Notes under the pieces: model-generated
Databases searched by the model: none
Told to the model about the DNA's origin: nothing
Seen by the model: only the letters and a program-made list of their open reading frames with translations
Assembly: GCF_002019705.1 (NCBI RefSeq)
Contig: NZ_KV917377.1
Span: 2,974,565-3,038,564 of the forward strand
Direction: 5' to 3'
Origin: Shouchella patagoniensis
Lineage (GTDB): Bacteria; Bacillota; Bacilli; Bacillales; Bacillaceae_D
Length of the DNA stretch: 64,000 nt
Shown here: one piece after another, positions 1 to 64,000 of the stretch
Position numbering within the stretch: position 1 is the stretch's first letter
Layout: the number at the start of each line of letters is the position of its first letter
Position numbers and translations under genes: made by a program

Positions 1-816
1 AATGAATATGAAAAATTTTTCTATTCTACTGATGAATATTTAGGTATCTTAAAATCAAAACAAAAATCTGTAGAGACATTAAAAATTGCGATAAAATCAT
101 GTAACGAGGAAATAACGGATGTCGATTCTAATTTGCAACAATTGAATAAAGAAAAAAAGATGAAAATGGATTTAATAAAAGAAGCGAAAAAAGACATAGA
201 TAGAGGCACTAATATTGTCGATATTAAGCAGAGTGTAAATAAAAAAAATGTACTTAGAGAAGAAATTGTTGCTTCAGAGCAACATTATAAAATTAAGAAA
301 AATTACGATTCAATAGCAAAACAATACTCATTAAAAGAAGAAACCTTAAGCGATCTAAATCGTGAAATGAATGAAAGAAAAGCAGCTGCTCAAGAAGAAA
401 TAAAGGAAAAAGTAATAGAATTTAATGAAATATACAGTTCTTTGTTAATGGGAGTCCAGATAGATATTAGAAAAGCAAAAATAGATAAGGATAATTATAT
501 GCCTGTTATAAATGAGGGACAGTACAAAGAAGCAAGTGTGGACGTGCCAGTTCGCTTAATGTACTTTTTAACCTTACTTAAGATGTCAATTAAAGATGAT
601 AGTATACCTTTTCCGAGATTCTTGCTAATTGATACCCCAGAGAGTTTAGGGATTGATCAAGAAAATTTAGAAAAAGCAATATCACAATTTCCAATTGAGG
701 AGAACAAGTTTCAAGTAATCCTAACTACTGGGATTAGTAAGTACCCTGATGAATTTTCTTTATATAAAAAAGGAGAATCTTTAACGAAGCAGAGCAAACT
801 ATTAAAGAAAAAGTGA
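1..816 (+). CDS. C-terminal part of a coiled-coil P-loop ATPase (5' end outside window)
   Basis: The reading frame is open from base 1, so the gene starts to the left of the window; the first in-frame ATG (133) is internal. The visible ~271 residues begin with a Lys/Glu-rich coiled coil (about residues 10-165) and end in a globular part. That part holds a Walker B-like strand (FLLIDTPES) followed by a segment like the ABC-ATPase H-loop region. This order is typical of SMC/RecN/RecF-like ATPases, including many phage-defence ATPases. Walker A would be in the missing part, so the family cannot be fixed. It lies beside an RnlAB toxin-antitoxin pair, which makes a defence role plausible, but that is inference from context. 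A strong hairpin follows the stop. Confidence 0.7.
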   Translation, partial: NEYEKFFYSTDEYLGILKSKQKSVETLKIAIKSCNEEITDVDSNLQQLNKEKKMKMDLIKEAKKDIDRGTNIVDIKQSVNKKNVLREEIVASEQHYKIKKNYDSIAKQYSLKEETLSDLNREMNERKAAAQEEIKEKVIEFNEIYSSLLMGVQIDIRKAKIDKDNYMPVINEGQYKEASVDVPVRLMYFLTLLKMSIKDDSIPFPRFLLIDTPESLGIDQENLEKAISQFPIEENKFQVILTTGISKYPDEFSLYKKGESLTKQSKLLKKK

Positions 817-832
817 GACTAAGAGAACTATG

Positions 833-872
833 GAGGTGCTTATCTTATACAGATAAGCACCTCTAGTTAAAT
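833..872 (+). terminator. Intrinsic terminator after the ATPase gene
   Basis: A perfect 13-bp stem (833-845 with 851-863) with a 5-nt loop follows the ATPase stop codon at 816. The downstream T-run is weak, so termination efficiency is uncertain. Confidence 0.65.
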
Positions 873-895
873 TTTCCGAGGAGGGATTGCTTACA

Positions 896-991
896 TTGTT
901 AAATAGTTTTCTGGGTTGGAAGGGGCCGATCCAATTAGCCCTATTATTGATGTTTTGTATTATTCTTCAGCTAAAGTCCTCGCTACTTTAA
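896..991 (+). CDS. Possible 31-aa hydrophobic peptide
   Basis: A TTG-initiated frame follows an AGGAGGG ribosome-binding-like sequence and ends at TAA (989-991). It encodes a mostly hydrophobic peptide with one potential membrane segment. No homology is recognised. It could be a small membrane peptide, the remnant of a longer gene, or chance. The rest of the gene-poor stretch 817-1163 shows only the terminator at 833 and AT-rich sequence. Confidence 0.2.
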   Translation: MLNSFLGWKGPIQLALLLMFCIILQLKSSLL

Positions 992-1163
992 TACAATGTT
1001 TCACAAAGTTAGTAAAATAGTTGTTTGAATGCGTAGTTTCGATTTACTGCACAGCAAAATGATTTGTTGTTCTTGCGTTTTAATTCCTTGTATTGTAGTG
1101 AAAGTCGAATTTAAACAGCCTTCTTATTTTATAAACGGTTAAATGAAATATCTTAATGTAGTC

Positions 1164-1965
1164 TTATTTGTCTTTTCTTCGATAGTTTTCATGATAATAA
1201 ACACGGAGATTTTGTTCTATATCCTCTCGTTCCAGTGGCTCCCCTTCTTTCCAATCGACTATAATGTAGTCTTCCCATTCGGAATATTCTTTACGTGTAT
1301 GTTCATTTAGCAACTCTTGATTATAAGTTTCTTGATGTTCTATCATACTATCATCTGGTTCCCAATTTTCGTGTTGAATGATTTCAAATAAATCTGCTCC
1401 AAATTCATTCCTTTTAAAACGAATTCCTGTACCTATAAAGGGTTTACCCTCTCTAATCTCACCTGTGAACTCCTTTATTTTCTCCCTAGAAAAATTATAG
1501 TTCCTGACTGTTCCATTCCAAGGCTGACCATTTCTAAATTCCCCAACAAACCTTTTCTGTCCCCCTATTAAATAGAGTACCTTTGAATCGTTCACCTTGA
1601 TTAAATAATCCCTTAAATAATACTTTTCCCTGATCCGTGTAGCTAGTACCTTTGCCTTCTCTTAGTTCATTCTCTACATTTCCAGTGAAAGATAAGACCC
1701 CATTAGAATGGAAAAAAGTTGTAATACCTTTAGGTATTACACCATTCTTAAACTGACCTTTAAAATAATAGCCTTCCTCACTTTTACCGTGTGAATCGAT
1801 TAGATGTCCTTCTATTATTTTTCTTTCAGGTCCGGTAGTTTCGTATTTAATCAAATAATTTATCGACACATTATCAGAATAACCATAAACTTTACCTGTC
1901 CTAAATAACCCATGTGTAAAGTGGCCGTCCGCCTTTACATTTCCATTGGTGAGGACGAGGGTAAA
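1164..1965 (-). pseudogene. Frameshifted, startless MORN/YwqK-like repeat protein gene
   Basis: Two overlapping minus-strand frames (1534-1869 and 1164-1595) together encode one protein of short MORN-like repeats of the form G-x-F-x-x-G-x-x-x-x-G. They join at a run of five G on the coding strand (near 1566-1570): one frame reads FNRG then breaks off, and the other continues with GGQKRF and further repeats. Upstream of the GTG at 1869 the frame stays open to 1965 and still encodes repeat-like residues (GLFRTGKVYG), but no start codon or ribosome-binding site is seen. The gene therefore seems to have lost its 5' end as well as its frame. MORN-type proteins of this kind are often annotated as YwqK-like antitoxins; the function here is unknown. 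Confidence 0.6.
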
Positions 1966-1982
1966 TCAGTTAGCGTAAATAG

Positions 1983-2006
1983 AAAAAGACCCTGCTTTTG
2001 CAGGGT
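1983..2006 (-). terminator. Intrinsic terminator of the rnlAB operon
   Basis: The stem 1989-1995/2000-2006 with a TTTT loop is followed on the minus strand by five T (complement of 1983-1987). It overlaps the stop codon of the rnlB-like gene. Confidence 0.85.
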
Positions 2007-2368
2007 TAAATTTTCAATCCTTTTTTAAAAAGAAATTTGGCAGCGTTATTAAGTACACTGTTCTCTAATTCTTGCATGTTGTCCATAAAATAATTAAAAG
2101 TTTCTTTTTTTATTTCTAAATCAATGTGATTAACAATCTTAAAGCTAGAGGTTTCAAATCTTCCGTTAACAACTTTTCCTTCGATAAAACGGTTAGGGGC
2201 ATGACCGTTAGAGGCGAGTAAGTCAAATAGCAAACGACCCGAAAAATCTCCTAAATCGTTTTCAATTTCCTTTAAATCGTCCAAAGGATTATTATAACTA
2301 GTTGAAATAACAAGGTAAGGATACTTATTTTTTCCGTCATCAGTATTAATGATGTTAAACGTATCCAT
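2006..2368 (-). CDS. rnlB: RnlB-like antitoxin
   Basis: In E. coli, RnlB is the antitoxin that blocks the RNase RnlA. This 120-residue protein carries the family's recognisable core: an NPL motif followed by an acidic helix, then GRLLFDLLASNG followed by NRF, which matches E. coli RnlB (LFDLLCANG...NRF) as I recall it. The ATG at 2368 has an upstream GGGGTG Shine-Dalgarno. An in-frame GTG at 2398 also has a GGAG site that overlaps the rnlA stop, so a 10-residue longer form is possible. It sits directly downstream of the RnlA-like gene on the same strand, the normal toxin-first order. Identification rests on recalled family sequence. Confidence 0.8.
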   Translation of the reverse strand: MDTFNIINTDDGKNKYPYLVISTSYNNPLDDLKEIENDLGDFSGRLLFDLLASNGHAPNRFIEGKVVNGRFETSSFKIVNHIDLEIKKETFNYFMDNMQELENSVLNNAAKFLFKKGLKI

Positions 2369-2400
2369 TGTTTCACCCCTTATTTGAGTAACGTTCACTT

Positions 2401-3519
2401 TTAAGCTCCTTTTGCTTCTTGCTCAATATATGTTGAACAGCTAAGATATGTGCTTTCGATAAGATTTAATGTATCTAGTATCAATGTATCTGCAATTCTT
2501 TTGTCTGTTATAGTCCCTGTGCTTACAATATTTACGCTAACGTGAGAGTATGTATGTCTATTATTGTTATAGTGGGTATAACATTTTTCTATAGCTTGAA
2601 CGATAAACATTTTTTCAGGATCTAATTGGCTTACGATATTATTGTGTACAACATGTTTCTTCTTAATGTTGTCAAAAGAAATTTTATCTTTACTAAATCC
2701 AAACTTGTCAATTGTGACTCCGATTTGTTTGAAGAGAAGTTTTAAATATCCCTCTAAACCTCTAAAAGCCGGGATCGTTGTGGAACTATATTCAGGCATA
2801 GGAATATTTACACTTCTGTAAATTACAGAAGAAGCAAGTATGTTGACTAAATGCGTGCCTAAAAAATCACGTGAATTAACTAAAATTGATGAAATGTCGT
2901 CATCTACTACCTGATCATCAATTGGAACTTCAAAAAATTCGGATTGAGTTGAAATAACTCCGTCAAAATCAATGGCGTTCAATTCGCTTAATAAAGACAT
3001 AACTTCAGCATGCAATAACCATGGCTTACCTTGTACTTGTAATGTGTTATTACTATGGAGTGTTAATGTGATTTTATCACTCTTTTTTTCGTTTTCAAAC
3101 TTATATTGCTTAGTTAGATGGTTACCCTTCTTTTCGAAATTAACGTTATCGATTTCAGATATATATTCAATTAATAAATCAAAATATCCTTCATTATGGG
3201 GATCGAAGTTTTTAATTTGGAAAGATCGGTTCTTTTGTAACGGTTGAGCGCTTTCTTTTATGTGCCAAGCTAATTCTTCAGAGATCTCTGTATTAAAATC
3301 ATCATCTGACTTTACGGTAATGCCGTTTTTGGAATCCCAAATGTCAACTAGCCTATATTCCTGTCCAGATGTATTACTAATTATACATCGGTGATGAACT
3401 CCTGATAGGTTAATAAATCGCAATGAGTGTCCGTTGCATTTTGAATTGTTAGAGCAGAACTCCTCAATGATGTATTTAACATTTGAGTATTGAATTTTAA
3501 GACTTTTGTATGTGGGCAT
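2401..3519 (-). CDS. rnlA: RnlA-like toxin (RNase LS, HEPN ribonuclease)
   Basis: RnlA is an endoribonuclease toxin that degrades mRNA and stops phage growth when RnlB is lost. The protein from the ATG at 3519 is 372 residues, close to E. coli RnlA (about 357). Near its C-terminus (about residues 321-326) it has R-H-T-Y-S-H, fitting the R-x4-H catalytic motif of HEPN nucleases in a helical context. The start is chosen because AGGAGG lies at normal spacing before 3519; the longer frame to 3627 has no such signal. The next gene encodes the RnlB-like antitoxin 2-30 bp downstream. The pair is likely a phage-defence toxin-antitoxin system in this host, a role inferred from the family. Confidence 0.82.
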   Translation of the reverse strand: MPTYKSLKIQYSNVKYIIEEFCSNNSKCNGHSLRFINLSGVHHRCIISNTSGQEYRLVDIWDSKNGITVKSDDDFNTEISEELAWHIKESAQPLQKNRSFQIKNFDPHNEGYFDLLIEYISEIDNVNFEKKGNHLTKQYKFENEKKSDKITLTLHSNNTLQVQGKPWLLHAEVMSLLSELNAIDFDGVISTQSEFFEVPIDDQVVDDDISSILVNSRDFLGTHLVNILASSVIYRSVNIPMPEYSSTTIPAFRGLEGYLKLLFKQIGVTIDKFGFSKDKISFDNIKKKHVVHNNIVSQLDPEKMFIVQAIEKCYTHYNNNRHTYSHVSVNIVSTGTITDKRIADTLILDTLNLIESTYLSCSTYIEQEAKGA

Positions 3520-3928
3520 GATACTTCCTCCTACGAGAATCATTGTATTAGCGTATTTTACCACAACAACAGAAAAAATTGGTGAAATTTGGATGATATT
3601 GAGATTAATTCTCCCGGGAAGTTTCATTCGGCAGGAATTATTGTTTTCCGTGGCGTAGATAAAAAGAAAAGGAGGCCTGCCATGAACCCCACCCGCAATT
3701 CCCTCGCTTACTATTGCTGCTCCACATTCACCATCATCTCATCATGAAACACAACGTGCCCCCACACATTCAATCATCCTACGCGGAAACCATCCATTAT
3801 GTCATTTCGTTTTATCCCAACCTCATTGATCAACTACAAAAAAGCATACCCATTCGTAACCGAGTATGCCATTTCATACCTGTTTCAAGTAAAGAGATGC
3901 AATCGCTTGAAAAACTCACTAAATCTCT
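3520..3928. other. Gene-poor stretch with a weak ORF
   Basis: AGGAGG precedes an ATG at 3682, but that frame closes after 21 codons. A TTG-initiated frame at 3714-3962 (82 codons, His-rich start) has no clear ribosome-binding site and overlaps the ligase remnant. It may be a frameshifted small gene. No family is recognised. Confidence 0.3.
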
Positions 3929-4240
3929 TCAGATTAACCAATTCATAAAAGTAGGTATATGAAGATACCCCTTGCTTGTCTTATGCCTGTATCTAATCTT
4001 ACACGGTAACGGCGATTCCAAATGCACATCTTCGCTCACGTTTTGCCTCTTAGCGATTTCATAAAACTCCCTACGCGGCTTAAAAGCCATATGCTCCATG
4101 ACACCCCATAACTCACCGTCAAAGCTTTCTAACAGCAGTCCAAATTCACTCTTACGATAACCTGTGATAAGTCCATCAGTATATTGATAGTTAATCACTT
4201 TAAGCCAGTCTGATGATCGTTTGTTTACCTTGTAAGTGGA
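3929..4240 (-). pseudogene. 3' remnant of an ATP-dependent DNA ligase
   Basis: The C-terminal ~100 codons match the OB-fold end of Bacillus-type ATP-dependent DNA ligases (YoqV/LigB-like) as I recall them: KRSSDWLKVINYQY, then ITGYR and EFGLLL, then a C-terminal IRYR and IP. The nucleotidyltransferase domain with the catalytic KxDG lysine is absent. The homology stops at about 4237-4240, exactly where an oppositely oriented M23 peptidase fragment begins. The downstream part is intact, so this is a truncation caused by a rearrangement and not slow decay. Confidence 0.65.
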
Positions 4241-4615
4241 GGCAGGGTCTTTGGATGGAGAACACATCCCGTTACAGGAGAAAGGAATACGTTTCATGGA
4301 GGGCTCGACTTTGGCTGTACACCAGCAGATTCTATTTTAAGTGTGGCAGATGGAAAAGTAGTCGAAGCAAGGCATGGCAATGTTGGCTATGGCAATTACG
4401 TCACTGTGCAACACGCACAAAACGAGTTTTCGCGTTATGCGCACTTATCGTCTATAGGTGTTTCGAACGGTGAAGAAGTTGATCAAGGGGATTCCCTAGG
4501 TAAATGTGGCACAACAGGTTCTAGTACGGGCAACCATCTTCATTTGGAACATATGACTGAACTTGGTCAGGCACACCCAGATAAGATTGACCAAAAAGAG
4601 ACATTGGGACTTTAA
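4241..4615 (+). pseudogene. 3' remnant of an M23 (LytM-type) peptidase
   Basis: From 4241 the frame reads FGWRTHPVTG, then HGGLDF, and ends with GNHLHLEH before TAA at 4613-4615. These are the H...D and HxH zinc-ligand motifs of M23 glycyl-glycine endopeptidases, which cut peptidoglycan cross-bridges. The N-terminal half and any signal peptide are missing because the sequence starts at the breakpoint with the ligase remnant. An ATG at 4343 exists, but a product from there would lack the first metal ligand. Followed after 18 bp by a membrane-anchored protein gene, an arrangement seen in some conjugative elements. Confidence 0.7.
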
Positions 4616-4633
4616 CAAGAAAGGACGGTATAC

Positions 4634-5152
4634 ATGCAAAAGAAATTAATAGCCGTAATTGTATTGTTGCTAGGAACGATGATGTTTTTCATCTTTCAAA
4701 ATAGTAGCTTGAAAAACGAGAATCTAACATTGGCGGAGCAATACGAACAGCTTAAAAACGAAGACGTTAATAAAGCAGATACAAATGAACATGCGAATGA
4801 GGCAGCTGGAAAGTTTATCAATGGCTATTTTAATTATGAAGATAATCCTGCGAAGCAAGAAGTAGAAAGCTATGCCACAAAGGAAGCCTTGGAATAATTA
4901 CAGTTTGACGATGCAGAGGGATTAGATGAAGTTTATGGTAATACCGATATAGTAAAGATTCAATCCAGCGTGGAAAGCCTAAGTCTCTATGAAGGGCAAT
5001 CATTAGATGATCGTGTGGAGCTTGTTGCTTTGTTTGATAACCGAATTGAAGTGAATGAAGTATTAAGTGTAGCAATGACCATAATGACGTTAGAAATGAT
5101 AGTAGAAGAGGAACAATGGAAGGTTGCCGATTTTACTTTTCAGCAACAATAG
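4634..5152 (+). pseudogene. Membrane-anchored protein interrupted by an in-frame stop
   Basis: The gene starts at ATG 4634 with AAGAAAGGA upstream and encodes an N-terminal membrane anchor (residues 5-21) and then a coiled region. A TAA at 4895-4897 interrupts the frame, which continues unbroken in the same frame to 5152 (QFDDAEGLDE through VADFTFQQQ), about 172 codons in total. The continuation has normal composition, so a single nonsense change in an otherwise intact gene is likely. No family is recognised. It follows the M23 remnant and may come from the same element. Confidence 0.6.
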
Positions 5153-5231
5153 GAAGTTGATTGGGTAAATCTATGATTCTCTAAGAATTAATGGCGTTAG
5201 GTTAAAACCAAATTAAAAGGGGATGAGGAAA

Positions 5232-5600
5232 TTGAAAAAGAGCGTATTAAGTGTTGTTGCTATATTGGGTTTGTTGTTAGCGGCTTGTGGTGGAAGTGAA
5301 TATGACGCAGAGATCGAAGAGGTTATTGACTTATATAAGAATGATGATACTGCTATGATATGGATGGACGAAGAACAAATTACTCGTGAAAATGCTGATA
5401 TCAGTGTCTATGAAGAAGGACGTTATATTAAAATTGGCTTCTTTGATTTAGAAGATGAGGATAAGAATGTTCGTTTTGAATTTTATGAGAGAAGCAGGGA
5501 TACGTATGAATGGCTGCCTAGAATGAATCAAACAGATGATAGACTAGGGTTGGCGGATAGGGAGCCGGATTATCAAGAGTGGCAGGGGAAGGAGGAGTGA
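5232..5600 (+). CDS. Small lipoprotein
   Basis: An N-terminal Lys-rich stretch and hydrophobic helix end in a clear lipobox (LLAAC), so the protein should be lipidated and anchored outside the membrane. The mature part is acidic, about 100 residues, of unknown family. The TTG at 5232 is preferred because AAAGGGG lies at good spacing; the ATG at 5223 abuts the Shine-Dalgarno. It may belong with the interrupted membrane gene upstream. Confidence 0.6.
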   Translation: MKKSVLSVVAILGLLLAACGGSEYDAEIEEVIDLYKNDDTAMIWMDEEQITRENADISVYEEGRYIKIGFFDLEDEDKNVRFEFYERSRDTYEWLPRMNQTDDRLGLADREPDYQEWQGKEE

Positions 5601-5649
5601 CCCTCCTTCTTGCTAGTTGTTAATTAACCATAGAGAATTAATTTCACCT

Positions 5650-6069
5650 TTAACCTAATCCCATCTCTTTTAATTTCTTTTTTAAGGTTGGTTTTGTAAT
5701 CGTATCTTGATAATGCCATTCTAATAATGTGACGCCATTTTCCTTACAAAGATTTCTCTTCTTTTCATCTAGCTGTTTTCTTCTTTCTAGTCCTTTTTCT
5801 CCACCAAAAAATTCAACTTGTTCATAATGTTGAACCCCTTGATACTCAATTCCTAATTTCAATGAAGGCACATAAATATCTAAGCTTTGAGGAGCTAACC
5901 ATAAAGGCATGTGTTGAAATATAGTATCTGAATAATTCAAATAAACCAAGTCGAATAGTTGCTTTTCAGATTTCCACTTGACTGGTACTTCGTTTTTGGC
6001 TATTAACTGGCTATAAATTAGGTTTAGGGAAACAAATACGTTGATTTTTAGTGGAACACAAATCTGCAA
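5650..6069 (-). pseudogene. Truncated PD-(D/E)XK-like nuclease fragment
   Basis: The C-terminal ~80 residues (SLDIYVPSLKLGIEYQG, then QHY, then LLEWHY) look like Vsr/restriction-endonuclease-type folds that carry D...ExQ active-site residues. Upstream the frame runs only to a weak TTG at 6069 and meets a stop just before it. A different frame there is open (starting near 6107) and could be the shifted upstream part. I read this as the tail of a larger broken gene. Confidence 0.45.
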
Positions 6070-6130
6070 TGTACAAAATGTCTACTCCAAAAATCCTATA
6101 TGCAGCCATTTCATTTCCCATACCAGACTC

Positions 6131-6556
6131 TCATAAGGAGTGGAAAAACAAATTAGCCTCTATTACCTGTTCCCGCTTAAAAATTGCTACAGTATTAATG
6201 GAACTATCGTCTTCATAAACGTTTGAAAGAACGACAGTTCTATGTGCTCTTTTGGCTAACTCTTTTGCTAAATAATAACTTTTTGTGGGTGCATAACTAA
6301 AAAAGAATATAAATTCGTCATTAGAAATTATTTCTGAAATTTCTTTTACAATAGATGTTAAAATTTCAGGTTTATCGAATTTTTTTAAAGTCCTAATTTT
6401 TCTCTTTGTATTACGTGCACTGCTATCTTCCTCGCGCTGATTAAGCCAGAGAAATTTTTCATATCCTTTATCAATAAATTCAGACCTTAAATTATCATAA
6501 TTCGGTTTTTTCTTTCGATTCTTATAGAAATTTTTAACGTAATCATCAAAACTCAT
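6131..6556 (-). CDS. Hypothetical protein, 141 aa
   Basis: A Lys-rich N-terminal half is followed by an alternating strand/helix segment (FIFFFSYAPTKSYYLAKELA). The start at 6556 has GAGGTG at good spacing, and an AT-rich stretch with TATAAT-like sequences lies just upstream. No family is recognised. The next gene on this strand is the nuclease fragment. Confidence 0.5.
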   Translation of the reverse strand: MSFDDYVKNFYKNRKKKPNYDNLRSEFIDKGYEKFLWLNQREEDSSARNTKRKIRTLKKFDKPEILTSIVKEISEIISNDEFIFFFSYAPTKSYYLAKELAKRAHRTVVLSNVYEDDSSINTVAIFKREQVIEANLFFHSL

Positions 6557-6807
6557 TGTTTCACCTCAAAGTTATAAATCTCTCTCTTTTTTATAATATT
6601 ATACTATTATAGATCATAAGACCGATTTGAAATGACTGTATCTCGAGACAACTTCTTGGTTATAGAAAAGCAAATATAACCTACAATGGCAAAGTTACTT
6701 ATTTTATATATGGAAAATCAATTAAGTTAATAAATCGTAAAATTATATTTTTAATAGGTTAAAATGAGTGGGAATTAGTAGCACAATAAATAGTTTCTTC
6801 TATAAAA

Positions 6808-6962
6808 ATGCGGTTGCAAGCCAAATTTCTAACAAACCAATCACAAAAAGACGGAATTAATGAGATCGAACGGGGAGAGGAACACCAACAATCCTGTATT
6901 CATGGGCTTTTCGGAAAAGTGAAGCTTGTGTATCACCCCTGATACAGAAATGGCAATATATT
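6808..6962 (+). repeat. Dispersed ~300-bp repeat, copy A (5' half only)
   Basis: This stretch aligns to the first half of the repeats at 13563, 16000 and 21824. Shared blocks are TGCAAnCC near the start, GACGGAATTAAnGAGATC, CACCAACAATCC, ATGGGCTT..GGAAAAGTG and TGATACAGAAATGG. The similarity ends at about 6960, so the 3' half is absent. Its hairpin 6901-6909/6922-6930 (CATGGGCTT with AAGCTTGTG) keeps pairing despite base changes. It lies about 550 bp upstream of hsdM. Confidence 0.75.
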
Positions 6963-7500
6963 TACTGAAATGGGTTGGAGCAACTTATAACGCAAGATTC
7001 ACCAGAGAATAGGATCTAACTAATGTTTGCTAACTTCATGCAGGAAAAATATCATCTAAACGTTTAATATTAATCTATTAATTTCCATTGTGTAATGCTT
7101 TTGGACGTGATGAGGATGAGAATATGATTACACTAAGGATAGTGTTTTAGATTAAGAAAGTGAGATAGCTTTTCTCGGTAAGTTATGATTAGTAATTCAG
7201 AAATAATATTAATGAGAGTCTGGGCATAAGTTAAGGCAAGATGGATAAGCACCTAGTAATTCAAAGCAAAGTGGGAGAAGAAATATAAAGGACTAGTGAA
7301 AACTAGTCTTTTTTGTTTGAAAGCTAGTCCAAACTTCCCTATTTGCTTTGGTCAATTATAGTTTAAAATGTTTTTCATTACGCTTACCATTTAAAAAGCA
7401 TGTTAGAATAAACTAGGTAAGCATATTTAAATTAGATATTATGAGAAGTTAGTGAAGAATTATTTTAGATACAATAAATCAATATTAGCAAGAGATGAGG
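6963..7500. other. Intergenic leader upstream of the hsd operon
   Basis: No coding frame of note is visible. The stretch holds an intrinsic terminator (7291-7314) and AT-rich DNA before the hsdM ribosome-binding site (GATGAGG near 7494). Confidence 0.5.
7291..7314 (+). terminator. Intrinsic terminator upstream of hsdM
   Basis: The stem GACTAG/CTAGTC (7291-7296 with 7303-7308) with a TGAAAA loop is followed by six T. It would insulate the hsd operon from upstream transcription, or mark the end of an unseen short RNA. Confidence 0.8.
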
Positions 7501-7509
7501 AAATAGCAC

Positions 7510-9102
7510 ATGGCAACTTTACATAAGAAATTATTTAGCGCAGCTGATAATCTGCGCAGCAAGATGGATGCATCTGAATACAAAAACTACTTACTCGGAC
7601 TTATATTCTATAAATACCTATCTGACCGCTTACTTGAAAAGGTGGTAGAAGTAGCCGATGAATCGCTTGATGAATACGACACACAAGAAAAACAAGCGAT
7701 CCTCTACAATTCCCTCCTAAATGACGATGAAGTAAGTGAAGACTTAAAAGAAACATTACATGATACGTTAGGCTACGTAATGAAGCCAGAATACCTTTTC
7801 AATGAACTAACGAGACAAGCAAAGCAAAACCTGTTTCAGCTTCACCATCTAGAAAATGGATTCAGTGAGCTGTCGTCCGCTTACACTCAATTTAATGGCT
7901 TATTTGATGACGTTGATTTGCGTTCGAAGAAGCTAGGATCGGACGACCAGCAACGTAACGTTACAATCACAGAAGTATTGAAGAAGTTAAACGATGTTGA
8001 TGTTATTGGTCATAATGGTGATGTTATTGGCGATGCATACGAATATCTCATTAGTCAATTCGCTTCTGAAGCGGGAAAAAAAGCGGGCGAGTTTTACACG
8101 CCACATGAAGTATCACTAATGATGGCGCGAATTGTTGCGATAGGGCAAGAAGAAAAACGTTTATTTAGTGTTTATGACCCAACAATGGGCTCAGGCTCTC
8201 TGATGTTAAACGTCCGGAACTATATCGACTACCCTGATAATGTTAAGTACCATGGTCAAGAGATGAATACAACGACGTTTAATCTAGCAAAAATGAACTT
8301 GTTGCTTCATGGAGTCAATAATGAAGATATGAACTTACGAAATGCGGATACGTTAAATAAAGATTGGCCATCCGATGAACCGTATACGTTTGACTCGGTT
8401 TTAATGAATCCTCCATACTCCGCAAAATGGTCGGCGGCAGACACGTTCTTAGATGACTCACGTTTTAACCGTTTTGGAAAACTAGCACCTAAATCAAAAG
8501 CTGATTTTGCCTTTCTTTTACACGGCTTGTATCATTTAAAAGACTCAGGAACAATGGCCATTGTTTTGCCTCACGGCGTCTTATTCCGTGGTGCAGCAGA
8601 AGGTGTGATTCGGAAGAAATTGCTTGAAGACGGAATCATCGATGCCGTCATTGGGTTGCCTGGAAACCTATTTTATGGGACAAACATTGCAACAACAGTC
8701 ATTATCCTTAAGAAAAACCGCAACAAGCGTGACGTCTTATTCATTGATGCAAGTAAGACGTTTATTAAAGGGAAGAATCAGAACAAGTTAGATAATGAAC
8801 ACATTGACCAAATCGTTGACACGTACCAAAAACGAAAAACTATAGAAAAGTATGCGCACCTCGCTTCGTTTGAAGAAATTGAAGGCAATGATTTTAACTT
8901 AAACATTCCACGTTATGTCGATACGTTTGAAGAAGAAGAACCTGTTGATATGGCAAGCATCGGTGCATCAATTAAAGACATCCGAAAAGAAAAAGAAGAG
9001 CTTGAGTCTAGCTTATATGACGCGATTTCATCCATGCAGTTTGATGAGAAAGACGCAGACTGGATTAAAGGAGCATTAGAGGTGTTTAATCGTGGAAAGT
9101 AA
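7510..9102 (+). CDS. hsdM: Type I restriction-modification DNA methyltransferase HsdM
   Basis: HsdM is the N6-adenine methyltransferase subunit, which pairs with HsdS to methylate the recognition site with S-adenosylmethionine. The 530-residue protein has GEFYTPHEVS, then the SAM-binding motif I (DPTMGSGSLM, about residue 221) and the catalytic motif IV NPPY (about residue 300). The N-terminal helical domain and C-terminal region are full length for the family. The ATG is preceded by GATGAGG. It overlaps hsdS by 11 bp, so the two are translationally coupled. The operon is complete, and repeat copies A and B lie upstream and downstream of it. Confidence 0.97.
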   Translation: MATLHKKLFSAADNLRSKMDASEYKNYLLGLIFYKYLSDRLLEKVVEVADESLDEYDTQEKQAILYNSLLNDDEVSEDLKETLHDTLGYVMKPEYLFNELTRQAKQNLFQLHHLENGFSELSSAYTQFNGLFDDVDLRSKKLGSDDQQRNVTITEVLKKLNDVDVIGHNGDVIGDAYEYLISQFASEAGKKAGEFYTPHEVSLMMARIVAIGQEEKRLFSVYDPTMGSGSLMLNVRNYIDYPDNVKYHGQEMNTTTFNLAKMNLLLHGVNNEDMNLRNADTLNKDWPSDEPYTFDSVLMNPPYSAKWSAADTFLDDSRFNRFGKLAPKSKADFAFLLHGLYHLKDSGTMAIVLPHGVLFRGAAEGVIRKKLLEDGIIDAVIGLPGNLFYGTNIATTVIILKKNRNKRDVLFIDASKTFIKGKNQNKLDNEHIDQIVDTYQKRKTIEKYAHLASFEEIEGNDFNLNIPRYVDTFEEEEPVDMASIGASIKDIRKEKEELESSLYDAISSMQFDEKDADWIKGALEVFNRGK

Positions 9103-10321
9103 GCGAGTGCCGGAAGTTAGGTTTGCGGGGTTTCGAGGGGAGTGGGAAGAGAATCCTATAGGTGACATTGTAACTGAAATAATTAGACCATTTAAAATGA
9201 GTAATAATGATACCTATGAACTCGTAACAGTTAAAAGGAGAAACGGTGGTGTTGTGTCAAGAGGTTTATTTAAAGGCTCTGAAGTACTAGTTAAAACTCA
9301 ATTTTTAATATGTGAGGGCGATTTTCTTATATCTAAAAGACAAATAGTGCATGGTGCGAGTGCGACTGTACCCAAAACTTTAGATGGGTCAATCGTATCT
9401 AATGAATATCTAGTTTTAAATGGTACTGATAAATTAAATATAAAATTCTTATCATTAATTTCAGAGCTGCCACTTATGTACAACCATTATTATTTAAGCT
9501 CTTATGGTGTTGATAAAGAGAAGTTGGTATTTAATGTGAATGATTGGAAAAAAAGAAAGGTGAAAATTCCTTCAATTCAAGAGCAAAATCAAATTGTTTT
9601 GTTTGTTCACAGTTTAAAAGAAATTATTCAACGTAGTGAGCAAGAACTAGACTTATTAAAGCAAACGAAACAAGGCTTCTTACAAAAGATGTTTCCAAAA
9701 GAAGGGGAGTCTGTACCGGAAGTTCGTTTTCCGGGGTTTAGCGGGGAATGGGGATTATTAACATTAGGTGATATTACGAATAAATTTGAATATGGCCTTA
9801 ATGCAAGTGCGACAAATTATGATGGGAAAAACAGGTATATTAGAATAACGGATATTGATGATCATAGCCGTAATTTAATTAATAACAATTTAACCTCCCC
9901 AAATACAGACCTGTCTTTATCTCAAAGTTACCTACTGAACCAAGGTGACATTCTTATTGCAAGAACGGGAGCAAGTGTTGGGAAGTCATATATTTATGAT
10001 TCTAGTGATGGCATTGCTTATTTTGCAGGCTTTTTGATTCGAATGAGATTGCTCAATAATTATCATCCATACTTTATTTTTCAAAATACACTTACTGAAA
10101 AGTATAGAACATATATTAATATAACTTCGCAACGTTCTGGTCAGCCAGGAGTTAATGCAAAAGAATATGCTAACTTTTCATTGAGGATACCTATCCTAGA
10201 AGAACAAACCCAAATCGGCAACTTCTTCAAAAAACTGGACGACACAATCGCTCTACACCAAAAAGAACTCGATATGCTCAAGGAAACAAAAAAAGCGTTT
10301 TTACAAAAGATGTTTGTGTAA
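9092..10321 (+). CDS. hsdS: Type I restriction-modification specificity subunit HsdS
   Basis: HsdS recognises the split DNA target. The 409 residues form two similar halves. Each begins with a conserved PEVRF-x-GF-x-GEW element (near residues 7 and 208), continues into a target recognition domain, and ends with a coiled-coil spacer (E-L-D-L-L-K-Q-T-K-Q-G-F-L-Q-K-M-F and a close copy at the C-terminus). The start is a GTG at 9092 with GAGGTG upstream, inside the end of hsdM. The repeated elements are the usual sites for domain shuffling between hsdS alleles. The target sequence cannot be predicted from the protein. Confidence 0.95.
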   Translation: MESKRVPEVRFAGFRGEWEENPIGDIVTEIIRPFKMSNNDTYELVTVKRRNGGVVSRGLFKGSEVLVKTQFLICEGDFLISKRQIVHGASATVPKTLDGSIVSNEYLVLNGTDKLNIKFLSLISELPLMYNHYYLSSYGVDKEKLVFNVNDWKKRKVKIPSIQEQNQIVLFVHSLKEIIQRSEQELDLLKQTKQGFLQKMFPKEGESVPEVRFPGFSGEWGLLTLGDITNKFEYGLNASATNYDGKNRYIRITDIDDHSRNLINNNLTSPNTDLSLSQSYLLNQGDILIARTGASVGKSYIYDSSDGIAYFAGFLIRMRLLNNYHPYFIFQNTLTEKYRTYINITSQRSGQPGVNAKEYANFSLRIPILEEQTQIGNFFKKLDDTIALHQKELDMLKETKKAFLQKMFV

Positions 10322-10337
10322 GGGAAAGGGGATAGGA

Positions 10338-13300
10338 ATGACTAAGATTGCGCATAAGGACGAAGCAGAGATTGAGAAGCGGTTAATTGATGTGTTAGGT
10401 GAAGGGCATAATCAATGGAATTACCGCCCTGACTTAAAAACAGAAGCTGATTTATGGCAAAACGTTCGAAAGATCATCACGCAAAACAACTTATCAGAAA
10501 TTGGCGAGACGCCGATTTCTGATAAGGAGTTTGAGCGGATTAAGTCCGATATCCTATTACATACGCAAACGCCGTTTGATGCGGCGCGATTTCTTCGTGG
10601 CGAGAATGGCATCGCTCGTGTGACGATTGAGCGTGAGGATCGTTCCCTAGGTTCAATGTCTCTTGTTGTTTATTCAAATCACGATATTGGCGGTGGCATT
10701 TCAACTTATGAAGTTGTTCATCAGATTGCAAAGCAGCGCGCTTCAATTGAGAGAAGAGATCGTCGCTTCGATGTGACATTACTTATTAATGGCCTGCCAA
10801 TTGTACAAATTGAGTTAAAGCAAGTGACTGCCAAAGATGGTGTTTTTGAAGCCTTTAATCAGGTCAAAAAATACGCTGAAGAAGGCTTATTTCGAAATAA
10901 TATCTTTGCGACGCTTCAGCTGTTTGTCATTTCAAACGAACAAACGACGCGCTATTTTGCAAATGCGATGCCAAAGGACATGCATGCGAAATTTTTGTTT
11001 AGCTGGCGTACAACGGACAATCGCAAAGTGGACAACCTCTATGAATTTGTGAACCAGGTGCTTAATATACCATATGCACATCGATTAGTAGCACGTTATA
11101 CAATCGTCAGTGAGGAAATTGATCAAAAAGTGTTGATGGTGCTACATCCATATCAAATCCATGCGATTGAAGCGTTATTTACGTCAGCAAATAAACACCA
11201 ATCAGGATATGTCTGGCATGCGACAGGGTCTGGGAAGACGTTAACGAGCTTTGTTTCAACGAAGCTACTCGCTAAAAAGCAAGGTGTTGACCGCACGATT
11301 ATGTTAATTGATCGAAAAGATTTGGATAATCAAACTACGACTGAATTCACAAAATTCGCATCTGAATTCAACACAGGGATCACTTCGGGAGGCGGTCAAG
11401 CGAATAGTTTAATTGTTGGAACAGGTAGTTCGAAAGAATTAAGCCGAACGCTCCTTGCTGATGCCAATTCGAATACCATTATTATTACCACAAGGCAGAA
11501 GCTCGAAAATGCCCTTGACTATGCGAAAAAGCAAGAAGAAAAAGAAGGAAAGCAGCGATTTAAAAAGCTGCTTGGTCAGCATATTGTCTTTGTCGTAGAT
11601 GAATGTCATCGTGCTTTAAGTGCTGAAGGGAAGGAATCTATTAAATCGTTTTTCCCTAATTCCACCTGGTTTGGTTTTACAGGCACACCAATCTTGGAGG
11701 TAAATAAGAAGCAAGCAAAAGGGAAATTGGCACGAACAACACGCGATCAGTATGGTGACGTGTTACATACCTATACGATTAAAAATGCCTTGGATGATGG
11801 TGCGGTGCTAGGCTTTCAAGTCGAGCATGAAGACACGATTCAAAAAGAAGCGTTGCTAGAGAGTATTTATGACCAATTAAGATATGACGAGAAAAACAAT
11901 AACAAAACAAATGAGGAAATTAATCTCCTTATTGATGAAATGAGTGGGGTTCAAAAAGAGTCTTACCTTGACCCAACCATCTATCAAGATGATCAGCACA
12001 TTCAAACCGTTATTGAGAAGATATTTCGTCCGGACAATGCGTATACCAAGTTTGACTTTACAAATGGTCGTCCGCAAAAGTCTGCCATTTTAACAACGAG
12101 CTCTATTGAGATGGCAAAGCGCTATTATTATGCGATTAAAGAAATGACAAGTAAACCAAATTGGATGGATAATCTGAAACACCCGCTACGAAAAGGGCGC
12201 ACAATGGATGATCCCGACTTTCCGAGAATTGCGGTGACGTACTCGTTACAGGAAAATGAAGAGCACGCGAAGGAACAACAAGATGAAATGGCGGAAATGA
12301 TGAAATCGTACAATGCTTACTACGACACTGCATGGTCGATTCAAGATATTGATCGGTACAATGGTGACATTAACAACCGCTTGGCTCGTAAAAAAGCAGA
12401 ATTTAAACAATTTGGCAAACATCTTGACTTAGTCATTGTTGTCGATCGATTGCTAACAGGTTTTGATGCACCAACGATTCAAACGCTATTTGTTGACAGA
12501 AACTTAAGTTATGCCAATTTAATCCAAGCCTTCTCACGAACAAATCGAACGTTCCCTGGTAAGAAAAAAGGCTTAATTATGACGTTCCGTAAACCAGCGA
12601 CCATGCAACGCAATGTAGAAGATGCAACAAAGCTTTATTCAAATAAACAAGAAGAAACAAACCTTGTCTATCCGACATATAAGGATTCATTAGACCGCTT
12701 TAAAAAAGCACACAAGACATTAACGAACGCCGATTTTAATCTGGCAACAATTGATGAGCATGCGCCGATTGATGAAAAAATTGATTTTGTCCAAGCCTTT
12801 CAAGAATTAAACAATTCGTACGAAGCGTTAATTACCTATGACGACTACAACGACGCGATGGAGAAATCCACATCACTACAAGAACAAGTTCTCACAATTG
12901 AAGAACATGTAGGCGTATACAATACGGTAAAGGGCTCACTGATGAAGGAACCAAGCGATGAAGGCGCAGAGCCTGATTTTTCAACGATTGAGTTTTATGC
13001 AGAAAATGCGATAAAAGTTTATGATATCGACTCTGCCTTTGTTGACCAGCTACTTGGCAATTACTCAGCAAACGACCAAGACATCCGTCAAGAAATTGAA
13101 AAAGCCTTACAAAAGCTAAACAAAACAGAGATTGTCAAAGATGTGTATCACGCCATTCTGAATGCAATGGACAGCAACGTCATTAAAGCGACTGATGACA
13201 TCTTTGTTGTAAAGCGTCAATACTTCACGCAAACAAAAGACAAGCACATTCAAGAATTTGCAGATAACTGGTTCGTTGACGTAAAAGAGCTCCATTTGTC

Positions 13301-13490
13301 AGCCATTCAGTACGTCGAAGGAACCGATCCAATACCAAATATTAAGGGCATTCTTAACAGTAAGCAGTTTGATCAATACAAACTAATTTATCCAGACGCA
13401 AAACCACTTACTTTTAGTCCAAGCTTAAAACGAGCGTGGAGAAAGATGTTGGATGAAGTGGTTGTGCCGTTAGATGATGAGTTGAGATAA
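10338..13490 (+). CDS. hsdR: Type I restriction endonuclease subunit HsdR
   Basis: HsdR translocates and cuts unmethylated DNA. The protein (about 1050 residues) has an N-terminal PD-(D/E)XK nuclease part (FDVTLLINGLP then IELKQ, about residues 145-165), then helicase motifs: Walker A ATGSGKT (about residue 297), DECHRA (about 421), FTGTP (about 447) and the arginine-finger region SRTNRTFPGKKKG (about 735). The ATG at 10338 has AAAGGGGATAGGA upstream and follows hsdS by 16 bp. It appears intact, so the system should restrict foreign DNA. Confidence 0.96.
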   Translation: MTKIAHKDEAEIEKRLIDVLGEGHNQWNYRPDLKTEADLWQNVRKIITQNNLSEIGETPISDKEFERIKSDILLHTQTPFDAARFLRGENGIARVTIEREDRSLGSMSLVVYSNHDIGGGISTYEVVHQIAKQRASIERRDRRFDVTLLINGLPIVQIELKQVTAKDGVFEAFNQVKKYAEEGLFRNNIFATLQLFVISNEQTTRYFANAMPKDMHAKFLFSWRTTDNRKVDNLYEFVNQVLNIPYAHRLVARYTIVSEEIDQKVLMVLHPYQIHAIEALFTSANKHQSGYVWHATGSGKTLTSFVSTKLLAKKQGVDRTIMLIDRKDLDNQTTTEFTKFASEFNTGITSGGGQANSLIVGTGSSKELSRTLLADANSNTIIITTRQKLENALDYAKKQEEKEGKQRFKKLLGQHIVFVVDECHRALSAEGKESIKSFFPNSTWFGFTGTPILEVNKKQAKGKLARTTRDQYGDVLHTYTIKNALDDGAVLGFQVEHEDTIQKEALLESIYDQLRYDEKNNNKTNEEINLLIDEMSGVQKESYLDPTIYQDDQHIQTVIEKIFRPDNAYTKFDFTNGRPQKSAILTTSSIEMAKRYYYAIKEMTSKPNWMDNLKHPLRKGRTMDDPDFPRIAVTYSLQENEEHAKEQQDEMAEMMKSYNAYYDTAWSIQDIDRYNGDINNRLARKKAEFKQFGKHLDLVIVVDRLLTGFDAPTIQTLFVDRNLSYANLIQAFSRTNRTFPGKKKGLIMTFRKPATMQRNVEDATKLYSNKQEETNLVYPTYKDSLDRFKKAHKTLTNADFNLATIDEHAPIDEKIDFVQAFQELNNSYEALITYDDYNDAMEKSTSLQEQVLTIEEHVGVYNTVKGSLMKEPSDEGAEPDFSTIEFYAENAIKVYDIDSAFVDQLLGNYSANDQDIRQEIEKALQKLNKTEIVKDVYHAILNAMDSNVIKATDDIFVVKRQYFTQTKDKHIQEFADNWFVDVKELHLSAIQYVEGTDPIPNIKGILNSKQFDQYKLIYPDAKPLTFSPSLKRAWRKMLDEVVVPLDDELR

Positions 13491-13562
13491 AGATAGTTTT
13501 ATTAAAGGATTCTTTATAACAATTTATAGGTCATTGGTTTTCTTATTGCAATAATTTTTTGA

Positions 13563-13880
13563 GTGCTATTTAAATTAAGTAATTTGCAAACTAAATTGCT
13601 AACGAACCAATCACAAAGTGACGGAATTAACGAGATCAAACAGGGGAGAGGAACACCAACAATCCTATACTCATGGGCTTCATGGAAAAGTGGAGCCTGT
13701 GTAAAACCACTGATACAGAAATGGTAAGGTATCTGGTGGTGGTGCTCAGTGATTTCTAATTTTTAACAGCTTCGTAAGTGCTGCCATATTAGGCTTTTTC
13801 ACTAATGGAAAAGCCTTTTTATTTATAAGAAATGAAAATGCAAACCTTTACCGCATTAAAGTGTGATGGCAAGCAATGAA
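13563..13880 (+). repeat. Dispersed ~300-bp repeat, copy B
   Basis: Starts 73 bp after hsdR. It aligns with copies C and D through the blocks listed for copy A and continues with GGTAAGGTATC, a CAGC...GCTG hairpin (GTAAGTGCTG), ATTAGGCTTTTTC, TGCAAACCTTTA and ATTAAAGTGTG. The hairpin CATGGGCTTC/GGAGCCTGTG (13672-13681 with 13692-13701) pairs over ten positions. In this copy the AGGCTTTTTC segment also forms a terminator. There is no convincing open frame. Confidence 0.85.
13791..13825 (+). terminator. Terminator inside repeat copy B
   Basis: The stem 13791-13800/13807-13816 (AGGCTTTTTC with GGAAAAGCCT) is followed by TTTTATTTAT. It would end transcription from hsdR or from the repeat itself. 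The hairpin has decayed in copies C and D. Confidence 0.7.
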
Positions 13881-13960
13881 TTAGACCTTTTTTGTAAAGA
13901 GGCTTACCTTATCTCGGTAAAGCCCCGTTAGTTTATTAAGTGTGTTCTTAGATTATAATA

Positions 13961-15115
13961 TTATTCGCTTTTATCCCAACTAATATTAGAACCTTCATTT
14001 AGAAATGCAATGTTCTCGACATTCTCCATATCAAGATGATCTAATATTGAAGCACTTTCAAATACCTTTTTTGCTCTACTTTTACGATCATATTCAAAAT
14101 AATAAAAGGCATCTTCATAATCATCATGATCTCTAAGCATTTTAGAAAGGTACATGGCATCTTCTAACCCTAATGTCGTACCCATTCCCGCATTAGGATC
14201 TGCCGTGTGGAGAGCATCTCCAATTAATGCAACTCTTCCATTAGAGTAATCTTGAATTAAATCTACTCTATAGAGCTGTTTAGGAATAAAATTATCTGTG
14301 TTACTGATTAAGTCTTTAAGTGGCGCATCCCAATCAGAGAATCTATCAGCCAACTCTGATCTAAACAATTCAATTGGCTTTCTTTCAAAATGTTTCTTAG
14401 CGATCTTTCTCTCCTCTTGAACAATCATTGACCAAGAAATCTCATTATCTGTTGGATGGTGTTTGGATACAAAAAAATTGAAATTGTCATGGAAATACAT
14501 TAACGATGTATCCGTCGTAAAATAATCCTTATTCTTACCAATCTTTTCTGGGTTAAGCATCCCATATACTGCCCATTTGCCACTATACTTTAAAGGATAA
14601 CTTGGGAATGGGAATAAGATTGAACGTGTTTTGGAACGTACACCATCTGCTCCGATTAGCAGGCTTCCTTGTTCCTCTGTTCCGTCTTCAAAGGAAACAT
14701 TAATCTGATCACTTTCTTCTTCGAATGATTTTAATCTTTTTCCAAAATTTATTTTGATACCTTCTTGTTGAATTTTTTTATACAAAATATCAATTAAATG
14801 GAAACGAGCAATATTGATAAGGTATGGCATCTCATCGGGTTCTATATCTAGCTCAGGTTCCTCAAATAAAGGGTTCCCGTTTTTATCCATTGCTTTAAAA
14901 TCAATTAGCTGGTGACTATTCTTTTTTATTTCTTCACCTAGTCCTAATTGCTCCAGAACTCTTACACCATCAGGATGAATAAGAAAATGCCCGCCTACTT
15001 TACCAAAAGCAGGGGCTTGTTCATAGATAACACTTTCAATATTCGCTTTTTTTAGGAATAGTGACATAGTGAGACCGGCTAGACCTCCGCCTACAATAAC
15101 TACTTTTTTATTCAT
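13961..15115 (-). CDS. FAD-dependent aromatic-ring-type monooxygenase
   Basis: Group A flavoprotein monooxygenases use FAD and NAD(P)H to hydroxylate small aromatic or polyketide substrates. The 384-residue protein has the dinucleotide motif GGGLAG (about residue 9), the DG motif GADGVRS (about 157) and the second FAD motif GDALHTADPNAGMG (about 300). Length and motif layout match TetX-like and salicylate-hydroxylase-like enzymes; the substrate cannot be told from sequence. It is divergent from a TetR regulator gene with palindromes between them, so it is probably induced by its substrate or a toxic compound. Confidence 0.88.
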   Translation of the reverse strand: MNKKVVIVGGGLAGLTMSLFLKKANIESVIYEQAPAFGKVGGHFLIHPDGVRVLEQLGLGEEIKKNSHQLIDFKAMDKNGNPLFEEPELDIEPDEMPYLINIARFHLIDILYKKIQQEGIKINFGKRLKSFEEESDQINVSFEDGTEEQGSLLIGADGVRSKTRSILFPFPSYPLKYSGKWAVYGMLNPEKIGKNKDYFTTDTSLMYFHDNFNFFVSKHHPTDNEISWSMIVQEERKIAKKHFERKPIELFRSELADRFSDWDAPLKDLISNTDNFIPKQLYRVDLIQDYSNGRVALIGDALHTADPNAGMGTTLGLEDAMYLSKMLRDHDDYEDAFYYFEYDRKSRAKKVFESASILDHLDMENVENIAFLNEGSNISWDKSE

Positions 15116-15136
15116 AATATCACTCCTTATGGTTTA

Positions 15137-15152
15137 TCGGACAAACGTCCGA
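15137..15152. promoter_or_regulatory. Probable TetR operator 1
   Basis: A perfect inverted repeat TCGGAC-AAAC-GTCCGA lies 22 bp upstream of the monooxygenase start, in the divergent intergenic region. Confidence 0.65.
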
Positions 15153-15195
15153 ATAGGGTTAAAAAAATAACCTTTCGAAATTTATATTAACATTA

Positions 15196-15209
15196 ACCGG
15201 ACGTTCGGT
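15196..15209. promoter_or_regulatory. Probable TetR operator 2
   Basis: The near-palindrome ACCGGACGTTCGGT shares the CGGAC/GTCCG half-site with operator 1. Its position would let the repressor control both the monooxygenase and its own gene. Confidence 0.6.
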
Positions 15210-15343
15210 CAATTAAATGGTAAAATTAGTTTAACACTGTATAGTATAGATTGTTAATAACCTCATTAAATTCGATTAATGGCAGTTGATTAATGATTTA
15301 GTATAAAATTAGAATACAATTAAAGTGAATTTCAGGAGGAACT

Positions 15344-15937
15344 ATGAGCAGACCAATTGGAACAAATAGTAAAGACACAAAAAAGTTTATTAAAGATATA
15401 GCAACTAAAATTTTTGAATACAAAGGTTATACTGCAACTTCAATGAAAGATATAAAAAATGACACTCATTTAAGTAAAGGTACAATATATTATCATTTTA
15501 AAAACAAAGAAGAACTGTATCTTTACTGCCTCACTCAATCGTCGAATGAATTTGTTAATAAATGGAGAACACTTTCAATCAAAGCATTAAATGCTGAAGA
15601 AAAATTATATTCCTGGGCTAAACTAAATAGTGTAGAACATCAAAAACCTTTAACGAAGACTATTCCTGAATATTTAGTTTCTGTGAAGTCTGATGAGATT
15701 ACCTCCATTATAAATATGTTCAAACCTGAAATGGATATAATTACGGAGATCCTCGAAGAAGGGAAAAGGTCTGGTGAGTTTAAAGCTGATTTAAATATTG
15801 ATAACACTAGCATTATCTTGTTCAATCTGATTTCTTCTTTAAGCGATTCTTTCTTTTTTGGTTATAAAACACAAGAAGACCAAAGTAACCTTTATTCTAG
15901 TGCGATAGAGATTTTTGTTGAAGGCTTAAAAGCATAA
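15344..15937 (+). CDS. TetR/AcrR-family transcriptional repressor
   Basis: The N-terminal 55 residues form the TetR helix-turn-helix (GYTATSMKDI...LSKGTIYYHFKNKEELY). The remainder is an all-helical ligand-binding and dimer domain typical of the family (197 residues). The ATG follows CAGGAGGA. It is transcribed away from the monooxygenase gene, and two related palindromes lie between them, so it most likely represses both. The inducer is unknown. Confidence 0.9.
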   Translation: MSRPIGTNSKDTKKFIKDIATKIFEYKGYTATSMKDIKNDTHLSKGTIYYHFKNKEELYLYCLTQSSNEFVNKWRTLSIKALNAEEKLYSWAKLNSVEHQKPLTKTIPEYLVSVKSDEITSIINMFKPEMDIITEILEEGKRSGEFKADLNIDNTSIILFNLISSLSDSFFFGYKTQEDQSNLYSSAIEIFVEGLKA

Positions 15938-15999
15938 CTTTAATGAGTGTTGAAAAGATGTTTTGAACTTATCTGAGACAGAGTTTCTAGTACCCTGCC

Positions 16000-16312
16000 G
16001 TGCTATCTAATCTGCAAACCAAAACGCAAACAATCTAATTACAAACAGATGGAATTAATGAGATCTAGCAGGGAAGAAAGGCGCCAACAATCCAGTATTA
16101 ATGGGCTTTACGGAAAAGTGAAGTCCATGCAAAACCCCTGATACAGAAATGGTAAGGTATAAAGTGGTGGGGCTTAGCGAATTGGTATTTTATTACACCT
16201 GTGTAAGTGCTGTCACATTAGGCTTTTTCAGTAATAGGAAGTCTTTAAGTTTTATTCAAAAATGAAATGCAAACCTTTATTACATTAAATTGTGAAAGGT
16301 CATGATAAACTT
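16000..16312 (+). repeat. Dispersed ~300-bp repeat, copy C
   Basis: Starts 62 bp after the TetR gene with GTGCTATCTAATCTGCAAACC and aligns along its length with copies B and D. The key hairpin has changed on both sides but still pairs (ATGGGCTT with AAGTCCAT, 16101-16108 and 16121-16128). GATACAGAAATGGTAAGGTAT is retained. The terminator-like segment has decayed. Confidence 0.85.
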
Positions 16313-16384
16313 ATCCTTATTTTAGTATAAATTCGTAGTTCTCTTAAACTAAAGCACCCGTAAGTTGAAATAAGAACTTAGTAT

Positions 16385-17077
16385 TTATGGACCTTCGTAA
16401 GGAGGGTTTTCAACATGGTCAGCAAAATCTTCTTTATATGGGCAGCCATCCAACAAAATCTCTTTTGCTGCATTCTTAAAATCATATTCGGTTATCCTTA
16501 AATTACATTTATCAGAGTCAATTAACAACCAACAGGCTCCTTTGGCTCTGCTCTGTAATCCAACACTGCCTGCGTTAATGACTTTCTTAGATGAAATATC
16601 CCTTTTAAATTGAATGTGGGTATGACCACAAATGATAACGGTTTGATTTTCATTTTTAATCATCTCATAAACTTCATTTTCAGGAGTATGTAACCTTATA
16701 GCCTCCGTATCGCTTCTAGGAGAGCCATGTATAAATAAATTATTACCTTCTACATGTGAAAATTTAAATGAACCTAACCATTCAAGTTGCTTAGTTGATA
16801 GTTGCTCAACACACCACTGGTTTAATTCGCCAACCATATTTTCTACTCGTTTTGGGTTTTTATAGTGTTCAAATAACTCCCGATCACCATTACCCATAAT
16901 AAAGATAAATTCGTCTTTATATGCAAAGAGTTTGTCTATGACTTTCTTAGGCTGTGGACCCCAAGCCAAATCACCCCCAACAATTATCTTATCTACGTTT
17001 TCATTTTTAATTTCTTTTAAAACAGCTTCTAACGCTCGATAATTACCATGTATATCGTATATTGCAGCAACTCGCAT
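16385..17077 (-). CDS. YfcE/ApaH-type metallophosphoesterase
   Basis: This is a dinuclear-metal phosphoesterase. The 230-residue protein has the full motif set: DIHGN (residue 8), GGDLAWGP (35), GNGDRE (62) and GHTHIQF (about 152). The family includes phosphodiesterases and phosphatases of broad specificity; the substrate is not predictable. The start has GGAAGGTGATT upstream. It is downstream of the small membrane and VOC genes on the same strand, but gaps of about 110-190 bp make a single operon uncertain. Confidence 0.88.
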   Translation of the reverse strand: MRVAAIYDIHGNYRALEAVLKEIKNENVDKIIVGGDLAWGPQPKKVIDKLFAYKDEFIFIMGNGDRELFEHYKNPKRVENMVGELNQWCVEQLSTKQLEWLGSFKFSHVEGNNLFIHGSPRSDTEAIRLHTPENEVYEMIKNENQTVIICGHTHIQFKRDISSKKVINAGSVGLQSRAKGACWLLIDSDKCNLRITEYDFKNAAKEILLDGCPYKEDFADHVENPPYEGP

Positions 17078-17262
17078 TTGTAATCACCTTCCATATATTT
17101 TATATTAAGTAATTCTACAAATTGGTATTGTTTTCCTTGTAACATTAACCCGCCCCGTTAGCTCCAAAAGGAAAAAGCTGCCCCTATAAATTTAGAAGGC
17201 AAACTTCGTAGTATCTATAAAGTGAGAGGTAAAAAAGACAGCCTGAATGAATGCCTTTTAGG

Positions 17263-17472
17263 TCATGTTTCATTTGCTGGATTTTTACCCTTAAAAGAAA
17301 CAATAAGTACAATCAAGCCAACAACGAAGACACCAAGAGCAAGCCATGAAAGCGTGTTAGACACTGGAATAACGTCTAATAAGCCAAGAACAGTAATTAT
17401 AGGGAGAACGAAAATTGTGCCCATAATACCTTGAAATCTTGAATGTCGAGCTCTTCCTTTAAAAGAAGCCAT
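17263..17472 (-). CDS. Small two-helix membrane protein
   Basis: From the ATG at 17472 (GGAGGATGTTAT upstream) it encodes 69 residues with two hydrophobic helices (about 11-31 and 39-60) separated by a short polar turn and a basic N-terminus. An extension upstream to 17562 has no ribosome-binding site. The family is not recognised. Confidence 0.65.
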   Translation of the reverse strand: MASFKGRARHSRFQGIMGTIFVLPIITVLGLLDVIPVSNTLSWLALGVFVVGLIVLIVSFKGKNPANET

Positions 17473-17582
17473 ATAACATCCTCCATGATTTTGTCTTATG
17501 GTTGATATTCCCAGTAAATAAGAAACAAAACATTTCAATACCAGACTGTTTAAAGCCCCCATTCAATAATAATATTTCATTT

Positions 17583-18002
17583 TTATTTTGAGATTAAATA
17601 TCTTTCTTTGAAAAGTGGGCTAAGTTCACTCCATACATCGAATTTATTACCATTTAGATCATAAAAAACAAAATTCCTTCCAGTATGTCCTCGGTTTTCA
17701 ATATCCCCAACTCTAATATCATTCGCTATAAAGTCTTTATGTAGTTCTTTCAAAGATTCCAATCCATTTACTTCGAATGTTAAAGAAAAGCGTTCTTCAC
17801 CATAAATATCAATAAAATTAGAAGTTTGATTTTCGTTTGATTTAATTAGAAAAATACTTTGGTTTGCAAGGTTTAGAATAGCTTTATCTTCATCTTTATA
17901 AGATAAATCTGCACCTAATTTATTCATGTACCATTCAGATGATTTTCCTACATTTGTTACTGGAATGTAAGTAGTTCCAATCCTCAATAATTTTTCGTCC
18001 AT
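17583..18002 (-). CDS. VOC (glyoxalase/bleomycin-resistance fold) protein
   Basis: A 139-residue protein with two beta-alpha-beta-beta-beta units typical of the vicinal-oxygen-chelate fold (PVTNVGKSSEWYMNKLG at the start and GNKFDVWSEL at the end). Such proteins are metal enzymes or drug-binding resistance proteins. The start at 18002 has AGGAGG at ideal spacing, so the longer frame to 18065 is rejected. Confidence 0.8.
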   Translation of the reverse strand: MDEKLLRIGTTYIPVTNVGKSSEWYMNKLGADLSYKDEDKAILNLANQSIFLIKSNENQTSNFIDIYGEERFSLTFEVNGLESLKELHKDFIANDIRVGDIENRGHTGRNFVFYDLNGNKFDVWSELSPLFKERYLISK

Positions 18003-18062
18003 AACAAAACCTCCTAATTTAATATTTAGAGTTATTTCGCTTTTTGTATACTTTTCTCCTTC

Positions 18063-18170
18063 CAAAGCACTGTTATAATAGGCTTTTTCTTTATGGGGGA
18101 TTATAATAATCTTTTCGGAAGAGAAATTACAAACCTTTATTACGTTAAAATGCTGATATTCATGATAAGA
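18063..18170 (+). repeat. Dispersed repeat, copy E (3' third only)
   Basis: The segment retains GCACTGTTATAATAGGCTTTTTC, then ACAAACCTTTATTACGTTAAAATG and TTCATGATAAG, matching the 3' ends of copies C and D. The first two thirds are missing. It lies between the VOC gene and the lipase module, again at a module boundary. The remaining intergenic DNA (18171-18267) has nothing recognisable. Confidence 0.6.
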
Positions 18171-18267
18171 GATTGCATTTTTTGGAGGAATAAGTGAAAA
18201 AGGAGATTGCTCAATTTGGTAACTACAAAAATATACAAGCTCAAGGAACTTGTATACGAATAGGTTG

Positions 18268-18624
18268 TTATTTTAAGGTAAGCTTTAATGCCTCTTGATC
18301 CAACTCTGTATGAATATCATATTTTTGCTTATGGTAATCCGATATGTTGTCTGTAAAAGTTGCTGAATGCAATAGGCTTGCTGTGTTTATACTGACATCT
18401 TTTACTTCGCTTGCTATTACTAAATCGTTTAGACGCTCAAGCAAACTTTTAACAAATTCCCCATCTTGATCTGCGAGTATGGTTTCGGTATGTTTTAACC
18501 GAACCGAAGTTGTATCCATCTTGTCTCGAATACGGCTAAGTTTAGTACGGGCGTTTTCTTCAAAGCTAGTTTCATCAAAAGAGAATTTATATGTACCTAC
18601 ATTAGGATTTAGCCAATCGAACAT
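18268..18624 (-). CDS. Small helical protein, possible LXG-associated partner
   Basis: A 118-residue protein, mostly helical and polar, starting MFDWLNPN. It follows the lipase-like gene by 13 bp and is surely co-transcribed. In characterised type VII effector modules, small helical Lap-type proteins bind the LXG targeting domain of the toxin; the size and context fit that role, but I see no diagnostic motif. It could instead be an unrelated accessory or immunity protein. Confidence 0.55.
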   Translation of the reverse strand: MFDWLNPNVGTYKFSFDETSFEENARTKLSRIRDKMDTTSVRLKHTETILADQDGEFVKSLLERLNDLVIASEVKDVSINTASLLHSATFTDNISDYHKQKYDIHTELDQEALKLTLK

Positions 18625-18637
18625 TATGTATACCTCC

Positions 18638-20254
18638 TTATCGAAGTTTTGCAGCTAACTCAATGTCAGTATCAAATAACACATGCATTGTTTCTTTATA
18701 GGCATCTATTATACTTTCAAGTTCACTAATATCTTGTTGATACAGTTCTATCATAAGATCTAAATTTTCGTTTACTTGATTATCTAAAGGGTCAAATTCA
18801 CGCCGAAATGTCACTCCAGTTGGTTTATAAATTGCGTTTTTGCCATAACTATGCCCAGCTTCACTGAGGAAAGCTGGCCAATTGGCTTCTTTGTTGCTCA
18901 TAATGCCGTTCAATTTTTCACGGTATTCAAAAGCAAGTTCTGGCACATCCCATTCACGATAAGAAAGAAGCTCTTGTACAGCCTCGCGCTTGTCCTCTAA
19001 TGCAGTTTCTAACGATTGTAGCGCATTGAACAAGACGTCTTGGTTAACAAGAATATGTGTACTTGTTCCTGGTTCAAGATGATAAGTGGTAATCTCACCC
19101 GTCTTGTAATGTTCAATAAGGGTTGAAATGCTGTGCAAATCGAATTGCCCTCTCGCGGAATAAATGTCCCAAGCCTTGTTAGCAAATGCACTATTGGAAA
19201 GAGCTCCGACGCCACCGACAAGCATAGTCGCACCAGCACCGATACCTAACCGAATTCGTTGATTTGGAGTTAAGACATTATAAATACCAACTGCCCGGTT
19301 TTTTGATTGGACAAGCTTGTCATTGATGTCGTCTACTGAATTATTTTCCCCAACATGCCCAAAGTAGTTCATCGTCAAGTTTAAGGACTGGTTATATATA
19401 AACTTATCAAGTATGGTTTTACCTGGTATTAATAGGTTGTGGAAGATTCCTATTTTTCCAGTATCAGACTCGAAAAGGTTTGGGAATTCCGGTGCCCCCA
19501 TATCACCAACATATTGAATTTTGTTTCCTGCATAAAATGTATTAGGAATAAGTTGAGCGTAAAGTGGTTCTCCTTTGACGCGTACATGCGTGATGTTCTG
19601 AGCCTGGTCGGCATAAAATTCGCGGGCGAAAAGTTCTAGTTGATCATTTGGTATTTTTTCAATATCAGAAGTTCCAGCTTGAAAAGTTAGAAAGTCGTTG
19701 AAATCAGCGTCAATATTCGCCATTTGTTTCAAGTTAACTGGCGCATCATTTAATCCTCTAACATCGGTGAATTCTTTATTGATTAGAGCTAGGCTTATAA
19801 TGACATGCCCTCCTAGAGAGTGCCCATCTCCAAACCGTTCTAATGTAGATTTTTCTTCATTTGGAAGTTTGTTTGATACTTCTTTTTCGACATTCTCATA
19901 AAATCTCGTTGCATCTAAAATTTGGTCATTAGAGGCACCCGCAGTTACGCCAATTGCATTGTAAATAATATCTTGTAGCTGACTAAGCTCAGTTCCACGA
20001 GCTATATAATAGATTTCATTAATATTATCTTCTTTGTTATAAACATGAATAGCGGCTCCGTCAAAACCAGAAGAACTACCTTTCTTGTTAAAAAGATCCA
20101 TGTTATTGCTATCGTAGATGTATATGTCCTCAGAATTTATGTGATTTATTTCATGATCAATAAGTAAACCTTCTACGGTTTCTTTGGATAAGACTTCTCC
20201 ATTCTCATATTGTAACTTTGTCAAGTCATTTCGTAATTCTGGTGTAAACTCCAT
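18638..20254 (-). CDS. Lipase-like protein with C-terminal helical domain (possible type VII effector)
   Basis: The N-terminal ~280 residues have an alpha/beta-hydrolase layout: YYIARGTE (oxyanion-type strand, about residue 86) and the nucleophile elbow GHSLGG (Ser at about 146). A hydrophobic Gly/Ala segment (about 337-360) is followed by a helical region of about 180 residues with a repeated heptad pattern. There is no signal peptide. This toxin-first, helical-targeting-last order resembles the S. aureus type VII lipase TslA, where the LXG-like domain is C-terminal. An anchored protein gene lies directly upstream and a small helical protein directly downstream. The start at 20254 is chosen for its GAAGGTG site. 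Secretion and activity are inference. Confidence 0.65.
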   Translation of the reverse strand: MEFTPELRNDLTKLQYENGEVLSKETVEGLLIDHEINHINSEDIYIYDSNNMDLFNKKGSSSGFDGAAIHVYNKEDNINEIYYIARGTELSQLQDIIYNAIGVTAGASNDQILDATRFYENVEKEVSNKLPNEEKSTLERFGDGHSLGGHVIISLALINKEFTDVRGLNDAPVNLKQMANIDADFNDFLTFQAGTSDIEKIPNDQLELFAREFYADQAQNITHVRVKGEPLYAQLIPNTFYAGNKIQYVGDMGAPEFPNLFESDTGKIGIFHNLLIPGKTILDKFIYNQSLNLTMNYFGHVGENNSVDDINDKLVQSKNRAVGIYNVLTPNQRIRLGIGAGATMLVGGVGALSNSAFANKAWDIYSARGQFDLHSISTLIEHYKTGEITTYHLEPGTSTHILVNQDVLFNALQSLETALEDKREAVQELLSYREWDVPELAFEYREKLNGIMSNKEANWPAFLSEAGHSYGKNAIYKPTGVTFRREFDPLDNQVNENLDLMIELYQQDISELESIIDAYKETMHVLFDTDIELAAKLR

Positions 20255-20266
20255 CTTTTTCACCTT

Positions 20267-20926
20267 CTAACGGAATTTAATATGATTAATAAACGTCTCA
20301 AAGAAAGTTTTCTCTTTTTCAGTTTCTATTTCACACGTCGTTTGACCAATACAATTTAATCGGTAAGCGATGGTCACAGATTTTGTTTCATCTTTATTTA
20401 CGACTAAAGCAAAGTGTCGATTTGCCTCATGTTTAGATGGAGAAGACGTAATAACTTCTGTTCCATCCATTTTTTTATGCGATGAACCGTAATAGATTTT
20501 ATTCGAGTCGTGATTTAATTCTATATATTCGTCGTTGTAAGCAAAATCATCAAGAAGCAGACTTAAATCAGTTTTTATTAATTTGGGAGTTAGTTCCCCA
20601 GAAAACCTAATTTGTATATGTCGTTCAATCCCGTTCGAATCTGCGCCGTCCTCATAGAAATTCAGCAATTCATAATGATCCTTACTAATATACGACGGTG
20701 GCTCACCCTGAAGATAAAAGCCTTCTGGGTACCACATGGAATAGTGTTCATTTTGTGATTCGAAGAAGTGAAAGCCTTCATCTGTTTTGACATCTTCTTG
20801 TAAGAAGCTGCTTGTAAAGCGGTCACTCAAAGCGATATCATCTGGTTGGTTCATTGCTCGTGCCATAAATATTCCTCCTATCACAAGTAAAAGTGCTACG
20901 GCGGAAATAAAGATGCTTTTTTTCAA
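20267..20926 (-). CDS. Membrane-anchored extracellular protein, putative immunity to the lipase
   Basis: One N-terminal membrane segment (about residues 5-22) precedes a ~195-residue extracytoplasmic domain with a Cys pair near the end (NCIGQTTC). No lipobox is seen. The TTG at 20926 follows AAGGTGGGAG; a GTG at 20938 is possible. It is the first gene of the lipase operon, only 12 bp upstream. A decayed second copy lies immediately upstream, and duplicated immunity genes are common beside polymorphic toxins. The immunity role is inferred from position, topology and duplication. Confidence 0.55.
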   Translation of the reverse strand: MKKSIFISAVALLLVIGGIFMARAMNQPDDIALSDRFTSSFLQEDVKTDEGFHFFESQNEHYSMWYPEGFYLQGEPPSYISKDHYELLNFYEDGADSNGIERHIQIRFSGELTPKLIKTDLSLLLDDFAYNDEYIELNHDSNKIYYGSSHKKMDGTEVITSSPSKHEANRHFALVVNKDETKSVTIAYRLNCIGQTTCEIETEKEKTFFETFINHIKFR

Positions 20927-21000
20927 AATAACTCCCACCTTTATGATTTTCTTTTGTAATGATTTGAAGACTAAAATAAAGTCTAATGAAACGAAAAAGG

Positions 21001-21467
21001 TTTAATAAAAAAGTCTTTTCTTTTGTTGTATCAATCTTGCATATCTCTTGCTCAAGACATTTTAAGCGATATGTAGTGGTTATTAATTTATTCCCATCGT
21101 CATTAACCACCAAAGCAAAGTAACGATTGGCTTCGTGTTGAGATGGAGATAGAGTGATGATATCTGTTCCCTCCACTTCTTTATAAGAACTTCAGGAGCA
21201 GTACAAACCCATTTAAACAACCTTTTTGATGATTGCTCATATAAAGGAAAACACACTCTGATAACTAACGGCACTAACCTAATCTTCTTTGGCTCAGTGT
21301 CGGTTTTGCGATTCGAGGAAGTGATTTTCGACTTCTTCTTGTAAAAAGCTTCTTGTATATGAGTTTCTTAAAGCGATGTCACTCGAACTCATTAATGGTG
21401 TTACAATAAAAACTCCTACAATACCAACACTTAGAACAACAACGAGTATTATCTAAGTTTTTTTCAT
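21001..21467 (-). pseudogene. Decayed paralogue of the putative immunity gene
   Basis: On the minus strand an ATG at 21467 begins MKKT and then TAG. The same frame continues with a hydrophobic anchor and IALRNSYTRSFLQEEV, matching IALSDRFTSSFLQEDV of the neighbour. The middle is scrambled. The end (near 21010-21180) again matches: EGTDIITLSPSQHEANRYFA against DGTEVITSSPSKHEANRHFA. Nonsense, frameshift and deletion lesions are all present. Confidence 0.75.
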
Positions 21468-21823
21468 GTCTTTCACCGACCTTAAAATGGTGAGCAGGTT
21501 CCATTTACAATTATATAGGAAAATATGGAATTAGACCACAAATAGCAAATGAATTAATTTGATTAAGCTAATAAGTTAAACTGTTTATATTTTTTTGTTT
21601 AGCTTATAATAATTTAAGTTGAGAATGAGGATTAAATGGAGTTTGAGAAACGTTCAAACAAGATTTTAAATCTCTAATTACAATTAGGTGAAAACACGAA
21701 GAAATACTAAACCGATTGCTAGGTGAAACTCTTGAACAAGAGGCTTTGATAGATAAAGTTGAACTGTGAGGTATATTTTAATGGATAATTCCTATAAATT
21801 GATCGAGTTTCTACTATTATAAT
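21468..21823. other. Gene-free AT-rich stretch
   Basis: Nothing supportable was found here beyond AT-rich DNA upstream of the immunity pseudogene. Repeat copy D begins at 21824. Confidence 0.4.
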
Positions 21824-22130
21824 GTGCTAACTAATCTGCAAACCAAATTGCTAACAAACTAATTACAAACAGATGGAATGAATGAGATCTAACAGGAGAG
21901 AGAGGCACCATCAATCCTTTAATCATGGGCTTTATGGAAAAGTATACGCCGCGTAAAACCTCTGATACAGAAATGGTAAGGTATTAGATTGGTGGTGCTC
22001 AGTAATTTACTATTTTTAACAGGCTCGTAAGTGCTGTCACATTAGGCTTTTCTAAGAATGAGAGATTCTGTTTCTTTAACCAAAAAGAAATTGCAAACCT
22101 TTACTGTATTAAAGTGTGTTGTCGGCAATA
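21824..22130 (+). repeat. Dispersed ~300-bp repeat, copy D
   Basis: Begins GTGCTAACTAATCTGCAAACC, almost the same as copy C, and runs through GAGATCTAACAGG, CATGGGCTT, TGATACAGAAATGGTAAGGTAT, TTTTTAACAGG, GTAAGTGCTGTCACATTAGGC and TTGCAAACCTTTACTG. The main hairpin is weaker here (its 3' arm reads CGCCGCG). It is the last clear copy in the window. The following 22131-22317 has no recognisable feature. Confidence 0.85.
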
Positions 22131-22317
22131 GATTCATCCTATTTCTGCATAAAAGGGTGCTTAGGGGAGACTTGTTTCGCCCAACTAACGACTCTTACAG
22201 CGGAAATTAAAGGTAGCAATATCGTTATGCATATCTTGACAATAGGAAGGAGAGGATAATATCGTATATGACATTAGAAATGAGAGATAATGGAATTTTC
22301 GTTTATATATATTCTAA

Positions 22318-23028
22318 GTGATTTGTATCGTTGATAAAATGAATTACTTTATCTTTATTTGTATCTGTAAGTTCAATCATACTAATCCCTGTATCCCCTA
22401 TTTTAAAGTAGTAATCCATGTTCATTGGCATTTAATTGCTAGTCAAAGGCCCTTAAACTTAAAGCATATTCAAACTGATTATAGTCATTATAAGGATTTA
22501 GATAGAATATATTTTGAGTTATACCCTATCAGATTTGATCTTGCTAAACCATTGGAAGAAGAGATGGCTGTTGTTAAGGAAGAGAATTTCCAAATTGCTA
22601 CTAGATTGGATATTGATAATGAGATGTACAATCGTTGGCCATCATTTATTAATCTTTTAAACCAAGGATTAAAAGATTGTGGAATTAAGCAAGTAGCATC
22701 TGGAGAAGAGGTAAAGAAGCTTTTCTATGATCCAGTAAAAGGTGAAATCATTACAAATTGGTTTCTGTATAAAGATTTAACAGAAGCTTCATTCTTACCT
22801 GATAATATTGGTGCGTTGGCCTTTTCTAATTCAACAGGAGTGGATTGGTTTTTTGATTGGCTAGTAATGAATTCGGATCAATTCATTAGGAGGAATAAGT
22901 ATTGGTTTGTTAATATTGCGTTCACTCAACTATTTTCGTTTGTTACGAACCCATTTGCTAAATCTTCACACCTTGAACCCAAAATATTAAATCTAGCTGA
23001 TATAATCTTAAAATCATATCGGAATTAG
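22318..23028 (+). CDS. Unknown protein upstream of an MFS exporter
   Basis: The frame begins at a GTG at 22318 or an ATG at 22339, neither with a good ribosome-binding site, and the first ~35 residues look unlike the rest, so the true start may be later. From about residue 45 the protein is well-formed (YFELYPIRFDLAKPLEEEM, then NRWPSFINLLNQG and WFFDWLVMNSD). No family is recognised. It ends 14 bp before the MFS gene, so the two are very likely co-transcribed and may act together, for example in making or exporting a small molecule. Confidence 0.5.
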   Translation: MICIVDKMNYFIFICICKFNHTNPCIPYFKVVIHVHWHLIASQRPLNLKHIQTDYSHYKDLDRIYFELYPIRFDLAKPLEEEMAVVKEENFQIATRLDIDNEMYNRWPSFINLLNQGLKDCGIKQVASGEEVKKLFYDPVKGEIITNWFLYKDLTEASFLPDNIGALAFSNSTGVDWFFDWLVMNSDQFIRRNKYWFVNIAFTQLFSFVTNPFAKSSHLEPKILNLADIILKSYRN

Positions 23029-23042
23029 GTGGGAATTACAAC

Positions 23043-24308
23043 ATGAAAAAAAGACTTGGAAAAGGACTCGGAAGAAATTATTCTTTTTTATTGTCAACGG
23101 TTGCACTAAATGGTATTGGTGATGGTTTAACTATTATTGCTATACCTTGGATAGCTACTGGAATAACTGATAATGCTCTATACATTTCTTTAATTTCAGT
23201 GTTTATGTTTTTACCTTGGTTGTTATTTACTATACCGACAGGGGTTATATTAGATCGGTATTCAAACATTTACGTTATGCTGTTCACTAGTGTATTCAGG
23301 TTTATGACATTACTTATTTTTTGTCTGTTGATATACTTTGATAATTTGAGTTTTCCATCCTTAGTTATTTTATGTTTTTTTATTGGAACTGCTAAAGTTT
23401 TATTTGATAGTTCTACACAAACAATAGTCCCTAATTTAGTAGACAACGCTAATTACGAAAAGGCTAATGGTAATTTATTTAGTACAAGAATGATAACCAG
23501 TGATCTTCTTGGACAAGGTATTGGTGGATTAATAATAACTATTGCACTTTTCTTACCCATACTAATTGATGCTTTTACGGCATTATTAAGTATACCCCTG
23601 CTTTTAATGATAAGTTATTCAAAATTACCTTCAAGTACATATAAATTACCCGACTCAAAATACAAGTCTAAATGGAGAGTATTAAAAGAAGAACAGACTT
23701 TCGGCATTAAATTTGTTTGGAGAAATAAATTTTTAAGAGGTCTGTCATTAATCTCCATAGGTATTTCAATGATGTATGCTGGAATCTTGTCAACACAAGT
23801 TCTTTACGTTCAAAATGTTCTTAATCTAAATGCCGGCGGTTTTGGTCTATTAATGGTATTAACGTCAATAGGAAGTATAGTTGCTGGACAAACAGCAAGT
23901 AAAATAAAGTTAGCTGCAAATAATGGGATGTTGCTCTCTATTATATGTATGGGATTAGCATTGGGTTTTGTTGGCTTTACTAATAATATATATGTGGTTA
24001 CAATACTTTATATTTTTGCCGCGTACTCAGTTGTTATCTGGAATGTTTTTAGACTTTCTTTAATACAAAGAATAGTGGATCAAGAAATATTAGGTAGAGT
24101 CACTAGTGTTTTTAGATTAGTCTCAATGGGAGTTACTCCTTTTGGCATGCTATTTGGAGGATTAATAGTGAGTATTCTTGAAAATCCATTCGGTCTAGAA
24201 ATAGCCCTTAGGCTACCATACATTTTGTGTATGATAGTCTACATTACTAGTTTCTTCGTAGCTTACAAATTCTTCAAATCACACAAAAACATTCTATATA
24301 AATCATAG
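23043..24308 (+). CDS. Major facilitator superfamily exporter (MFS-3/EntS-like)
   Basis: A 421-residue protein with about 12 hydrophobic helices. It carries the loop motif GVILDRYSN between helices 2 and 3 and a long polar central loop (about 200-225), as in drug and siderophore exporters of the EntS/MFS-3 group. The cargo is unknown. It follows the unknown 236-aa gene by 14 bp. Codon use is AT-rich like its partner and unlike the core genes further right, consistent with acquisition together. Confidence 0.82.
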   Translation: MKKRLGKGLGRNYSFLLSTVALNGIGDGLTIIAIPWIATGITDNALYISLISVFMFLPWLLFTIPTGVILDRYSNIYVMLFTSVFRFMTLLIFCLLIYFDNLSFPSLVILCFFIGTAKVLFDSSTQTIVPNLVDNANYEKANGNLFSTRMITSDLLGQGIGGLIITIALFLPILIDAFTALLSIPLLLMISYSKLPSSTYKLPDSKYKSKWRVLKEEQTFGIKFVWRNKFLRGLSLISIGISMMYAGILSTQVLYVQNVLNLNAGGFGLLMVLTSIGSIVAGQTASKIKLAANNGMLLSIICMGLALGFVGFTNNIYVVTILYIFAAYSVVIWNVFRLSLIQRIVDQEILGRVTSVFRLVSMGVTPFGMLFGGLIVSILENPFGLEIALRLPYILCMIVYITSFFVAYKFFKSHKNILYKS

Positions 24309-24432
24309 CGCTACGAAGGAGAGAACATAGAAAAAAGGACTGGGTTTTAACGATAGCTCATTCAACCCGTAAAAAGCTTACAGACGATAGATGATAAGTT
24401 TTCAACTATTTGAAAAATAGAAACCGTACAGT

Positions 24433-25146
24433 TTAACCAAAAAGTGTTTTAGTACCGAAAGTAGAGTTAAGATGTTCCTTTACCTTGAGCGCTTTTTCAA
24501 AAAATGAAACTGCTTCTTCTAATTTCCGTTGTGTAACTCTATTAAGACCAATATTTCTCAAAATAAGACCGTGTGTAAATGGATAAGGTCTAGATGATTC
24601 TAAAATTTCATTATAAATGATTTCCGCGTCATCGTACCTAGTTAATTCAGTATTTATTGCAGCTAATACGATTTTTGAGTTGATTTCTCGTTCTTTGAGG
24701 TTGGCATTCTTTTCGAAAATCTCAAGTGCTTGTTCCATATACGAGGCAGCAAATGTATATTGATCAATACGGTAGTAACTAAAACCTAGTCTTTGATAAA
24801 ACTCTGCTTTCTCAATTGAATCATTTACGTTTTCGATTAAACGTTCAGCAATTTTATATGAACGAATCGCTGATTTGTACCTGCCCTTTATAAATTCAAC
24901 TTGGCCGGACACGAAGTAATACATGAAATGAAGGTAGTCATCCGTAGAAGACTCAATTTGATGATAGTTAGGTAGTTCCATATCTAGTTTTTGATAAGAT
25001 TCAATAAGTAAATCATGTCTGAAGGCGACCAATTGGTAATAAGAAAGCATCTTGTCATCTTCCTTCATTCTATCCACTTTACTTTCAGTCTCGGTTTTTA
25101 GACGTTGAGCTTGTTTTACATCTCTACTAATAATGCAACTGTACCA
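24433..25146 (-). pseudogene. Truncated Rap-type (TPR) phosphatase/regulator
   Basis: Rap proteins bind response regulators and are inhibited by Phr peptides. The sequence has the Rap N-terminal bundle (KEDDKMLSYYQL, then FRHDLLIES) and three to four TPR units. Homology extends upstream of the GTG at 25077: the frame to 25146 encodes WYSCIISRDV and more, matching the Rap 'EWY' region, but it is preceded by a stop and lacks the first ~20 residues. The C-terminal TPRs (about 130 residues) are also missing. No phr gene is seen. It is broken at both ends. Confidence 0.65.
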
Positions 25147-25228
25147 TTACGGGAAAATCGATGCCAAACATTTTATTTTGAAAATTAGGTATACTATTAG
25201 TGTGGAGTGTATGAAGAATGAGTAAAAT

Positions 25229-25459
25229 TTGTTTACTGGAGACCCACAGGGGGAGTACGATTTACGCTATGAAATTATGCAATATCTTTTTGAATCAATA
25301 GGTGTAAAGTGCGAGCCTGATCAAATTTTTATTGGAGCTGGCACACAATATTTGATTAGCGTTTTATCTACAGTATTACTAAATGAATTATCTATAGTGG
25401 GATTTGAAGACCTTGGTTTTCATAGACCAAAGAAAGGAACGTATCGATATAAGAATTAA
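25229..25459 (+). pseudogene. Internal fragment of a GntR/MocR aminotransferase-like regulator
   Basis: The 76 codons (GDPQGEYDLRYEI, then CEPDQIFIGAGTQYLISVL and VGFEDLGFHR) match the start of the aminotransferase-like domain of MocR/PdxR regulators. The DNA-binding domain, the PLP lysine and the C-terminus are missing. A full-length relative lies at 54792, but in a different context. It is probably a deletion remnant. Confidence 0.6.
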
Positions 25460-25585
25460 GAGGAAAGTATTCGGGCAGCTGAAATAAGCATTTGCTCTAC
25501 TCACTTTTCAAACGCTAGATCCTTACCTATTTCCAGCCAACGGAACCGATAGAGATTAAATATGTAATAGATACTTTAAGTTGAA

Positions 25586-26902
25586 GTGTCTATGTTTGCT
25601 TTAAAAACAATGGTAGAATGGGCTAAAGAGTTAGGAGCTGAGTATGCGATGATTAAAGGGAAATATGAACTTGTTAGTCAAGAACAGTTGAAAAAGTATG
25701 CAGAGCTTGCTGTACGGATGGGTGTAAATGTGCAAAAGAATCAATTAGTAATTATTCATAGTGACATAGAAAATGTTACGTTTGCACGTCTAATCCAAAC
25801 GGCAGCCTATGATGCGGGAGCTTCAAATGTGGTTATGGATTGGACAGATGAACAGTCCACCAAAGAATTTTATTTACACGCAGCAGATGACGTTATCGAT
25901 CAATTTCCGGACTGGCAAGCTGCCCGTTTTAAGGAGTGGGATGATGCGGGTGCTGCTTACATCCATGTTATTTCTGAAAACTTAGATTTATTTAAGGGGG
26001 TTTCCTCAGAACGGATGAGCCACTTCCAAAAAGCTTCTCGCACCAAGTTGAAGACTCATTACGCAAAAACTAGATCCTATGAGATACGCTGGTGTCTTCT
26101 AGCTGTACCGAGCTTTGCATGGGCAACTAAAGTATTTCCCCACTTAAGTAAAGAGGAAGCACTGCAATCATTATGGCAATTAATCTTACAAGGCGCTCGG
26201 GCAGATGGGAAAAATCCTATAAAAGACTGGGAAAATCATGCCAGAGCCTTCGAGTCCCGAAAAAAAATCCTAAACGACAGCCAATTCGAAGCCCTTCATT
26301 TTACGAGTAGCCGAGGAACTAATTTATTCGTAGGCATGCCTAAAAATCACCTCTATATCGGCGGAGGTGTTATAGATAAAAAGGGAATACCGTCCTTTCC
26401 GAACATTCCTACAGAGGAAATATTTTCCGCTCCCCATAAAAATAAGGTAAATGGCAAACTAGTAGCCACTAAACCGCTTATCTATGGGGGAAGTGTCATC
26501 GATGATTTTTACCTAATATTTAAAGATGGACGGATTACTGACTATTATGCCGCCACTGGGCAAGAAACATTACAAAGTCTCATCGAAACAGACGAAGGTT
26601 CATATTATCTAGGTGAAATTGCCTTGGTCTCTAACAATTCTCCTCTTTCTCAGGCAGATACGCTCTTGTACAATACCTTATTTGATGAAAATACGGCCTG
26701 CCATATTGGAATCGGAAACGCCTCCCCTTCTAATCTTCAGAATGGCAGCAACCTATCGGAGGTAGAGTTGAGAGAAGCCGGCCTTAATACTTCGCTCCTG
26801 TTAGTCAATGTGACCTTTGGTACCGAAGATATGATAGTAGTAGGTATTAAAGAAGAAGGAACTGAAGTCCTGTTAATGAAGGATGGGGATTTTCAATTCT
26901 AA
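25586..26902 (+). CDS. M29-family aminopeptidase homologue with altered metal site
   Basis: M29 (AmpS/AmpT) aminopeptidases are two-metal exopeptidases of about 410 residues. The family core is clear from residue ~32 (EQLKKYAELAVRMGVNVQ): IPTEEIFSAPH, STKPL-like ATKPL, YYLGEIALV and LFDENTACHIG. However, the Tyr of the usual H-I-A-L-G-x-A-Y is Ser here, and the usual H-V-D motif reads L-V-N, so three of six expected ligands appear to be lost. A 28-residue N-terminal extension with no clear ribosome-binding site also departs from the family. It may be inactive or repurposed. Confidence 0.75.
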   Translation: MSMFALKTMVEWAKELGAEYAMIKGKYELVSQEQLKKYAELAVRMGVNVQKNQLVIIHSDIENVTFARLIQTAAYDAGASNVVMDWTDEQSTKEFYLHAADDVIDQFPDWQAARFKEWDDAGAAYIHVISENLDLFKGVSSERMSHFQKASRTKLKTHYAKTRSYEIRWCLLAVPSFAWATKVFPHLSKEEALQSLWQLILQGARADGKNPIKDWENHARAFESRKKILNDSQFEALHFTSSRGTNLFVGMPKNHLYIGGGVIDKKGIPSFPNIPTEEIFSAPHKNKVNGKLVATKPLIYGGSVIDDFYLIFKDGRITDYYAATGQETLQSLIETDEGSYYLGEIALVSNNSPLSQADTLLYNTLFDENTACHIGIGNASPSNLQNGSNLSEVELREAGLNTSLLLVNVTFGTEDMIVVGIKEEGTEVLLMKDGDFQF

Positions 26903-26907
26903 TTTGG

Positions 26908-27015
26908 CTACTTAATACAGTGGAAGTAAATAGGTTTAGTTAGTTTAAACGCTAAATAGAGTCCAATCACGCCGATGGCTGTTAAGGCTAAAAATTGCGT
27001 ATTGTCAAAAACCGG
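26908..27015 (-). pseudogene. Possible tail of a membrane protein gene
   Basis: A 35-codon minus-strand frame ending at TAG (26908-26910) encodes one hydrophobic helix (FLALTAIGVIGLYLAF) and a basic end. It has no start and may be the last part of a lost membrane protein. The rest of 26903-27276 holds no recognisable gene. Confidence 0.25.
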
Positions 27016-27276
27016 TTATATAAGTTTTGTCCAAAATTCATGAGTGTAGCTCCGTTTTATATGACTCTGGTACAGTAGCGTGAAATATTCATGTAATTAA
27101 TAGCTTTCATGGTATGCGAACAACAAGTGTACTTTCTAAGTCGGAAGGAGATCAGGAGAAGGGAGATATATGACCTGTGGGGCAGAATTCTTTCTTTATG
27201 AAACCTGTTAAAAAATAACGCTGTAGCAGAATGGTTGTATTTTCATTGATCTCTTTACTTGAGTTTCGTCATTTAG

Positions 27277-27531
27277 CTATATGCTATATTTTTTTATAAA
27301 TGCTATCAGTCCAACAATAATCAAGGGAACTAGGGGGAGTATCCAAGACCAACTGGTAATTCGTCCGATAACAAGCCACTCAGTTGTAGCGACTAATAAA
27401 AATGTGATGATAGGAGCCGGCGAAATTCTATTTAGTTGCATTGAAATTGTAACTCCTATGCCAATTGTTAAAGCAGGCACGGTAACTAACTGGAAAATAA
27501 AAGGATCAATGTCCGGTATAAAATTATCCAT
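27277..27531 (-). CDS. Small membrane protein, 84 aa
   Basis: Three hydrophobic helices (about 13-31, 37-52 and 58-78) with a short basic tail. The start has GGAGTG at good spacing. It resembles DUF2651/YbeF-type small membrane proteins in size and in the DPFIFQLV start, but this assignment is weak. No nearby partner is evident. Confidence 0.55.
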   Translation of the reverse strand: MDNFIPDIDPFIFQLVTVPALTIGIGVTISMQLNRISPAPIITFLLVATTEWLVIGRITSWSWILPLVPLIIVGLIAFIKKYSI

Positions 27532-27683
27532 AAATGATCACTCCAATTTAGAATTTTTGTACATTGAGTATACGCTCTAAACGTAATAATGAATAGTCGT
27601 TAAGTAAAATGAACAAAAAAAGAATAAGAAAGGAACAAATCTTACTTACAAAGCAAGCAGAATAGAGCCAGCACCAAAGAAAA

Positions 27684-27708
27684 AAGGGTGACCATGAAGG
27701 TCATCCTT
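27684..27708 (-). terminator. Terminator of the MarR-nitroreductase-monooxygenase operon
   Basis: The stem AAGGGTGACC/GGTCATCCTT (one G-U pair) with a 5-nt loop, read on the minus strand, is followed by a T-rich run. It lies just beyond the stop of the monooxygenase gene. Confidence 0.8.
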
Positions 27709-27713
27709 TTTAA

Positions 27714-28007
27714 TTAATTTACTTTCTCAGCTTGATAAACATCCGCTTGCAGTGGAGTGCTTAGCATTTCTTTAGCAGCAGCGATGAATTTTTGAAAGTG
27801 GCTGCTTGTATTATGCGCTTGGACTGCCTCCATGTCTTTCCAATTTTCTACCATAACAAAGTTGGTAGTCTCTTTTGGATCCTGGAATAGGTCGTAGCTG
27901 GTATTGCCAGCTTCAGCACGGCTTGCTTCTATTACTGCTTCGATTTCTTGAAGAAATTCTTCCTTACTCTCTGGTTTAACCGACATTCTAGCGTGAATGA
28001 TAATCAT
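27714..28007 (-). CDS. YgiN-like antibiotic biosynthesis monooxygenase (ABM) domain protein
   Basis: A 97-residue ferredoxin-like ABM protein (MIIIHARMSVKPESKEEFL...NFVMVENWKD). YgiN-type members act on quinols or as dimeric cofactor-free oxygenases. It lies 13 bp downstream of the nitroreductase gene in a MarR-controlled operon, an arrangement that suggests a response to quinone or electrophile stress. Confidence 0.85.
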   Translation of the reverse strand: MIIIHARMSVKPESKEEFLQEIEAVIEASRAEAGNTSYDLFQDPKETTNFVMVENWKDMEAVQAHNTSSHFQKFIAAAKEMLSTPLQADVYQAEKVN

Positions 28008-28020
28008 AATTCTTCACTCC

Positions 28021-28671
28021 TTATTTCCATTCTGTAATTTGTTCTACAGGCATACGATAGGATTTGTAACCTGTATCTACTGCTTTCCCGATGGAAAGGA
28101 GCATGACTGGAACATAACGTTCTTTATCCAAATCAAATGCTTCTGCAATTTGATCTTTCTCATATCCGCCAATCGGACATGTATCGTAACCATATGCTTT
28201 TGCAGTCAGCATTAGCTGCATCGATACTAAACCGCTATCGATAAGAATGGTTTCCTTATTATATTGTTCTGTAATACCAGAAAGTAGATTACGAATAGCA
28301 GGTACTTGCGAATCTCTTACTTCTTGGGGCATTAGACCTTGCTCTACCGCTTTCCCATAAATTTCTTCCAAGTAGTCAAGGTTATTCATGTCAGCAAAGA
28401 CAGCTATTACTGCAGAAGACGTTTTTACTTGCTGTTGATTGAATTTTGCAAGTGGAGCAAGCTTTGCTTTTGCTTCAGGAGTTTCAATTACAACAAAACG
28501 CCAAGGTTGTAAGTTGACTGATGATGGAGCCTTAGTCGCAGCTGTAAGCATTTCAGCCATTTCTTCCTTGCTAATTTTTACGTTTTCGTCATAACCACGG
28601 ATGGAACGACGATCCTGAACGATTTGTAGGAAAGCTTCTTTATTATATAGAGATGTTGATGTTTGATTCAT
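28021..28671 (-). CDS. Nitroreductase-family NAD(P)H:FMN oxidoreductase
   Basis: A 216-residue FMN-binding fold. The N-terminal RRSIRGYDENVKIS and the PSSVNLQPWRFVVIE segment contact FMN, and a C-terminal GKAVDTGYKSYR is also present. Such enzymes reduce nitroaromatics and quinones. Its start overlaps the marR stop (ATGA, 28668-28671), so the two are translationally coupled, and it is followed by the ABM gene. Confidence 0.9.
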   Translation of the reverse strand: MNQTSTSLYNKEAFLQIVQDRRSIRGYDENVKISKEEMAEMLTAATKAPSSVNLQPWRFVVIETPEAKAKLAPLAKFNQQQVKTSSAVIAVFADMNNLDYLEEIYGKAVEQGLMPQEVRDSQVPAIRNLLSGITEQYNKETILIDSGLVSMQLMLTAKAYGYDTCPIGGYEKDQIAEAFDLDKERYVPVMLLSIGKAVDTGYKSYRMPVEQITEWK

Positions 28672-29129
28672 TTGTTTTCTCCTCCTAATTGATTCTTCGT
28701 GACGTGCGACACATTATCACTGACTCTACTCAGCATTTGCAAAAATTGTTCTAGCTCTGCTTCTGAAAATCCAGCAAGGGTCTCTTTCACGAATTGACTT
28801 TTTTCTTTATAAGATTGCTCGATGTGACGCTTCGCTTCTTCCTCCAGTTTCACCCATGTAGCTCGTTGATCATCTTCCTTTTTATAGCGCACAATTGTCC
28901 CGGCAGCTTCAAGTTGCTTTAAATGTCTAGTAACAGCGGCGGCATCAATATTAACTTCTTTTTGTAATGCTGATTGGGCCACTTCATCATGCTGCAATAA
29001 ATAATGAAGAATCTCCACACGGGAAGGGCTGGATCCTAGGCATGACTCGAACTTTGAGCAAAGTTCCTTATTCACAGCTTGCAGCTGCAAAAAAATTTGC
29101 AAACGAACGGTACAAGCAGTCACTGGCAT
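28668..29129 (-). CDS. MarR-family regulator
   Basis: A 153-residue winged-helix protein with the MarR recognition helix (IDAAAVTRHLKQLEAAGTIVRYKKEDDQRATWVKL). Cysteines near the N-terminus (Cys6, about Cys23 and Cys29) could sense oxidants or quinones, as in some MarR proteins; that is speculation. The ATG at 29129 has GAGG only 2 bp away, and a GTG 6 bp downstream may be used instead. A large palindrome just upstream is its likely operator. Confidence 0.85.
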   Translation of the reverse strand: MPVTACTVRLQIFLQLQAVNKELCSKFESCLGSSPSRVEILHYLLQHDEVAQSALQKEVNIDAAAVTRHLKQLEAAGTIVRYKKEDDQRATWVKLEEEAKRHIEQSYKEKSQFVKETLAGFSEAELEQFLQMLSRVSDNVSHVTKNQLGGENK

Positions 29130-29147
29130 AACCTCTTTTCATTAAAG

Positions 29148-29190
29148 TTGACCTATCAATAATTGACGCATCAATAATTGATAGGTCAAT
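29148..29190. promoter_or_regulatory. Probable MarR operator (long palindrome)
   Basis: TTGACCTATCAATAATTG and CAATAATTGATAGGTCAA face each other across 6 bp, about 18 bp upstream of the marR start. Within it TATCAATAATTGA units recur, so two dimers could bind. One arm also contains a TTGACC -35-like hexamer. Confidence 0.7.
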
Positions 29191-29332
29191 AATATGATTT
29201 TGAAATACGTATGTCAACCCATTTTGCATCAAAAAAGAGTAGGGACTCGACTGGTTTGGGGAGTACCTAATAAAATGAAACCATAAGAAATTTCAAACGA
29301 TGGAATTATGGAGTAATACGGCGATAAAATAA

Positions 29333-29553
29333 GTTGTAAAGAGTGGTATTGGCTTCGCAGCATTACCTATTTCGACTGTCCGTAATGAAATAGCTAATAA
29401 AGAGGTGAAAGTGATTTCTTACTCAGGTGAATTCGAGCCTTTATTCTCCCAAATGTTAATTAAAAAGAAAAAATGGTTAAACCTATCGCACAAAATTTTT
29501 CAGACATTGTTCTAAAAAAGGAAGGAATCGTGATTGAGAAAAAAGGTGAGTAA
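29333..29553 (+). pseudogene. 3' remnant of a LysR-type regulator
   Basis: The frame from 29333 encodes VVKSGIGFAALPISTVRNE, typical of the end of a LysR substrate-binding domain. It then slips at a poly-A run near 29462-29472, after which another frame continues PIAQNFSDIVLKKEG to TAA at 29551. The helix-turn-helix and most of the effector domain are missing. Confidence 0.5.
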
Positions 29554-29634
29554 TCACTATTAGGTTACTCCCATGATTTTTGGAACATGATGAGGGGCTT
29601 TGCGACTCCGTCAACTAAAGCCCGGTAATAAGAT

Positions 29635-30162
29635 TCAAAATATGAATCTAGGATTTTCTCTTATAATCGAAAGAAGTTCATTTAAGTTTGATGGGTGTAT
29701 GTGAGTTGTATTATAGATAAAGCGTTTGTTTACTCCTTTACGTTCAAACTCATCCAGTAATTCTAGGCATCTTACGCCCATTTGATATTCTTTAATCCTT
29801 AATGCGTCTCTTCTTAACAGTTCCGCATCGTCCACCCATAGAACAATATATTTAATTTCGACATCTGTAACCTGATTATAAATTTTTTGAGAAAACTTCT
29901 CGACTTCTTCTGGGAAAGCAACATAATCAATGATCACATTTTTTTGTGCCTGAACAAAATTGATACTTAAATCAGCAATATTTTCCCATGTTAATGATAA
30001 TAGTTCTTTACTTTCCCATGGTGGGTGGTACCCACCAACAACCATATGATTAATTAAATCACCTTCAATATAAGCACTTCGATCAAATTGATTTGCAAGT
30101 TTCTTTGCAGTAGTGGATTTACCAACTCCGGCGGGTCCAGATAGTATGTAAATGTTATTCAT
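29635..30162 (-). CDS. P-loop kinase-like protein
   Basis: A 175-residue protein beginning with a Walker A (GPAGVGKST, residues 9-17). It has a DxD-like GDLINH near residue 34 and an Arg-rich lid region around 118-125. This is the layout of small-molecule kinases and phosphotransferases (AAA_33, chloramphenicol-phosphotransferase-like). The substrate is not known. It is a single gene. Confidence 0.72.
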   Translation of the reverse strand: MNNIYILSGPAGVGKSTTAKKLANQFDRSAYIEGDLINHMVVGGYHPPWESKELLSLTWENIADLSINFVQAQKNVIIDYVAFPEEVEKFSQKIYNQVTDVEIKYIVLWVDDAELLRRDALRIKEYQMGVRCLELLDEFERKGVNKRFIYNTTHIHPSNLNELLSIIRENPRFIF

Positions 30163-30256
30163 TCTTCATCACCTATCATTTTTATGTACATATGTAATTC
30201 AATGTTCAATACTTAAAATCCTTGTAAGCCATTGATACATAAATGGTGAAATTAAG

Positions 30257-30287
30257 AAAAGTCCTCAAAAAAACTAAGGACTTTTTT
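30257..30287. terminator. Bidirectional terminator
   Basis: AAAAGTCCT (30257-30265) pairs with AGGACTTTT (30277-30285) with T-rich flanks on both strands. It lies between the kinase-like gene and the end of the PadR operon. Confidence 0.7.
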
Positions 30288-30388
30288 AAATATTTTGCTT
30301 TTTTATCTTCTAACTCAAAGAATTCTTCCGTAACATAGCTCTATGAAAACATTGAAGGTCCTAGCTTTCGTAGTCAGATGAAGACCGC

Positions 30389-31099
30389 TTAAGCTTTCTT
30401 ACGACCCCACATCTGTAAGAGTAATACAAAACCGCCTCCAACCATTGCACCAATGATCATATTTGCTAATAAACGAATGGGATTGTTTGAGCCTGCAAAC
30501 ATATACATAATGAATATGCTTAATAAGATGAGAAGGAGTGGGAATGCTTTTGTTAATAAAAGCAATCGTCTTTTCCCTTCAGCACTCCACTTGTTTTTGT
30601 AAATAGTCATTACTGTCCAAGTTGTCAGTATTGCTATAATGCTTAGTGGAACTGCACCCACTGCTATTATTTTTTGCCAAGTACCTGAGCTTATATAAAG
30701 ACCGATCCATGCAATGATTGTGACTAAAACAATTGAAATAGTTGTCCATAGCATAGAGCGCCCTAAGTTGTGGTGTTTTTGTGCGATCGTGTCTTGATCA
30801 CTGTAAATGGGTTTTGTGCCAGGAAGTGCACGGAATAAATGGGTGTCTAATTGAGAAGTAACATGAGACCAGCCAGATTGTGAAAACAGATCTACATATT
30901 CGTCTTTTTCACCATCTTTTAATACACGATAATCAATACTGTAGATATAATCAGCAGATTCACCTTTTTGAAGATTGTAGCCCATAAATTTAAAAGCTTG
31001 AACGTGCCAGCCCTTTGCAGAGTAATGTTTAAGTTTTTGCATATCTAGATCTTCAGCAAAAGCTAATCCCTCCGACATGATATATTTACTATTCTTCAT
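30389..31099 (-). CDS. DUF2812-type membrane protein
   Basis: A cytosolic N-terminal domain (EDLDMQKLKHYSAKGWHVQAF) is followed by four hydrophobic helices from about residue 118. DUF2812 proteins are typically encoded next to PadR repressors. Here the start overlaps the padR stop by 4 bp. The role is unknown, possibly in envelope stress. Confidence 0.82.
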   Translation of the reverse strand: MKNSKYIMSEGLAFAEDLDMQKLKHYSAKGWHVQAFKFMGYNLQKGESADYIYSIDYRVLKDGEKDEYVDLFSQSGWSHVTSQLDTHLFRALPGTKPIYSDQDTIAQKHHNLGRSMLWTTISIVLVTIIAWIGLYISSGTWQKIIAVGAVPLSIIAILTTWTVMTIYKNKWSAEGKRRLLLLTKAFPLLLILLSIFIMYMFAGSNNPIRLLANMIIGAMVGGGFVLLLQMWGRKKA

Positions 31100-31419
31100 T
31101 TGCTCGCCTCCTTGAGTTTAAGTCCATTTTCGGCCAATTGAATCATGAGTTTTCTTAGTTTCACTTCCTTTTCTAATACTTCTGTTCCTTTAACTGTAAG
31201 AAGGTATGTTTTTCGTCTTGTGTCTGTGCCATCGTGTAAATAAATCCACTCTTGTTTCAGTAACTTCTTAATGATTGTATACATAGAAGCAGGGCCAATT
31301 GTTATAATGCCTGCTGTTGTTTCTTCAATCAGATTCATAATAGCGTAGCCATGACGTGGTTTAGTCAAAGCAGCCATAATATAAAATGTTGAGTCTGTTA
31401 GTTGCTCTGTTTGTTTCAA
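31096..31419 (-). CDS. PadR-family transcriptional repressor
   Basis: A 107-residue winged helix (STFYIMAALTKPRHGYAIMNLIEE, then YTIIKKLLKQEWIYLH) of the short PadR class with a C-terminal dimer helix. It is coupled to the DUF2812 gene. Two AT-rich palindromes upstream are its likely operators. Confidence 0.88.
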   Translation of the reverse strand: MKQTEQLTDSTFYIMAALTKPRHGYAIMNLIEETTAGIITIGPASMYTIIKKLLKQEWIYLHDGTDTRRKTYLLTVKGTEVLEKEVKLRKLMIQLAENGLKLKEASK

Positions 31420-31467
31420 GTAGGTATCTCCTTTTTGTATCGTTTAGCGATATATCTAAAATAAATA

Positions 31468-31514
31468 TATCATATTATGATACATCGGTCAATGTTATAT
31501 CGTAAAATGATATA
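31468..31514. promoter_or_regulatory. Two probable PadR operators
   Basis: TATCATATTATGATA (31468-31482) is a 15-bp palindrome, and TATATCGTAAAATGATATA (31496-31514) repeats the TATC/GATA half-sites. Both are within 100 bp upstream of padR. The remaining gap 31515-31884 shows no gene. Confidence 0.65.
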
Positions 31515-31884
31515 CTTTTAATGCTCATTATAGGATTCCTTTTTGCTTGGAGTAGAAAAACGACTAATTAAACCATTTAAACGTTTTGCTGGACTTCTTA
31601 TCAGTTTGATTTAATGCTTCTTTCTATATTTTAACTTCATTAGAAGATGATTTTTTTTATTCCTATCTTGTGGTCAAGGTTATGAATAAACGATGACGGT
31701 TTAAAATTGTAAATGTTTTTAATTTTAAATTTTATTCACACTCCAGTTACAAAAGGTTAGTATTCTTAGAATAAGAAGCGGTTGCCACAAAAGGTACGAT
31801 GTAACTGAAACTCTGTAAAGACAATATGCTGGCAATGGTTAACCGTTGGCAGTTTTTTAGACTTGGATAGGGGTTGAGACATTC

Positions 31885-32504
31885 ATGGTTGAAATCATTA
31901 TGCCTATTATTGAGTTTTTAAAAGGGTTTTCTTATTTAGGGATTCTAATTGCTTTATGCTTTGAATTTATTTTGGCAGAAATTGTTCTGCCTTTAGCTGG
32001 CTATTGGGTTTATGAAGGGGATTTTAATTATTATTTCGTGGTGATTGCGGGGGCAATTGGAGGAACGATGGCCCCCGCAATCACTCTTTACTGTTTAGGG
32101 AAATATGGCGGGCGTCCCTTGGTGCTTCGTTACGGGAAATATTTTCTAGTGTCTCAAAAGTAAGTTGATACGGCTGACCGTTTTTTTTTATGAAGTATGG
32201 ATCTGGCTTAGCGTTTTTTGGGCGTTTTCTTCCTATTGTAAGAACGGCTATTTCAGTTCCTTGTGGCATGACTAACATGAATTTGGTGAAATTCTCTCTT
32301 TATACGTTTTTTGCAATGTTGCCTATTACGGCGGCTTACGTATATATAGGATTTAGTTTAGGAGAGCATTGGGAAAAGGCGGGGGCTTTATTTAATCAAT
32401 ATATGCAGCCGGTTGTTTTTGTGATTATAGCCGTTTCCGGTGTGTTTTTCATATACAAACTCGTGACAAAATATATTGGTAAAGGAAATGCTAAGCAAGG
32501 TTAA
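31885..32504 (+). pseudogene. Broken DedA-family membrane protein gene
   Basis: DedA (SNARE-assoc) proteins are polyprenyl-phosphate or lipid flippase-like membrane proteins. The first part (to 32163) and second part (32190-32504, GSGLAFFGRFLPIVRT) fit one gene of about 205 codons. A TAA stop after SQK and a frameshift in a run of nine T (near 32180) separate them; the residues between (VDTADRFF) still match the family. At least two lesions make it inactive. Confidence 0.75.
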
Positions 32505-32584
32505 ACATAAATGTTTATAGGTAGTACATAGAATATCGATCCTTTGCCTAAGCTATGTTAAGACTTTGAAAAGGGTGGATTTTT

Positions 32585-33361
32585 ATGTGGAAAAAAGGAA
32601 TATGTGTACTTGTAATAGTTATTTTGGTTGGTGCTTTCGGTTTAGACACTATGAAAGTTGAAGCGCAAGGAGGGAAAGACAAGATGGACCGTCAAACTGT
32701 ACCTTTGCCAACTTTACAAACCGAATTTCCAGGAGTTGTATTTGTAAAAGGTGACTCTGCTAGTAATCAAATCGCTTTAACGTTTGACGACGGTCCTGAT
32801 CCCCGCTTTACTGGACAGGTATTAGAAAAACTTGAAGCGTATAATGTGCCGGCGACTTTTTTTGTTTTAGGGGAACGAGTTACTGCTAATCCAGATTTAT
32901 TGAGACGCGTAATTGATGGAGGGCATGAGATTGGTAATCATACATATTCTCATCTGAATCTAGCGGAAGCAAGCGTTGCTCAACTTGAGCAGGAATTGAC
33001 GGAGACAGGAGATGCAGTAGAAGCAATTACAGGCTATCGCCCGAGCTTATTCCGGCCTCCATATGGATTTATTACGAGAGAGCAAGTAGAAAGGTTAGCA
33101 AGTCTTAATTATTCAGTTATTGGATGGGATGTTGATCCGCTTGATTGGGATGGCACTCCTGCTGCCCAAGTGGCACAAACGGTTCTTCAAGAAGCAGGAG
33201 CAGGTAGTATTATTTTGTTACATGATGGAGGGGATGTGGACACTGAGAATCCAGAGATTTTTTCTGCTGATGCCTTAGATGAAATCATTCCAGCGCTCCA
33301 AAACCAGGGGTACACATTTGTAACAGTGTCTGAACTTCTTGACGTGTCTAGATCAGAATGA
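32585..33361 (+). CDS. Secreted polysaccharide deacetylase (NodB domain)
   Basis: The N-terminal hydrophobic segment (residues 5-20) is a signal peptide or anchor. The NodB domain has LTFDDGPD (about residue 64), the metal-binding H-x3-H in NHTYSH (about 120), RPPYG (about 157) and a final LLHDGG. These are the catalytic features of peptidoglycan or chitin N-deacetylases (PdaA/PgdA-like). The substrate is not certain. A terminator follows closely. Confidence 0.9.
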   Translation: MWKKGICVLVIVILVGAFGLDTMKVEAQGGKDKMDRQTVPLPTLQTEFPGVVFVKGDSASNQIALTFDDGPDPRFTGQVLEKLEAYNVPATFFVLGERVTANPDLLRRVIDGGHEIGNHTYSHLNLAEASVAQLEQELTETGDAVEAITGYRPSLFRPPYGFITREQVERLASLNYSVIGWDVDPLDWDGTPAAQVAQTVLQEAGAGSIILLHDGGDVDTENPEIFSADALDEIIPALQNQGYTFVTVSELLDVSRSE

Positions 33362-33367
33362 GAGGAA

Positions 33368-33398
33368 GGCCGGTAGCATGAGCTGCTGGTCTTTATTT
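33368..33398 (+). terminator. Terminator of the deacetylase gene
   Basis: A 10-bp stem with three G-U pairs (33368-33377 with 33382-33391), a 4-nt loop, then TTTATTT. Confidence 0.65.
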
Positions 33399-33427
33399 AT
33401 GGGTGGTGGGTTTTGTTAATTAAACTG

Positions 33428-33479
33428 TTTACAGAATAATAAGATATGTTATACTCCACATATAACCTATTGGTTATAT
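33428..33479 (+). promoter_or_regulatory. Promoter and operator of the ArsR-SRPBCC operon
   Basis: TTTACA (33428-33433), a 16-bp spacer and TATACT (33450-33455) make a sigma-A promoter. The palindrome ATATAACC-TATT-GGTTATAT (33460-33479) covers the expected transcription start, a typical position for ArsR-type autorepression. Confidence 0.7.
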
Positions 33480-33491
33480 ATGGAGGTTTGT

Positions 33492-33806
33492 ATGACTGAT
33501 TTCTACAGGGCAATTGCCGATTCTACCAGACGGCAGATTTTATATATGACATCTAAGCAAGAATACACACAATCAGAGCTGGTGGATTATTTTTCGGTCT
33601 CCCAACCTGCTGTAAAAAAACATCTTGATATGTTAGTACGTGAGGAATTGTTAGCAGAGAGGAAGGAGGGACGGTACCGATATTATCGGTTAAATGTGGA
33701 CGTGTATGAGCGGGGAATGAACCTTGTAACAACCGATTTGAACCGTGTACTTGAGCATAAACTCAATCGATTAAAGCATTATTTAGAGGAGGGGGAGAAT
33801 GGATAA
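33492..33806 (+). CDS. ArsR-family regulator
   Basis: From the ATG at 33492 (GGAGG at 33481-33485) it encodes a ~104-residue winged helix (IADSTRRQILYMTSKQEYTQSEL, then SQPAVKKHLDMLVREELL). It lacks the metal-binding CxC motif of ArsR/SmtB and is of the type found with SRPBCC proteins. Its 3' end overlaps the next gene by 8 bp. Confidence 0.88.
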   Translation: MTDFYRAIADSTRRQILYMTSKQEYTQSELVDYFSVSQPAVKKHLDMLVREELLAERKEGRYRYYRLNVDVYERGMNLVTTDLNRVLEHKLNRLKHYLEEGENG

Positions 33807-34497
33807 GGTTTTGATTGCGAGAAGAGAGATTTTCATACAGGCAAAACCAAGTAGAGTATGGCAGGCACTTACAGTACCAGCAGAGCGGAATAAATGGGAA
33901 ACTAGAAGTAGTGAGATGGATGTAAGAATTGGAGGGAAGATTTATTTAGAATATGGCTGGGGTGTCAAGTACACTGGAACATTTAAAGATTTAATTCGAA
34001 ATGAAAAAATAATTACAGAAGATGATGAAGGTAATTTAACTACTTGGTTAATCATTGCTTGTGATGGAGGTTGCAAAGTTGTGATTGAGTATCAAGGAGA
34101 ATGGTGTGGTGACCAAGGTATAGGTATGATGGAGAATATGTTATTTGGCACGTATCAGTTTATGGAGAATATGAAAAGTGTGTTAGAAAGTGGTAAGGAC
34201 AAAAGGGGGGAGTATTGGAAAAGCTGGCTTGGCATATTAAATCGAACAGATGAGGTAGAAGGAGCAGTTAAAGTTGTAAGCGTGATTGAGGCAACTCCAG
34301 CGGAAGGTGCATTGATTGAAGGGGACTTGATTTATTCATTAAATGGAAAATCGGTAAAGAACTACGAAAGCTTTGAAAAAGCTAGTACAAGGATTGAGCC
34401 AGGAAGTGTAGTGACACTTCATTTGAAGCGGGGTAGAGAGGATCAAACCATTCAACTTAAATCGATTCCTTTTGGTACTTTCCTTACTACCAGTTAA
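33799..34497 (+). CDS. SRPBCC (AHSA1-like) protein fused to a PDZ domain
   Basis: Residues 1-135 form an AHSA1/START-like lipid- or ligand-binding fold (IFIQAKPSRVWQALT, then GGKIYLEYGWG). Residues ~150-228 read as a PDZ domain (VSVIEATPAEGALIEGDLIYSLNG, then a final VTLHLKRGRE). No membrane segment or protease domain is present. ArsR-SRPBCC pairs are common, but the PDZ tail is unusual. It is co-transcribed with the regulator and may act as its ligand sensor or as a cytosolic scaffold. Confidence 0.78.
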   Translation: MDKVLIARREIFIQAKPSRVWQALTVPAERNKWETRSSEMDVRIGGKIYLEYGWGVKYTGTFKDLIRNEKIITEDDEGNLTTWLIIACDGGCKVVIEYQGEWCGDQGIGMMENMLFGTYQFMENMKSVLESGKDKRGEYWKSWLGILNRTDEVEGAVKVVSVIEATPAEGALIEGDLIYSLNGKSVKNYESFEKASTRIEPGSVVTLHLKRGREDQTIQLKSIPFGTFLTTS

Positions 34498-34527
34498 TCT
34501 GTTTGAACAAATCTTTGTTGTTTAGGT

Positions 34528-34562
34528 AAAAAAAGAAAGCAAGCTGCACGCAGCTTGCTTTC
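34528..34562 (-). terminator. Terminator of the yjcZ-like gene
   Basis: A perfect 12-bp stem (34535-34546 with 34551-34562, loop CACG) is followed on the minus strand by seven T. It also closes the convergent SRPBCC operon region. Confidence 0.88.
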
Positions 34563-34585
34563 CGATTCAGTGGATGCACGAGTTA

Positions 34586-34756
34586 TTAATTTACGTAAGC
34601 TGCTCCAATGATGATAAGAAGGATGAATAAAACAACGATTAGCGCAAAGCCGCCACCGTAGCCACCGCCACAAGAATTGCCGCCGCCGTAACCACCGCCG
34701 TAGCCGTAACCTTCGCAGCCACCGTAACCGCCATAACCTCCGCCGTAGTAACCCAT
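34586..34756 (-). CDS. YjcZ-family small sporulation-associated membrane peptide
   Basis: A 56-residue peptide: a Gly/Tyr-rich N-terminus with GGYGG units and two Cys, then one hydrophobic helix ([19 protein letters not shown]). This is the signature of YjcZ/YhcZ-type Bacillus peptides linked to sporulation. AAAAGGTGG precedes the ATG at normal spacing. Glycine codons give it high local GC, which creates a false Arg/Leu/Trp-rich frame on the same strand. Confidence 0.88.
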
Positions 34757-34918
34757 GTGTGTACACCACCTTTTTATTAGGAATAATATACCTTATGCAA
34801 AGTAAGGATTTTGGCGACAAATCTGGGCTAGAAGAAGGAAAACCAGTTGAAATAATTTAAATGAATTGGTCTATACTATAAAAAGATAAAAAAACAAGAA
34901 AAGAAAATAAAAAAACAG

Positions 34919-34947
34919 TTGCATTCATTACTTCAGTTTGTTAATAT
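34919..34947 (+). promoter_or_regulatory. Promoter of the tRNA/5S cluster
   Basis: TTGCAT (34919-34924), a 17-bp spacer and TAATAT (34942-34947) lie 16 bp upstream of tRNA-Glu. Confidence 0.65.
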
Positions 34948-34963
34948 ATTATTTGTCAGTAAC

Positions 34964-35035
34964 GGCCCGTTGGTCAAGCGGTTAAGACACCGCCCTTTCA
35001 CGGCGGTATCACGGGTTCGAATCCCGTACGGGTCA
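34964..35035 (+). tRNA. tRNA-Glu (TTC)
   Basis: A cloverleaf with 7-bp acceptor GGCCCGT/ACGGGTC, anticodon loop CTTTCAC and T-arm GGGTTCGAATCCC. CCA is not encoded. Confidence 0.95.
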
Positions 35036-35146
35036 TTTTTTTAAAGTAGACAAGTTGTTTATTTTAAAAGATAATAGGTAATCATAAGATGTGGGTTACC
35101 AGAACAAAAATAAACTGCGAAGAAAAGTAAGTTAATCTGAAGCAGA

Positions 35147-35263
35147 GTCCGGTGGCAATGGCAAAGAGGTCACACCCGTTCCCATGCCGAACACGGCCGT
35201 TAAGCTCTTTTGCGTCGATGGTAGTTGGGGGCTTCCCCCTGTGAGAGTAGAACGCTGCCGGAC
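35147..35263 (+). rRNA. rrf: 5S ribosomal RNA
   Basis: About 117 nt; the ends GTCCGG and CCGGAC pair, and the internal CACACCCGTTCCCATGCC and GAACACGG are conserved 5S segments. No 23S or 16S gene precedes it: it stands between tRNA-Glu and tRNA-Val. The spacer that follows contains the 14-bp sequence GCTTATCTGCAGTC twice (35305 and 35427). Confidence 0.95.
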
Positions 35264-35446
35264 ATACATATTTATTTTATAGATTGAAGAAAAGCGCATT
35301 TATCGCTTATCTGCAGTCGTTTGGCAAGGAGAAGCAAGGAGTTCGAGGACAAGAAGTGCTTGAAGGTGGGAGCGTACAAGCGTACGTGACTGACTGAAAG
35401 ACACGAATTGGACGAAGAAATCTGCTGCTTATCTGCAGTCAAAAAT

Positions 35447-35522
35447 GGAGGATTAGCTCAGCTGGGAGAGCACCTGCCTTACAAGCAGGGGGTCGGCGGT
35501 TCGATCCCGTCATCCTCCACCA
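35447..35522 (+). tRNA. tRNA-Val (TAC)
   Basis: Acceptor GGAGGAT/ATCCTCC, anticodon loop CTTACAA, encoded CCA. Confidence 0.95.
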
Positions 35523-35541
35523 TATAATATTCTCCTTTCGT

Positions 35542-35626
35542 GGAGGGGTAGCGAAGTGGCTAAACGCGGCGGACTGTAAATCCGCTCCCTCCGGGTTCGG
35601 CGGTTCGAATCCGTCCCCCTCCACCA
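35542..35626 (+). tRNA. tRNA-Tyr (GTA)
   Basis: An 85-nt class II tRNA with a long variable arm, acceptor GGAGGGG/CCCCTCC, anticodon loop CTGTAAA, encoded CCA. Confidence 0.95.
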
Positions 35627-35644
35627 TTTTTACTTTTGTATTGT

Positions 35645-35719
35645 TGGGCTATAGCCAAGCGGTAAGGCAACGGATTTTGATTCCGTCATTCCCTGGTTCG
35701 ATCCCAGGTAGCCCAGCCA
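35645..35719 (+). tRNA. tRNA-Gln (TTG)
   Basis: Acceptor TGGGCTA/TAGCCCA, anticodon loop TTTTGAT, encoded CCA. Confidence 0.95.
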
Positions 35720-35722
35720 TAT

Positions 35723-35795
35723 GAGCCATTAGCTCAGTTGGTAGAGCATCTGACTTTTAATCAGAGGGTCGAAGGTTCGAATCCTTCATGGCTCA
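35723..35795 (+). tRNA. tRNA-Lys (TTT)
   Basis: Acceptor GAGCCAT/ATGGCTC, anticodon loop CTTTTAA; CCA is not encoded. Confidence 0.95.
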
Positions 35796-35801
35796 TCTAG
35801 A

Positions 35802-35825
35802 AACGGCTTTTTATAGCCGTTTTTT
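35802..35825 (+). terminator. Terminator between tRNA-Lys and tRNA-Ala
   Basis: The stem AACGGCT/AGCCGTT with a TTTTAT loop is followed by a T-run. It implies that tRNA-Ala is reached only by read-through or its own promoter. Confidence 0.75.
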
Positions 35826-35829
35826 GTTA

Positions 35830-35902
35830 GGGGCCTTAGCTCAGCTGGGAGAGCGCCTGCTTTGCACGCAGGAGGTCAGCGGTTCGATCCCGCTAGGCTC
35901 CA
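35830..35902 (+). tRNA. tRNA-Ala (TGC)
   Basis: Acceptor GGGGCCT/AGGCTCC (one G-U pair), anticodon loop TTTGCAC; CCA is not encoded. Confidence 0.95.
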
Positions 35903-35917
35903 TTGTATATGTTTAAG

Positions 35918-35946
35918 AAGAGCGGCCACTTGGCCGCTCTTCTTTA
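35918..35946. terminator. Terminator after tRNA-Ala
   Basis: AAGAGCGGCC pairs with GGCCGCTCTT across an ACTT loop (35918-35941) with pyrimidine-rich flanks. It probably also serves the convergent Spo0E-like gene. Confidence 0.8.
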
Positions 35947-35968
35947 TATTGAATACCTCTTTTTGATC

Positions 35969-36136
35969 CTAATTATTGGAGAGGTTTTCGTATTGATTCA
36001 GCAAATGGTCTAATCTTTGGCTTAACATTAAAACATGTGGTGAGCTAAGCGGATGGACAGCTGCTGAATCGTTTAATTCCATTCGAACATCTTCGATTGA
36101 ACGTGATAACGGTTTAATCAGGTGCGCGTTAGCCAT
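35969..36136 (-). CDS. Spo0E-like aspartyl-phosphate phosphatase, 55 aa
   Basis: A short ORF from ATG 36136 (AAGGAGG at ideal spacing) to TAG. It encodes a two-helix protein with the Spo0E-family signature S-Q-x-L-D in LSQRLDHLLNQY (about residue 39) and an N-terminal IEDVRMEL helix. Spo0E-type phosphatases remove phosphate from Spo0A~P and so delay sporulation. It is divergent from sigW, with 144 bp between the starts. Confidence 0.75.
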   Translation of the reverse strand: MANAHLIKPLSRSIEDVRMELNDSAAVHPLSSPHVLMLSQRLDHLLNQYENLSNN

Positions 36137-36229
36137 AGCTCTACCTCCTTTTTCTGTTAGAATACTGGATTTTACCCGAAATTCCTGCTTTTTTTAGAAA
36201 AAAGATAAATTTTCTGTTATTATTTAAAA

Positions 36230-36256
36230 TGAAACCAACTGTCGGGTAGTTCCGTA
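36230..36256 (+). promoter_or_regulatory. Sigma-W-type autoregulatory promoter
   Basis: TGAAAC (36230-36235), a 17-bp spacer and CGTA (36253-36256) match the known ECF sigma-W consensus. It lies 25 bp upstream of sigW, so sigW should drive itself. Confidence 0.85.
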
Positions 36257-36280
36257 AGATAATTGTAGGTAGGGGATGAA

Positions 36281-36844
36281 ATGGACTCGTTAACAAAAAG
36301 ACTGATAAAAGAAATCAAACAAGGGGATGAGCAGGCCTTTGCCGAGTTAGTTGATCTGTATAAGGACAAAGTGTATCAGGTTGCATATCGTATGGTTGGT
36401 CATGCCCAAGAAGCTCAAGATGTAGCGCAAGAGGCTTTTCTCAGGGCGTACACGAATTTAGATAAGTATGACACAACGAGAAAGTTTTCTACATGGCTTT
36501 TTCGCATTGCGACGAATGTGGCGATAGACCGTTTGCGAAAGCGAAAACCGGACTTTTACTTGCAAGACACGGTAAAAGGAACCGAGAATATGACCTACGA
36601 GTCACAGCTTGCTGCCACAGATGATTTACCTGAAGAACAAGTTGTCCAAATGGAGCTACAAGAGTGGATTCAATCAGAGATTAACGAGCTTCCTCCGAAG
36701 TATAGAACAGCGATTATTTTAAAGTATATTGAGGATTTATCATTAAAAGAAATTAGTGAGATCATGGATATGCCTGTAGCAACAGTGAAAACACGCATTC
36801 ACCGTGGCAGGGAAGCGCTTCGCAAGCGGATGCGCCATGTATAA
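36281..36844 (+). CDS. sigW: ECF sigma factor SigW
   Basis: SigW controls the response to envelope stress, antibiotics and alkaline shock in Bacillus. The 187-residue protein has region 2 (AFAELVDLYKDKVYQVAYRM, DVAQEAFLRAY, FSTWLFRIATNVAIDRLRK) and region 4 (LPPKYRTAIILKYIEDLSLKEI, TVKTRIHRGREALRK). It is followed by its anti-sigma factor after 21 bp and has a sigma-W promoter upstream. Confidence 0.96.
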   Translation: MDSLTKRLIKEIKQGDEQAFAELVDLYKDKVYQVAYRMVGHAQEAQDVAQEAFLRAYTNLDKYDTTRKFSTWLFRIATNVAIDRLRKRKPDFYLQDTVKGTENMTYESQLAATDDLPEEQVVQMELQEWIQSEINELPPKYRTAIILKYIEDLSLKEISEIMDMPVATVKTRIHRGREALRKRMRHV

Positions 36845-36865
36845 TAAAGGAGGGGTGACAAAACA

Positions 36866-37501
36866 ATGAGTTGTCATTCTCACATTGAACTTATGCACAT
36901 CTATTTAGACGGTGATGCAACAAAAGAACAAAAAGAACAATTGGATGCTCATTTGGAATTGTGTCAGAGTTGTAAGGGACATTTACACGAATTAAAGAAA
37001 TCCATCGCATTTATTCAAAGTTCTTCTCATATAGAAGCACCAGCTAACTTTACTGCAGGTGTTATGGCTAATTTACCGAAACAGAAACAAACATCAAAAG
37101 TAAAAAAACTTTTTCGACGCCATCCTATTTTAGTAGCGGCAGCGGTTTTTATGTTAATGATGTCTACCGCGGTTTTTTCTGCTTGGGGAAATGCTTCAAG
37201 TGGGATTGTTGTTTCTGGTAATGGACCGTTTGTAATTGATAAAGAAGCTGGAGTCGTTCTTGTACCAGAAGGAGAAGTCATTAAAGGTGACTTGATGGTT
37301 CGTAATGGTATCTTAGAGCTTGAGGGAGAAGTTGAAGGGGATGTCTTGCTCTTAAACAGTCAGTTCAGTAGTGAATCATTATATACGTCGCCTAACCAAG
37401 TGACTGGCGAAATTGAAGTGGTTGATCAAGCCTTATCGTGGATTTGGTATAACATTAAAGGTTTTTTCGCTGAAGTTGTGTCTGTCTTTAATGGTGATTG
37501 A
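36866..37501 (+). CDS. rsiW: Anti-sigma-W factor RsiW
   Basis: RsiW holds SigW inactive until it is cut by regulated proteolysis. The N-terminal zinc anti-sigma motif H-x3-C-x2-C is present (His29, Cys33, Cys36), followed by one membrane helix (about residues 90-108) and an extracellular domain of about 100 residues. It is co-transcribed with sigW. Confidence 0.94.
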   Translation: MSCHSHIELMHIYLDGDATKEQKEQLDAHLELCQSCKGHLHELKKSIAFIQSSSHIEAPANFTAGVMANLPKQKQTSKVKKLFRRHPILVAAAVFMLMMSTAVFSAWGNASSGIVVSGNGPFVIDKEAGVVLVPEGEVIKGDLMVRNGILELEGEVEGDVLLLNSQFSSESLYTSPNQVTGEIEVVDQALSWIWYNIKGFFAEVVSVFNGD

Positions 37502-37543
37502 TAAAATGTAATAAATAGTACGAGTAATCGTGAGAATTAGCGG

Positions 37544-37576
37544 AGTTCTTGTATGAATACAAGGGCTCTCTTATTT
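37544..37576 (+). terminator. Terminator of sigW-rsiW
   Basis: An 11-bp stem with two G-U pairs (37544-37554 with 37557-37567) is followed by CTCTTATTTTTT. Confidence 0.75.
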
Positions 37577-37685
37577 TTTAGAGGATTTAATGATATACTA
37601 GTTACGTTTGGCGACAATGTCGTTTAAGATTGAGTGAAGTTGTCGATGGTAGGAAAAGAAGAGGAAATAAACATGGAGGGCATGC

Positions 37686-38513
37686 ATGTTTACAATAAAT
37701 TTTGACAATCTTCCGTGGCTTGCATATATAGGACAGATTGTCGATATATTGCTTGTTACATATGTTGTATACAAACTGATTATGATCATCCGCGGGACGA
37801 GAGCTGTTCAGCTTGTCAAAGGAATTGCGGCCATTTTTATTATATGGATTATTAGTAATTTCTTAGGGCTTAGTACATTGGAATTTATAACGAGGCAAAC
37901 TGCTACTTTTGGTTTGCTGGCGATCATCATTATCTTCCAGCCGGAATTAAGACGGGGATTGGAACAGCTTGGAAGAAGTCGTTTATTTACGAGCCGGTCT
38001 GCACCAAAGAACGACTCAATGCAAGATACAATTAACGCGCTTGTTAAAGCATCCAATTATATGGGGAAACGGAGAATAGGCGCACTAGTCTCAATTGAAA
38101 GAGATACAGGGTTAAATGATTATGCAGAGTCGGGCATACCGATGCAAGCGGTTGTTACATCAGAACTGTTGATTAATATCTTTATACCAAACACACCACT
38201 ACATGACGGAGCGGTTGTGCTGAAAAATGATCGAATTTTGGCAGCGGGTTGTTATTTACCATTGTCAGAAGATAGTTCCATTTCAAAAGAGCTTGGAACG
38301 CGGCACCGTGCTGCGCTTGGCGTAAGTGAAGTGACCGATTGTATTACGCTAATTATTTCAGAAGAAACAGGTGCGATATCGATCTCGAAAAGAGGCGCGC
38401 TTTATCGCAATCTAACGGAAGAACAGCTAAGAGAATTATTAGAGCAAAATTTGCTTAAAACAACTGCAACCTCCGAGAGTCGCTGGCAGTGGGGAGGAAA
38501 AAAAGATGGATAA
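37686..38513 (+). CDS. cdaA: Diadenylate cyclase CdaA (YbbP)
   Basis: CdaA makes c-di-AMP from two ATP at the membrane. Three N-terminal hydrophobic helices (to about residue 85) precede the DAC domain with DGA (in LHDGAVVL, about residue 173) and RHR (GTRHRAALG, about 204), both needed for catalysis. The ATG has GGAGGG upstream. It overlaps cdaR by 8 bp in the conserved cdaA-cdaR-glmM operon, which links c-di-AMP to cell-wall synthesis and osmotic control. Confidence 0.97.
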   Translation: MFTINFDNLPWLAYIGQIVDILLVTYVVYKLIMIIRGTRAVQLVKGIAAIFIIWIISNFLGLSTLEFITRQTATFGLLAIIIIFQPELRRGLEQLGRSRLFTSRSAPKNDSMQDTINALVKASNYMGKRRIGALVSIERDTGLNDYAESGIPMQAVVTSELLINIFIPNTPLHDGAVVLKNDRILAAGCYLPLSEDSSISKELGTRHRAALGVSEVTDCITLIISEETGAISISKRGALYRNLTEEQLRELLEQNLLKTTATSESRWQWGGKKDG

Positions 38514-39732
38514 ACTGTTTAATAGTATATGGTTTGTTCGGATTTTAGCTTTTTTTATTGCGTTGACGCTGTTTATAATGGTGAACCAAAACAATGTAGG
38601 CTCACCTTCACTATTGCCGGAAGTACCAAGTGCTCCGTATACGATTGAGAATGAACCGTTGGAAGTCCATTACAATGAAGAGCGCTTTGAACTTGTTGAC
38701 TACCCAGAGACGGTTAGCATAGAGCTTCAAGGCTCACAAGTGTCAATTTCTTTATTTCAGTTGACTAGTAATCGTTCTACAGAGGTGTTTGTTGATGCAA
38801 GTGAAGTAGAAACAGAAGGAGAACATGTATTAGCGGTAAATACACGTAATTTCCCGAGTGATCTATCGGTCTCGACACAACCGCAAGTTGTTCGGATCGA
38901 ACTCCGGGAGAAACAAACGGCGTCCTTTCCTGTGCATGTTGAACTAGAGAATACAGATGAAATAAGTGAAGATCAAGCCCTTGGTTCACCAGTTGTAAAC
39001 CCGGTGAATGTAGATGTGACAGCTGATCGAGACACACTTCAATCCATTGAGGAAGTGAAAGTGTTTGTTGATTTGACGGATACTGATAAATCCATAGAAG
39101 AGGATTATCCAGTCCACTTTTATGATGAAAATGGCCAAGAGATAGATGTTCAATCTGATCCTAATCTTGTGTCTGTCACTGTTCCGATCACTAGCCCAAA
39201 TAAACTTGTTCCAGTGAAAATGTTGAGGGAAAATGAATTGCCAGATGGGCTCAGCATTGATGATGTGACCATTGAACCTAGTGAAGTAAGTGTTTATGGG
39301 ACAAGAAATGGATTAGAAGAAATTGAATTCGTGGAAAGTGAGCCAATTGATCTTAGTGAGATTGATGAGAGTGGCGAGATAGTGACGACTTTACAAGTAC
39401 CTGAAGATGCTGAACGTATTGATCCTGAAGAAGTGAATGTACGTTTTACAATAGCGGAAGAAGAAGAACTGGAGTTTGATGATGTTCCGATCGAAATAGT
39501 GGGAGCGGAAGAAACCGTGACATTTGCTGAGGATGCTGCATCTGCTATTACTATAACTGCTTATGGTACACAGTCAAGACTTGCTCGTCTAACTTCAAAT
39601 GATATTCAGCTTAAAGTCGATGCCAGTGGATCACACGAAGGTGAGCAATCGCTCCCTTTATCAATTACAGGACCTTCACATATACGGTTTGAATTAGGTG
39701 AGAATGAAACAAAATTGCGTTTCAGTGAATGA
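38506..39732 (+). CDS. cdaR: CdaA regulatory protein CdaR (YbbR)
   Basis: A single N-terminal membrane anchor (about residues 10-27) is followed by four extracytoplasmic YbbR repeats, an acidic region rich in Glu and Asp. CdaR binds CdaA and tunes its activity. The strong acidity fits an organism adapted to high pH or salt. Coupled to cdaA by overlap; its 3' end overlaps an upstream extension of the glmM frame, not glmM itself. Confidence 0.95.
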
Positions 39733-39764
39733 TTTGGAAAGCGGTAAAGAAGGAGCGATATGAG

Positions 39765-41105
39765 ATGGGTAAATATTTTGGAACAGATGGAGTGAGGGGT
39801 GTAGCGAATACGGAACTCACACCCGAGCTTGCATTTAAGTTGGGGCGTGCAGGTGGCTACGTGCTGACAAAGGAAGTGGAACAACCAAAGGTATTGATTG
39901 GACGGGATACACGTATTTCTGGAGAAATGCTTGAAGCGGCTTTAACTGCAGGTCTCATTTCAATTGGGGTTGAAGTGATGCGTATCGGTGTGATCTCGAC
40001 ACCTGGGGTTGCTTTTTTAACGAAACAGCTAAGTGCTACAGCAGGAATTATGATTTCTGCGTCACATAATCCAGTCGAAGACAATGGAATTAAGTTCTTT
40101 GGTTCTGATGGCTTTAAGTTGCTTGATTCTCAGGAAGAAGAGATCGAAGCCCTAATCGAAGGAGAAGACACGATGCCACGTCCAACTGGCGGAGAGCTTG
40201 GACAGCTAAATGATTACTATGAAGGTGCTCAAAAGTACATGCAATTCCTCAAGCAAACTGTCAGTGGTGACTTTGATGGGGTTCATGTGGCAATTGATTG
40301 TGCGAACGGGGCAGCTTCTACTCTTGCGACACATGTACTCGCTGACCTTGAAGCGGACATTTCTTCAATGGGTTCTTCTCCGAACGGAGTGAATATCAAT
40401 GATTGCTGCGGATCCACTCACCCAGAGGAATTAGCGAAGTTAGTTGTTGAGAAGCAAGCGAATATTGGTTTAGCATTTGATGGTGATGCCGATCGTCTAA
40501 TTGCGGTAGATGAAAATGGTTCAATTGTTGATGGGGATAAGATCATGTTTATCGTTGCTTCGTATTTAAAACAACAAGGACGTCTTAATAACAATACTGT
40601 TGTTTCGACAGTGATGAGTAATCTTGGTTTTTACAAAGCGCTGGATGCAAAACAAATTCAGACAAAGCAGACCGCGGTAGGCGACCGCTATGTTATGGAA
40701 GAAATGCGTAAAGGAAACTATAATTTAGGCGGTGAACAGTCCGGCCATATTATTTTTCTTGATCATAATACAACTGGAGATGGCTTGTTATCTGGTGTAC
40801 AACTTGTAAATATTATGAAGCAAACAGGAAAAAAACTATCGGAGCTTGCAGGAGAGATGGAAAGCTTCCCGCAATGTCTTGTTAATGTACGTGTGACGGA
40901 TCGTGATGCAGTGAAAGAAAATGATCAAGTGAAAGAAGCAATTGCTCAAGTGGAAGAGGAAATGAATGGAGACGGACGCGTCCTTGTCCGTCCTTCTGGT
41001 ACGGAGCCGCTCGTCCGCGTTATGGTTGAAGCGAAAACAGATGAATTGTGTGAAACGTATGTGAATCAGATTGTAGAAGTGGTTAAAGAACAGCTAGGTG
41101 CTTAA
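39765..41105 (+). CDS. glmM: Phosphoglucosamine mutase GlmM
   Basis: GlmM converts glucosamine-6-phosphate to glucosamine-1-phosphate for UDP-GlcNAc synthesis. The 446-residue protein has the catalytic phosphoserine in ISASHNP (Ser100), the metal-binding DGDADR (about 240) and the C-terminal phosphate-binding [10 protein letters not shown]. The start at 39765 has AAGGAG upstream. GlmM also interacts with and inhibits CdaA in relatives. Confidence 0.97.
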
Positions 41106-41109
41106 AGGG

Positions 41110-41146
41110 AAAATAGTCACTGCCTAATTAGAGCAGTGACTATTTT
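41110..41146. terminator. Bidirectional terminator between glmM and the RNHCP gene
   Basis: A 14-bp perfect stem AAAATAGTCACTGC/GCAGTGACTATTTT (41110-41123 with 41133-41146). The minus-strand gene's stop codon lies in its loop. Confidence 0.88.
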
Positions 41147-41459
41147 GTGTTTGTGTAATCATACTTATCCTATTGATATCGTCTTCTTGCAAGGTATCTC
41201 TAGCAATACGATTACGCTGTATGTTATAACATGACAAGCATTGGTGTAGAAGTCGGTAGCCTTTTTTTGTGTGGTAAATGAGGTCTATAGGTTTCATTAA
41301 TCCTAAGCATTTACTAGACCTGTCACCTGGCATCTCATCAACATGTTTGGAATAGAGACAAAACGGACAGTGGTTGCGATGGCTGCCATTGGTTAAAGGT
41401 AGTACACTCTCATTACAGTTGATACAACTAAATCCTGAATTTTCGCTTTTTCGACCCAT
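41124..41459 (-). CDS. RNHCP-domain zinc-ribbon-like protein
   Basis: The 111-residue protein has the RNHCP signature itself (GSHRNHCPFCLYSKHVD), two further Cys pairs (CINC and CLSC) likely to bind zinc, and a basic C-terminal region. The function of this domain is not established. The start at 41459 has AGGAGG at good spacing. It is inserted between glmM and glmS in the opposite direction, with a long leader upstream. Confidence 0.82.
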   Translation of the reverse strand: MGRKSENSGFSCINCNESVLPLTNGSHRNHCPFCLYSKHVDEMPGDRSSKCLGLMKPIDLIYHTKKGYRLLHQCLSCYNIQRNRIARDTLQEDDINRISMITQTQNSHCSN

Positions 41460-41790
41460 GGATCGTCCTCCTAGAATGTTATCCATAACATCTAGGTGAC
41501 CGGGTTCCGTTTCTTTTTCCGTGCGTGTAGCACGTTCCCTAGGCTCTGTACAATGAGTGACTCATTCACCGCAATGCGATTACTTTTGCCTCCACCTTCA
41601 TCCGATAGGAATCCGAACCTCTGTTGGTTTTCTTATTGTACCAACCATTGTAGACCGGGCATCACCCAGGCTCCGCAATACGTGTCAATTGTCCATCACG
41701 GGCATTGGCATTCGTCCCCGAATTAAGCCGAAATAGCGAATGGGTGTATATGCATGTCATTCACTCCATTTAAAAGAAGTATAGCAAAAT
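41460..41790 (-). other. Long GC-rich leader or remnant upstream of the RNHCP gene
   Basis: On the minus strand a promoter-like TTCATT-N17-TATACT lies at about 41784-41812, giving a 5' region of some 300 bases that is richer in GC than its surroundings. It contains a candidate 10-codon leader ORF (MHIHPFAISA after GGAGTG, near 41753) and, at about 41497-41630, an open frame without a start (NQQRFGFLSDEGGGKSN onward, ending in TAG). It may be a structured regulatory leader or the remnant of a small gene. Confidence 0.4.
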
Positions 41791-41849
41791 GGGGTGCCAT
41801 AATGAAAATTCGCGCATAATTTAAAAATGTGAAGAACAAATGAAATCGA

Positions 41850-41878
41850 TTGACGCATGTTCTTCTATGATTTAAGAT
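41850..41878 (+). promoter_or_regulatory. glmS promoter
   Basis: TTGACG (41850-41855), a 17-bp spacer and TAAGAT (41873-41878), about 37 bp upstream of the ribozyme cleavage site. Confidence 0.8.
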
Positions 41879-41904
41879 GTAGCTTGTATGACTTTTCAGT
41901 TAGG

Positions 41905-42110
41905 TCATACAAAAAGCGCCAGGACTGGCATGAGGCCAGTTGACGAGGAGAGGGCTAATCGATTGTTCGGCGGATTCCCTCCGGCTGCGTGTGACAGCCG
42001 CAAGCTTTTGTCTAAAACAACAGGGTGACTTGTTGCACAAAGGCAAAAGTAGCATACACAAAATTCAAAGAGTGGGGGCGGGTCTGCCCCTGCAGAACCA
42101 TGCTCCCACT
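41905..42110 (+). promoter_or_regulatory. glmS ribozyme (glucosamine-6-phosphate-activated)
   Basis: The conserved core is clear: AGCGCCAGGACTGG then GGCCAGTTGACGAGGAGAGGG, ATCGATTGTTCGGCGGA and TCCGGCTG, with the cleavage site expected between A41915 and G41916. Downstream hairpins (including GTGGGGGC/GCTCCCAC near 42072-42110) form the P3/P4 part or a stem before the ribosome-binding site. Glucosamine-6-phosphate triggers self-cleavage and mRNA decay, giving feedback on glmS. Confidence 0.95.
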
Positions 42111-42127
42111 ATGGGAGGACACGAATT

Positions 42128-43930
42128 ATGTGTGGAATTGTAGGTTACATCGGAAACGAGGACGCAAAGGAAATCTTGTTGAACGGATTGGAGAAGTTAG
42201 AATACCGTGGCTACGACTCTGCCGGTATTGCAGTTCGTACAGAAGACGGCATGCATGTGTTTAAAGAAAAAGGGCGTATTGCAACTTTACGTGACGCTGT
42301 TGATATGAGTGTGGAAACAACGGTTGGAATTGGTCATACTCGCTGGGCAACACATGGTGTACCAAGTCAAACAAATGCACACCCACATCAAAGCACAACA
42401 AAGCGTTTTACTTTAGTACACAATGGCGTGATCGAAAACTATCAACAGATTAAAAGTGAGTACCTCGATGATGTACAACTGCAAAGTGACACGGATACGG
42501 AAGTGATTGTTCAGTTCATAGAACAATTATCACGGGAAGGCTTAACGACAGAAGCAGCAGTAAGCAAAGCGCTCTCACTTATGAAGGGTTCTTATGCGAT
42601 TGCTCTTCTTGATAAAGAAGACCCGGAAACGATTTTTGTCGGAAAAAATAAAAGTCCTCTATTAATTGGTGTTGGTGAAGGCGTGAATGTCATTGCTTCT
42701 GATGCGATGGCGATGTTAAATGTAACCGATCAATTTGTTGAAATTATGGATGAGGAACTTGTTTTGGTGAAGCGTGATGGAATTGCGATTAAAACCCTTT
42801 CTGGAGACGTTCAAGATCGTAAACCATACACAGCAGAGCTAGATGCAAGCGATATTGAAAAAGGCACGTATGACCATTTCATGTTAAAAGAAGTGGATGA
42901 GCAACCGATCGTTATTCGGAACATCATTCAGAAGTACCAACATGAAGATGGAAGCACGCGTCTAGATGCAGATATTCGTGCGGCGATGCAAGAAACCGAT
43001 CGCATTTATATTATTGCTGCAGGAACAAGTTACCACGCTGGTCTTGTAGGGAAACAATTGATTGAAGGCATTGCGAAAAAACCAACTGAGGTGCATATTG
43101 CAAGTGAATTCTTGTACAATATGCCGCTTTTATCCGAAAAACCACTCTTTGTGTTTATCTCCCAAAGTGGAGAAACAGCAGATTCCCGTGGTGTACTTGT
43201 TGACGTGAAGAAACAAGGCCATCGGACACTGACGATTACCAATGTACCTGGTTCAACCCTTTCGCGGGAAGCGGATTTCACGCTGCACACTTTTGCAGGA
43301 CCAGAGATTGCTGTTGCTTCCACAAAAGCATATACAGCACAAATGGCTGTTCTGACACTGCTTGCGGTAGATACTGCTTATGCTGCAGGGAAAGAATTGG
43401 ATTTTGATCCACTTCAAGAATTAGCTATTGCTGCAAATGCGATGGAAGCGCTATGTAATCAGAAAGAAGAATTTGAGAAAATTGCACGTGACTACTTGTC
43501 TGTAACGCGCAATGCTTTCTTTATTGGTCGTTCCGCTGACTACTTTGTTGCAATGGAAGGTGCTTTGAAGCTTAAGGAAATCTCGTATATCCAAGCTGAA
43601 GGATTTGCGGGTGGCGAGCTTAAGCACGGTACAATCGCTTTAATTGAAGATGGTACTCCGGTTATTGCTCTTGCAACACAAGAGCATGTCAACTTGAGCA
43701 TTCGTGGAAACGTCCAAGAAGTGGCGAGCCGTGGAGCAGCAACGGTTATTATCTCTATGGAAGGCCTTAACCAAGAGGGGGACACAGTTGTCCTGCCACG
43801 CGTCCATGAAGTATTGGCGCCGCTTGTATCGGTTATTCCAACTCAGCTTATTGCTTACTATGCAGCGCTGCACAGAGGCTGTGACGTTGATAAGCCACGT
43901 AACTTGGCGAAGAGTGTGACAGTAGAGTAA
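42128..43930 (+). CDS. glmS: Glutamine-fructose-6-phosphate aminotransferase GlmS
   Basis: GlmS makes glucosamine-6-phosphate from fructose-6-phosphate and glutamine. Its N-terminal nucleophile is Cys2 (MCGIVGYIG), with the glutaminase residues TRWATHG and HNGVIENY. Two SIS sugar-isomerase domains follow (SQSGETADS about residue 345, and the C-terminal [12 protein letters not shown]). The 600-residue length is normal. A ribozyme and TTGACG promoter lie upstream and a strong terminator follows. Confidence 0.98.
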
Positions 43931-44047
43931 GAAGTTAGTTGCGAAGCTTTGCCCCTGTAGGTTTAAAATAAAGTCGTACCGTTTATAAAAAAGATGTACC
44001 GTTCTTCTCTTATCAAGACCAAAATCGTAGAAAGTCATATAAAATAA

Positions 44048-44092
44048 AGGGTGAAACATATTAGATATGACTAATATGTTTCACCCTATTAC
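44048..44092 (+). terminator. Terminator of glmS
   Basis: A perfect 17-bp stem (44048-44064 with 44071-44087) is followed by ATTACTTCTTG. Confidence 0.85.
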
Positions 44093-44531
44093 TTCTTGCT
44101 CAGTAATAGCGCCTGATTGCGGAAGATAGGAATTAGGTACTAAAAGGCAACTAGCTTCTTGCACTAACGCTACCGTTTGTTTAAGTGCATTTTTTCACAA
44201 ACCTTTAAAAAACAGATTACTAATTTGCATTAATCCTCTAATTTTTATTTTATTTTCTAGAACACAAGCACGCCTTTATATAATAATTCTTTTATAAACT
44301 TTGGCAATAAACATTAATACTATAAGATTCGAAGTTCACCAATAAATTACAAAAGGATGTAACCACCTACAAATACAAATCTTATAATTAACCACATTAA
44401 AAACAGCCAGAACACAGTCAAAAAACCTTACTGAACCAATTAATATTCAGCCAATTCATGCCTTTTCCCCATTTCAATCAAAAAAGGAGTTCATTATCTC
44501 AAAGAGAAAATACAAACACTTTTTTACAATA
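44093..44531. other. Gene-poor AT-rich stretch
   Basis: A short minus-strand open frame near 44083-44190 (QTVALVQEASCLLVPN) without a start may be a coding remnant. Nothing else is recognisable before the blaI operator. Confidence 0.3.
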
Positions 44532-44604
44532 CTACTACAATAGTCTTGACTTAAATAGACTATTGTAGTAGTATAAAGACAGATTATTGCAATAGTCTAT
44601 TACA
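44532..44604 (+). promoter_or_regulatory. BlaI-type operators overlapping the promoter
   Basis: A perfect 14-bp inverted repeat CTACTACAATAGTC/GACTATTGTAGTAG (44532-44545 with 44558-44571). Its arms and loop contain TTGACT (44546-44551) and TAGTAT (44569-44574) at 17-bp spacing, so repressor binding would hide the promoter. A second site TGCAATAGTCTATTACA (44588-44604) lies between promoter and start. ACAATAGTC-type half-sites fit BlaI/MecI operators. Confidence 0.85.
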
Positions 44605-44621
44605 GTAAGGAGTACGCGCGT

Positions 44622-44981
44622 ATGGAAATAAAATTATTTGATTCAGAATTGCAGGTTATGGATATTTTATGGGAAGAAGGTGATTTGACAGCCAAACAGA
44701 TTTCACAAAAATTAAATGTAAAAATCGGCTGGAATAAAAATACTACTTATACAGTGATAAAGAAATGCATCAAAAAAGGTGTAATTGAAAGGATTGAACC
44801 GAACTTTATTTGTCATCCTATCATCACGAAAGAACAAATCCAAGAACAAGAAACAACAGAATTGATTGACAAAATGTTTAATGGTTCAACATCTTTATTA
44901 TTTGCAGCTTTATTAGATCAAAAAAACTTATCATCTAGTGATATTAGTAAATTAAAACAAATTGTTAAAGATCTTGAATAA
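44622..44981 (+). CDS. BlaI/MecI-family repressor
   Basis: A 119-residue protein: winged helix (LQVMDILWEEGDLTAKQISQKLN, then KNTTYTVIKKCIKKGVIERIEP) followed by a dimer helix. BlaI repressors are cut when the partner sensor protease is activated. AAGGAG precedes the ATG. The M56 peptidase gene starts 10 bp downstream, and palindromic operators lie upstream. Confidence 0.92.
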   Translation: MEIKLFDSELQVMDILWEEGDLTAKQISQKLNVKIGWNKNTTYTVIKKCIKKGVIERIEPNFICHPIITKEQIQEQETTELIDKMFNGSTSLLFAALLDQKNLSSSDISKLKQIVKDLE

Positions 44982-44991
44982 GGAATAAAAC

Positions 44992-46254
44992 ATGAATATT
45001 ATACAAATGAGTTTAGACGCTTCTACCCTACTTATTGGTGTAATGTTAATTAGGTTGTTATTTGTCAATAAACTACCAAAGCTAACATTCTTAATTCTTT
45101 GGGGAATAGTTGCATTAAAACTTATTATTCCCTATTCTCTTTATTCAAGACTTGATTTTCGACCGCTGCTGCAAAACTTATTAACTAATATCACTACTAC
45201 AGAAGGTTCAGGAAATATACAAGATGCCATTCAGGTTTCACAAACGCCAAACACCTTATATAATCAGTTTTTACTTGCTATAAAGAGCGACTTCATTTTA
45301 TCAATATGGTTAATTGGCGTAATCACGGTCTCGCTATTCTTTATCGTATCTTATTTAAGATTTTATAAAGAATTTCAAACAGCCATCCCGATCATAAATA
45401 ACTCTTATCTCAATGAATGGCTGCGAGATCATAAGTTAATGAGACATATTCAAATCTCTGTCTCAGATAGAATTACAACGCCTTTAACATATAAACTTTT
45501 TAAACCGGTGATTATCTTTCCTAAATCAACAGACTGGAGCGATGAGAAAAGCATTCAATTTGTTCTGGCCCATGAATACGTTCACATCAAGCGAATGGAT
45601 GTGCTATGGAAAGGAATACTAACAGTTATTTTGGCTTTGCACTGGTTTAACCCGCTTGTTTGGGTGATGTATTATCTCGTAAATAGAGATATCGAATTGT
45701 CATGTGACGAAAAAGTAATTCGACAATTTGGAGATGAAGCAAAATCAGAATATGCTTTATCTCTTATAAATATGGCTGAAAAAATAAAAAAAGTGACCCC
45801 TCTTTGCAATAATTTTAGTAAAGACGGAGTTGAAGAAAGGATTGTATCTATAATGAAATTAAAGAAAACATCGATTTTGAGCATAGCATTTGCAAGTACA
45901 TTAGTAATTGGAGGCTTAACTGTTTTTGCGTCAACTGGACTAGCTTCAGAAGAAAACCAAGCTAAAGCTAACGGTTCGGAAGAAAAAAACCTTTCAAATG
46001 AAGTTTTAGTAAATACAAGTGGAGAGGTTGTTGAAATCTCAGAACAGGAAGGGGGCATTGTAATCTCAACTGAAACAGAGAAAATGCAATTTAATGTGGA
46101 TGGAAAAAACCTTTCAAATGAACCTGTTTTAGTAAGTACAAGTGAAGGGGAAATTATGGCCTCACAAAATGGAGAGAGTATAATAGTTGAAGGGGAAATT
46201 ATGGCCTCACAAAATGGAGAGAGTATAATAGTTGAAGATGCAGAAACTAAATAG
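44992..46254 (+). CDS. MecR1/BlaR1-type M56 membrane metallopeptidase without the penicillin-sensor domain
   Basis: Four or five membrane helices and a cytosolic M56 zinc peptidase motif HEYVH (about residue 201, in FVLAHEYVHIKRMD) with a downstream Glu (SCDEKV). BlaR1 proteins usually end in a ~250-residue penicillin-binding sensor; here the part after the last helix (about 300-319) is only ~100 acidic residues containing an exact 15-residue duplication. The signal sensed is therefore probably not a beta-lactam. No beta-lactamase gene is adjacent. The 45-bp duplication is listed separately. Confidence 0.85.
   Translation: MNIIQMSLDASTLLIGVMLIRLLFVNKLPKLTFLILWGIVALKLIIPYSLYSRLDFRPLLQNLLTNITTTEGSGNIQDAIQVSQTPNTLYNQFLLAIKSDFILSIWLIGVITVSLFFIVSYLRFYKEFQTAIPIINNSYLNEWLRDHKLMRHIQISVSDRITTPLTYKLFKPVIIFPKSTDWSDEKSIQFVLAHEYVHIKRMDVLWKGILTVILALHWFNPLVWVMYYLVNRDIELSCDEKVIRQFGDEAKSEYALSLINMAEKIKKVTPLCNNFSKDGVEERIVSIMKLKKTSILSIAFASTLVIGGLTVFASTGLASEENQAKANGSEEKNLSNEVLVNTSGEVVEISEQEGGIVISTETEKMQFNVDGKNLSNEPVLVSTSEGEIMASQNGESIIVEGEIMASQNGESIIVEDAETK
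46144..46233 (+). repeat. Exact 45-bp tandem duplication in the M56 peptidase gene
   Basis: Units 46144-46188 and 46189-46233 are identical. They keep the frame and repeat the residues EGEIMASQNGESIIV in the extracellular tail. Confidence 0.95.
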
Positions 46255-46661
46255 AATACAACTGAAAGTGATGGTTTCTATCGAATTGTAGTCGATATAG
46301 ACCGATGATATGGTCCTACTTAAGCTATCAAGTTCTTTAAAATATTAAGAAGCTGTGTTTACAGCTTCTTTTCTTTTACAGTCGACTCCCTGTCATAGAG
46401 TGTTAAAGCAATACTACAGTTTCATGATATTTTTGAAGAGTTTAAATATCCTTGTTTATTAGACTCCTGTGACCGTTGATTAGGTTGGTGCACTTTCCTC
46501 TGGATAATTTGAGACACTTTTCTTCCAGCTGTCAAAAGCCCCTATTGTGAAGGAGGGATTATGAGGTAGTCACCATCGATAAAGAAATTAAAGCTGCTCA
46601 GTTTTCTCTCAAATGGACTTTAACAATTTAGTTATTTATATTATATATTTCAAAAGAAATA
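46255..46661. other. Gene-free stretch before the mobile-element remnants
   Basis: Only short open frames are present. The sequence near 46500-46620 looks like mobile-element debris, but I cannot assign it. Confidence 0.3.
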
Positions 46662-46970
46662 TTACCTGAATAATCGGATTAGTCCGCCCTCTTGGAGAGT
46701 ATTTAAAATGTTCTGGTAACGTTGTAGATTCTTTGCGTTTTTCTCCGCAATATCTTCTTGGTCCCGTTGTTTTGCTAATTCAATTGCTTTTGTAGTTGTT
46801 TTTATATGAAGTTCATACTTTTGTTTATCTAACTCTGAAAAACCTACTGCTAAGTCTTTACATGGCGTTTGATTATCACCACAAGTTAGACAAGGTGGCG
46901 CTTCCATATGAGGGCAATTTCCATTCAAACGAGCGTGACACGTTCCATAGGGGTTGTCCAGCGCATTCAA
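46662..46970 (-). pseudogene. C-terminal remnant of a Tn554-type TnpB tyrosine recombinase
   Basis: The ~100 codons carry a Cys-rich knot (GTCHARLNGNCPH, then PCLTCGD) followed by a long charged helix ending in a QNILNTLQ segment. This is the tail seen after the catalytic domain in Tn554 TnpB-type recombinases, as I recall it. The catalytic R-H-R-Y region is missing. It abuts the IS256 fragment at about 46970. Confidence 0.55.
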
Positions 46971-46974
46971 CTTG

Positions 46975-47323
46975 TGATCAGGAAGAAGGACAAGAAGCGC
47001 TTGATGTCTTTATAGCAAAGTGGAAAAAAGCGTATCCTCGTGCGATCAAAGCCCTTGAACAGAACGAGCATATTCTCACCTTTTATGAATTTCCTAAAGC
47101 CATTTGGCGAAGCATTTACTCAACAAATCTCATCGAGTCATTTAACAAACAGCTAAAGAAATACAGCAAGCGCAAAGAACAATTTCCAAACGAGTCGTCG
47201 ATTGAGCGTTTTTTGGTGAGTCAATTGAACCGTATAATCAAAAGTTTTCTACACGATGTCACCTCGGGTTTGATCAAGCCCGTGCCGAATTAGTGGAGAT
47301 GTTTGACCAGATAGAGGCGTAAG
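46975..47323 (+). mobile_element. IS256-family transposase, C-terminal fragment with a frameshift
   Basis: EALDVFIAKWKKAYP, then IYSTNLIESFNKQLKKYSKRKEQFPNE (read in parts) are diagnostic of the IS256/Mutator transposase C-terminus. A frameshift near 47225-47230 moves the frame, after which YNQKFSTRCHLGFDQ runs to TAA at 47321. The N-terminal two DDE aspartates are missing. Confidence 0.8.
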
Positions 47324-47356
47324 AAATGACTTACATACTAGGAGTAGGGTTTTCTA

Positions 47357-47380
47357 TTTACACAAAATTCTTGACGGTCC
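47357..47380. repeat. Probable right terminal repeat of the IS256-like element
   Basis: TTTACACAAAATTCTTGACGGTCC lies 34 bp after the transposase stop and resembles IS256-family terminal repeats (TTTACAC...TTGAC). No left copy is present, which fits a deleted element. Confidence 0.5.
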
Positions 47381-47542
47381 CATCACTAATTATTGGTGCA
47401 TTTATCAGAGAAATATTTATCTTAAGGAATAAAGAAGAATCAAAATAACTTTTTATTCAACTGTTGGGTGCTAATGTTAAAGATCGTATCACAAGAAATG
47501 ATTAAACTTTTTTACAAAAATGTGCAATGTTTCACAAATGAA

Positions 47543-47579
47543 GAACCCGTTTTGATCAATCTTTTTTCAAAACGGGTTC
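47543..47579. terminator. Strong hairpin, possible terminator
   Basis: GAACCCGTTTTGA (47543-47555) pairs perfectly with TCAAAACGGGTTC (47567-47579). No T-run follows on either strand. Confidence 0.5.
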
Positions 47580-47645
47580 CTCAATATAACGTAAATATAG
47601 GGGTTTGGAAGGTGTTTTTGATTAAACTTTATTTTAAACCTACAG

Positions 47646-47680
47646 CCCCTTTAGATAAGATTATCTAAAGGGGTGTTTTT
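47646..47680 (+). terminator. Intrinsic terminator before the tnsA remnant
   Basis: A perfect 13-bp stem CCCCTTTAGATAA/TTATCTAAAGGGG with a 2-nt loop, then TGTTTTT. Confidence 0.8.
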
Positions 47681-47943
47681 GTGTCGAAAAGAAAAACATC
47701 TAAAATTGATAAGTGGATTTAAGAGAGGTTAGGAAATGATGGTGGGCAGTTTATCAGCTTTGGCTTAAATTTCAAGAGGTTCCCTCATTAGGTCGTTCTC
47801 ACATGATTAAAAGGTAAAAAAATGGGGCGGCATGAGGTTTATCGTATTTTGGACAGCGTTTCTTTTATTTGACTGAATTTTCCGGTGTTATAATAGATAT
47901 TCATGAACAATTTCCTTTATTGTCAAAAGAAGATTGTATCACT
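47681..47943 (+). pseudogene. Decayed Tn7-type TnsA N-terminal remnant
   Basis: Pieces in changing frames read KTSKIDKWI, stop, ERLGNDGGQ, then QLWLKFQEVPSLGRSH, and finally FYLTEFSGVIIDIHEQFPLL. These match in order the N-terminal part of TnsA endonucleases of Gram-positive Tn7-like elements as I recall them. At least one stop and two frameshifts are present. No TnsB, TnsC or Tn7 end is seen in the window. Confidence 0.55.
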
Positions 47944-47990
47944 ACGCGAGGATTGATTGTTTGGTCAGGACATTTCAAGAGGGAGTATTA

Positions 47991-49956
47991 ATGGATATGA
48001 ATGAAAAACAATATCTAAGTATAGAAGAGATTATTTCATTACCAACCTTATCAGGAACAAACATAAGTGATGATGGCAAAAACGTGGCATTTGTCAAGAA
48101 GACAGCTAACTGGAAAGCCAAAAAATATAACAATCATGTATGGATATATGAAAAAGAGAAGGGGAAGAGTTATCCATTAACAACTAAGGACATAGATAAT
48201 ACATACCCATTATGGTCTCCAGATTCTAGAGATATCGCGTACCTTAGTCCAGTTGGTGACGGGGATAATAAGAAAAACCAGATCTTTGTTAAGTCAATAG
48301 ATGGTTATAGTGGGGTTCAAATTACTGCAGAGAAAGAAGGGATCAGTCATTTTAAATGGGCGTCTACTGGTAAGGGTTTTTATTATGTTGCGCAGTCAAA
48401 AGAATCTGAGGAGATAAAGAAACGTAAGGAACGATATGGAAATTTCCATCATATAGAGAAGGAATACCAGAATAATTGTTTATATTACATCGAAATAGAA
48501 AATAAGCATGATAAAGATGAACACAAAAATCGCGTTGTTTATCAACTAACAGATGGGGAAAATTTTCATATCTGTGAATTTGATCTTTCAGATGATGGAA
48601 AAAAGGTCGTATTTATGGCTACGCCAAGCTCACATATGGGAGATTATATAAATAAAGATCTATACATACTAGATATTAAAGCTGGCGAGTTACAAAAGCT
48701 TAATGTCGATAAGTTGTTAGGAGGGAGCGTTTGCTTTTCTCCTGAAGGCAGCAAAATATGTTACTCAGCAAGCATAAGGGAGAAGAATTACTATAAGACA
48801 TATATACAAGACAGTACTTTAGAGATATATGATATGAATAATGGAGAGCTAATTCAACCTTTAACAGATTTTGATAGTACGGTTATTCCATTACGATGGA
48901 CAGCTAAAGGAATTTTAATTAGATGGCAGGATAAAACGAAGTATTTAATTGGGTTGCTATCTGAGGATGGTACTGTGGAAATGTTAAGCGAAAAAGCAGA
49001 TAGCTTTATAATGGATGCTTCTATAACAAGGGATGGAAATTACTTATCCTATAATAAGGCTATAACAAATGAAACTTTTGAAATTTATTTAGACGATAGA
49101 AAAATAACGAATGAAAATAGCTTTTTCAAAGGAAAACTTAAAAGTAACAGGAAAGTCATCTCATGGAAAAATAGTGATGGTTTTGAAATAGAGGGTGTTT
49201 TATCAACCCCAGTAGAGTTTGACGCAAATCACAAATATCCTTTATTAGTGGTATTCATGGTGGTCCAGCTTGGGCTTCATTTCCCATATTTTCAGACTGT
49301 TTTAATGAGAAATATCCGATTGAACAGTTTATCGAAAAAGGCTTTATCGTTTTAGAACCAAACTATAGGGGAAGTTCTGGTTATGGAAATGAGTTCTTAA
49401 AAGCAAACTATAGAAAACTGGAATTGCGAACTACGATGATGTTATATCCGGAGTGGATAGACTAGTTGACAAAGGGTTTGCAGATAAAGATAGAGTAGGG
49501 GTTATGGGATGGAGCAATGGGGGCTATATATCAGCTTTCTGTTCTACATTTAGTAGTAGATTTAAAGCGATTTCAGTTGGAGGTGGAATTACTAATTGGA
49601 GTACCCATTATGTAAATACAGATATCCCTTACTTTGTTAGGATGTATTTAGGAAATAATCCATGGAATGATCCAGAGATATATACGAAAACATCACCAAT
49701 CACATACATTAAATCAGCCTGTACTCCCACCTTAATTCAACATGGCGAAAAGGATGCAAGAGTTCCAATTCCAAATGCATATGAGTTATATCAAGGATTA
49801 AAGGATATGGACGTTGATACAGAATTAATTCTATTTAAAGGCATGGCATATAGTTCTGACGAGCCAGGAATGAATGTGGCTATTATGAAGCAGAATTTGA
49901 TGTGGTTTTCACACTATATTCTTGGAGAAAGTATAAAAGATTTAAACGTTTTATAA
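47991..49956 (+). pseudogene. S9-family (prolyl-oligopeptidase/acyl-aminoacyl) peptidase, disrupted
   Basis: The N-terminal beta-propeller frame (ATG 47991, GAGGGAG upstream) runs to about 49255 and then shifts: the true continuation IHGGPAWASFPIFSDC lies in another frame. A second shift near 49423 leads to the frame with the nucleophile GWSNGG (about 49510) and the Asp in EKDARVP. The expected catalytic His in GMA-H-SSDEPG is Tyr (TAT, about 49850). Two frameshifts and a lost catalytic residue mean no active enzyme. Confidence 0.8.
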
Positions 49957-49957
49957 T

Positions 49958-50146
49958 GGATATCCACACATTATTTATGTTACGAGTCAGTCTGAACAGA
50001 TGCAAGCATTCATGGATTTCCAAATCCCGATCATCTATATAATCGCTACACTAATAGCTGGTATCTTCCTAAGTCTATTTGCGGCCTGGACCGCTAGTAA
50101 AAGTGCGAGTAAAACGGATCTTTTATCGGCGCTTAAAGAAGAGTGA
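49958..50146 (+). pseudogene. C-terminal remnant of an FtsX-type ABC permease
   Basis: The frame encodes a final membrane helix and the characteristic end (FAAWTASKSASKTDLLSALKEE, in parts) of MacB/FtsX-type permeases. Its 5' part is missing: the S9 pseudogene stop codon abuts it directly, so a deletion or insertion joined them. Confidence 0.6.
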
Positions 50147-50189
50147 TATTGGTGATTTGATGCTCGTGTCTATTACTCTTCTATATAAA

Positions 50190-50220
50190 GTAAAAGGAAC
50201 CTTAAAAAGGTTCCTTTTAC
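50190..50220. terminator. Bidirectional terminator before wrbA's end
   Basis: A 14-bp perfect stem GTAAAAGGAACCTT/AAGGTTCCTTTTAC with a 3-nt loop. Confidence 0.8.
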
Positions 50221-50225
50221 TACAT

Positions 50226-50834
50226 TTATTGACCAGCTTTTACCCACCCAGCAACTGTTGCTGTGCGTTTAGCTTGATGTTTAACTGCTTCTTCCACGTC
50301 TTCTTGCATATTGCCTTCTTGATCAAGAGTAACACTTGTTCCGTATGGGTTACCACCTGATGCGAATGTAACTGGATCAGTGTACCCAGGTGCAGCCACG
50401 ATTGCTCCCCAATGGTACATAGATGTGTAAAGAGACAGAATCGTTGCTTCTTGTCCGCCATGTGCATTTGCAGCTGAAGACATCGCACTTACTACTTTAT
50501 TAGCAAGCTTTCCACCTGCCCATAATCCGCCAAGTGTATCAAAGAATTGTTTTGTTTGCCCAGGGACGTTACCGAAGCGAGAAGGAACACTGAAAATAAA
50601 TGCATCAGCCCACTCCATGTCCGCTGGAGTGACTTCAGGCAAGTCTTTTGTAACTTCTACATGAGCTCGCCACGCAGGATTTGAATCAATGGCAGCATCA
50701 GGTGCAAGCTCTGGGAATTTTAATACTTTAACTTCTGCACCTGTTTCTTTTGCTGCAGCTTCTGCCCATTGTGCTAATTGGTAGTTCGTTCCTGTCGAAC
50801 TATAGTAAATAACCGCTACTTTTACGTTGCTCAT
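50226..50834 (-). CDS. wrbA: NAD(P)H:quinone oxidoreductase, WrbA type
   Basis: A flavodoxin-like FMN quinone reductase giving two-electron reduction. The phosphate loop YYSSTGTNYQLA and the FSVPSRFGNVPGQTKQFFD segment are typical of WrbA, as is length (202 residues from ATG 50834). AAAGGGG precedes that ATG, so the longer frame to 50864 is rejected. Single gene. Confidence 0.92.
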   Translation of the reverse strand: MSNVKVAVIYYSSTGTNYQLAQWAEAAAKETGAEVKVLKFPELAPDAAIDSNPAWRAHVEVTKDLPEVTPADMEWADAFIFSVPSRFGNVPGQTKQFFDTLGGLWAGGKLANKVVSAMSSAANAHGGQEATILSLYTSMYHWGAIVAAPGYTDPVTFASGGNPYGTSVTLDQEGNMQEDVEEAVKHQAKRTATVAGWVKAGQ

Positions 50835-50990
50835 CTGTATGCCCCTTTCGGATCTTTTTTGCAACCCGGTTTGTTATTTGTTACTACTAGTTTATTTTGA
50901 TCCAGACTAAGGCACAAGTATGCACTTTATTGTAACTTGGTATCGTTTATGAAACCATTATATGAAGTTTATTCGTTTCATTACCATAGT

Positions 50991-51854
50991 TTAAGTAAGA
51001 GATGTGAAAGATCCCTGTCTAATCCACTTGCTCACATCGTCTAAAAAGGATGGTTTCCGCCAAGCTATAATGGCCTCTTTCTCTCCAAAGCGTTCGATTT
51101 GTTGTTGAAAGAAGCGATCACCAAGAAAATAACCAAGCCTACTATAACCAAAATGGGTCCCTCCATTTACAGAAAACCATTCTCGGAGAAGGAAGGCGGT
51201 CGTTTCGTTATCGTAATCAGAAGCAAATGCTCTTTTAATTACTTGTTCACTTGCTATAGCAAATTCAAGCCAGTCGTCATCACCTTCCGTTGAGTAAGTA
51301 AAGTAGATCGACCTCGGAAGTTCTGGGGCGATTTGACGTGAGAAATGCGTTGCTGCTCCTTCTTGGTTGAGCCAAATCAGTGGATTGGTCCACTCTTTTT
51401 TTTCCCATTTCATTCCTGCTTGATCGGATAAAATGTTTTGGGTTGCATGTCCGAATTCATGAGCGACGATAACGCGTAATGATTGACGATTTGGTAAGAG
51501 GCGTTCCAGTGCAAATGAAATGTCTGGAATGATTTGTCGGTGTGTATAAGAATTGGAACCAAAACCACCTACAAGCAAATGAATTGTACCTGGATAGTCA
51601 ATCATATAACGTGTGCGATAGTGTTCAGCGGTTTCTTTAATTATGGATGGAATTAGAGCATGGACTTCTGTGATTGTTTGAAATGCGTGAGGGTATTTAT
51701 CAAGTGATTGTTGAAGTCGTTCTTTTGTGTCTTTGCAGTGGAGTGGAAAGTAGCTCTTAAATGTTTCAGGGTAGTTTTCGTAATAGTTTCGTAAAAATGA
51801 AATCGTTGGTTGATAATGATTAAGAAAGTAAGGGACAGTATCGTTTATTTGCAA
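50991..51854 (-). CDS. Zinc metallopeptidase-like protein (HEFGH)
   Basis: The 287-residue protein has a gluzincin-like HEFGH motif (about residues 150-154) and a downstream NQEGAAT that could give the third ligand Glu. There is no signal peptide, so it should be cytosolic. It resembles DUF2268-type putative peptidases of Bacillus. It lies 17 bp downstream of the HEAT-repeat gene on the same strand, probably in one operon. Confidence 0.7.
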   Translation of the reverse strand: MQINDTVPYFLNHYQPTISFLRNYYENYPETFKSYFPLHCKDTKERLQQSLDKYPHAFQTITEVHALIPSIIKETAEHYRTRYMIDYPGTIHLLVGGFGSNSYTHRQIIPDISFALERLLPNRQSLRVIVAHEFGHATQNILSDQAGMKWEKKEWTNPLIWLNQEGAATHFSRQIAPELPRSIYFTYSTEGDDDWLEFAIASEQVIKRAFASDYDNETTAFLLREWFSVNGGTHFGYSRLGYFLGDRFFQQQIERFGEKEAIIAWRKPSFLDDVSKWIRQGSFTSLT

Positions 51855-51871
51855 AATATCCCCTCCGAAAA

Positions 51872-52384
51872 TTAAGATTTAGTAAGGTTTTTACCAATTC
51901 GTTTTGCTAGTGCCTCTTGTGCAGCAAGCCTTTCGATTAAGCTGTCTGTATTCTGTTCTGTTTTGATGAGAATGCCATCTGTTTCTTCAGAGGCTTTACT
52001 TGGTTCAATTAATGTTAGTGCCCAACTAGCCCAAAATAAAGCTACTTGTGTGTGGGGCTCTCGAACAAAGTCTAATAAAGCGGGGATGCTTTGATTTCCA
52101 ATCCGTACGAGTGAGAGCGCAGCTGCCATTCGAATTTGTTCGTTGTGATGGTTGAGTTTAGCAATGGCTTCAGGTATGGCCTCAGCTGCTAATGAGCCGA
52201 TTTCTCCAATAACGACTAGAGCCATTGCAATCACATCTTCCTTATCGTTTGTTTGAATCTTATTTCGTAAAATCGGTAATGCGCTCTGTCCTTTAGCACT
52301 TAAAGACTTTATGGCTTGAGAGGAAGCGTGGACATCGTTGCTATTAAGTTGATCTAGTTGCACCATTAAATCCTTTTCTCCCAT
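51872..52384 (-). CDS. HEAT-repeat protein
   Basis: A 170-residue all-helical protein with three or four HEAT units (LSAKGQSALPILRNKI, IGSLAAEAIPEAIAKL, RIGNQSIPALLDFV). Such repeats bind proteins; the partner is unknown. It precedes the metallopeptidase gene. Confidence 0.78.
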   Translation of the reverse strand: MGEKDLMVQLDQLNSNDVHASSQAIKSLSAKGQSALPILRNKIQTNDKEDVIAMALVVIGEIGSLAAEAIPEAIAKLNHHNEQIRMAAALSLVRIGNQSIPALLDFVREPHTQVALFWASWALTLIEPSKASEETDGILIKTEQNTDSLIERLAAQEALAKRIGKNLTKS

Positions 52385-52524
52385 ATGATCACTCCTTTGT
52401 TACATTCTTTCGCTTTTTAAGGAGGAGATTCCTACTATTGATCTAAAATAGATGGTGAAATTTCCCATACTCTTATAATGATGTTGCAACTTATCTTTCA
52501 TTCAGCTATAGTATAAGGAATATT

Positions 52525-52790
52525 CAAGCAACGATGAAGAGTAAGTACGTGGACAATAATGCTTAAGAGAGCTAGTGGGTGGTGCGAACTAGTGCAGGCT
52601 GTTGGCGGAATGGGCTTCTGAGCTTCCTGGCTGAACGATTGAGTAGGCTGGGCGGGTGTCTTGCCGTTAAAAAAGACAACGCATCGGAGCGAGACTCCTG
52701 TGTGAATTGAGCGCGTTTCTTTTTGGAGCGAACAAAGGTGGCACCACGGGTTATCCGTCCTTTCTAGGATGGATAGCTCTTTTTTTGCGT
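52525..52790 (+). promoter_or_regulatory. T-box riboswitch (tryptophan) of trpS
   Basis: The stem I distal loop element (AGAGAGCTAGTGGGTGGTGCGAACTAG, read in parts at 52566-52592), a GAA-TGG specifier segment (TGG at 52611-52613), the T-box sequence AAAGGTGGCACCACGGG (52734-52750) and a terminator (stem 52752-52761/52766-52775 plus T-run) are all present. Uncharged tRNA-Trp should favour the antiterminator and turn trpS on. Confidence 0.93.
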
Positions 52791-52834
52791 TCTTGAGTAT
52801 TTGATTTATTAAAAACGAAGGAGGAAGCAACGGG

Positions 52835-53827
52835 ATGAAAACGAGAAGTTTAACAGGGGTTAAGCCAACAGGTAACATTCATTTGGGGAATTATATTGGC
52901 GCGATTAAGCCAGCCTTAAAAATGGCAGAGAGCCATGAAGCGTTTTATTTTATAGCCAATGCTCATGGGTTGACAAAAGTTCATGAGGGGAAAGAAATGC
53001 GTCATTTGACGGAAGGGGTAGCTGCGGCTTGGTTGGCACTTGGAGTAGACCCAGAAAAGTCGGTTCTGTATCGCCAATCAGATATACCGGAAGTGTTTGA
53101 ACTTAGCTGGATCTTAGCTTCCTTTGCTTCTAAAGGTTTAATGAATCGAGCCCACGCCTATAAAGCAATTGTAGACGAAAACAAACAGTTAGGGAAGGAA
53201 ACGGATGACGGGGTTAATATGGGGCTGTTTACGTATCCTATTTTAATGGCTGCTGATATCTTGTTATTTAAACCGGATATTGTACCAGTTGGAAAAGATC
53301 AGATCCAGCATATAGAAATTGCTCGTGACATTGCTGAAGTCATAAATCGGAATTATGGAGAAACCTTCTTATTGCCTAATGTTCATATAGATGAACTTGC
53401 TGTCCTTCCTGGTCTCGATGGTCGTAAGATGAGTAAAAGTTATAACAATACGATTCCGTTGTTTACGGAACGGAACAATTTAAAAAAGCTAGTGAACACG
53501 ATAAAAACCAATTCCTTACTACCAAATGCACCAAAAGATCCAGATGAATCAACTGTATTTCTTTTATATAAAGAATTTGCCTCTCGTGCTGAGATAGAGG
53601 CAATGAGACGGTTTTATATAGATGGGATTAGTTGGGGGGAAGCGAAACATGAACTCTTTACAGTCATCGATCGCTTTTTAGAAGAGCCGCGTGAACGGTA
53701 CAAAGAAATAAACGCTAATCCTGATAAATTAGAAAAGATTTTGCAAGAAGGAGCTGAAAAAGCCAGGGCTTTCAGCGTTCCTTTCTTGCATGAAATAAAG
53801 CAAAAGATCGGTTTGTCAATTAATTAA
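52835..53827 (+). CDS. trpS: Tryptophanyl-tRNA synthetase
   Basis: A class I synthetase that charges tRNA-Trp. The HIGH-type motif is PTGNIHLGN (about residue 10) and KMSKS is at about 198. The 330-residue length is normal. AAGGAGG precedes the ATG, and the T-box lies upstream. Its stop overlaps the convergent EamA gene by 8 bp. Confidence 0.97.
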   Translation: MKTRSLTGVKPTGNIHLGNYIGAIKPALKMAESHEAFYFIANAHGLTKVHEGKEMRHLTEGVAAAWLALGVDPEKSVLYRQSDIPEVFELSWILASFASKGLMNRAHAYKAIVDENKQLGKETDDGVNMGLFTYPILMAADILLFKPDIVPVGKDQIQHIEIARDIAEVINRNYGETFLLPNVHIDELAVLPGLDGRKMSKSYNNTIPLFTERNNLKKLVNTIKTNSLLPNAPKDPDESTVFLLYKEFASRAEIEAMRRFYIDGISWGEAKHELFTVIDRFLEEPRERYKEINANPDKLEKILQEGAEKARAFSVPFLHEIKQKIGLSIN

Positions 53828-54683
53828 AGGTACGTTGTTTTTTTATTATGACAAGACCAACACCTGCTAGTACAATGAAGCCCCCTAGAAACTGAATCAT
53901 TGTCGGTAACTCTTGAAGCCAAATCCAAGCGATAAAAATAGTAAAAGCAGGAGTGAGAAATAGGACACTCGTTGCTTCGGAGGCTCCTGTTCTTGCAATC
54001 GCATAAGCGAGGCAGAAATAAGGGATGATGGTAGGAAAGAGACCTAAATAAACGACGGTTAAATTGACTGACGTAGGAGCAGTAAAGAAAGCATCGCTTA
54101 GTCCAGGGAGAAAGAAGAGCATAGGAATTGTTCCAGCAACAATTGTATAGATTGTTAATGGTAAAAAGCCATACGTTTGCAAGTAGCGTTGTTGAAAAAC
54201 AAAATAGAGACTCTCTCCAAACGCACCAATAAGAATAATGAGCGCTCCGTAGCTCAGAGCCAATTCATCGGCTCCACGAAGCACAAGGAGCGAGACACCG
54301 AATAAAGCAAAACACATTCCAAACCAACCGCGTCTCCCGATTCGTTCTTGAAAAAACAGTGCAGCGAGGATGGCAGAGAAAATAGGAGTCGTTGAGACAA
54401 GGAGAGAAGCAGCGCCTGCCTCAATCGTTTGTTCCCCGATGCTTAAGGCGGTATGGTAAAGAGCAAAACCTAAAAAGCCAAGGAGAAAAATAGCGAGCAA
54501 ATCCTGCTTCTTTGGAAGTGGGATTTTCTTCACTATCGCAAAAAGAAAAAGGAAAATAGCAGCGATAAGAAGGCGTAACAACGATAAATGGGTCGGGTCA
54601 TAATGGGTGAGACCTACACGAATTCCTGGAAATGCGGAAGCCCATAAGAGGACAGCAAGGGTGTAAGCAAAAACGACGGGCAA
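53820..54683 (-). CDS. EamA/DMT-family transporter
   Basis: A 287-residue protein with ten hydrophobic helices in two EamA halves (PGIRVGLTHYDPTHLSLLR in the first, and FLTPAFTIFIAWIWLQE in the second). The TTG start has AAGGAAGGTG upstream. It is divergent from a MocR regulator, an arrangement also found in B. subtilis ycxC-ycxD, so the regulator probably controls it. The substrate is unknown, perhaps a metabolite or amino acid. Confidence 0.88.
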   Translation of the reverse strand: MPVVFAYTLAVLLWASAFPGIRVGLTHYDPTHLSLLRLLIAAIFLFLFAIVKKIPLPKKQDLLAIFLLGFLGFALYHTALSIGEQTIEAGAASLLVSTTPIFSAILAALFFQERIGRRGWFGMCFALFGVSLLVLRGADELALSYGALIILIGAFGESLYFVFQQRYLQTYGFLPLTIYTIVAGTIPMLFFLPGLSDAFFTAPTSVNLTVVYLGLFPTIIPYFCLAYAIARTGASEATSVLFLTPAFTIFIAWIWLQELPTMIQFLGGFIVLAGVGLVIIKKQRTFN

Positions 54684-54791
54684 TGAAAAACACCTTCCTT
54701 TTATATTTGATATAATGGATTCTAATGCGTTTTATCATAAAAAAACCAACAAATAATGGTATTCATATACCAACAAGTGAAGGAGGTAAGT

Positions 54792-56186
54792 ATGCCTTCT
54801 AAAATCGAAAAAATAGTATTGGATATCCAAGATAAACTGAAGAACGGTGAATGGTATAGCGGAATGAAGTTACCAACGCAAAGTGAGCTTGCAGGATATT
54901 ATAAAGTGAATCGGAGCACGATTGTTGAAGCTTTAGCCCGTTTAAAAGCAAAAGGAATACTAACAGCAAAACAAGGACAAGGAACGTTTGTAGGTGAGCG
55001 TTCTAGTGATGAGGAAAAAGGAGTAGTATGGAGCGAATTAACAAACTGGTCATTTTACCCGAGGAATAAGAAAATGGTTCATCTGCTAAACGAATGGGAA
55101 AATGATGAGCATTTAATTCAACTAAGCAAGGGAGTATTAGCGCCAGAATTGGTTCCAGTTGGTCGGTTGCAATCTGCGCTTGCTAGGTTGTCGATGGGTG
55201 AATTAAATCAAAGTTATGGTGACGGGAAAGGTGACTTTAACTTGAGACAAGAGTTAAGTCGCCATTTACAAGCGAAAGGAGTTCACACTTCTCCAGAGGG
55301 AATTCTTGTTGTGTCAGGTGCGCTTAATGGCCTCCAACTAATTTGCACAGGTATTTTGCAATCGGGGAGCACGTTGTATCATGAGCCTATTTCCTATTTG
55401 CATACGTTAAACTTTTTTGAAGCGCTCGGCATGAAGACCAATGCTCTTGATGTCTATTCGAAGGAAGTGAAAATGCTCCCAAAGGGAATGGCTCATTCAC
55501 TATACATAAATGCGACTTTTTCTAATCCGACTACACGCACATTAACAGATGCAGATAGGCATGAATTCTTGCGGCTAGCAGCCCGTGCCCAAACGCCGAT
55601 AATTGAAGACGATATTTATAGTGACTTGTATTTTCATAAGCCTGTGCGGCCAATTAAATCTTTTGATCGAGATGGACAAGTGCTTTATTTAGGAAGTTTT
55701 TCGAAAACCATTAGTCCTTCATTACGGCTTGGTTGGCTTGTAGGGCCATCGGAGATCATAGGGAAGTTAGCTGATTTGCGTATGCAAACGGATTATGGAT
55801 CAAGCATATTGTCGCAATCTATGTGTGCTGAGTTGCTTAAGACAGGTGAATATGAAGATCATCTAATTGATTTAAGAAAAGCGCTAAGCCAAAGAAAAAA
55901 GTATATGTGTGAGTTGTTGGATCGTCATTTAATTGATTTCGGTGACTATAAAGACTCAACAGGCGGCTTTTTTATTTGGTTTACTTTTAAAAAAGAGCTA
56001 GGTCTTTCTGGAAGAGAACTTGTGATGGAATGTAGAAAGAAAGGTGTGGTGATAAACCCAGGTTTTATTTACGGAGAGAGTGGTGCGGTTTCAGCTCGAC
56101 TTTCTTTTGCATACGCTACTTATTTACAAATGAGTGAAGGAATCGAAGTAGTAAAAGAGGTAGTGGAACAATTACGTAAAGAATAG
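54792..56186 (+). CDS. MocR/GntR-type regulator with aminotransferase-like domain
   Basis: An N-terminal GntR winged helix (WYSGMKLPTQSELAGYYKVNRSTI in parts, residues ~22-60) is linked to a fold-I aminotransferase domain with the PLP lysine in GSFSKTISP (about residue 308). MocR proteins sense PLP or amino-compounds. The start at 54792 has AAGGAGG at good spacing. It is divergent from the EamA transporter and followed by a GNAT gene. Confidence 0.92.
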   Translation: MPSKIEKIVLDIQDKLKNGEWYSGMKLPTQSELAGYYKVNRSTIVEALARLKAKGILTAKQGQGTFVGERSSDEEKGVVWSELTNWSFYPRNKKMVHLLNEWENDEHLIQLSKGVLAPELVPVGRLQSALARLSMGELNQSYGDGKGDFNLRQELSRHLQAKGVHTSPEGILVVSGALNGLQLICTGILQSGSTLYHEPISYLHTLNFFEALGMKTNALDVYSKEVKMLPKGMAHSLYINATFSNPTTRTLTDADRHEFLRLAARAQTPIIEDDIYSDLYFHKPVRPIKSFDRDGQVLYLGSFSKTISPSLRLGWLVGPSEIIGKLADLRMQTDYGSSILSQSMCAELLKTGEYEDHLIDLRKALSQRKKYMCELLDRHLIDFGDYKDSTGGFFIWFTFKKELGLSGRELVMECRKKGVVINPGFIYGESGAVSARLSFAYATYLQMSEGIEVVKEVVEQLRKE

Positions 56187-56200
56187 AGAGGAGCTCATTA

Positions 56201-56791
56201 ATGAAAATTCGTCCATATCAAAAAGAAGATGAAACAGGTTGGGTCCGCTGTAGAGTCCTATCTTTTTTGAATACAGCTTATTATGATCATGTGCTTAGAA
56301 GTAAAGAGCAATACGAGAATCCAACAATTGAGCTCATTGCTGAAATCAATGGAATGGTTGTTGGTTTAATCGATGTTGAATACGAGCTAAAACCTAGACA
56401 GGTTTGTACTGGTGAGGGGCTAGGTGGCATGATTTGGCATATTGCCATTCATCCCGATTATCAATCAAAGGGAATCGGAAAATGTTTACTTAAGGAGGCA
56501 GAGACGATAGCGGCTGAAAAAGGCCTTCTTTTTCTTGAAGCGTGGACAAGGGATGATGTGTATGTAAATAAATGGTATGAACAACAGGGGTTCAGAAAGA
56601 GCGATTCGTACTTGCATGTTTTTCTTGAGAGTGATGAGGAGATCAATCGTGCCAGCTTCACAATGAAGCATGGATTAAGACCGATGTCGGTTTTTGCTCA
56701 TTATTCTGGAACGGATGGAGAGCAAGTACGAAATGCATATAAACGTGTTCATGAATGTACAGGTTATACGAAGCAGATTGGAGAGGTTTAA
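56201..56791 (+). CDS. GNAT-family N-acetyltransferase
   Basis: The acetyl-CoA-binding motif A reads HIAIHPDYQSKGIGKCLL (about residues 87-104), followed by the motif B helix. The C-terminal ~45 residues extend beyond the usual domain. The substrate is unknown. It follows the MocR gene by 14 bp and adjoins the next gene with no spacing. Confidence 0.85.
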   Translation: MKIRPYQKEDETGWVRCRVLSFLNTAYYDHVLRSKEQYENPTIELIAEINGMVVGLIDVEYELKPRQVCTGEGLGGMIWHIAIHPDYQSKGIGKCLLKEAETIAAEKGLLFLEAWTRDDVYVNKWYEQQGFRKSDSYLHVFLESDEEINRASFTMKHGLRPMSVFAHYSGTDGEQVRNAYKRVHECTGYTKQIGEV

Positions 56792-57163
56792 ATGCAGCAG
56801 CTACGATTTGAAGATGCATGGGAAAGAACACTTGCAGATGAAGACCGAGCAGAGATAATCCGTCTTTTTTCTGAGTATACAGGTAGTGGTGAGAGGTTTA
56901 TTCCAGTACGAATAGCGGTTAACCATCAAGGTGACTTGCTTGTGACAGTGATTGTTCAAAACACGTCAACCGGTTTTTCTGAATTTAAAAATAAGCAACT
57001 GGTCTATGAAGAAGCAGAAGAATTGGTTGCAAAACACATATTTTCAATTGATCAGTTACACTTACCTCCAGAAACGAGCATGCCTTGGACATTGATTTTT
57101 CCGCCGAGAACCATTCAAAAAAATCCTCAACTAAATGGTTTACTACGGGAATTAAAGGGTTAG
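56792..57163 (+). CDS. Hypothetical protein, 123 aa
   Basis: The ATG immediately follows the GNAT stop, so translation is coupled. The protein is mixed alpha/beta with no membrane segment and no recognised family (start MQQLRFEDAWERTLADEDR; end WTLIFPPRTIQKNPQ). Confidence 0.65.
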   Translation: MQQLRFEDAWERTLADEDRAEIIRLFSEYTGSGERFIPVRIAVNHQGDLLVTVIVQNTSTGFSEFKNKQLVYEEAEELVAKHIFSIDQLHLPPETSMPWTLIFPPRTIQKNPQLNGLLRELKG

Positions 57164-57230
57164 GGATAATGACATAAGTAGTTGATGAAATGGAATGTTG
57201 GAAAAGTGTGGCGAAAAACCGCGAATAAAG

Positions 57231-57328
57231 CAGATATTTTCAGTAAATTTAAATTATGCTATAATGACATAGCCATATAAGAACCAAAAAGAAAGAGGAT
57301 TGTTTGCTTAATCCTCTTTCTTTTGCAC
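57231..57328 (+). ncRNA. Possible short RNA: promoter followed at once by a terminator
   Basis: TTTTCA-N17-TATAAT (about 57237-57264) would start transcription near 57271, and a 14-bp terminator stem (57288-57301 with 57310-57323) follows, giving an RNA of about 55-60 nt. It would be antisense to the 3' end of the yndM-like gene. The hairpin is also that gene's terminator on the other strand, so the promoter may be fortuitous. Confidence 0.3.
57288..57323 (-). terminator. Terminator of the yndM-like gene
   Basis: AAAGAAAGAGGATT pairs perfectly with AATCCTCTTTCTTT; on the minus strand it is followed by TTGG after a short T-run. It overlaps the end of the coding region. Confidence 0.7.
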
Positions 57329-57745
57329 GGAATTTACTTCTTGTTCTTCAGCAAACTCTGTGTCAAACGCAAATCGAGCTCGAGGGTGGCTGTTATTCGA
57401 ACTAAATACATGTTTAAGCATGTACTTATGAACAAATACTTCACAAAAAGTGATTATTCCAGCTGATAAAATACTGCCCCATGCTATTAACATGTAATTG
57501 TGGAATAAAACAGAACCAAAAACCCAAACAGTAAAGTAAGTTAGCACAAAATCACTGACAAGCGCTATCTGATTTCCGAATCTAGGTAAGACAATAAGGT
57601 CAATGGCTACATAGGAAACGATGGCGATGAGCAAAGCAAATGTTGCGACATCCAAGTAAGTCGCTTCAGTAAAAAATAAAAAACCAATGCTAAAAGCAAA
57701 CAAGCTAATGAGAAGTTTTGTTGCGAAAATTGTTGCGTGTTTCAA
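57308..57745 (-). CDS. YndM-like membrane protein (DUF2512)
   Basis: Four hydrophobic helices in the first ~105 residues with the DUF2512 pattern (AIDLIVLPRFGNQIALVSDF) and a charged C-terminal tail. The function is unknown; relatives are common in spore-formers. The start near 57745 has GGAGG upstream. Confidence 0.85.
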   Translation of the reverse strand: MKHATIFATKLLISLFAFSIGFLFFTEATYLDVATFALLIAIVSYVAIDLIVLPRFGNQIALVSDFVLTYFTVWVFGSVLFHNYMLIAWGSILSAGIITFCEVFVHKYMLKHVFSSNNSHPRARFAFDTEFAEEQEVNSVQKKED

Positions 57746-58087
57746 CCGTAACGCCTCCTTTTCTACAGTTTTTCTGTTATAAGGCTTCCGTATACCTCAA
57801 ACCATGTAATTTATTATGGCAATTAAAACAAGGAGATCGCGCGATGCTTATAGCGATTATACATAGCAACGGGAGGGGGGGACCAAGCGAGGCTTAACAA
57901 AGAGCCATTGTCGATTTAAAGAATTTTTTTTCAAATGACCTTATTACTATTTGATGAAAAACGATCAGAGTTTAAAGGGAATCCTGCCATGCTTAAGGCA
58001 ATAAAGACGCTATTATTTAAACACTTATATGGGTTACATAGATCTAATAAATTCAAGCGGCAACGTTATTTTTAAGGGGGCATACAG
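57746..58087. other. Intergenic stretch
   Basis: AAGGAG at about 57831 precedes a 17-codon frame (MLIAIIHSNGRGGPSEA, 57844-57897), which could be a small peptide but has no other support. No further feature is recognisable before the GNAT ribosome-binding site. Confidence 0.3.
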
Positions 58088-58528
58088 ATGCGCTTTGTGG
58101 CGATGTCTGAAGATCAAGCGAAATGGATCGCGTACCAATGGAAATATGAAGGGGCTTATTCTTTCTTTCATGATGCTCAAGGAAAAGATGTACAATCTTT
58201 CCTGGAAGTAGGTAAGAAAGGAACTCGTCAATTTGCTATCTATGAAGAAGACCATATTATTGGTTTTCTTGGCGCGAAGAAGAAGCCAGATCTTACGATT
58301 GAAATCGCTCCTGGCATGAAGCCGGAGTTAAAAGGAAAAGGTCGAGGGAAAGAGTTTGTTCAAACATGTGTTTCATTTTTAAAAGATGAGATGAAAGCTG
58401 AACGAATAATCATCTCAATAGCTAGTGAGAATAAGCGTGCAATCCATGTTTTTGAAGAAGCGGGATTTGTCTTCTCTTCTAATAATGACACCGGAGACGA
58501 TGACATTAAACTTGTTTTTACTACATAG
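58088..58528 (+). CDS. GNAT-family N-acetyltransferase
   Basis: A 146-residue GNAT protein with the acetyl-CoA loop KPELKGKGRGKEFVQ (about residues 78-92) and the C-terminal ENKRAIHVFEEAGF segment. AAGGGGG precedes the ATG. Single gene; substrate unknown. Confidence 0.88.
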   Translation: MRFVAMSEDQAKWIAYQWKYEGAYSFFHDAQGKDVQSFLEVGKKGTRQFAIYEEDHIIGFLGAKKKPDLTIEIAPGMKPELKGKGRGKEFVQTCVSFLKDEMKAERIIISIASENKRAIHVFEEAGFVFSSNNDTGDDDIKLVFTT

Positions 58529-58551
58529 TAGAATTGAATTTTGGATAAACG

Positions 58552-58593
58552 AACAAGCATGAGAATTCTGCCCATGCTTGTTAGCATTTTTTC
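58552..58593 (+). terminator. Terminator of the GNAT gene
   Basis: AACAAGCATG/CATGCTTGTT (58552-58561 with 58573-58582), then AGCATTTTTTCT. Confidence 0.8.
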
Positions 58594-58602
58594 TAAAATT
58601 GC

Positions 58603-60600
58603 TTAGGATGTAGCAGATGCTCCGTTGCCTTTTGAAGGATCTTGTTTCATTATTATTATTTGGTAAACAATTAATGCGATAAATACGGCTAGCCCAATTA
58701 TATCAGAGTAACCTTCAGGGTAAATTAAAAGTAATCCTGCGGCAAGGGAGATTAAGCGTTCGATCCAATTTAGCTTTTTATACCAGAACCCAATCATACA
58801 ACCTCCGATAGCGATCATTCCTAGTAATGCTGAAACAAAAGCGATACCTATTTCAAGCGGTGTCGAATCAATCATCAGTAGTTGAGGTTGTAAGACGAAC
58901 ATATAAGGTATGATAAATGCGGCTATTGCTAGTTTCGTCGCATTTACCCCGGTTCGTATTGGTTCGCCTCCCGATATACCTGATGCCGCAAAAGCTGCAA
59001 GGGCTACAGGAGGAGTAATGTCAGCTACGATTCCAAAGTAGAAAACAAACATATGAGCAGCGAGTACTGGAATGGCAAACTCTAATTGACCATTTAAAGC
59101 AATAATCGCTGGTAAGGCAATCGTTGATGTAATGATGTAATTGGCAGTGGTTGGTGAACCCATACCAAGGATAATCGATGTAATCATTGTAAAGACAAGT
59201 GTTAAAAGAAGTTGAATATCTACACTAGTTGTCATTGAGCCAGCAAGTCCTACGATCATATTCCCCATTTTTAGACCAAGACCAGTTGTTGTCACTACCC
59301 CAACAATTAAGCCTGCACAAGCAGTTGCTGCAGCAATACCTAAAGCGGTTCTTGCACCACTTGTCAGCGCGAGAATAAACTTGCTTGGTGTGATTCTTGT
59401 TTCTTTTAAAAATAAACTAACAAAGATTGTTGAAGCAATGCCATAAAGCGCGGCACGCTCAATACTAAAGCCAGTAAAGAGAAGGTAAATGATGACGAGT
59501 ATAGGAATTAATAAGTGGAGCTTTTTAAATACGACACTCTTCTTCGGTATCTCTTCTGGTGGCAACCCTAGTAGTCCTAAACGCTTTGCTTCAAAGTGGG
59601 TCATGATCCAAATACCAGAGAAATATAGAGTAGCCGGTATAATTGCAGCCCTGGCGATTTCCCAATAACTTACTCCGGCGAATTCAATCATAAGAAATGC
59701 AGCTGCACCCATAATTGGCGGCATAATTTGACCGCCTGTTGAAGCAGCAGCTTCGACCGCCCCAGCGAAATTTGGTTTATAACCAAGCTTCTTCATCATC
59801 GGAATGGTGTATGCGCCCGTTGTAACTGTATTAGCTACTGAACTTCCAGATATTGTTCCGTTTAATGCGCTTGAAAATATGGCTACTTTTGCAGGGCCTC
59901 CGATCCGACGACCTGCAATTGTAATCGCCAAATCATTAAAATAGTTTCCAACGCCAGTTTGAACTAGAAAAGCTCCAAATAAAAGAAATAAGAAAATAAA
60001 CGTTGAGGATACTTGAAGTGGCGTTCCGAGTATACCTTGAGTTGTAAAAAACATCGTATTTACAAATTGTTCAAGATTAAGACCTCGATGCGCTAGAACT
60101 CCTGGCATATAAGGGCCAAAAAGAGCATAAGCCATAAATACTAAGGCAATTATGATAATAGGCAAACCTACAGCTCTTCTAGCAGCTTCTAAAACAAGAA
60201 TAATGGCCAAAGATCCGATAATTAGTTGAGCGGTACTTATGCCACCAAATTGTTGAACAAGGGTTTCATAAAAAAAAGGCCAGTACCCACATACAACAAT
60301 TGCTGATATTGCTAATAAGTAATCATACCAAGGAATGCCATTTCTTTCTGTCTTTCTCCTGGCTGGGAACAATAGAAAGATAAGACTTAAAGCAAACCCT
60401 AAATGGATTGTGCGTTGAATATAAGCGTTAAATTGACCAAACGCTCCAGTATACAAGTGAAATAATGAAAAAGATAGCAAGCCGATAAACACAATTGCTG
60501 CTGATACACCTTTTAGCTTTCGCGTTCTTGATTCAGCGTCATATTTTTGCATTAATTCTTCTTGCTCTTTTGGAGACAATGATTCATTGGTTGTGCTCAT
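58603..60600 (-). CDS. TRAP transporter fused permease (TAXI type)
   Basis: The 665-residue protein is a fusion of the small (DctQ, ~4 helices) and large (DctM, ~12 helices) TRAP membrane subunits, as usual in TAXI systems. Conserved loops include NGTISGSSVANT and MGSPTTANYI. It uses an ion gradient, often Na+, to import substrate delivered by the binding protein. The start at 60600 overlaps the DUF1850 stop (ATGA) and has AAAGGAG upstream, so the longer frame to 60720 is rejected. Confidence 0.93.
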   Translation of the reverse strand: MSTTNESLSPKEQEELMQKYDAESRTRKLKGVSAAIVFIGLLSFSLFHLYTGAFGQFNAYIQRTIHLGFALSLIFLLFPARRKTERNGIPWYDYLLAISAIVVCGYWPFFYETLVQQFGGISTAQLIIGSLAIILVLEAARRAVGLPIIIIALVFMAYALFGPYMPGVLAHRGLNLEQFVNTMFFTTQGILGTPLQVSSTFIFLFLLFGAFLVQTGVGNYFNDLAITIAGRRIGGPAKVAIFSSALNGTISGSSVANTVTTGAYTIPMMKKLGYKPNFAGAVEAAASTGGQIMPPIMGAAAFLMIEFAGVSYWEIARAAIIPATLYFSGIWIMTHFEAKRLGLLGLPPEEIPKKSVVFKKLHLLIPILVIIYLLFTGFSIERAALYGIASTIFVSLFLKETRITPSKFILALTSGARTALGIAAATACAGLIVGVVTTTGLGLKMGNMIVGLAGSMTTSVDIQLLLTLVFTMITSIILGMGSPTTANYIITSTIALPAIIALNGQLEFAIPVLAAHMFVFYFGIVADITPPVALAAFAASGISGGEPIRTGVNATKLAIAAFIIPYMFVLQPQLLMIDSTPLEIGIAFVSALLGMIAIGGCMIGFWYKKLNWIERLISLAAGLLLIYPEGYSDIIGLAVFIALIVYQIIIMKQDPSKGNGASATS

Positions 60601-61178
60601 TTTATTTGTTCTCCTTTCAGCCATTGCCACATACTTAAAGAATCCATTTTCATTGTGAGCCACGCACCTGGTTCGAAATAATCTGTGAACCATACAGAAT
60701 GTTCGCTTTCTTCTCCCCAAGTTAGTCGATGTTCAGGCACAATAAGCCCATTTCGAATTGAAAGGGAGGGAAATGTATTTTCCATATTTCGGATGTGGTA
60801 TCGTCCATCTTCCGACGAGAATGTCTCGTCACCAACTGCGTAAGAAGGCATGCCAATTCCAAATTCTTCAAAGATCATCTCATATTGTTGAATCTTAAAG
60901 TTATCGATGATCTTATACTTCTCAACTACATCTGTTAAATGAATAGAATGGGTGTATACAATTTCAAATGTATCGTCCTTTTTAATTGGTAAATAGGCTA
61001 GTAACGTATTTGTATTTTCTTTGTAGAACACAAGTGCGCTCTGTGTAGGGATAAATAGCAGTGGTATTGCAAAGCATAAAGTCGCAAGGATACTTATAAA
61101 TAAGATCCACTTTTTCTTTCTCAAACCCAAGGGTTGTTCCCTCCATAAAAGAAATACCGGCTGCAATATTTGTATCAA
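60597..61178 (-). CDS. DUF1850 protein of the TAXI-TRAP operon
   Basis: A 193-residue protein with one N-terminal membrane helix (about residues 24-44) and an extracytoplasmic beta-rich domain (FEIVYTHSIHLTDVVEKY). DUF1850 genes lie between TAXI binding proteins and permeases in many bacteria. The role is unknown. It is coupled to the permease gene by a 4-bp overlap. Confidence 0.85.
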   Translation of the reverse strand: MIQILQPVFLLWREQPLGLRKKKWILFISILATLCFAIPLLFIPTQSALVFYKENTNTLLAYLPIKKDDTFEIVYTHSIHLTDVVEKYKIIDNFKIQQYEMIFEEFGIGMPSYAVGDETFSSEDGRYHIRNMENTFPSLSIRNGLIVPEHRLTWGEESEHSVWFTDYFEPGAWLTMKMDSLSMWQWLKGEQIK

Positions 61179-61220
61179 AGTGAGTATGGCAGCCGGCTCA
61201 TTTTCTTTTAGTATACGTTT

Positions 61221-62222
61221 TTAATTTGAAGAAATGTCATGCTCATCATAATAACGTTGCGCTCCAGGGTGAATGTCAAAACCAATTCCATCTAAAGCAT
61301 TTTCGAGTTGGATAAATTGTGCTTTATCATGCGCCATCGTTTCGGCGTTTTCATAGAGAGCTTCTGTAATATTATAGACGAGATCATCAGATAGAGAGTC
61401 GCTTACTGCAATCATTGCAAGAACAGCTACAGTATGAATTTCTTCCTCTAATCCCTCATATACGCCGGCTTCTACAAGATCAGCTGCATAGTAAGGATAC
61501 ATCTCAATTAATTCGTTAACTTTGTCTTCTGAAATAGGAACGAGCGAAATATCATTTGTTGCAGTTAAGCCAGAAACAGCACCAGTTGGGGTACCTGCAG
61601 TAATAAAGGCTGCATCAATATTTCCATCTTGGATACCGCTTGTTGATTCGTCAAAACTCAAATGTTGCTCATCAATATCATCCATCGTTAAGCCGTGTAC
61701 TTCAAGAATTTGTTCAGCATTCACATATGTTCCAGAGCCAGGTGCACCAACAGATACAGTCTTACCGGCTAAATCTTCGACAGACTCAATTCCCGTTCCA
61801 GAAGTTGTAACAATTTGAACGGTTTCTGGGTACAAAGATCCAATTGCCAAAACATTATCTACTGCCTCATCTTCAAAAGAATTAACGCCTTCGATTGCAT
61901 TTGACATAACATCGGTTTGAGTAAAGGCTAAATCAGCAGAATTATTGCTAAGTTGTGCGATATTTTCTGCTGATGCATTTGATGATTGAGCATCTGTTTG
62001 AACGCCTACTTCGTTTGTAATGATGCTTGCAATTTCACCACCTAAAGGATAATACGTCCCACTTGTTCCACCAGTTAAAAGACTAAGCAATTCTGGATCA
62101 TTTGTTGAATCGCCACCATCGTTTTCAGAAGCATCACCGCCATTGTCATCGCTAGTTCCACAGGCTCCTAGCACTAAAGTCGCACCGAGTATGAATGTAA
62201 ATGGTAATAGTTTCTTTTTCAT
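61221..62222 (-). CDS. TAXI-family TRAP solute-binding lipoprotein
   Basis: A signal peptide with lipobox (VLGAC, Cys at about 20) and an acidic linker precede the TAXI domain: LTGGTSGTYYPLGG near the start, NASAENIAQLSN, and VSVGAPGSGTY. It would capture the substrate (in known cases glutamate-like or other organic anions) and hand it to the fused permease. First gene of the three-gene operon. Confidence 0.94.
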   Translation of the reverse strand: MKKKLLPFTFILGATLVLGACGTSDDNGGDASENDGGDSTNDPELLSLLTGGTSGTYYPLGGEIASIITNEVGVQTDAQSSNASAENIAQLSNNSADLAFTQTDVMSNAIEGVNSFEDEAVDNVLAIGSLYPETVQIVTTSGTGIESVEDLAGKTVSVGAPGSGTYVNAEQILEVHGLTMDDIDEQHLSFDESTSGIQDGNIDAAFITAGTPTGAVSGLTATNDISLVPISEDKVNELIEMYPYYAADLVEAGVYEGLEEEIHTVAVLAMIAVSDSLSDDLVYNITEALYENAETMAHDKAQFIQLENALDGIGFDIHPGAQRYYDEHDISSN

Positions 62223-62313
62223 AGTAAACCCCCTATTGTTTTTATATGGTATTTTCTTAGTTTACATAAAAAAACTGAATAATGTCAAATTGTTTAAAAT
62301 TAAAGTATCTAAA

Positions 62314-62343
62314 AAAAACAACTACTTATAAGTAGTTGTTTTT
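62314..62343. terminator. Bidirectional terminator
   Basis: A perfect palindrome around AACAACTACTTA/TAAGTAGTTGTT with A-runs on one side and T-runs on the other. It ends the BCCT gene on the minus strand. Confidence 0.85.
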
Positions 62344-62351
62344 AATGTTTT

Positions 62352-64000
62352 TTATACTTTTGTTTCACGTAAAATGTCTTGCACAGCCTCTTTTTGTTGA
62401 ATCTCAACAAGAATATAGAGGTAGTCTCCGGGTTCAATTTTTGTGCTTCCTGTAGGGGATATGACATCTTCGTCTCTTTCAATGGCACTCACATTTACAT
62501 GCGGGGGGAAGCCAATTTCTGCAAGTGTTTTTCCAACGATTGCTGTATCTTCTGTTGTCTGGAAGTGGAGCATTTCAGCTGTGTTCCTTCCTACCGCCAG
62601 GAGTTCTCTGCGAAGCTCTTCACGCCATTCCTCTGAAAGATCTTTACGTAAGTCCTCATAAGCTTCTTCTTTCATCTGCTGTTTTAATGCATCATCATGC
62701 GCGTGACGTTTTTTTCTTTGAGCTGTTTTCCAATCACGTGTAATCATCATTCCTATCGCGACAAGCATGAAAACGAGGATAAAGGCAAATGGCAAAGCAG
62801 CTGTTAATGCGGCAGTTTGGAGTGCGTCAAGTCCGCCACCTCCACTTACTAATAATACGGAAGCTGTACCCGCAATGAGTACACCCCAAAGGACTTTTAA
62901 TTTAAAACTTGGATTTAACGAACCGTTTGATGTCATTGAGCCTAACACAAAGGCAGCTGAATCTGCAGAGGTAACAAAGAAGATTGAAACGACGATAATC
63001 GCTAAGATACTTGAAATGAATGTTAATGGTAGTTGGTCAAGCATATAAAATAGCGTTAGTTCTACTTCAGAATTAGCAATATCTGACATTCCGAATATAC
63101 CTTGAATTTCGATATCAAGAGCTGTACCTCCAAATACAGAGAACCAAATAACTGCCATTAATGTCGGAACTAATAACACGCCCGCGATAAATTCACGAAT
63201 CGTCCGACCTTTTGAGATACGAGCAATAAACAAACCTACAAAAGGTGACCATGCCATATGCCATGCCCAAAAAAAGATGGTGTTAGCTCCTAACCAGCCG
63301 TCATCTGAGTAGGGTTCCATTGAAAATGACATTGATAATACATTCGAAGCATAACTGCCAAGAGTTGTGACCATGCTTTCGAGAAGTGTAATTGTTGGTC
63401 CTGAAAATAGTACAAAAAGCATTAATGCACCGGCTAATAATAAATTAAGATTTGTTAACCTCTTAATTCCTTTGTTAATCCCTCGGACAGCAGAAAATAA
63501 AAATAGTATAGTGATAATAGCTATGATTGATAGCTGTAAATAAATGTTATTTTCTAATGGTGTCAAAAATGAAATTCCACCAGAGAGCTGCATTGCACTT
63601 ACACCAAAAGTTGTGGCAACTCCAGCACAAGTTGATATTACAGCAAGTAAATCAATGCCTTTTCCCATCCACCCATCCGTTTTTTTTCCTAGTAATGGAT
63701 AAAAAGCAGAGCTAATAAGCGCAGGTCGGTTTTTTCGATACTGGACGTAAGCTAAGGTTAGTCCGACAATGGAAAATGCCCCCCATGCATGAAGCCCCCA
63801 ATGGAACACACCATAGCGAAGACCAACTTCCGCAGCTTCCCCAGCATCGCCAGGGAAACTAAATGAGTAACCTGGTGGTGGATCTGAATAATAAAGTATT
63901 GGTTCGGCGACACCGAAAAATACGAAGCCAACACCAAGACCAGCTGCAAATAACATTCCGATCCAGGAAACAAACGAATGCTCTGGTCGATCTGTATCTT
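62352..64000 (-). CDS. BCCT-family transporter with C-terminal RCK_C-like domain (5' end outside window)
   Basis: BCCT proteins import betaine, choline or carnitine as osmoprotectants. The frame is open to the right edge (PEHSFVSWIGMLFAAGLGVGF in parts), so the first ~50-60 residues are missing. Conserved BCCT features are the Gly-rich helix GLGVGFVFFGVAEP and the helix-8 WHMAWSPFVGLFIARISKGRTIREF (in parts). About 80 C-terminal residues (TAIVGKTLAEIGFPPHVNV, then GDYLYILVE) look like a TrkA-C/RCK_C ligand-binding domain. That domain could sense a nucleotide such as c-di-AMP; this is inference. Confidence 0.9.
   Translation of the reverse strand, partial: DTDRPEHSFVSWIGMLFAAGLGVGFVFFGVAEPILYYSDPPPGYSFSFPGDAGEAAEVGLRYGVFHWGLHAWGAFSIVGLTLAYVQYRKNRPALISSAFYPLLGKKTDGWMGKGIDLLAVISTCAGVATTFGVSAMQLSGGISFLTPLENNIYLQLSIIAIITILFLFSAVRGINKGIKRLTNLNLLLAGALMLFVLFSGPTITLLESMVTTLGSYASNVLSMSFSMEPYSDDGWLGANTIFFWAWHMAWSPFVGLFIARISKGRTIREFIAGVLLVPTLMAVIWFSVFGGTALDIEIQGIFGMSDIANSEVELTLFYMLDQLPLTFISSILAIIVVSIFFVTSADSAAFVLGSMTSNGSLNPSFKLKVLWGVLIAGTASVLLVSGGGGLDALQTAALTAALPFAFILVFMLVAIGMMITRDWKTAQRKKRHAHDDALKQQMKEEAYEDLRKDLSEEWREELRRELLAVGRNTAEMLHFQTTEDTAIVGKTLAEIGFPPHVNVSAIERDEDVISPTGSTKIEPGDYLYILVEIQQKEAVQDILRETKV

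Follow-up and report, generated by a model that had tools for sequence, protein, structure and literature searches.

A repeat between gene modules of Shouchella patagoniensis is very probably the att junction of tRNA-Thr-targeting ICEs and their degenerate relatives

The repeat that separates gene modules in the window (the whole 64,000-nucleotide stretch of Shouchella patagoniensis DNA analysed here) is very probably the att junction, composed of a 5′ arm, a 7-nt core and a 3′ arm, of ICEs that target tRNA-Thr and of their degenerate relatives, which are lined up as tandem units. This reading is carried by the homology of the repeat to tRNA-Thr, the arrays that follow tRNA-Thr, the integrase and nearly complete ICE of related genomes, and two breakpoints in or at the core. 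A sequence-only reading had earlier described a cassette array bounded by a common element, which is essentially right, since the element is an att junction and arrays with other cargo occur in relatives; the units, however, are of the ICE/CIME type and not a new cassette system.

The profile search recovered all five copies, in the order and single direction claimed before and all on the forward strand (Table 1). The copies are modular, being composed of a 5′ half, the core and a 3′ half, and the halves were also found apart from each other by the profile. The length of ~300 bp given by the sequence-only reading holds for copies B, C and D, which are full length (3 of the 5; up to ~320 bases), but not for A and E, each of which is one half only. 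Identity over the common parts is ~67–89%, so the copies are not recent duplicates, as their divergence had already been taken to indicate. With copy D as DNA query, the whole 4.65-Mb genome gave six matches, all with E ≤1.8e-29, namely D itself, A, B, C and two at 4.23 Mb, copy E being missing from them; the motif ACAGAAATGGYAA is present at four places in the window, where 0.00 would be expected and 100 shuffles gave a maximum of 0. Copy A had been said to contain TGATACAGAAATGGTAAGGTAT; actually its core reads ATGGCAA (6950–6956), with C for T, after which it diverges and a recognisable 3′ half is absent. Copy A is best read as the attR of a tRNA-proximal ICE remnant, to which the DUF4467 region belongs.

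Table 1. Copies of the repeat and cargo of the units between them, in window positions
Feature	Position	Strand	Content
DUF4467 protein	5223-5600	+	Within second copy of ICE tail, with ORFs near 4250-4900
Copy A	6791-6953	+	5′ half (ICE right-end arm) up to core; profile E=2.4e-44
Unit A-B cargo	7510-13490	+	HsdM (N6_Mtase) by Pfam, plus two ORFs
Copy B	13557-13867	+	5′ half, core ATGGTAA 13721-13727, S-type 3′ half; profile
Unit B-C cargo	13961-15937	monooxygenase (-), TetR (+)	FAD-binding monooxygenase-type protein, TetR regulator
Copy C	15979-16295	+	5′ half, core 16149-16155, S-type 3′ half; profile
Unit C-E cargo	16385-18065	-	Calcineurin-type phosphoesterase, small ORF, glyoxalase/VOC-family protein
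Copy E	18056-18155	+	Remnant: S-type 3′ half alone; profile
Unit E-D cargo	18268-21176	-	DUF6792 protein and neighbouring ORFs (including 20838-21176)
Copy D	21802-22119	+	5′ half, core 21973-21979, S-type 3′ half; profile

Profile homology traces the 3′ half to the 3′ half of tRNA-Thr and its flank. A profile built from S-type 3′ halves only, the S type being a degenerate 3′ half that lies inside arrays and adjoins a tRNA 5′ half in 0 of 13 genomes, scored 35–44 bits at 5/5 tested tRNA-Thr loci and at most 7.6 bits in 2000 shuffles. Three array copies (G003_2, G003_4 and G008_4) have a recognisable tRNA-Thr 3′ half directly after the core, and the core of the array copies, ATGGTAA (7 nt), is common to the tRNA anticodon loop. 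The S-type arm has lost the T-arm and gained ~11 extra nt after the core, and may mark array-only cassettes. tRNA-Thr(GGT) was located in all 13 genus genomes, with one full-length match in each; in the window's own genome (G000) it stands intact at C1:2960776, ~13.8 kb to the left of the window start at 2974565, and it is there, outside the window, that the series begins. The tRNA is paired with a displaced 3′ fragment in G004, G006 and G007 and, on two contigs, in G011, while in-array T-type copies were found in G003 and G008. At copy A a displaced tRNA fragment is not recognisable, and the junctions of copy A, G002_3, G008C63_b and G267_2 are followed by neither a T-type nor an S-type 3′ half. 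The sites of G001 and G010 look empty, their homology with the tRNA locus going no further than the tRNA end, and the right junction of G011 has the same 3′ flank.

The 5′ half represents the right terminus of an ICE of the ICEBs1/Tn916 type, which is nearly complete in G003. The first element of that genome, which terminates in the repeat's 5′ half, carries (by Pfam) an integrase, M78 and HTH regulators, HTH_17, FtsK, Rep_trans, TcpC, TcpE, AAA_10 and lysozyme/M23, its VirB4-like gene being split over two ORFs. An intact tyrosine integrase adjoins tRNA-Thr in the window's genome, outside the window; near tRNA-Thr intact integrases (PF00589) are present in G000, G003 and G005, the arm-DNA-binding domain being seen in the first two and a relaxase also in G005, and decayed or truncated ones occur in G002, G003, G009 and the second locus of G000. 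TcpE, AAA_10, lysozyme/M23 and DUF4467 were seen in the window's genome and Rep_trans was not; therefore, the ICE there is partial. PF00589 is absent from the tRNA-Thr contigs of G004, G006 and G007, so not every element at tRNA-Thr brings such an integrase. In another family (G128) a 64%-identical integrase lies beside tRNA-Thr(GGT), with the TTGCAAACC word adjacent. A chromosomal integron with attC sites is an extremely unlikely alternative: the head-to-tail units, the varied accessory genes and the tyrosine recombinase at one end are what an integron would have, but the tRNA-proximal integrases that were scanned (by Pfam, with no IntI-specific model) belong to the ICE type with an arm-binding domain, ICE genes adjoin them, and the core is shared with the anticodon loop.

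Arrays with differing cargo lie downstream of the same tRNA-Thr in several Shouchella genomes. The F5/F3 matches (E ≤0.05) in G000, G002, G003, G005, G007 and G012 are all on the tRNA strand, and G009 has two on that strand and one weak match (E 0.025) opposite. The window's genome holds a second array at 4.20–4.23 Mb, the start site of which lacks a tRNA 5′ half, and copy E from 18058 on is 96% identical to the second 4.23-Mb junction and its right flank. In a genome of another genus (G019) part of a 3′ half was also matched significantly (E 6e-10 and 1.3e-9), with core and tRNA absent from the 16.4 kb covered there; G128 and G177 gave weak profile matches (E ≥0.02), which were left out of the copy count. 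An insertion sequence remnant or MITE would likewise be intergenic and present in multiple copies per genome, but it is a highly improbable identity: the copies are clustered, in a single orientation and downstream of tRNA-Thr, and a terminal inverted repeat or target duplication was not apparent in the alignments (inspected without a dedicated scan). Furthermore, copy D gave zero matches at E 1e-5 among 72,556 plasmid and 50,697 phage records, so that the refutation named by the sequence-only reading, copies belonging to a known insertion sequence, found no support there; phage and plasmid identities were rejected on this ground as well. Three viral contigs with an 18-base core pattern were dismissed as chance (profile over 19–22 positions, E 0.05–0.16), and bcr-type Bacillus repeats were considered, through a literature search without sequence comparison, and set aside.

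A transcribed RNA with structure, such as a regulatory leader, is also a very unlikely identity for the repeat. One pair of a hairpin near GGGCTTCA..TGAAGCCC is changed on both sides in 2/10 sequences, but the consensus fold reaches -16.35 kcal/mol over 307 columns with a covariation term of only -0.43, double changes occur in 2/45 pairs, and an Rfam family, which had been named earlier as a possible identification, is absent at gathering score from the copies and from the window as a whole, the surroundings of copy D giving just a chance snoRNA match (E 1.9). Descent from tRNA-Thr already explains the 3′ half, and the two halves occur separately. The RNA reading was therefore rejected for its little covariation and its lack of an Rfam match.

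Breakpoints inside the repeat had been proposed earlier as a check, and two inter-species ones (one genome per species) do lie in, or at the edge of, ATGGTAA, other block edges lying elsewhere. Junctions G002_2 and G003_4 share a block of 1505 bases with 99.5% identity, which stops at base 5 of the core, and copy D of the window shares with G008C63 a block of 462 bases with 92% identity, which begins at base 0 of the core; the block common to E and the 4.23-Mb junction begins 49 nt past the core start, that common to C and G003c 155 nt past it, and the core is lost in G003_3 and in its G002 counterpart. The comparison queried 26 of the 30 junctions (G003_1, G008_2, G008C63_a and G267_1 gave no core by pattern), left out E and the two junctions that lack a core (G003_3 and its counterpart in G002), and counted blocks only if they exceeded 100 bases and extended beyond the repeat. 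Such edges bear on a rival account, possible but doubtful, wherein the junctions are of att origin but now dead and the cassette variation of today arises by ordinary homologous recombination between copies or common genes. The copies would offer up to ~320 bases of 67–89% likeness for this, several block edges lie away from the core, and integrase genes within the arrays are decayed or truncated; however, the 1505-base block ends within the core and the 462-base block begins at it, a position that exchange by homology across ~320 bases should seldom hit, and G000 retains an intact integrase. As to origin, this account and the best explanation are compatible. Distances in the 5′ and 3′ halves correlate with r 0.28 over all 13 junctions with an S-type 3′ half (a value reached in 1.6% of permutations) and with r 0.15 (17%) over the 10 full-length ones, against -0.24 and -0.14 in the control, halves of one arm; this correlation is unhelpful as a test of shuffling and, if anything, argues mildly against free shuffling.

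Regarding the cargo, the ORFs at 9092–10321 and 10314–13490 are read, from position and size only, as HsdS and HsdR, and Pfam matches are absent for the small ORF of unit C-E and for the ORFs of 118 and 223 aa in unit E-D. None of the 15 PF00589 matches of the window's genome falls between copies A and D, and the nine ORFs scanned there (excluding those at 9092, 10314 and 20838) lack integrase and transfer domains. Related att sites flank unit B-C and the stretch C-D; for unit A-B the flanking sites are related at their 5′ halves and core only, and E is a partial site. Judged by gene content and flanks, the window modules would fit integrase-less cis-mobilizable elements (CIME type).

We propose that a tyrosine integrase would insert an element into the anticodon loop ATGGTAA of tRNA-Thr(GGT), the crossover probably falling inside the 7 nt and the TTGCAAACC-like words being candidate arm-binding sites. 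Each element would bring its own tRNA 3′ half, by which the tRNA is restored and the older 3′ half shifted downstream, and successive insertions at the core would build a head-to-tail array in one direction (tandem accretion). The unit next to the tRNA would keep its intact integrase, the window units having none, and this resident integrase might in principle act on them as cis-mobilizable cassettes, by excision or by exchange; excision of window units may continue in the present day. Such accretion would explain how a single site in Shouchella genomes came to hold stacked modules for restriction-modification, metal transport, regulation and other accessory functions.

More tentatively, the S-type units might form an array-only lineage of mobile cassettes, which would insert only at att junctions within the array with the ICE integrase acting in trans. 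With the T-arm lost and ~11 extra nt present, S-type units could not enter the tRNA without breaking it. If so, the array would have made its own landing site, a habit resembling that of integrons but evolved from tRNA islands. The arrays also offer a natural gradation of att sites in decay, with which one can study at what point a site of tRNA origin becomes independent of its tRNA.

A paper on these arrays was not found among the matches listed in a search of open-licence PMC articles by title and abstract start. By gene order and Pfam domains, not by sequence, the G003 element is like ICEBs1, with int, immA/immR-like, xis-like, FtsK-like, Rep_trans relaxase, TcpC, TcpE, VirB4-like and CwlT-like genes. 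ICEBs1 of Bacillus subtilis targets tRNA-Leu; the Shouchella elements, unlike it, target tRNA-Thr(GGT) and are arrayed. Accretion of ICESt1 and CIMEs in Streptococcus thermophilus has reportedly been described, by Pavlovic in 2004 and Bellanger in 2011. ICESt1 differs from the Shouchella arrays in target and host, and the latter line up several units next to conjugation genes of the ICEBs1 type. Both fit the three-step scheme that a review outlines, wherein integration of an ICE is followed by its decay to a CIME with att sites retained, and the next element enters an att site (PMC5704250).

The Shouchella arrays also resemble the tDNA islands of Islander, which restore the tRNA and have their end marked by the displaced fragment, include a known class with crossover in the anticodon loop, and form 125 tandems of at least two and four of at least three (PMC4383910). 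As described there, Islander rejects integrase-less candidates, so S-type units would be missed (PMC4383910); the present profile offers a means of finding units that integrase-requiring island finders reject.

The nearest case found is that of the Dehalococcoides ssrA islands, which lie in tandem downstream of ssrA, one essential RNA gene, and are bounded by repeats of the ssrA 3′ end; some have an integration module and 15 are without, and the authors suggest that they are cis-mobilizable elements moved by accretion (McMurdie, 2011; PMC3146451). There, a serine recombinase, a 20-bp repeat and the tmRNA T-loop are involved (PMC3146451), whereas in Shouchella the integrase is of the tyrosine type and the site is the tRNA-Thr anticodon loop. 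Shouchella is further distinguished by its long att arms and by a 3′ half without a usable tRNA piece, and it is this degenerate S-type 3′ half, shared among the units, that is unusual in a kind of system already known.

The five copies of the repeat in the window share an ordered sequence, all on the + strand, and the element is made up of two halves whose meeting point is ATGGTAA. In the window the core motif was found 4 times where 0.00 were expected, and TGCAAACC 7 times where 2.24 were expected, five of the seven being inside repeat copies; with copy D as the query, 6 places in the genome were matched, each at E 1.8e-29 or better. The same 7 bases form the anticodon loop of tRNA-Thr, and the match of the 3′-half profile spans the tRNA-Thr(GGT) gene in two other genomes of the genus, G002 and G009. 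In 3′ halves of the T-type (junctions G003_2, G003_4 and G008_4), the sequence after the core is that of the tRNA-Thr 3′ half and the flank downstream of it, near-intact or with small losses. The S-type, to which the 3′ halves in the window belong, retains, when aligned to the tRNA locus, pieces of both the tRNA 3′ half and the downstream flank, with about 11 bases added after the core and the T-arm lost, and a profile built from S-type copies alone scored 35-44 bits on all 5 of 5 tRNA-Thr loci, while the top of 2000 shuffles was 7.6. These sequence comparisons show that the 3′ half descends from tRNA-Thr.

Repeat copies in the window, and variable regions between tRNA-Thr and the flank gene in genomes of the genus
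Feature	Genome	Position or extent	Strand	Remark
Copy A	G000	6791-6953	+	5′ half only; profile
Copy B	G000	13557-13867	+	profile
Copy C	G000	15979-16295	+	profile
Copy E	G000	18056-18155	+	3′ half only; profile
Copy D	G000	21802-22119	+	profile
Variable region	G000	~46 kb		
Variable region	G002	~39 kb		
Variable region	G003	~68 kb		
Variable region	G005	~64 kb		
Variable region	G009	~9 kb		
Variable region	G012	~7 kb		

The position of the arrays behind tRNA-Thr is likewise shown. The gene is present in 13 of 13 genus genomes with its 3′ half intact in each, and in the window's genome (G000) it lies at C1:2960776, ~13.8 kb ahead of the window. In six genomes a variable region is flanked by the tRNA on one side and a common flank gene on the other; in G001 and G010 homology to the tRNA locus ends at the tRNA end, and these two sites, whose 3′ flank is the same as at the right-hand junction of G011, look empty. 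Copy D was matched at 1e-5 in 6 of the 13 genus genomes, its own counted, and at family level 8 of 41 genomes were matched at 1e-4, seven in the genus and one, partially, in another genus. Arrays of clustered copies occur in G000, G002, G003, G005 and G008, several copies being halves, the majority of which part at or near the core.

Elsewhere in G000, a second, smaller array (C1:4204986-4230826; loci L072, L028) opens with a tRNA-Thr 3′ half without a preceding tRNA 5′ half, and a truncated integrase is found near it; its start may be a secondary site of insertion. A partial S-type 3′ half was also seen in another genus of the family (G019, L097 9144-9251, E 6e-10), with neither core nor tRNA in the 16.4 kb fetched around it.

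As to evidence of movement, homology between species breaks in or at the core in two pairs: junctions G002_2 and G003_4 are 99.5% alike over 1505 bases, with homology stopping at core base 5, and window copy D and G008C63 are 92% alike over 462 bases, with homology beginning at core base 0. Two edges are not at the core, the block of copy E and the 4.23-Mb junction opening 49 bases, and that of copy C and G003c 155 bases, past the core start. Comparing 5′-half with 3′-half distances across junctions yielded no usable signal. From copy E up to where the DUF6792 gene starts, window 18058-18755 shares 96% identity with a stretch at 4.23 Mb of the same genome, far above repeat-to-repeat likeness, and the phosphoesterase stretch (16304-17154) recurs at 90% identity at 2.07 Mb in G003 (L037 7002-7971), accompanied by part of a 5′ half only.

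The presence of an integrase and of an integrative conjugative element (ICE) is also shown. An intact tyrosine integrase lies near the tRNA in G000, G003 and G005; the two that were scanned both have an arm-DNA-binding domain. Decayed or truncated integrases occur in G002, G003, G009 and the second locus of G000. The first element of G003, which by its Pfam content is a nearly complete ICE, encodes the integrase, M78 and HTH regulators, HTH_17, FtsK, Rep_trans, TcpC, TcpE, AAA_10 and lysozyme-M23; the VirB4-like AAA_10 gene is split into two ORFs there, whereas G000 and G005 have a single 832-aa ORF. Because the ICE genes of G003 and then a cytosine methylase cargo run into the repeat's 5′ half, this half is the right end of the ICE. 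The tRNA-proximal element of the window's genome is a partial ICE, with TcpE, AAA_10, lysozyme-M23 and DUF4467 present and no Rep_trans found in that genome. PF00589 had no match on the contigs of the tRNA-Thr elements in G004, G006 and G007, and despite this the G007 element carries TTGCAAACC-like words at both ends. At order level the integrase was matched at 1e-90 in 7 of 299 genomes, three within the genus; in G128, of another family, a 64%-identical integrase adjoins tRNA-Thr(GGT) with a TTGCAAACC word, and G267, also outside the family, has, besides a decayed integrase, two 5′ halves and a tRNA 3′ piece.

The ICE remnant that lies between tRNA-Thr and copy A encodes an RnlA-like protein (RNase LS family domains; window 2401-3627), and downstream of the first ICE tail a second, fragmentary copy (4250-5600; M23-like piece, DUF4467) suggests two fused ICE remnants ahead of copy A. 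Another integrative element family, its arms bearing GGTGGCGAA-type words, uses the same anticodon loop at L078 and L081 (G008 C11) and L079/L080 (G011).

Most likely, elements insert by crossover inside the anticodon loop, the 3′ half of the incoming element restores the tRNA, and new elements accrete either at the tRNA itself or at junctions further in. The units of the window fit cis-mobilizable elements (CIMEs). Their cargo is a type I methylase gene followed by two ORFs, FAD monooxygenase/TetR, phosphoesterase/VOC and the DUF6792 module, and in relatives it includes short-chain dehydrogenases, an aldo/keto reductase, MerR, a flavodoxin-fold protein, Rrf2, KptA, a metal ATPase with ArsR, an SBF transporter and others. 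An S-type arm beside the tRNA 5′ half was found in 0 of 13 genomes, as expected if such an arm would break the tRNA. Since the same S-type arm is common to several unrelated units, the S-type units appear to have spread as units; decay and duplication within old arrays could also account for the shared arm.

Insertion in the anticodon loop, restoration of the tRNA and the formation of tandem arrays are already known (PMC4383910), and CIME accretion is reviewed in PMC5704250. A close parallel is offered by the Dehalococcoides ssrA islands, which have many repeats as well as units without an integrase (PMC3146451).
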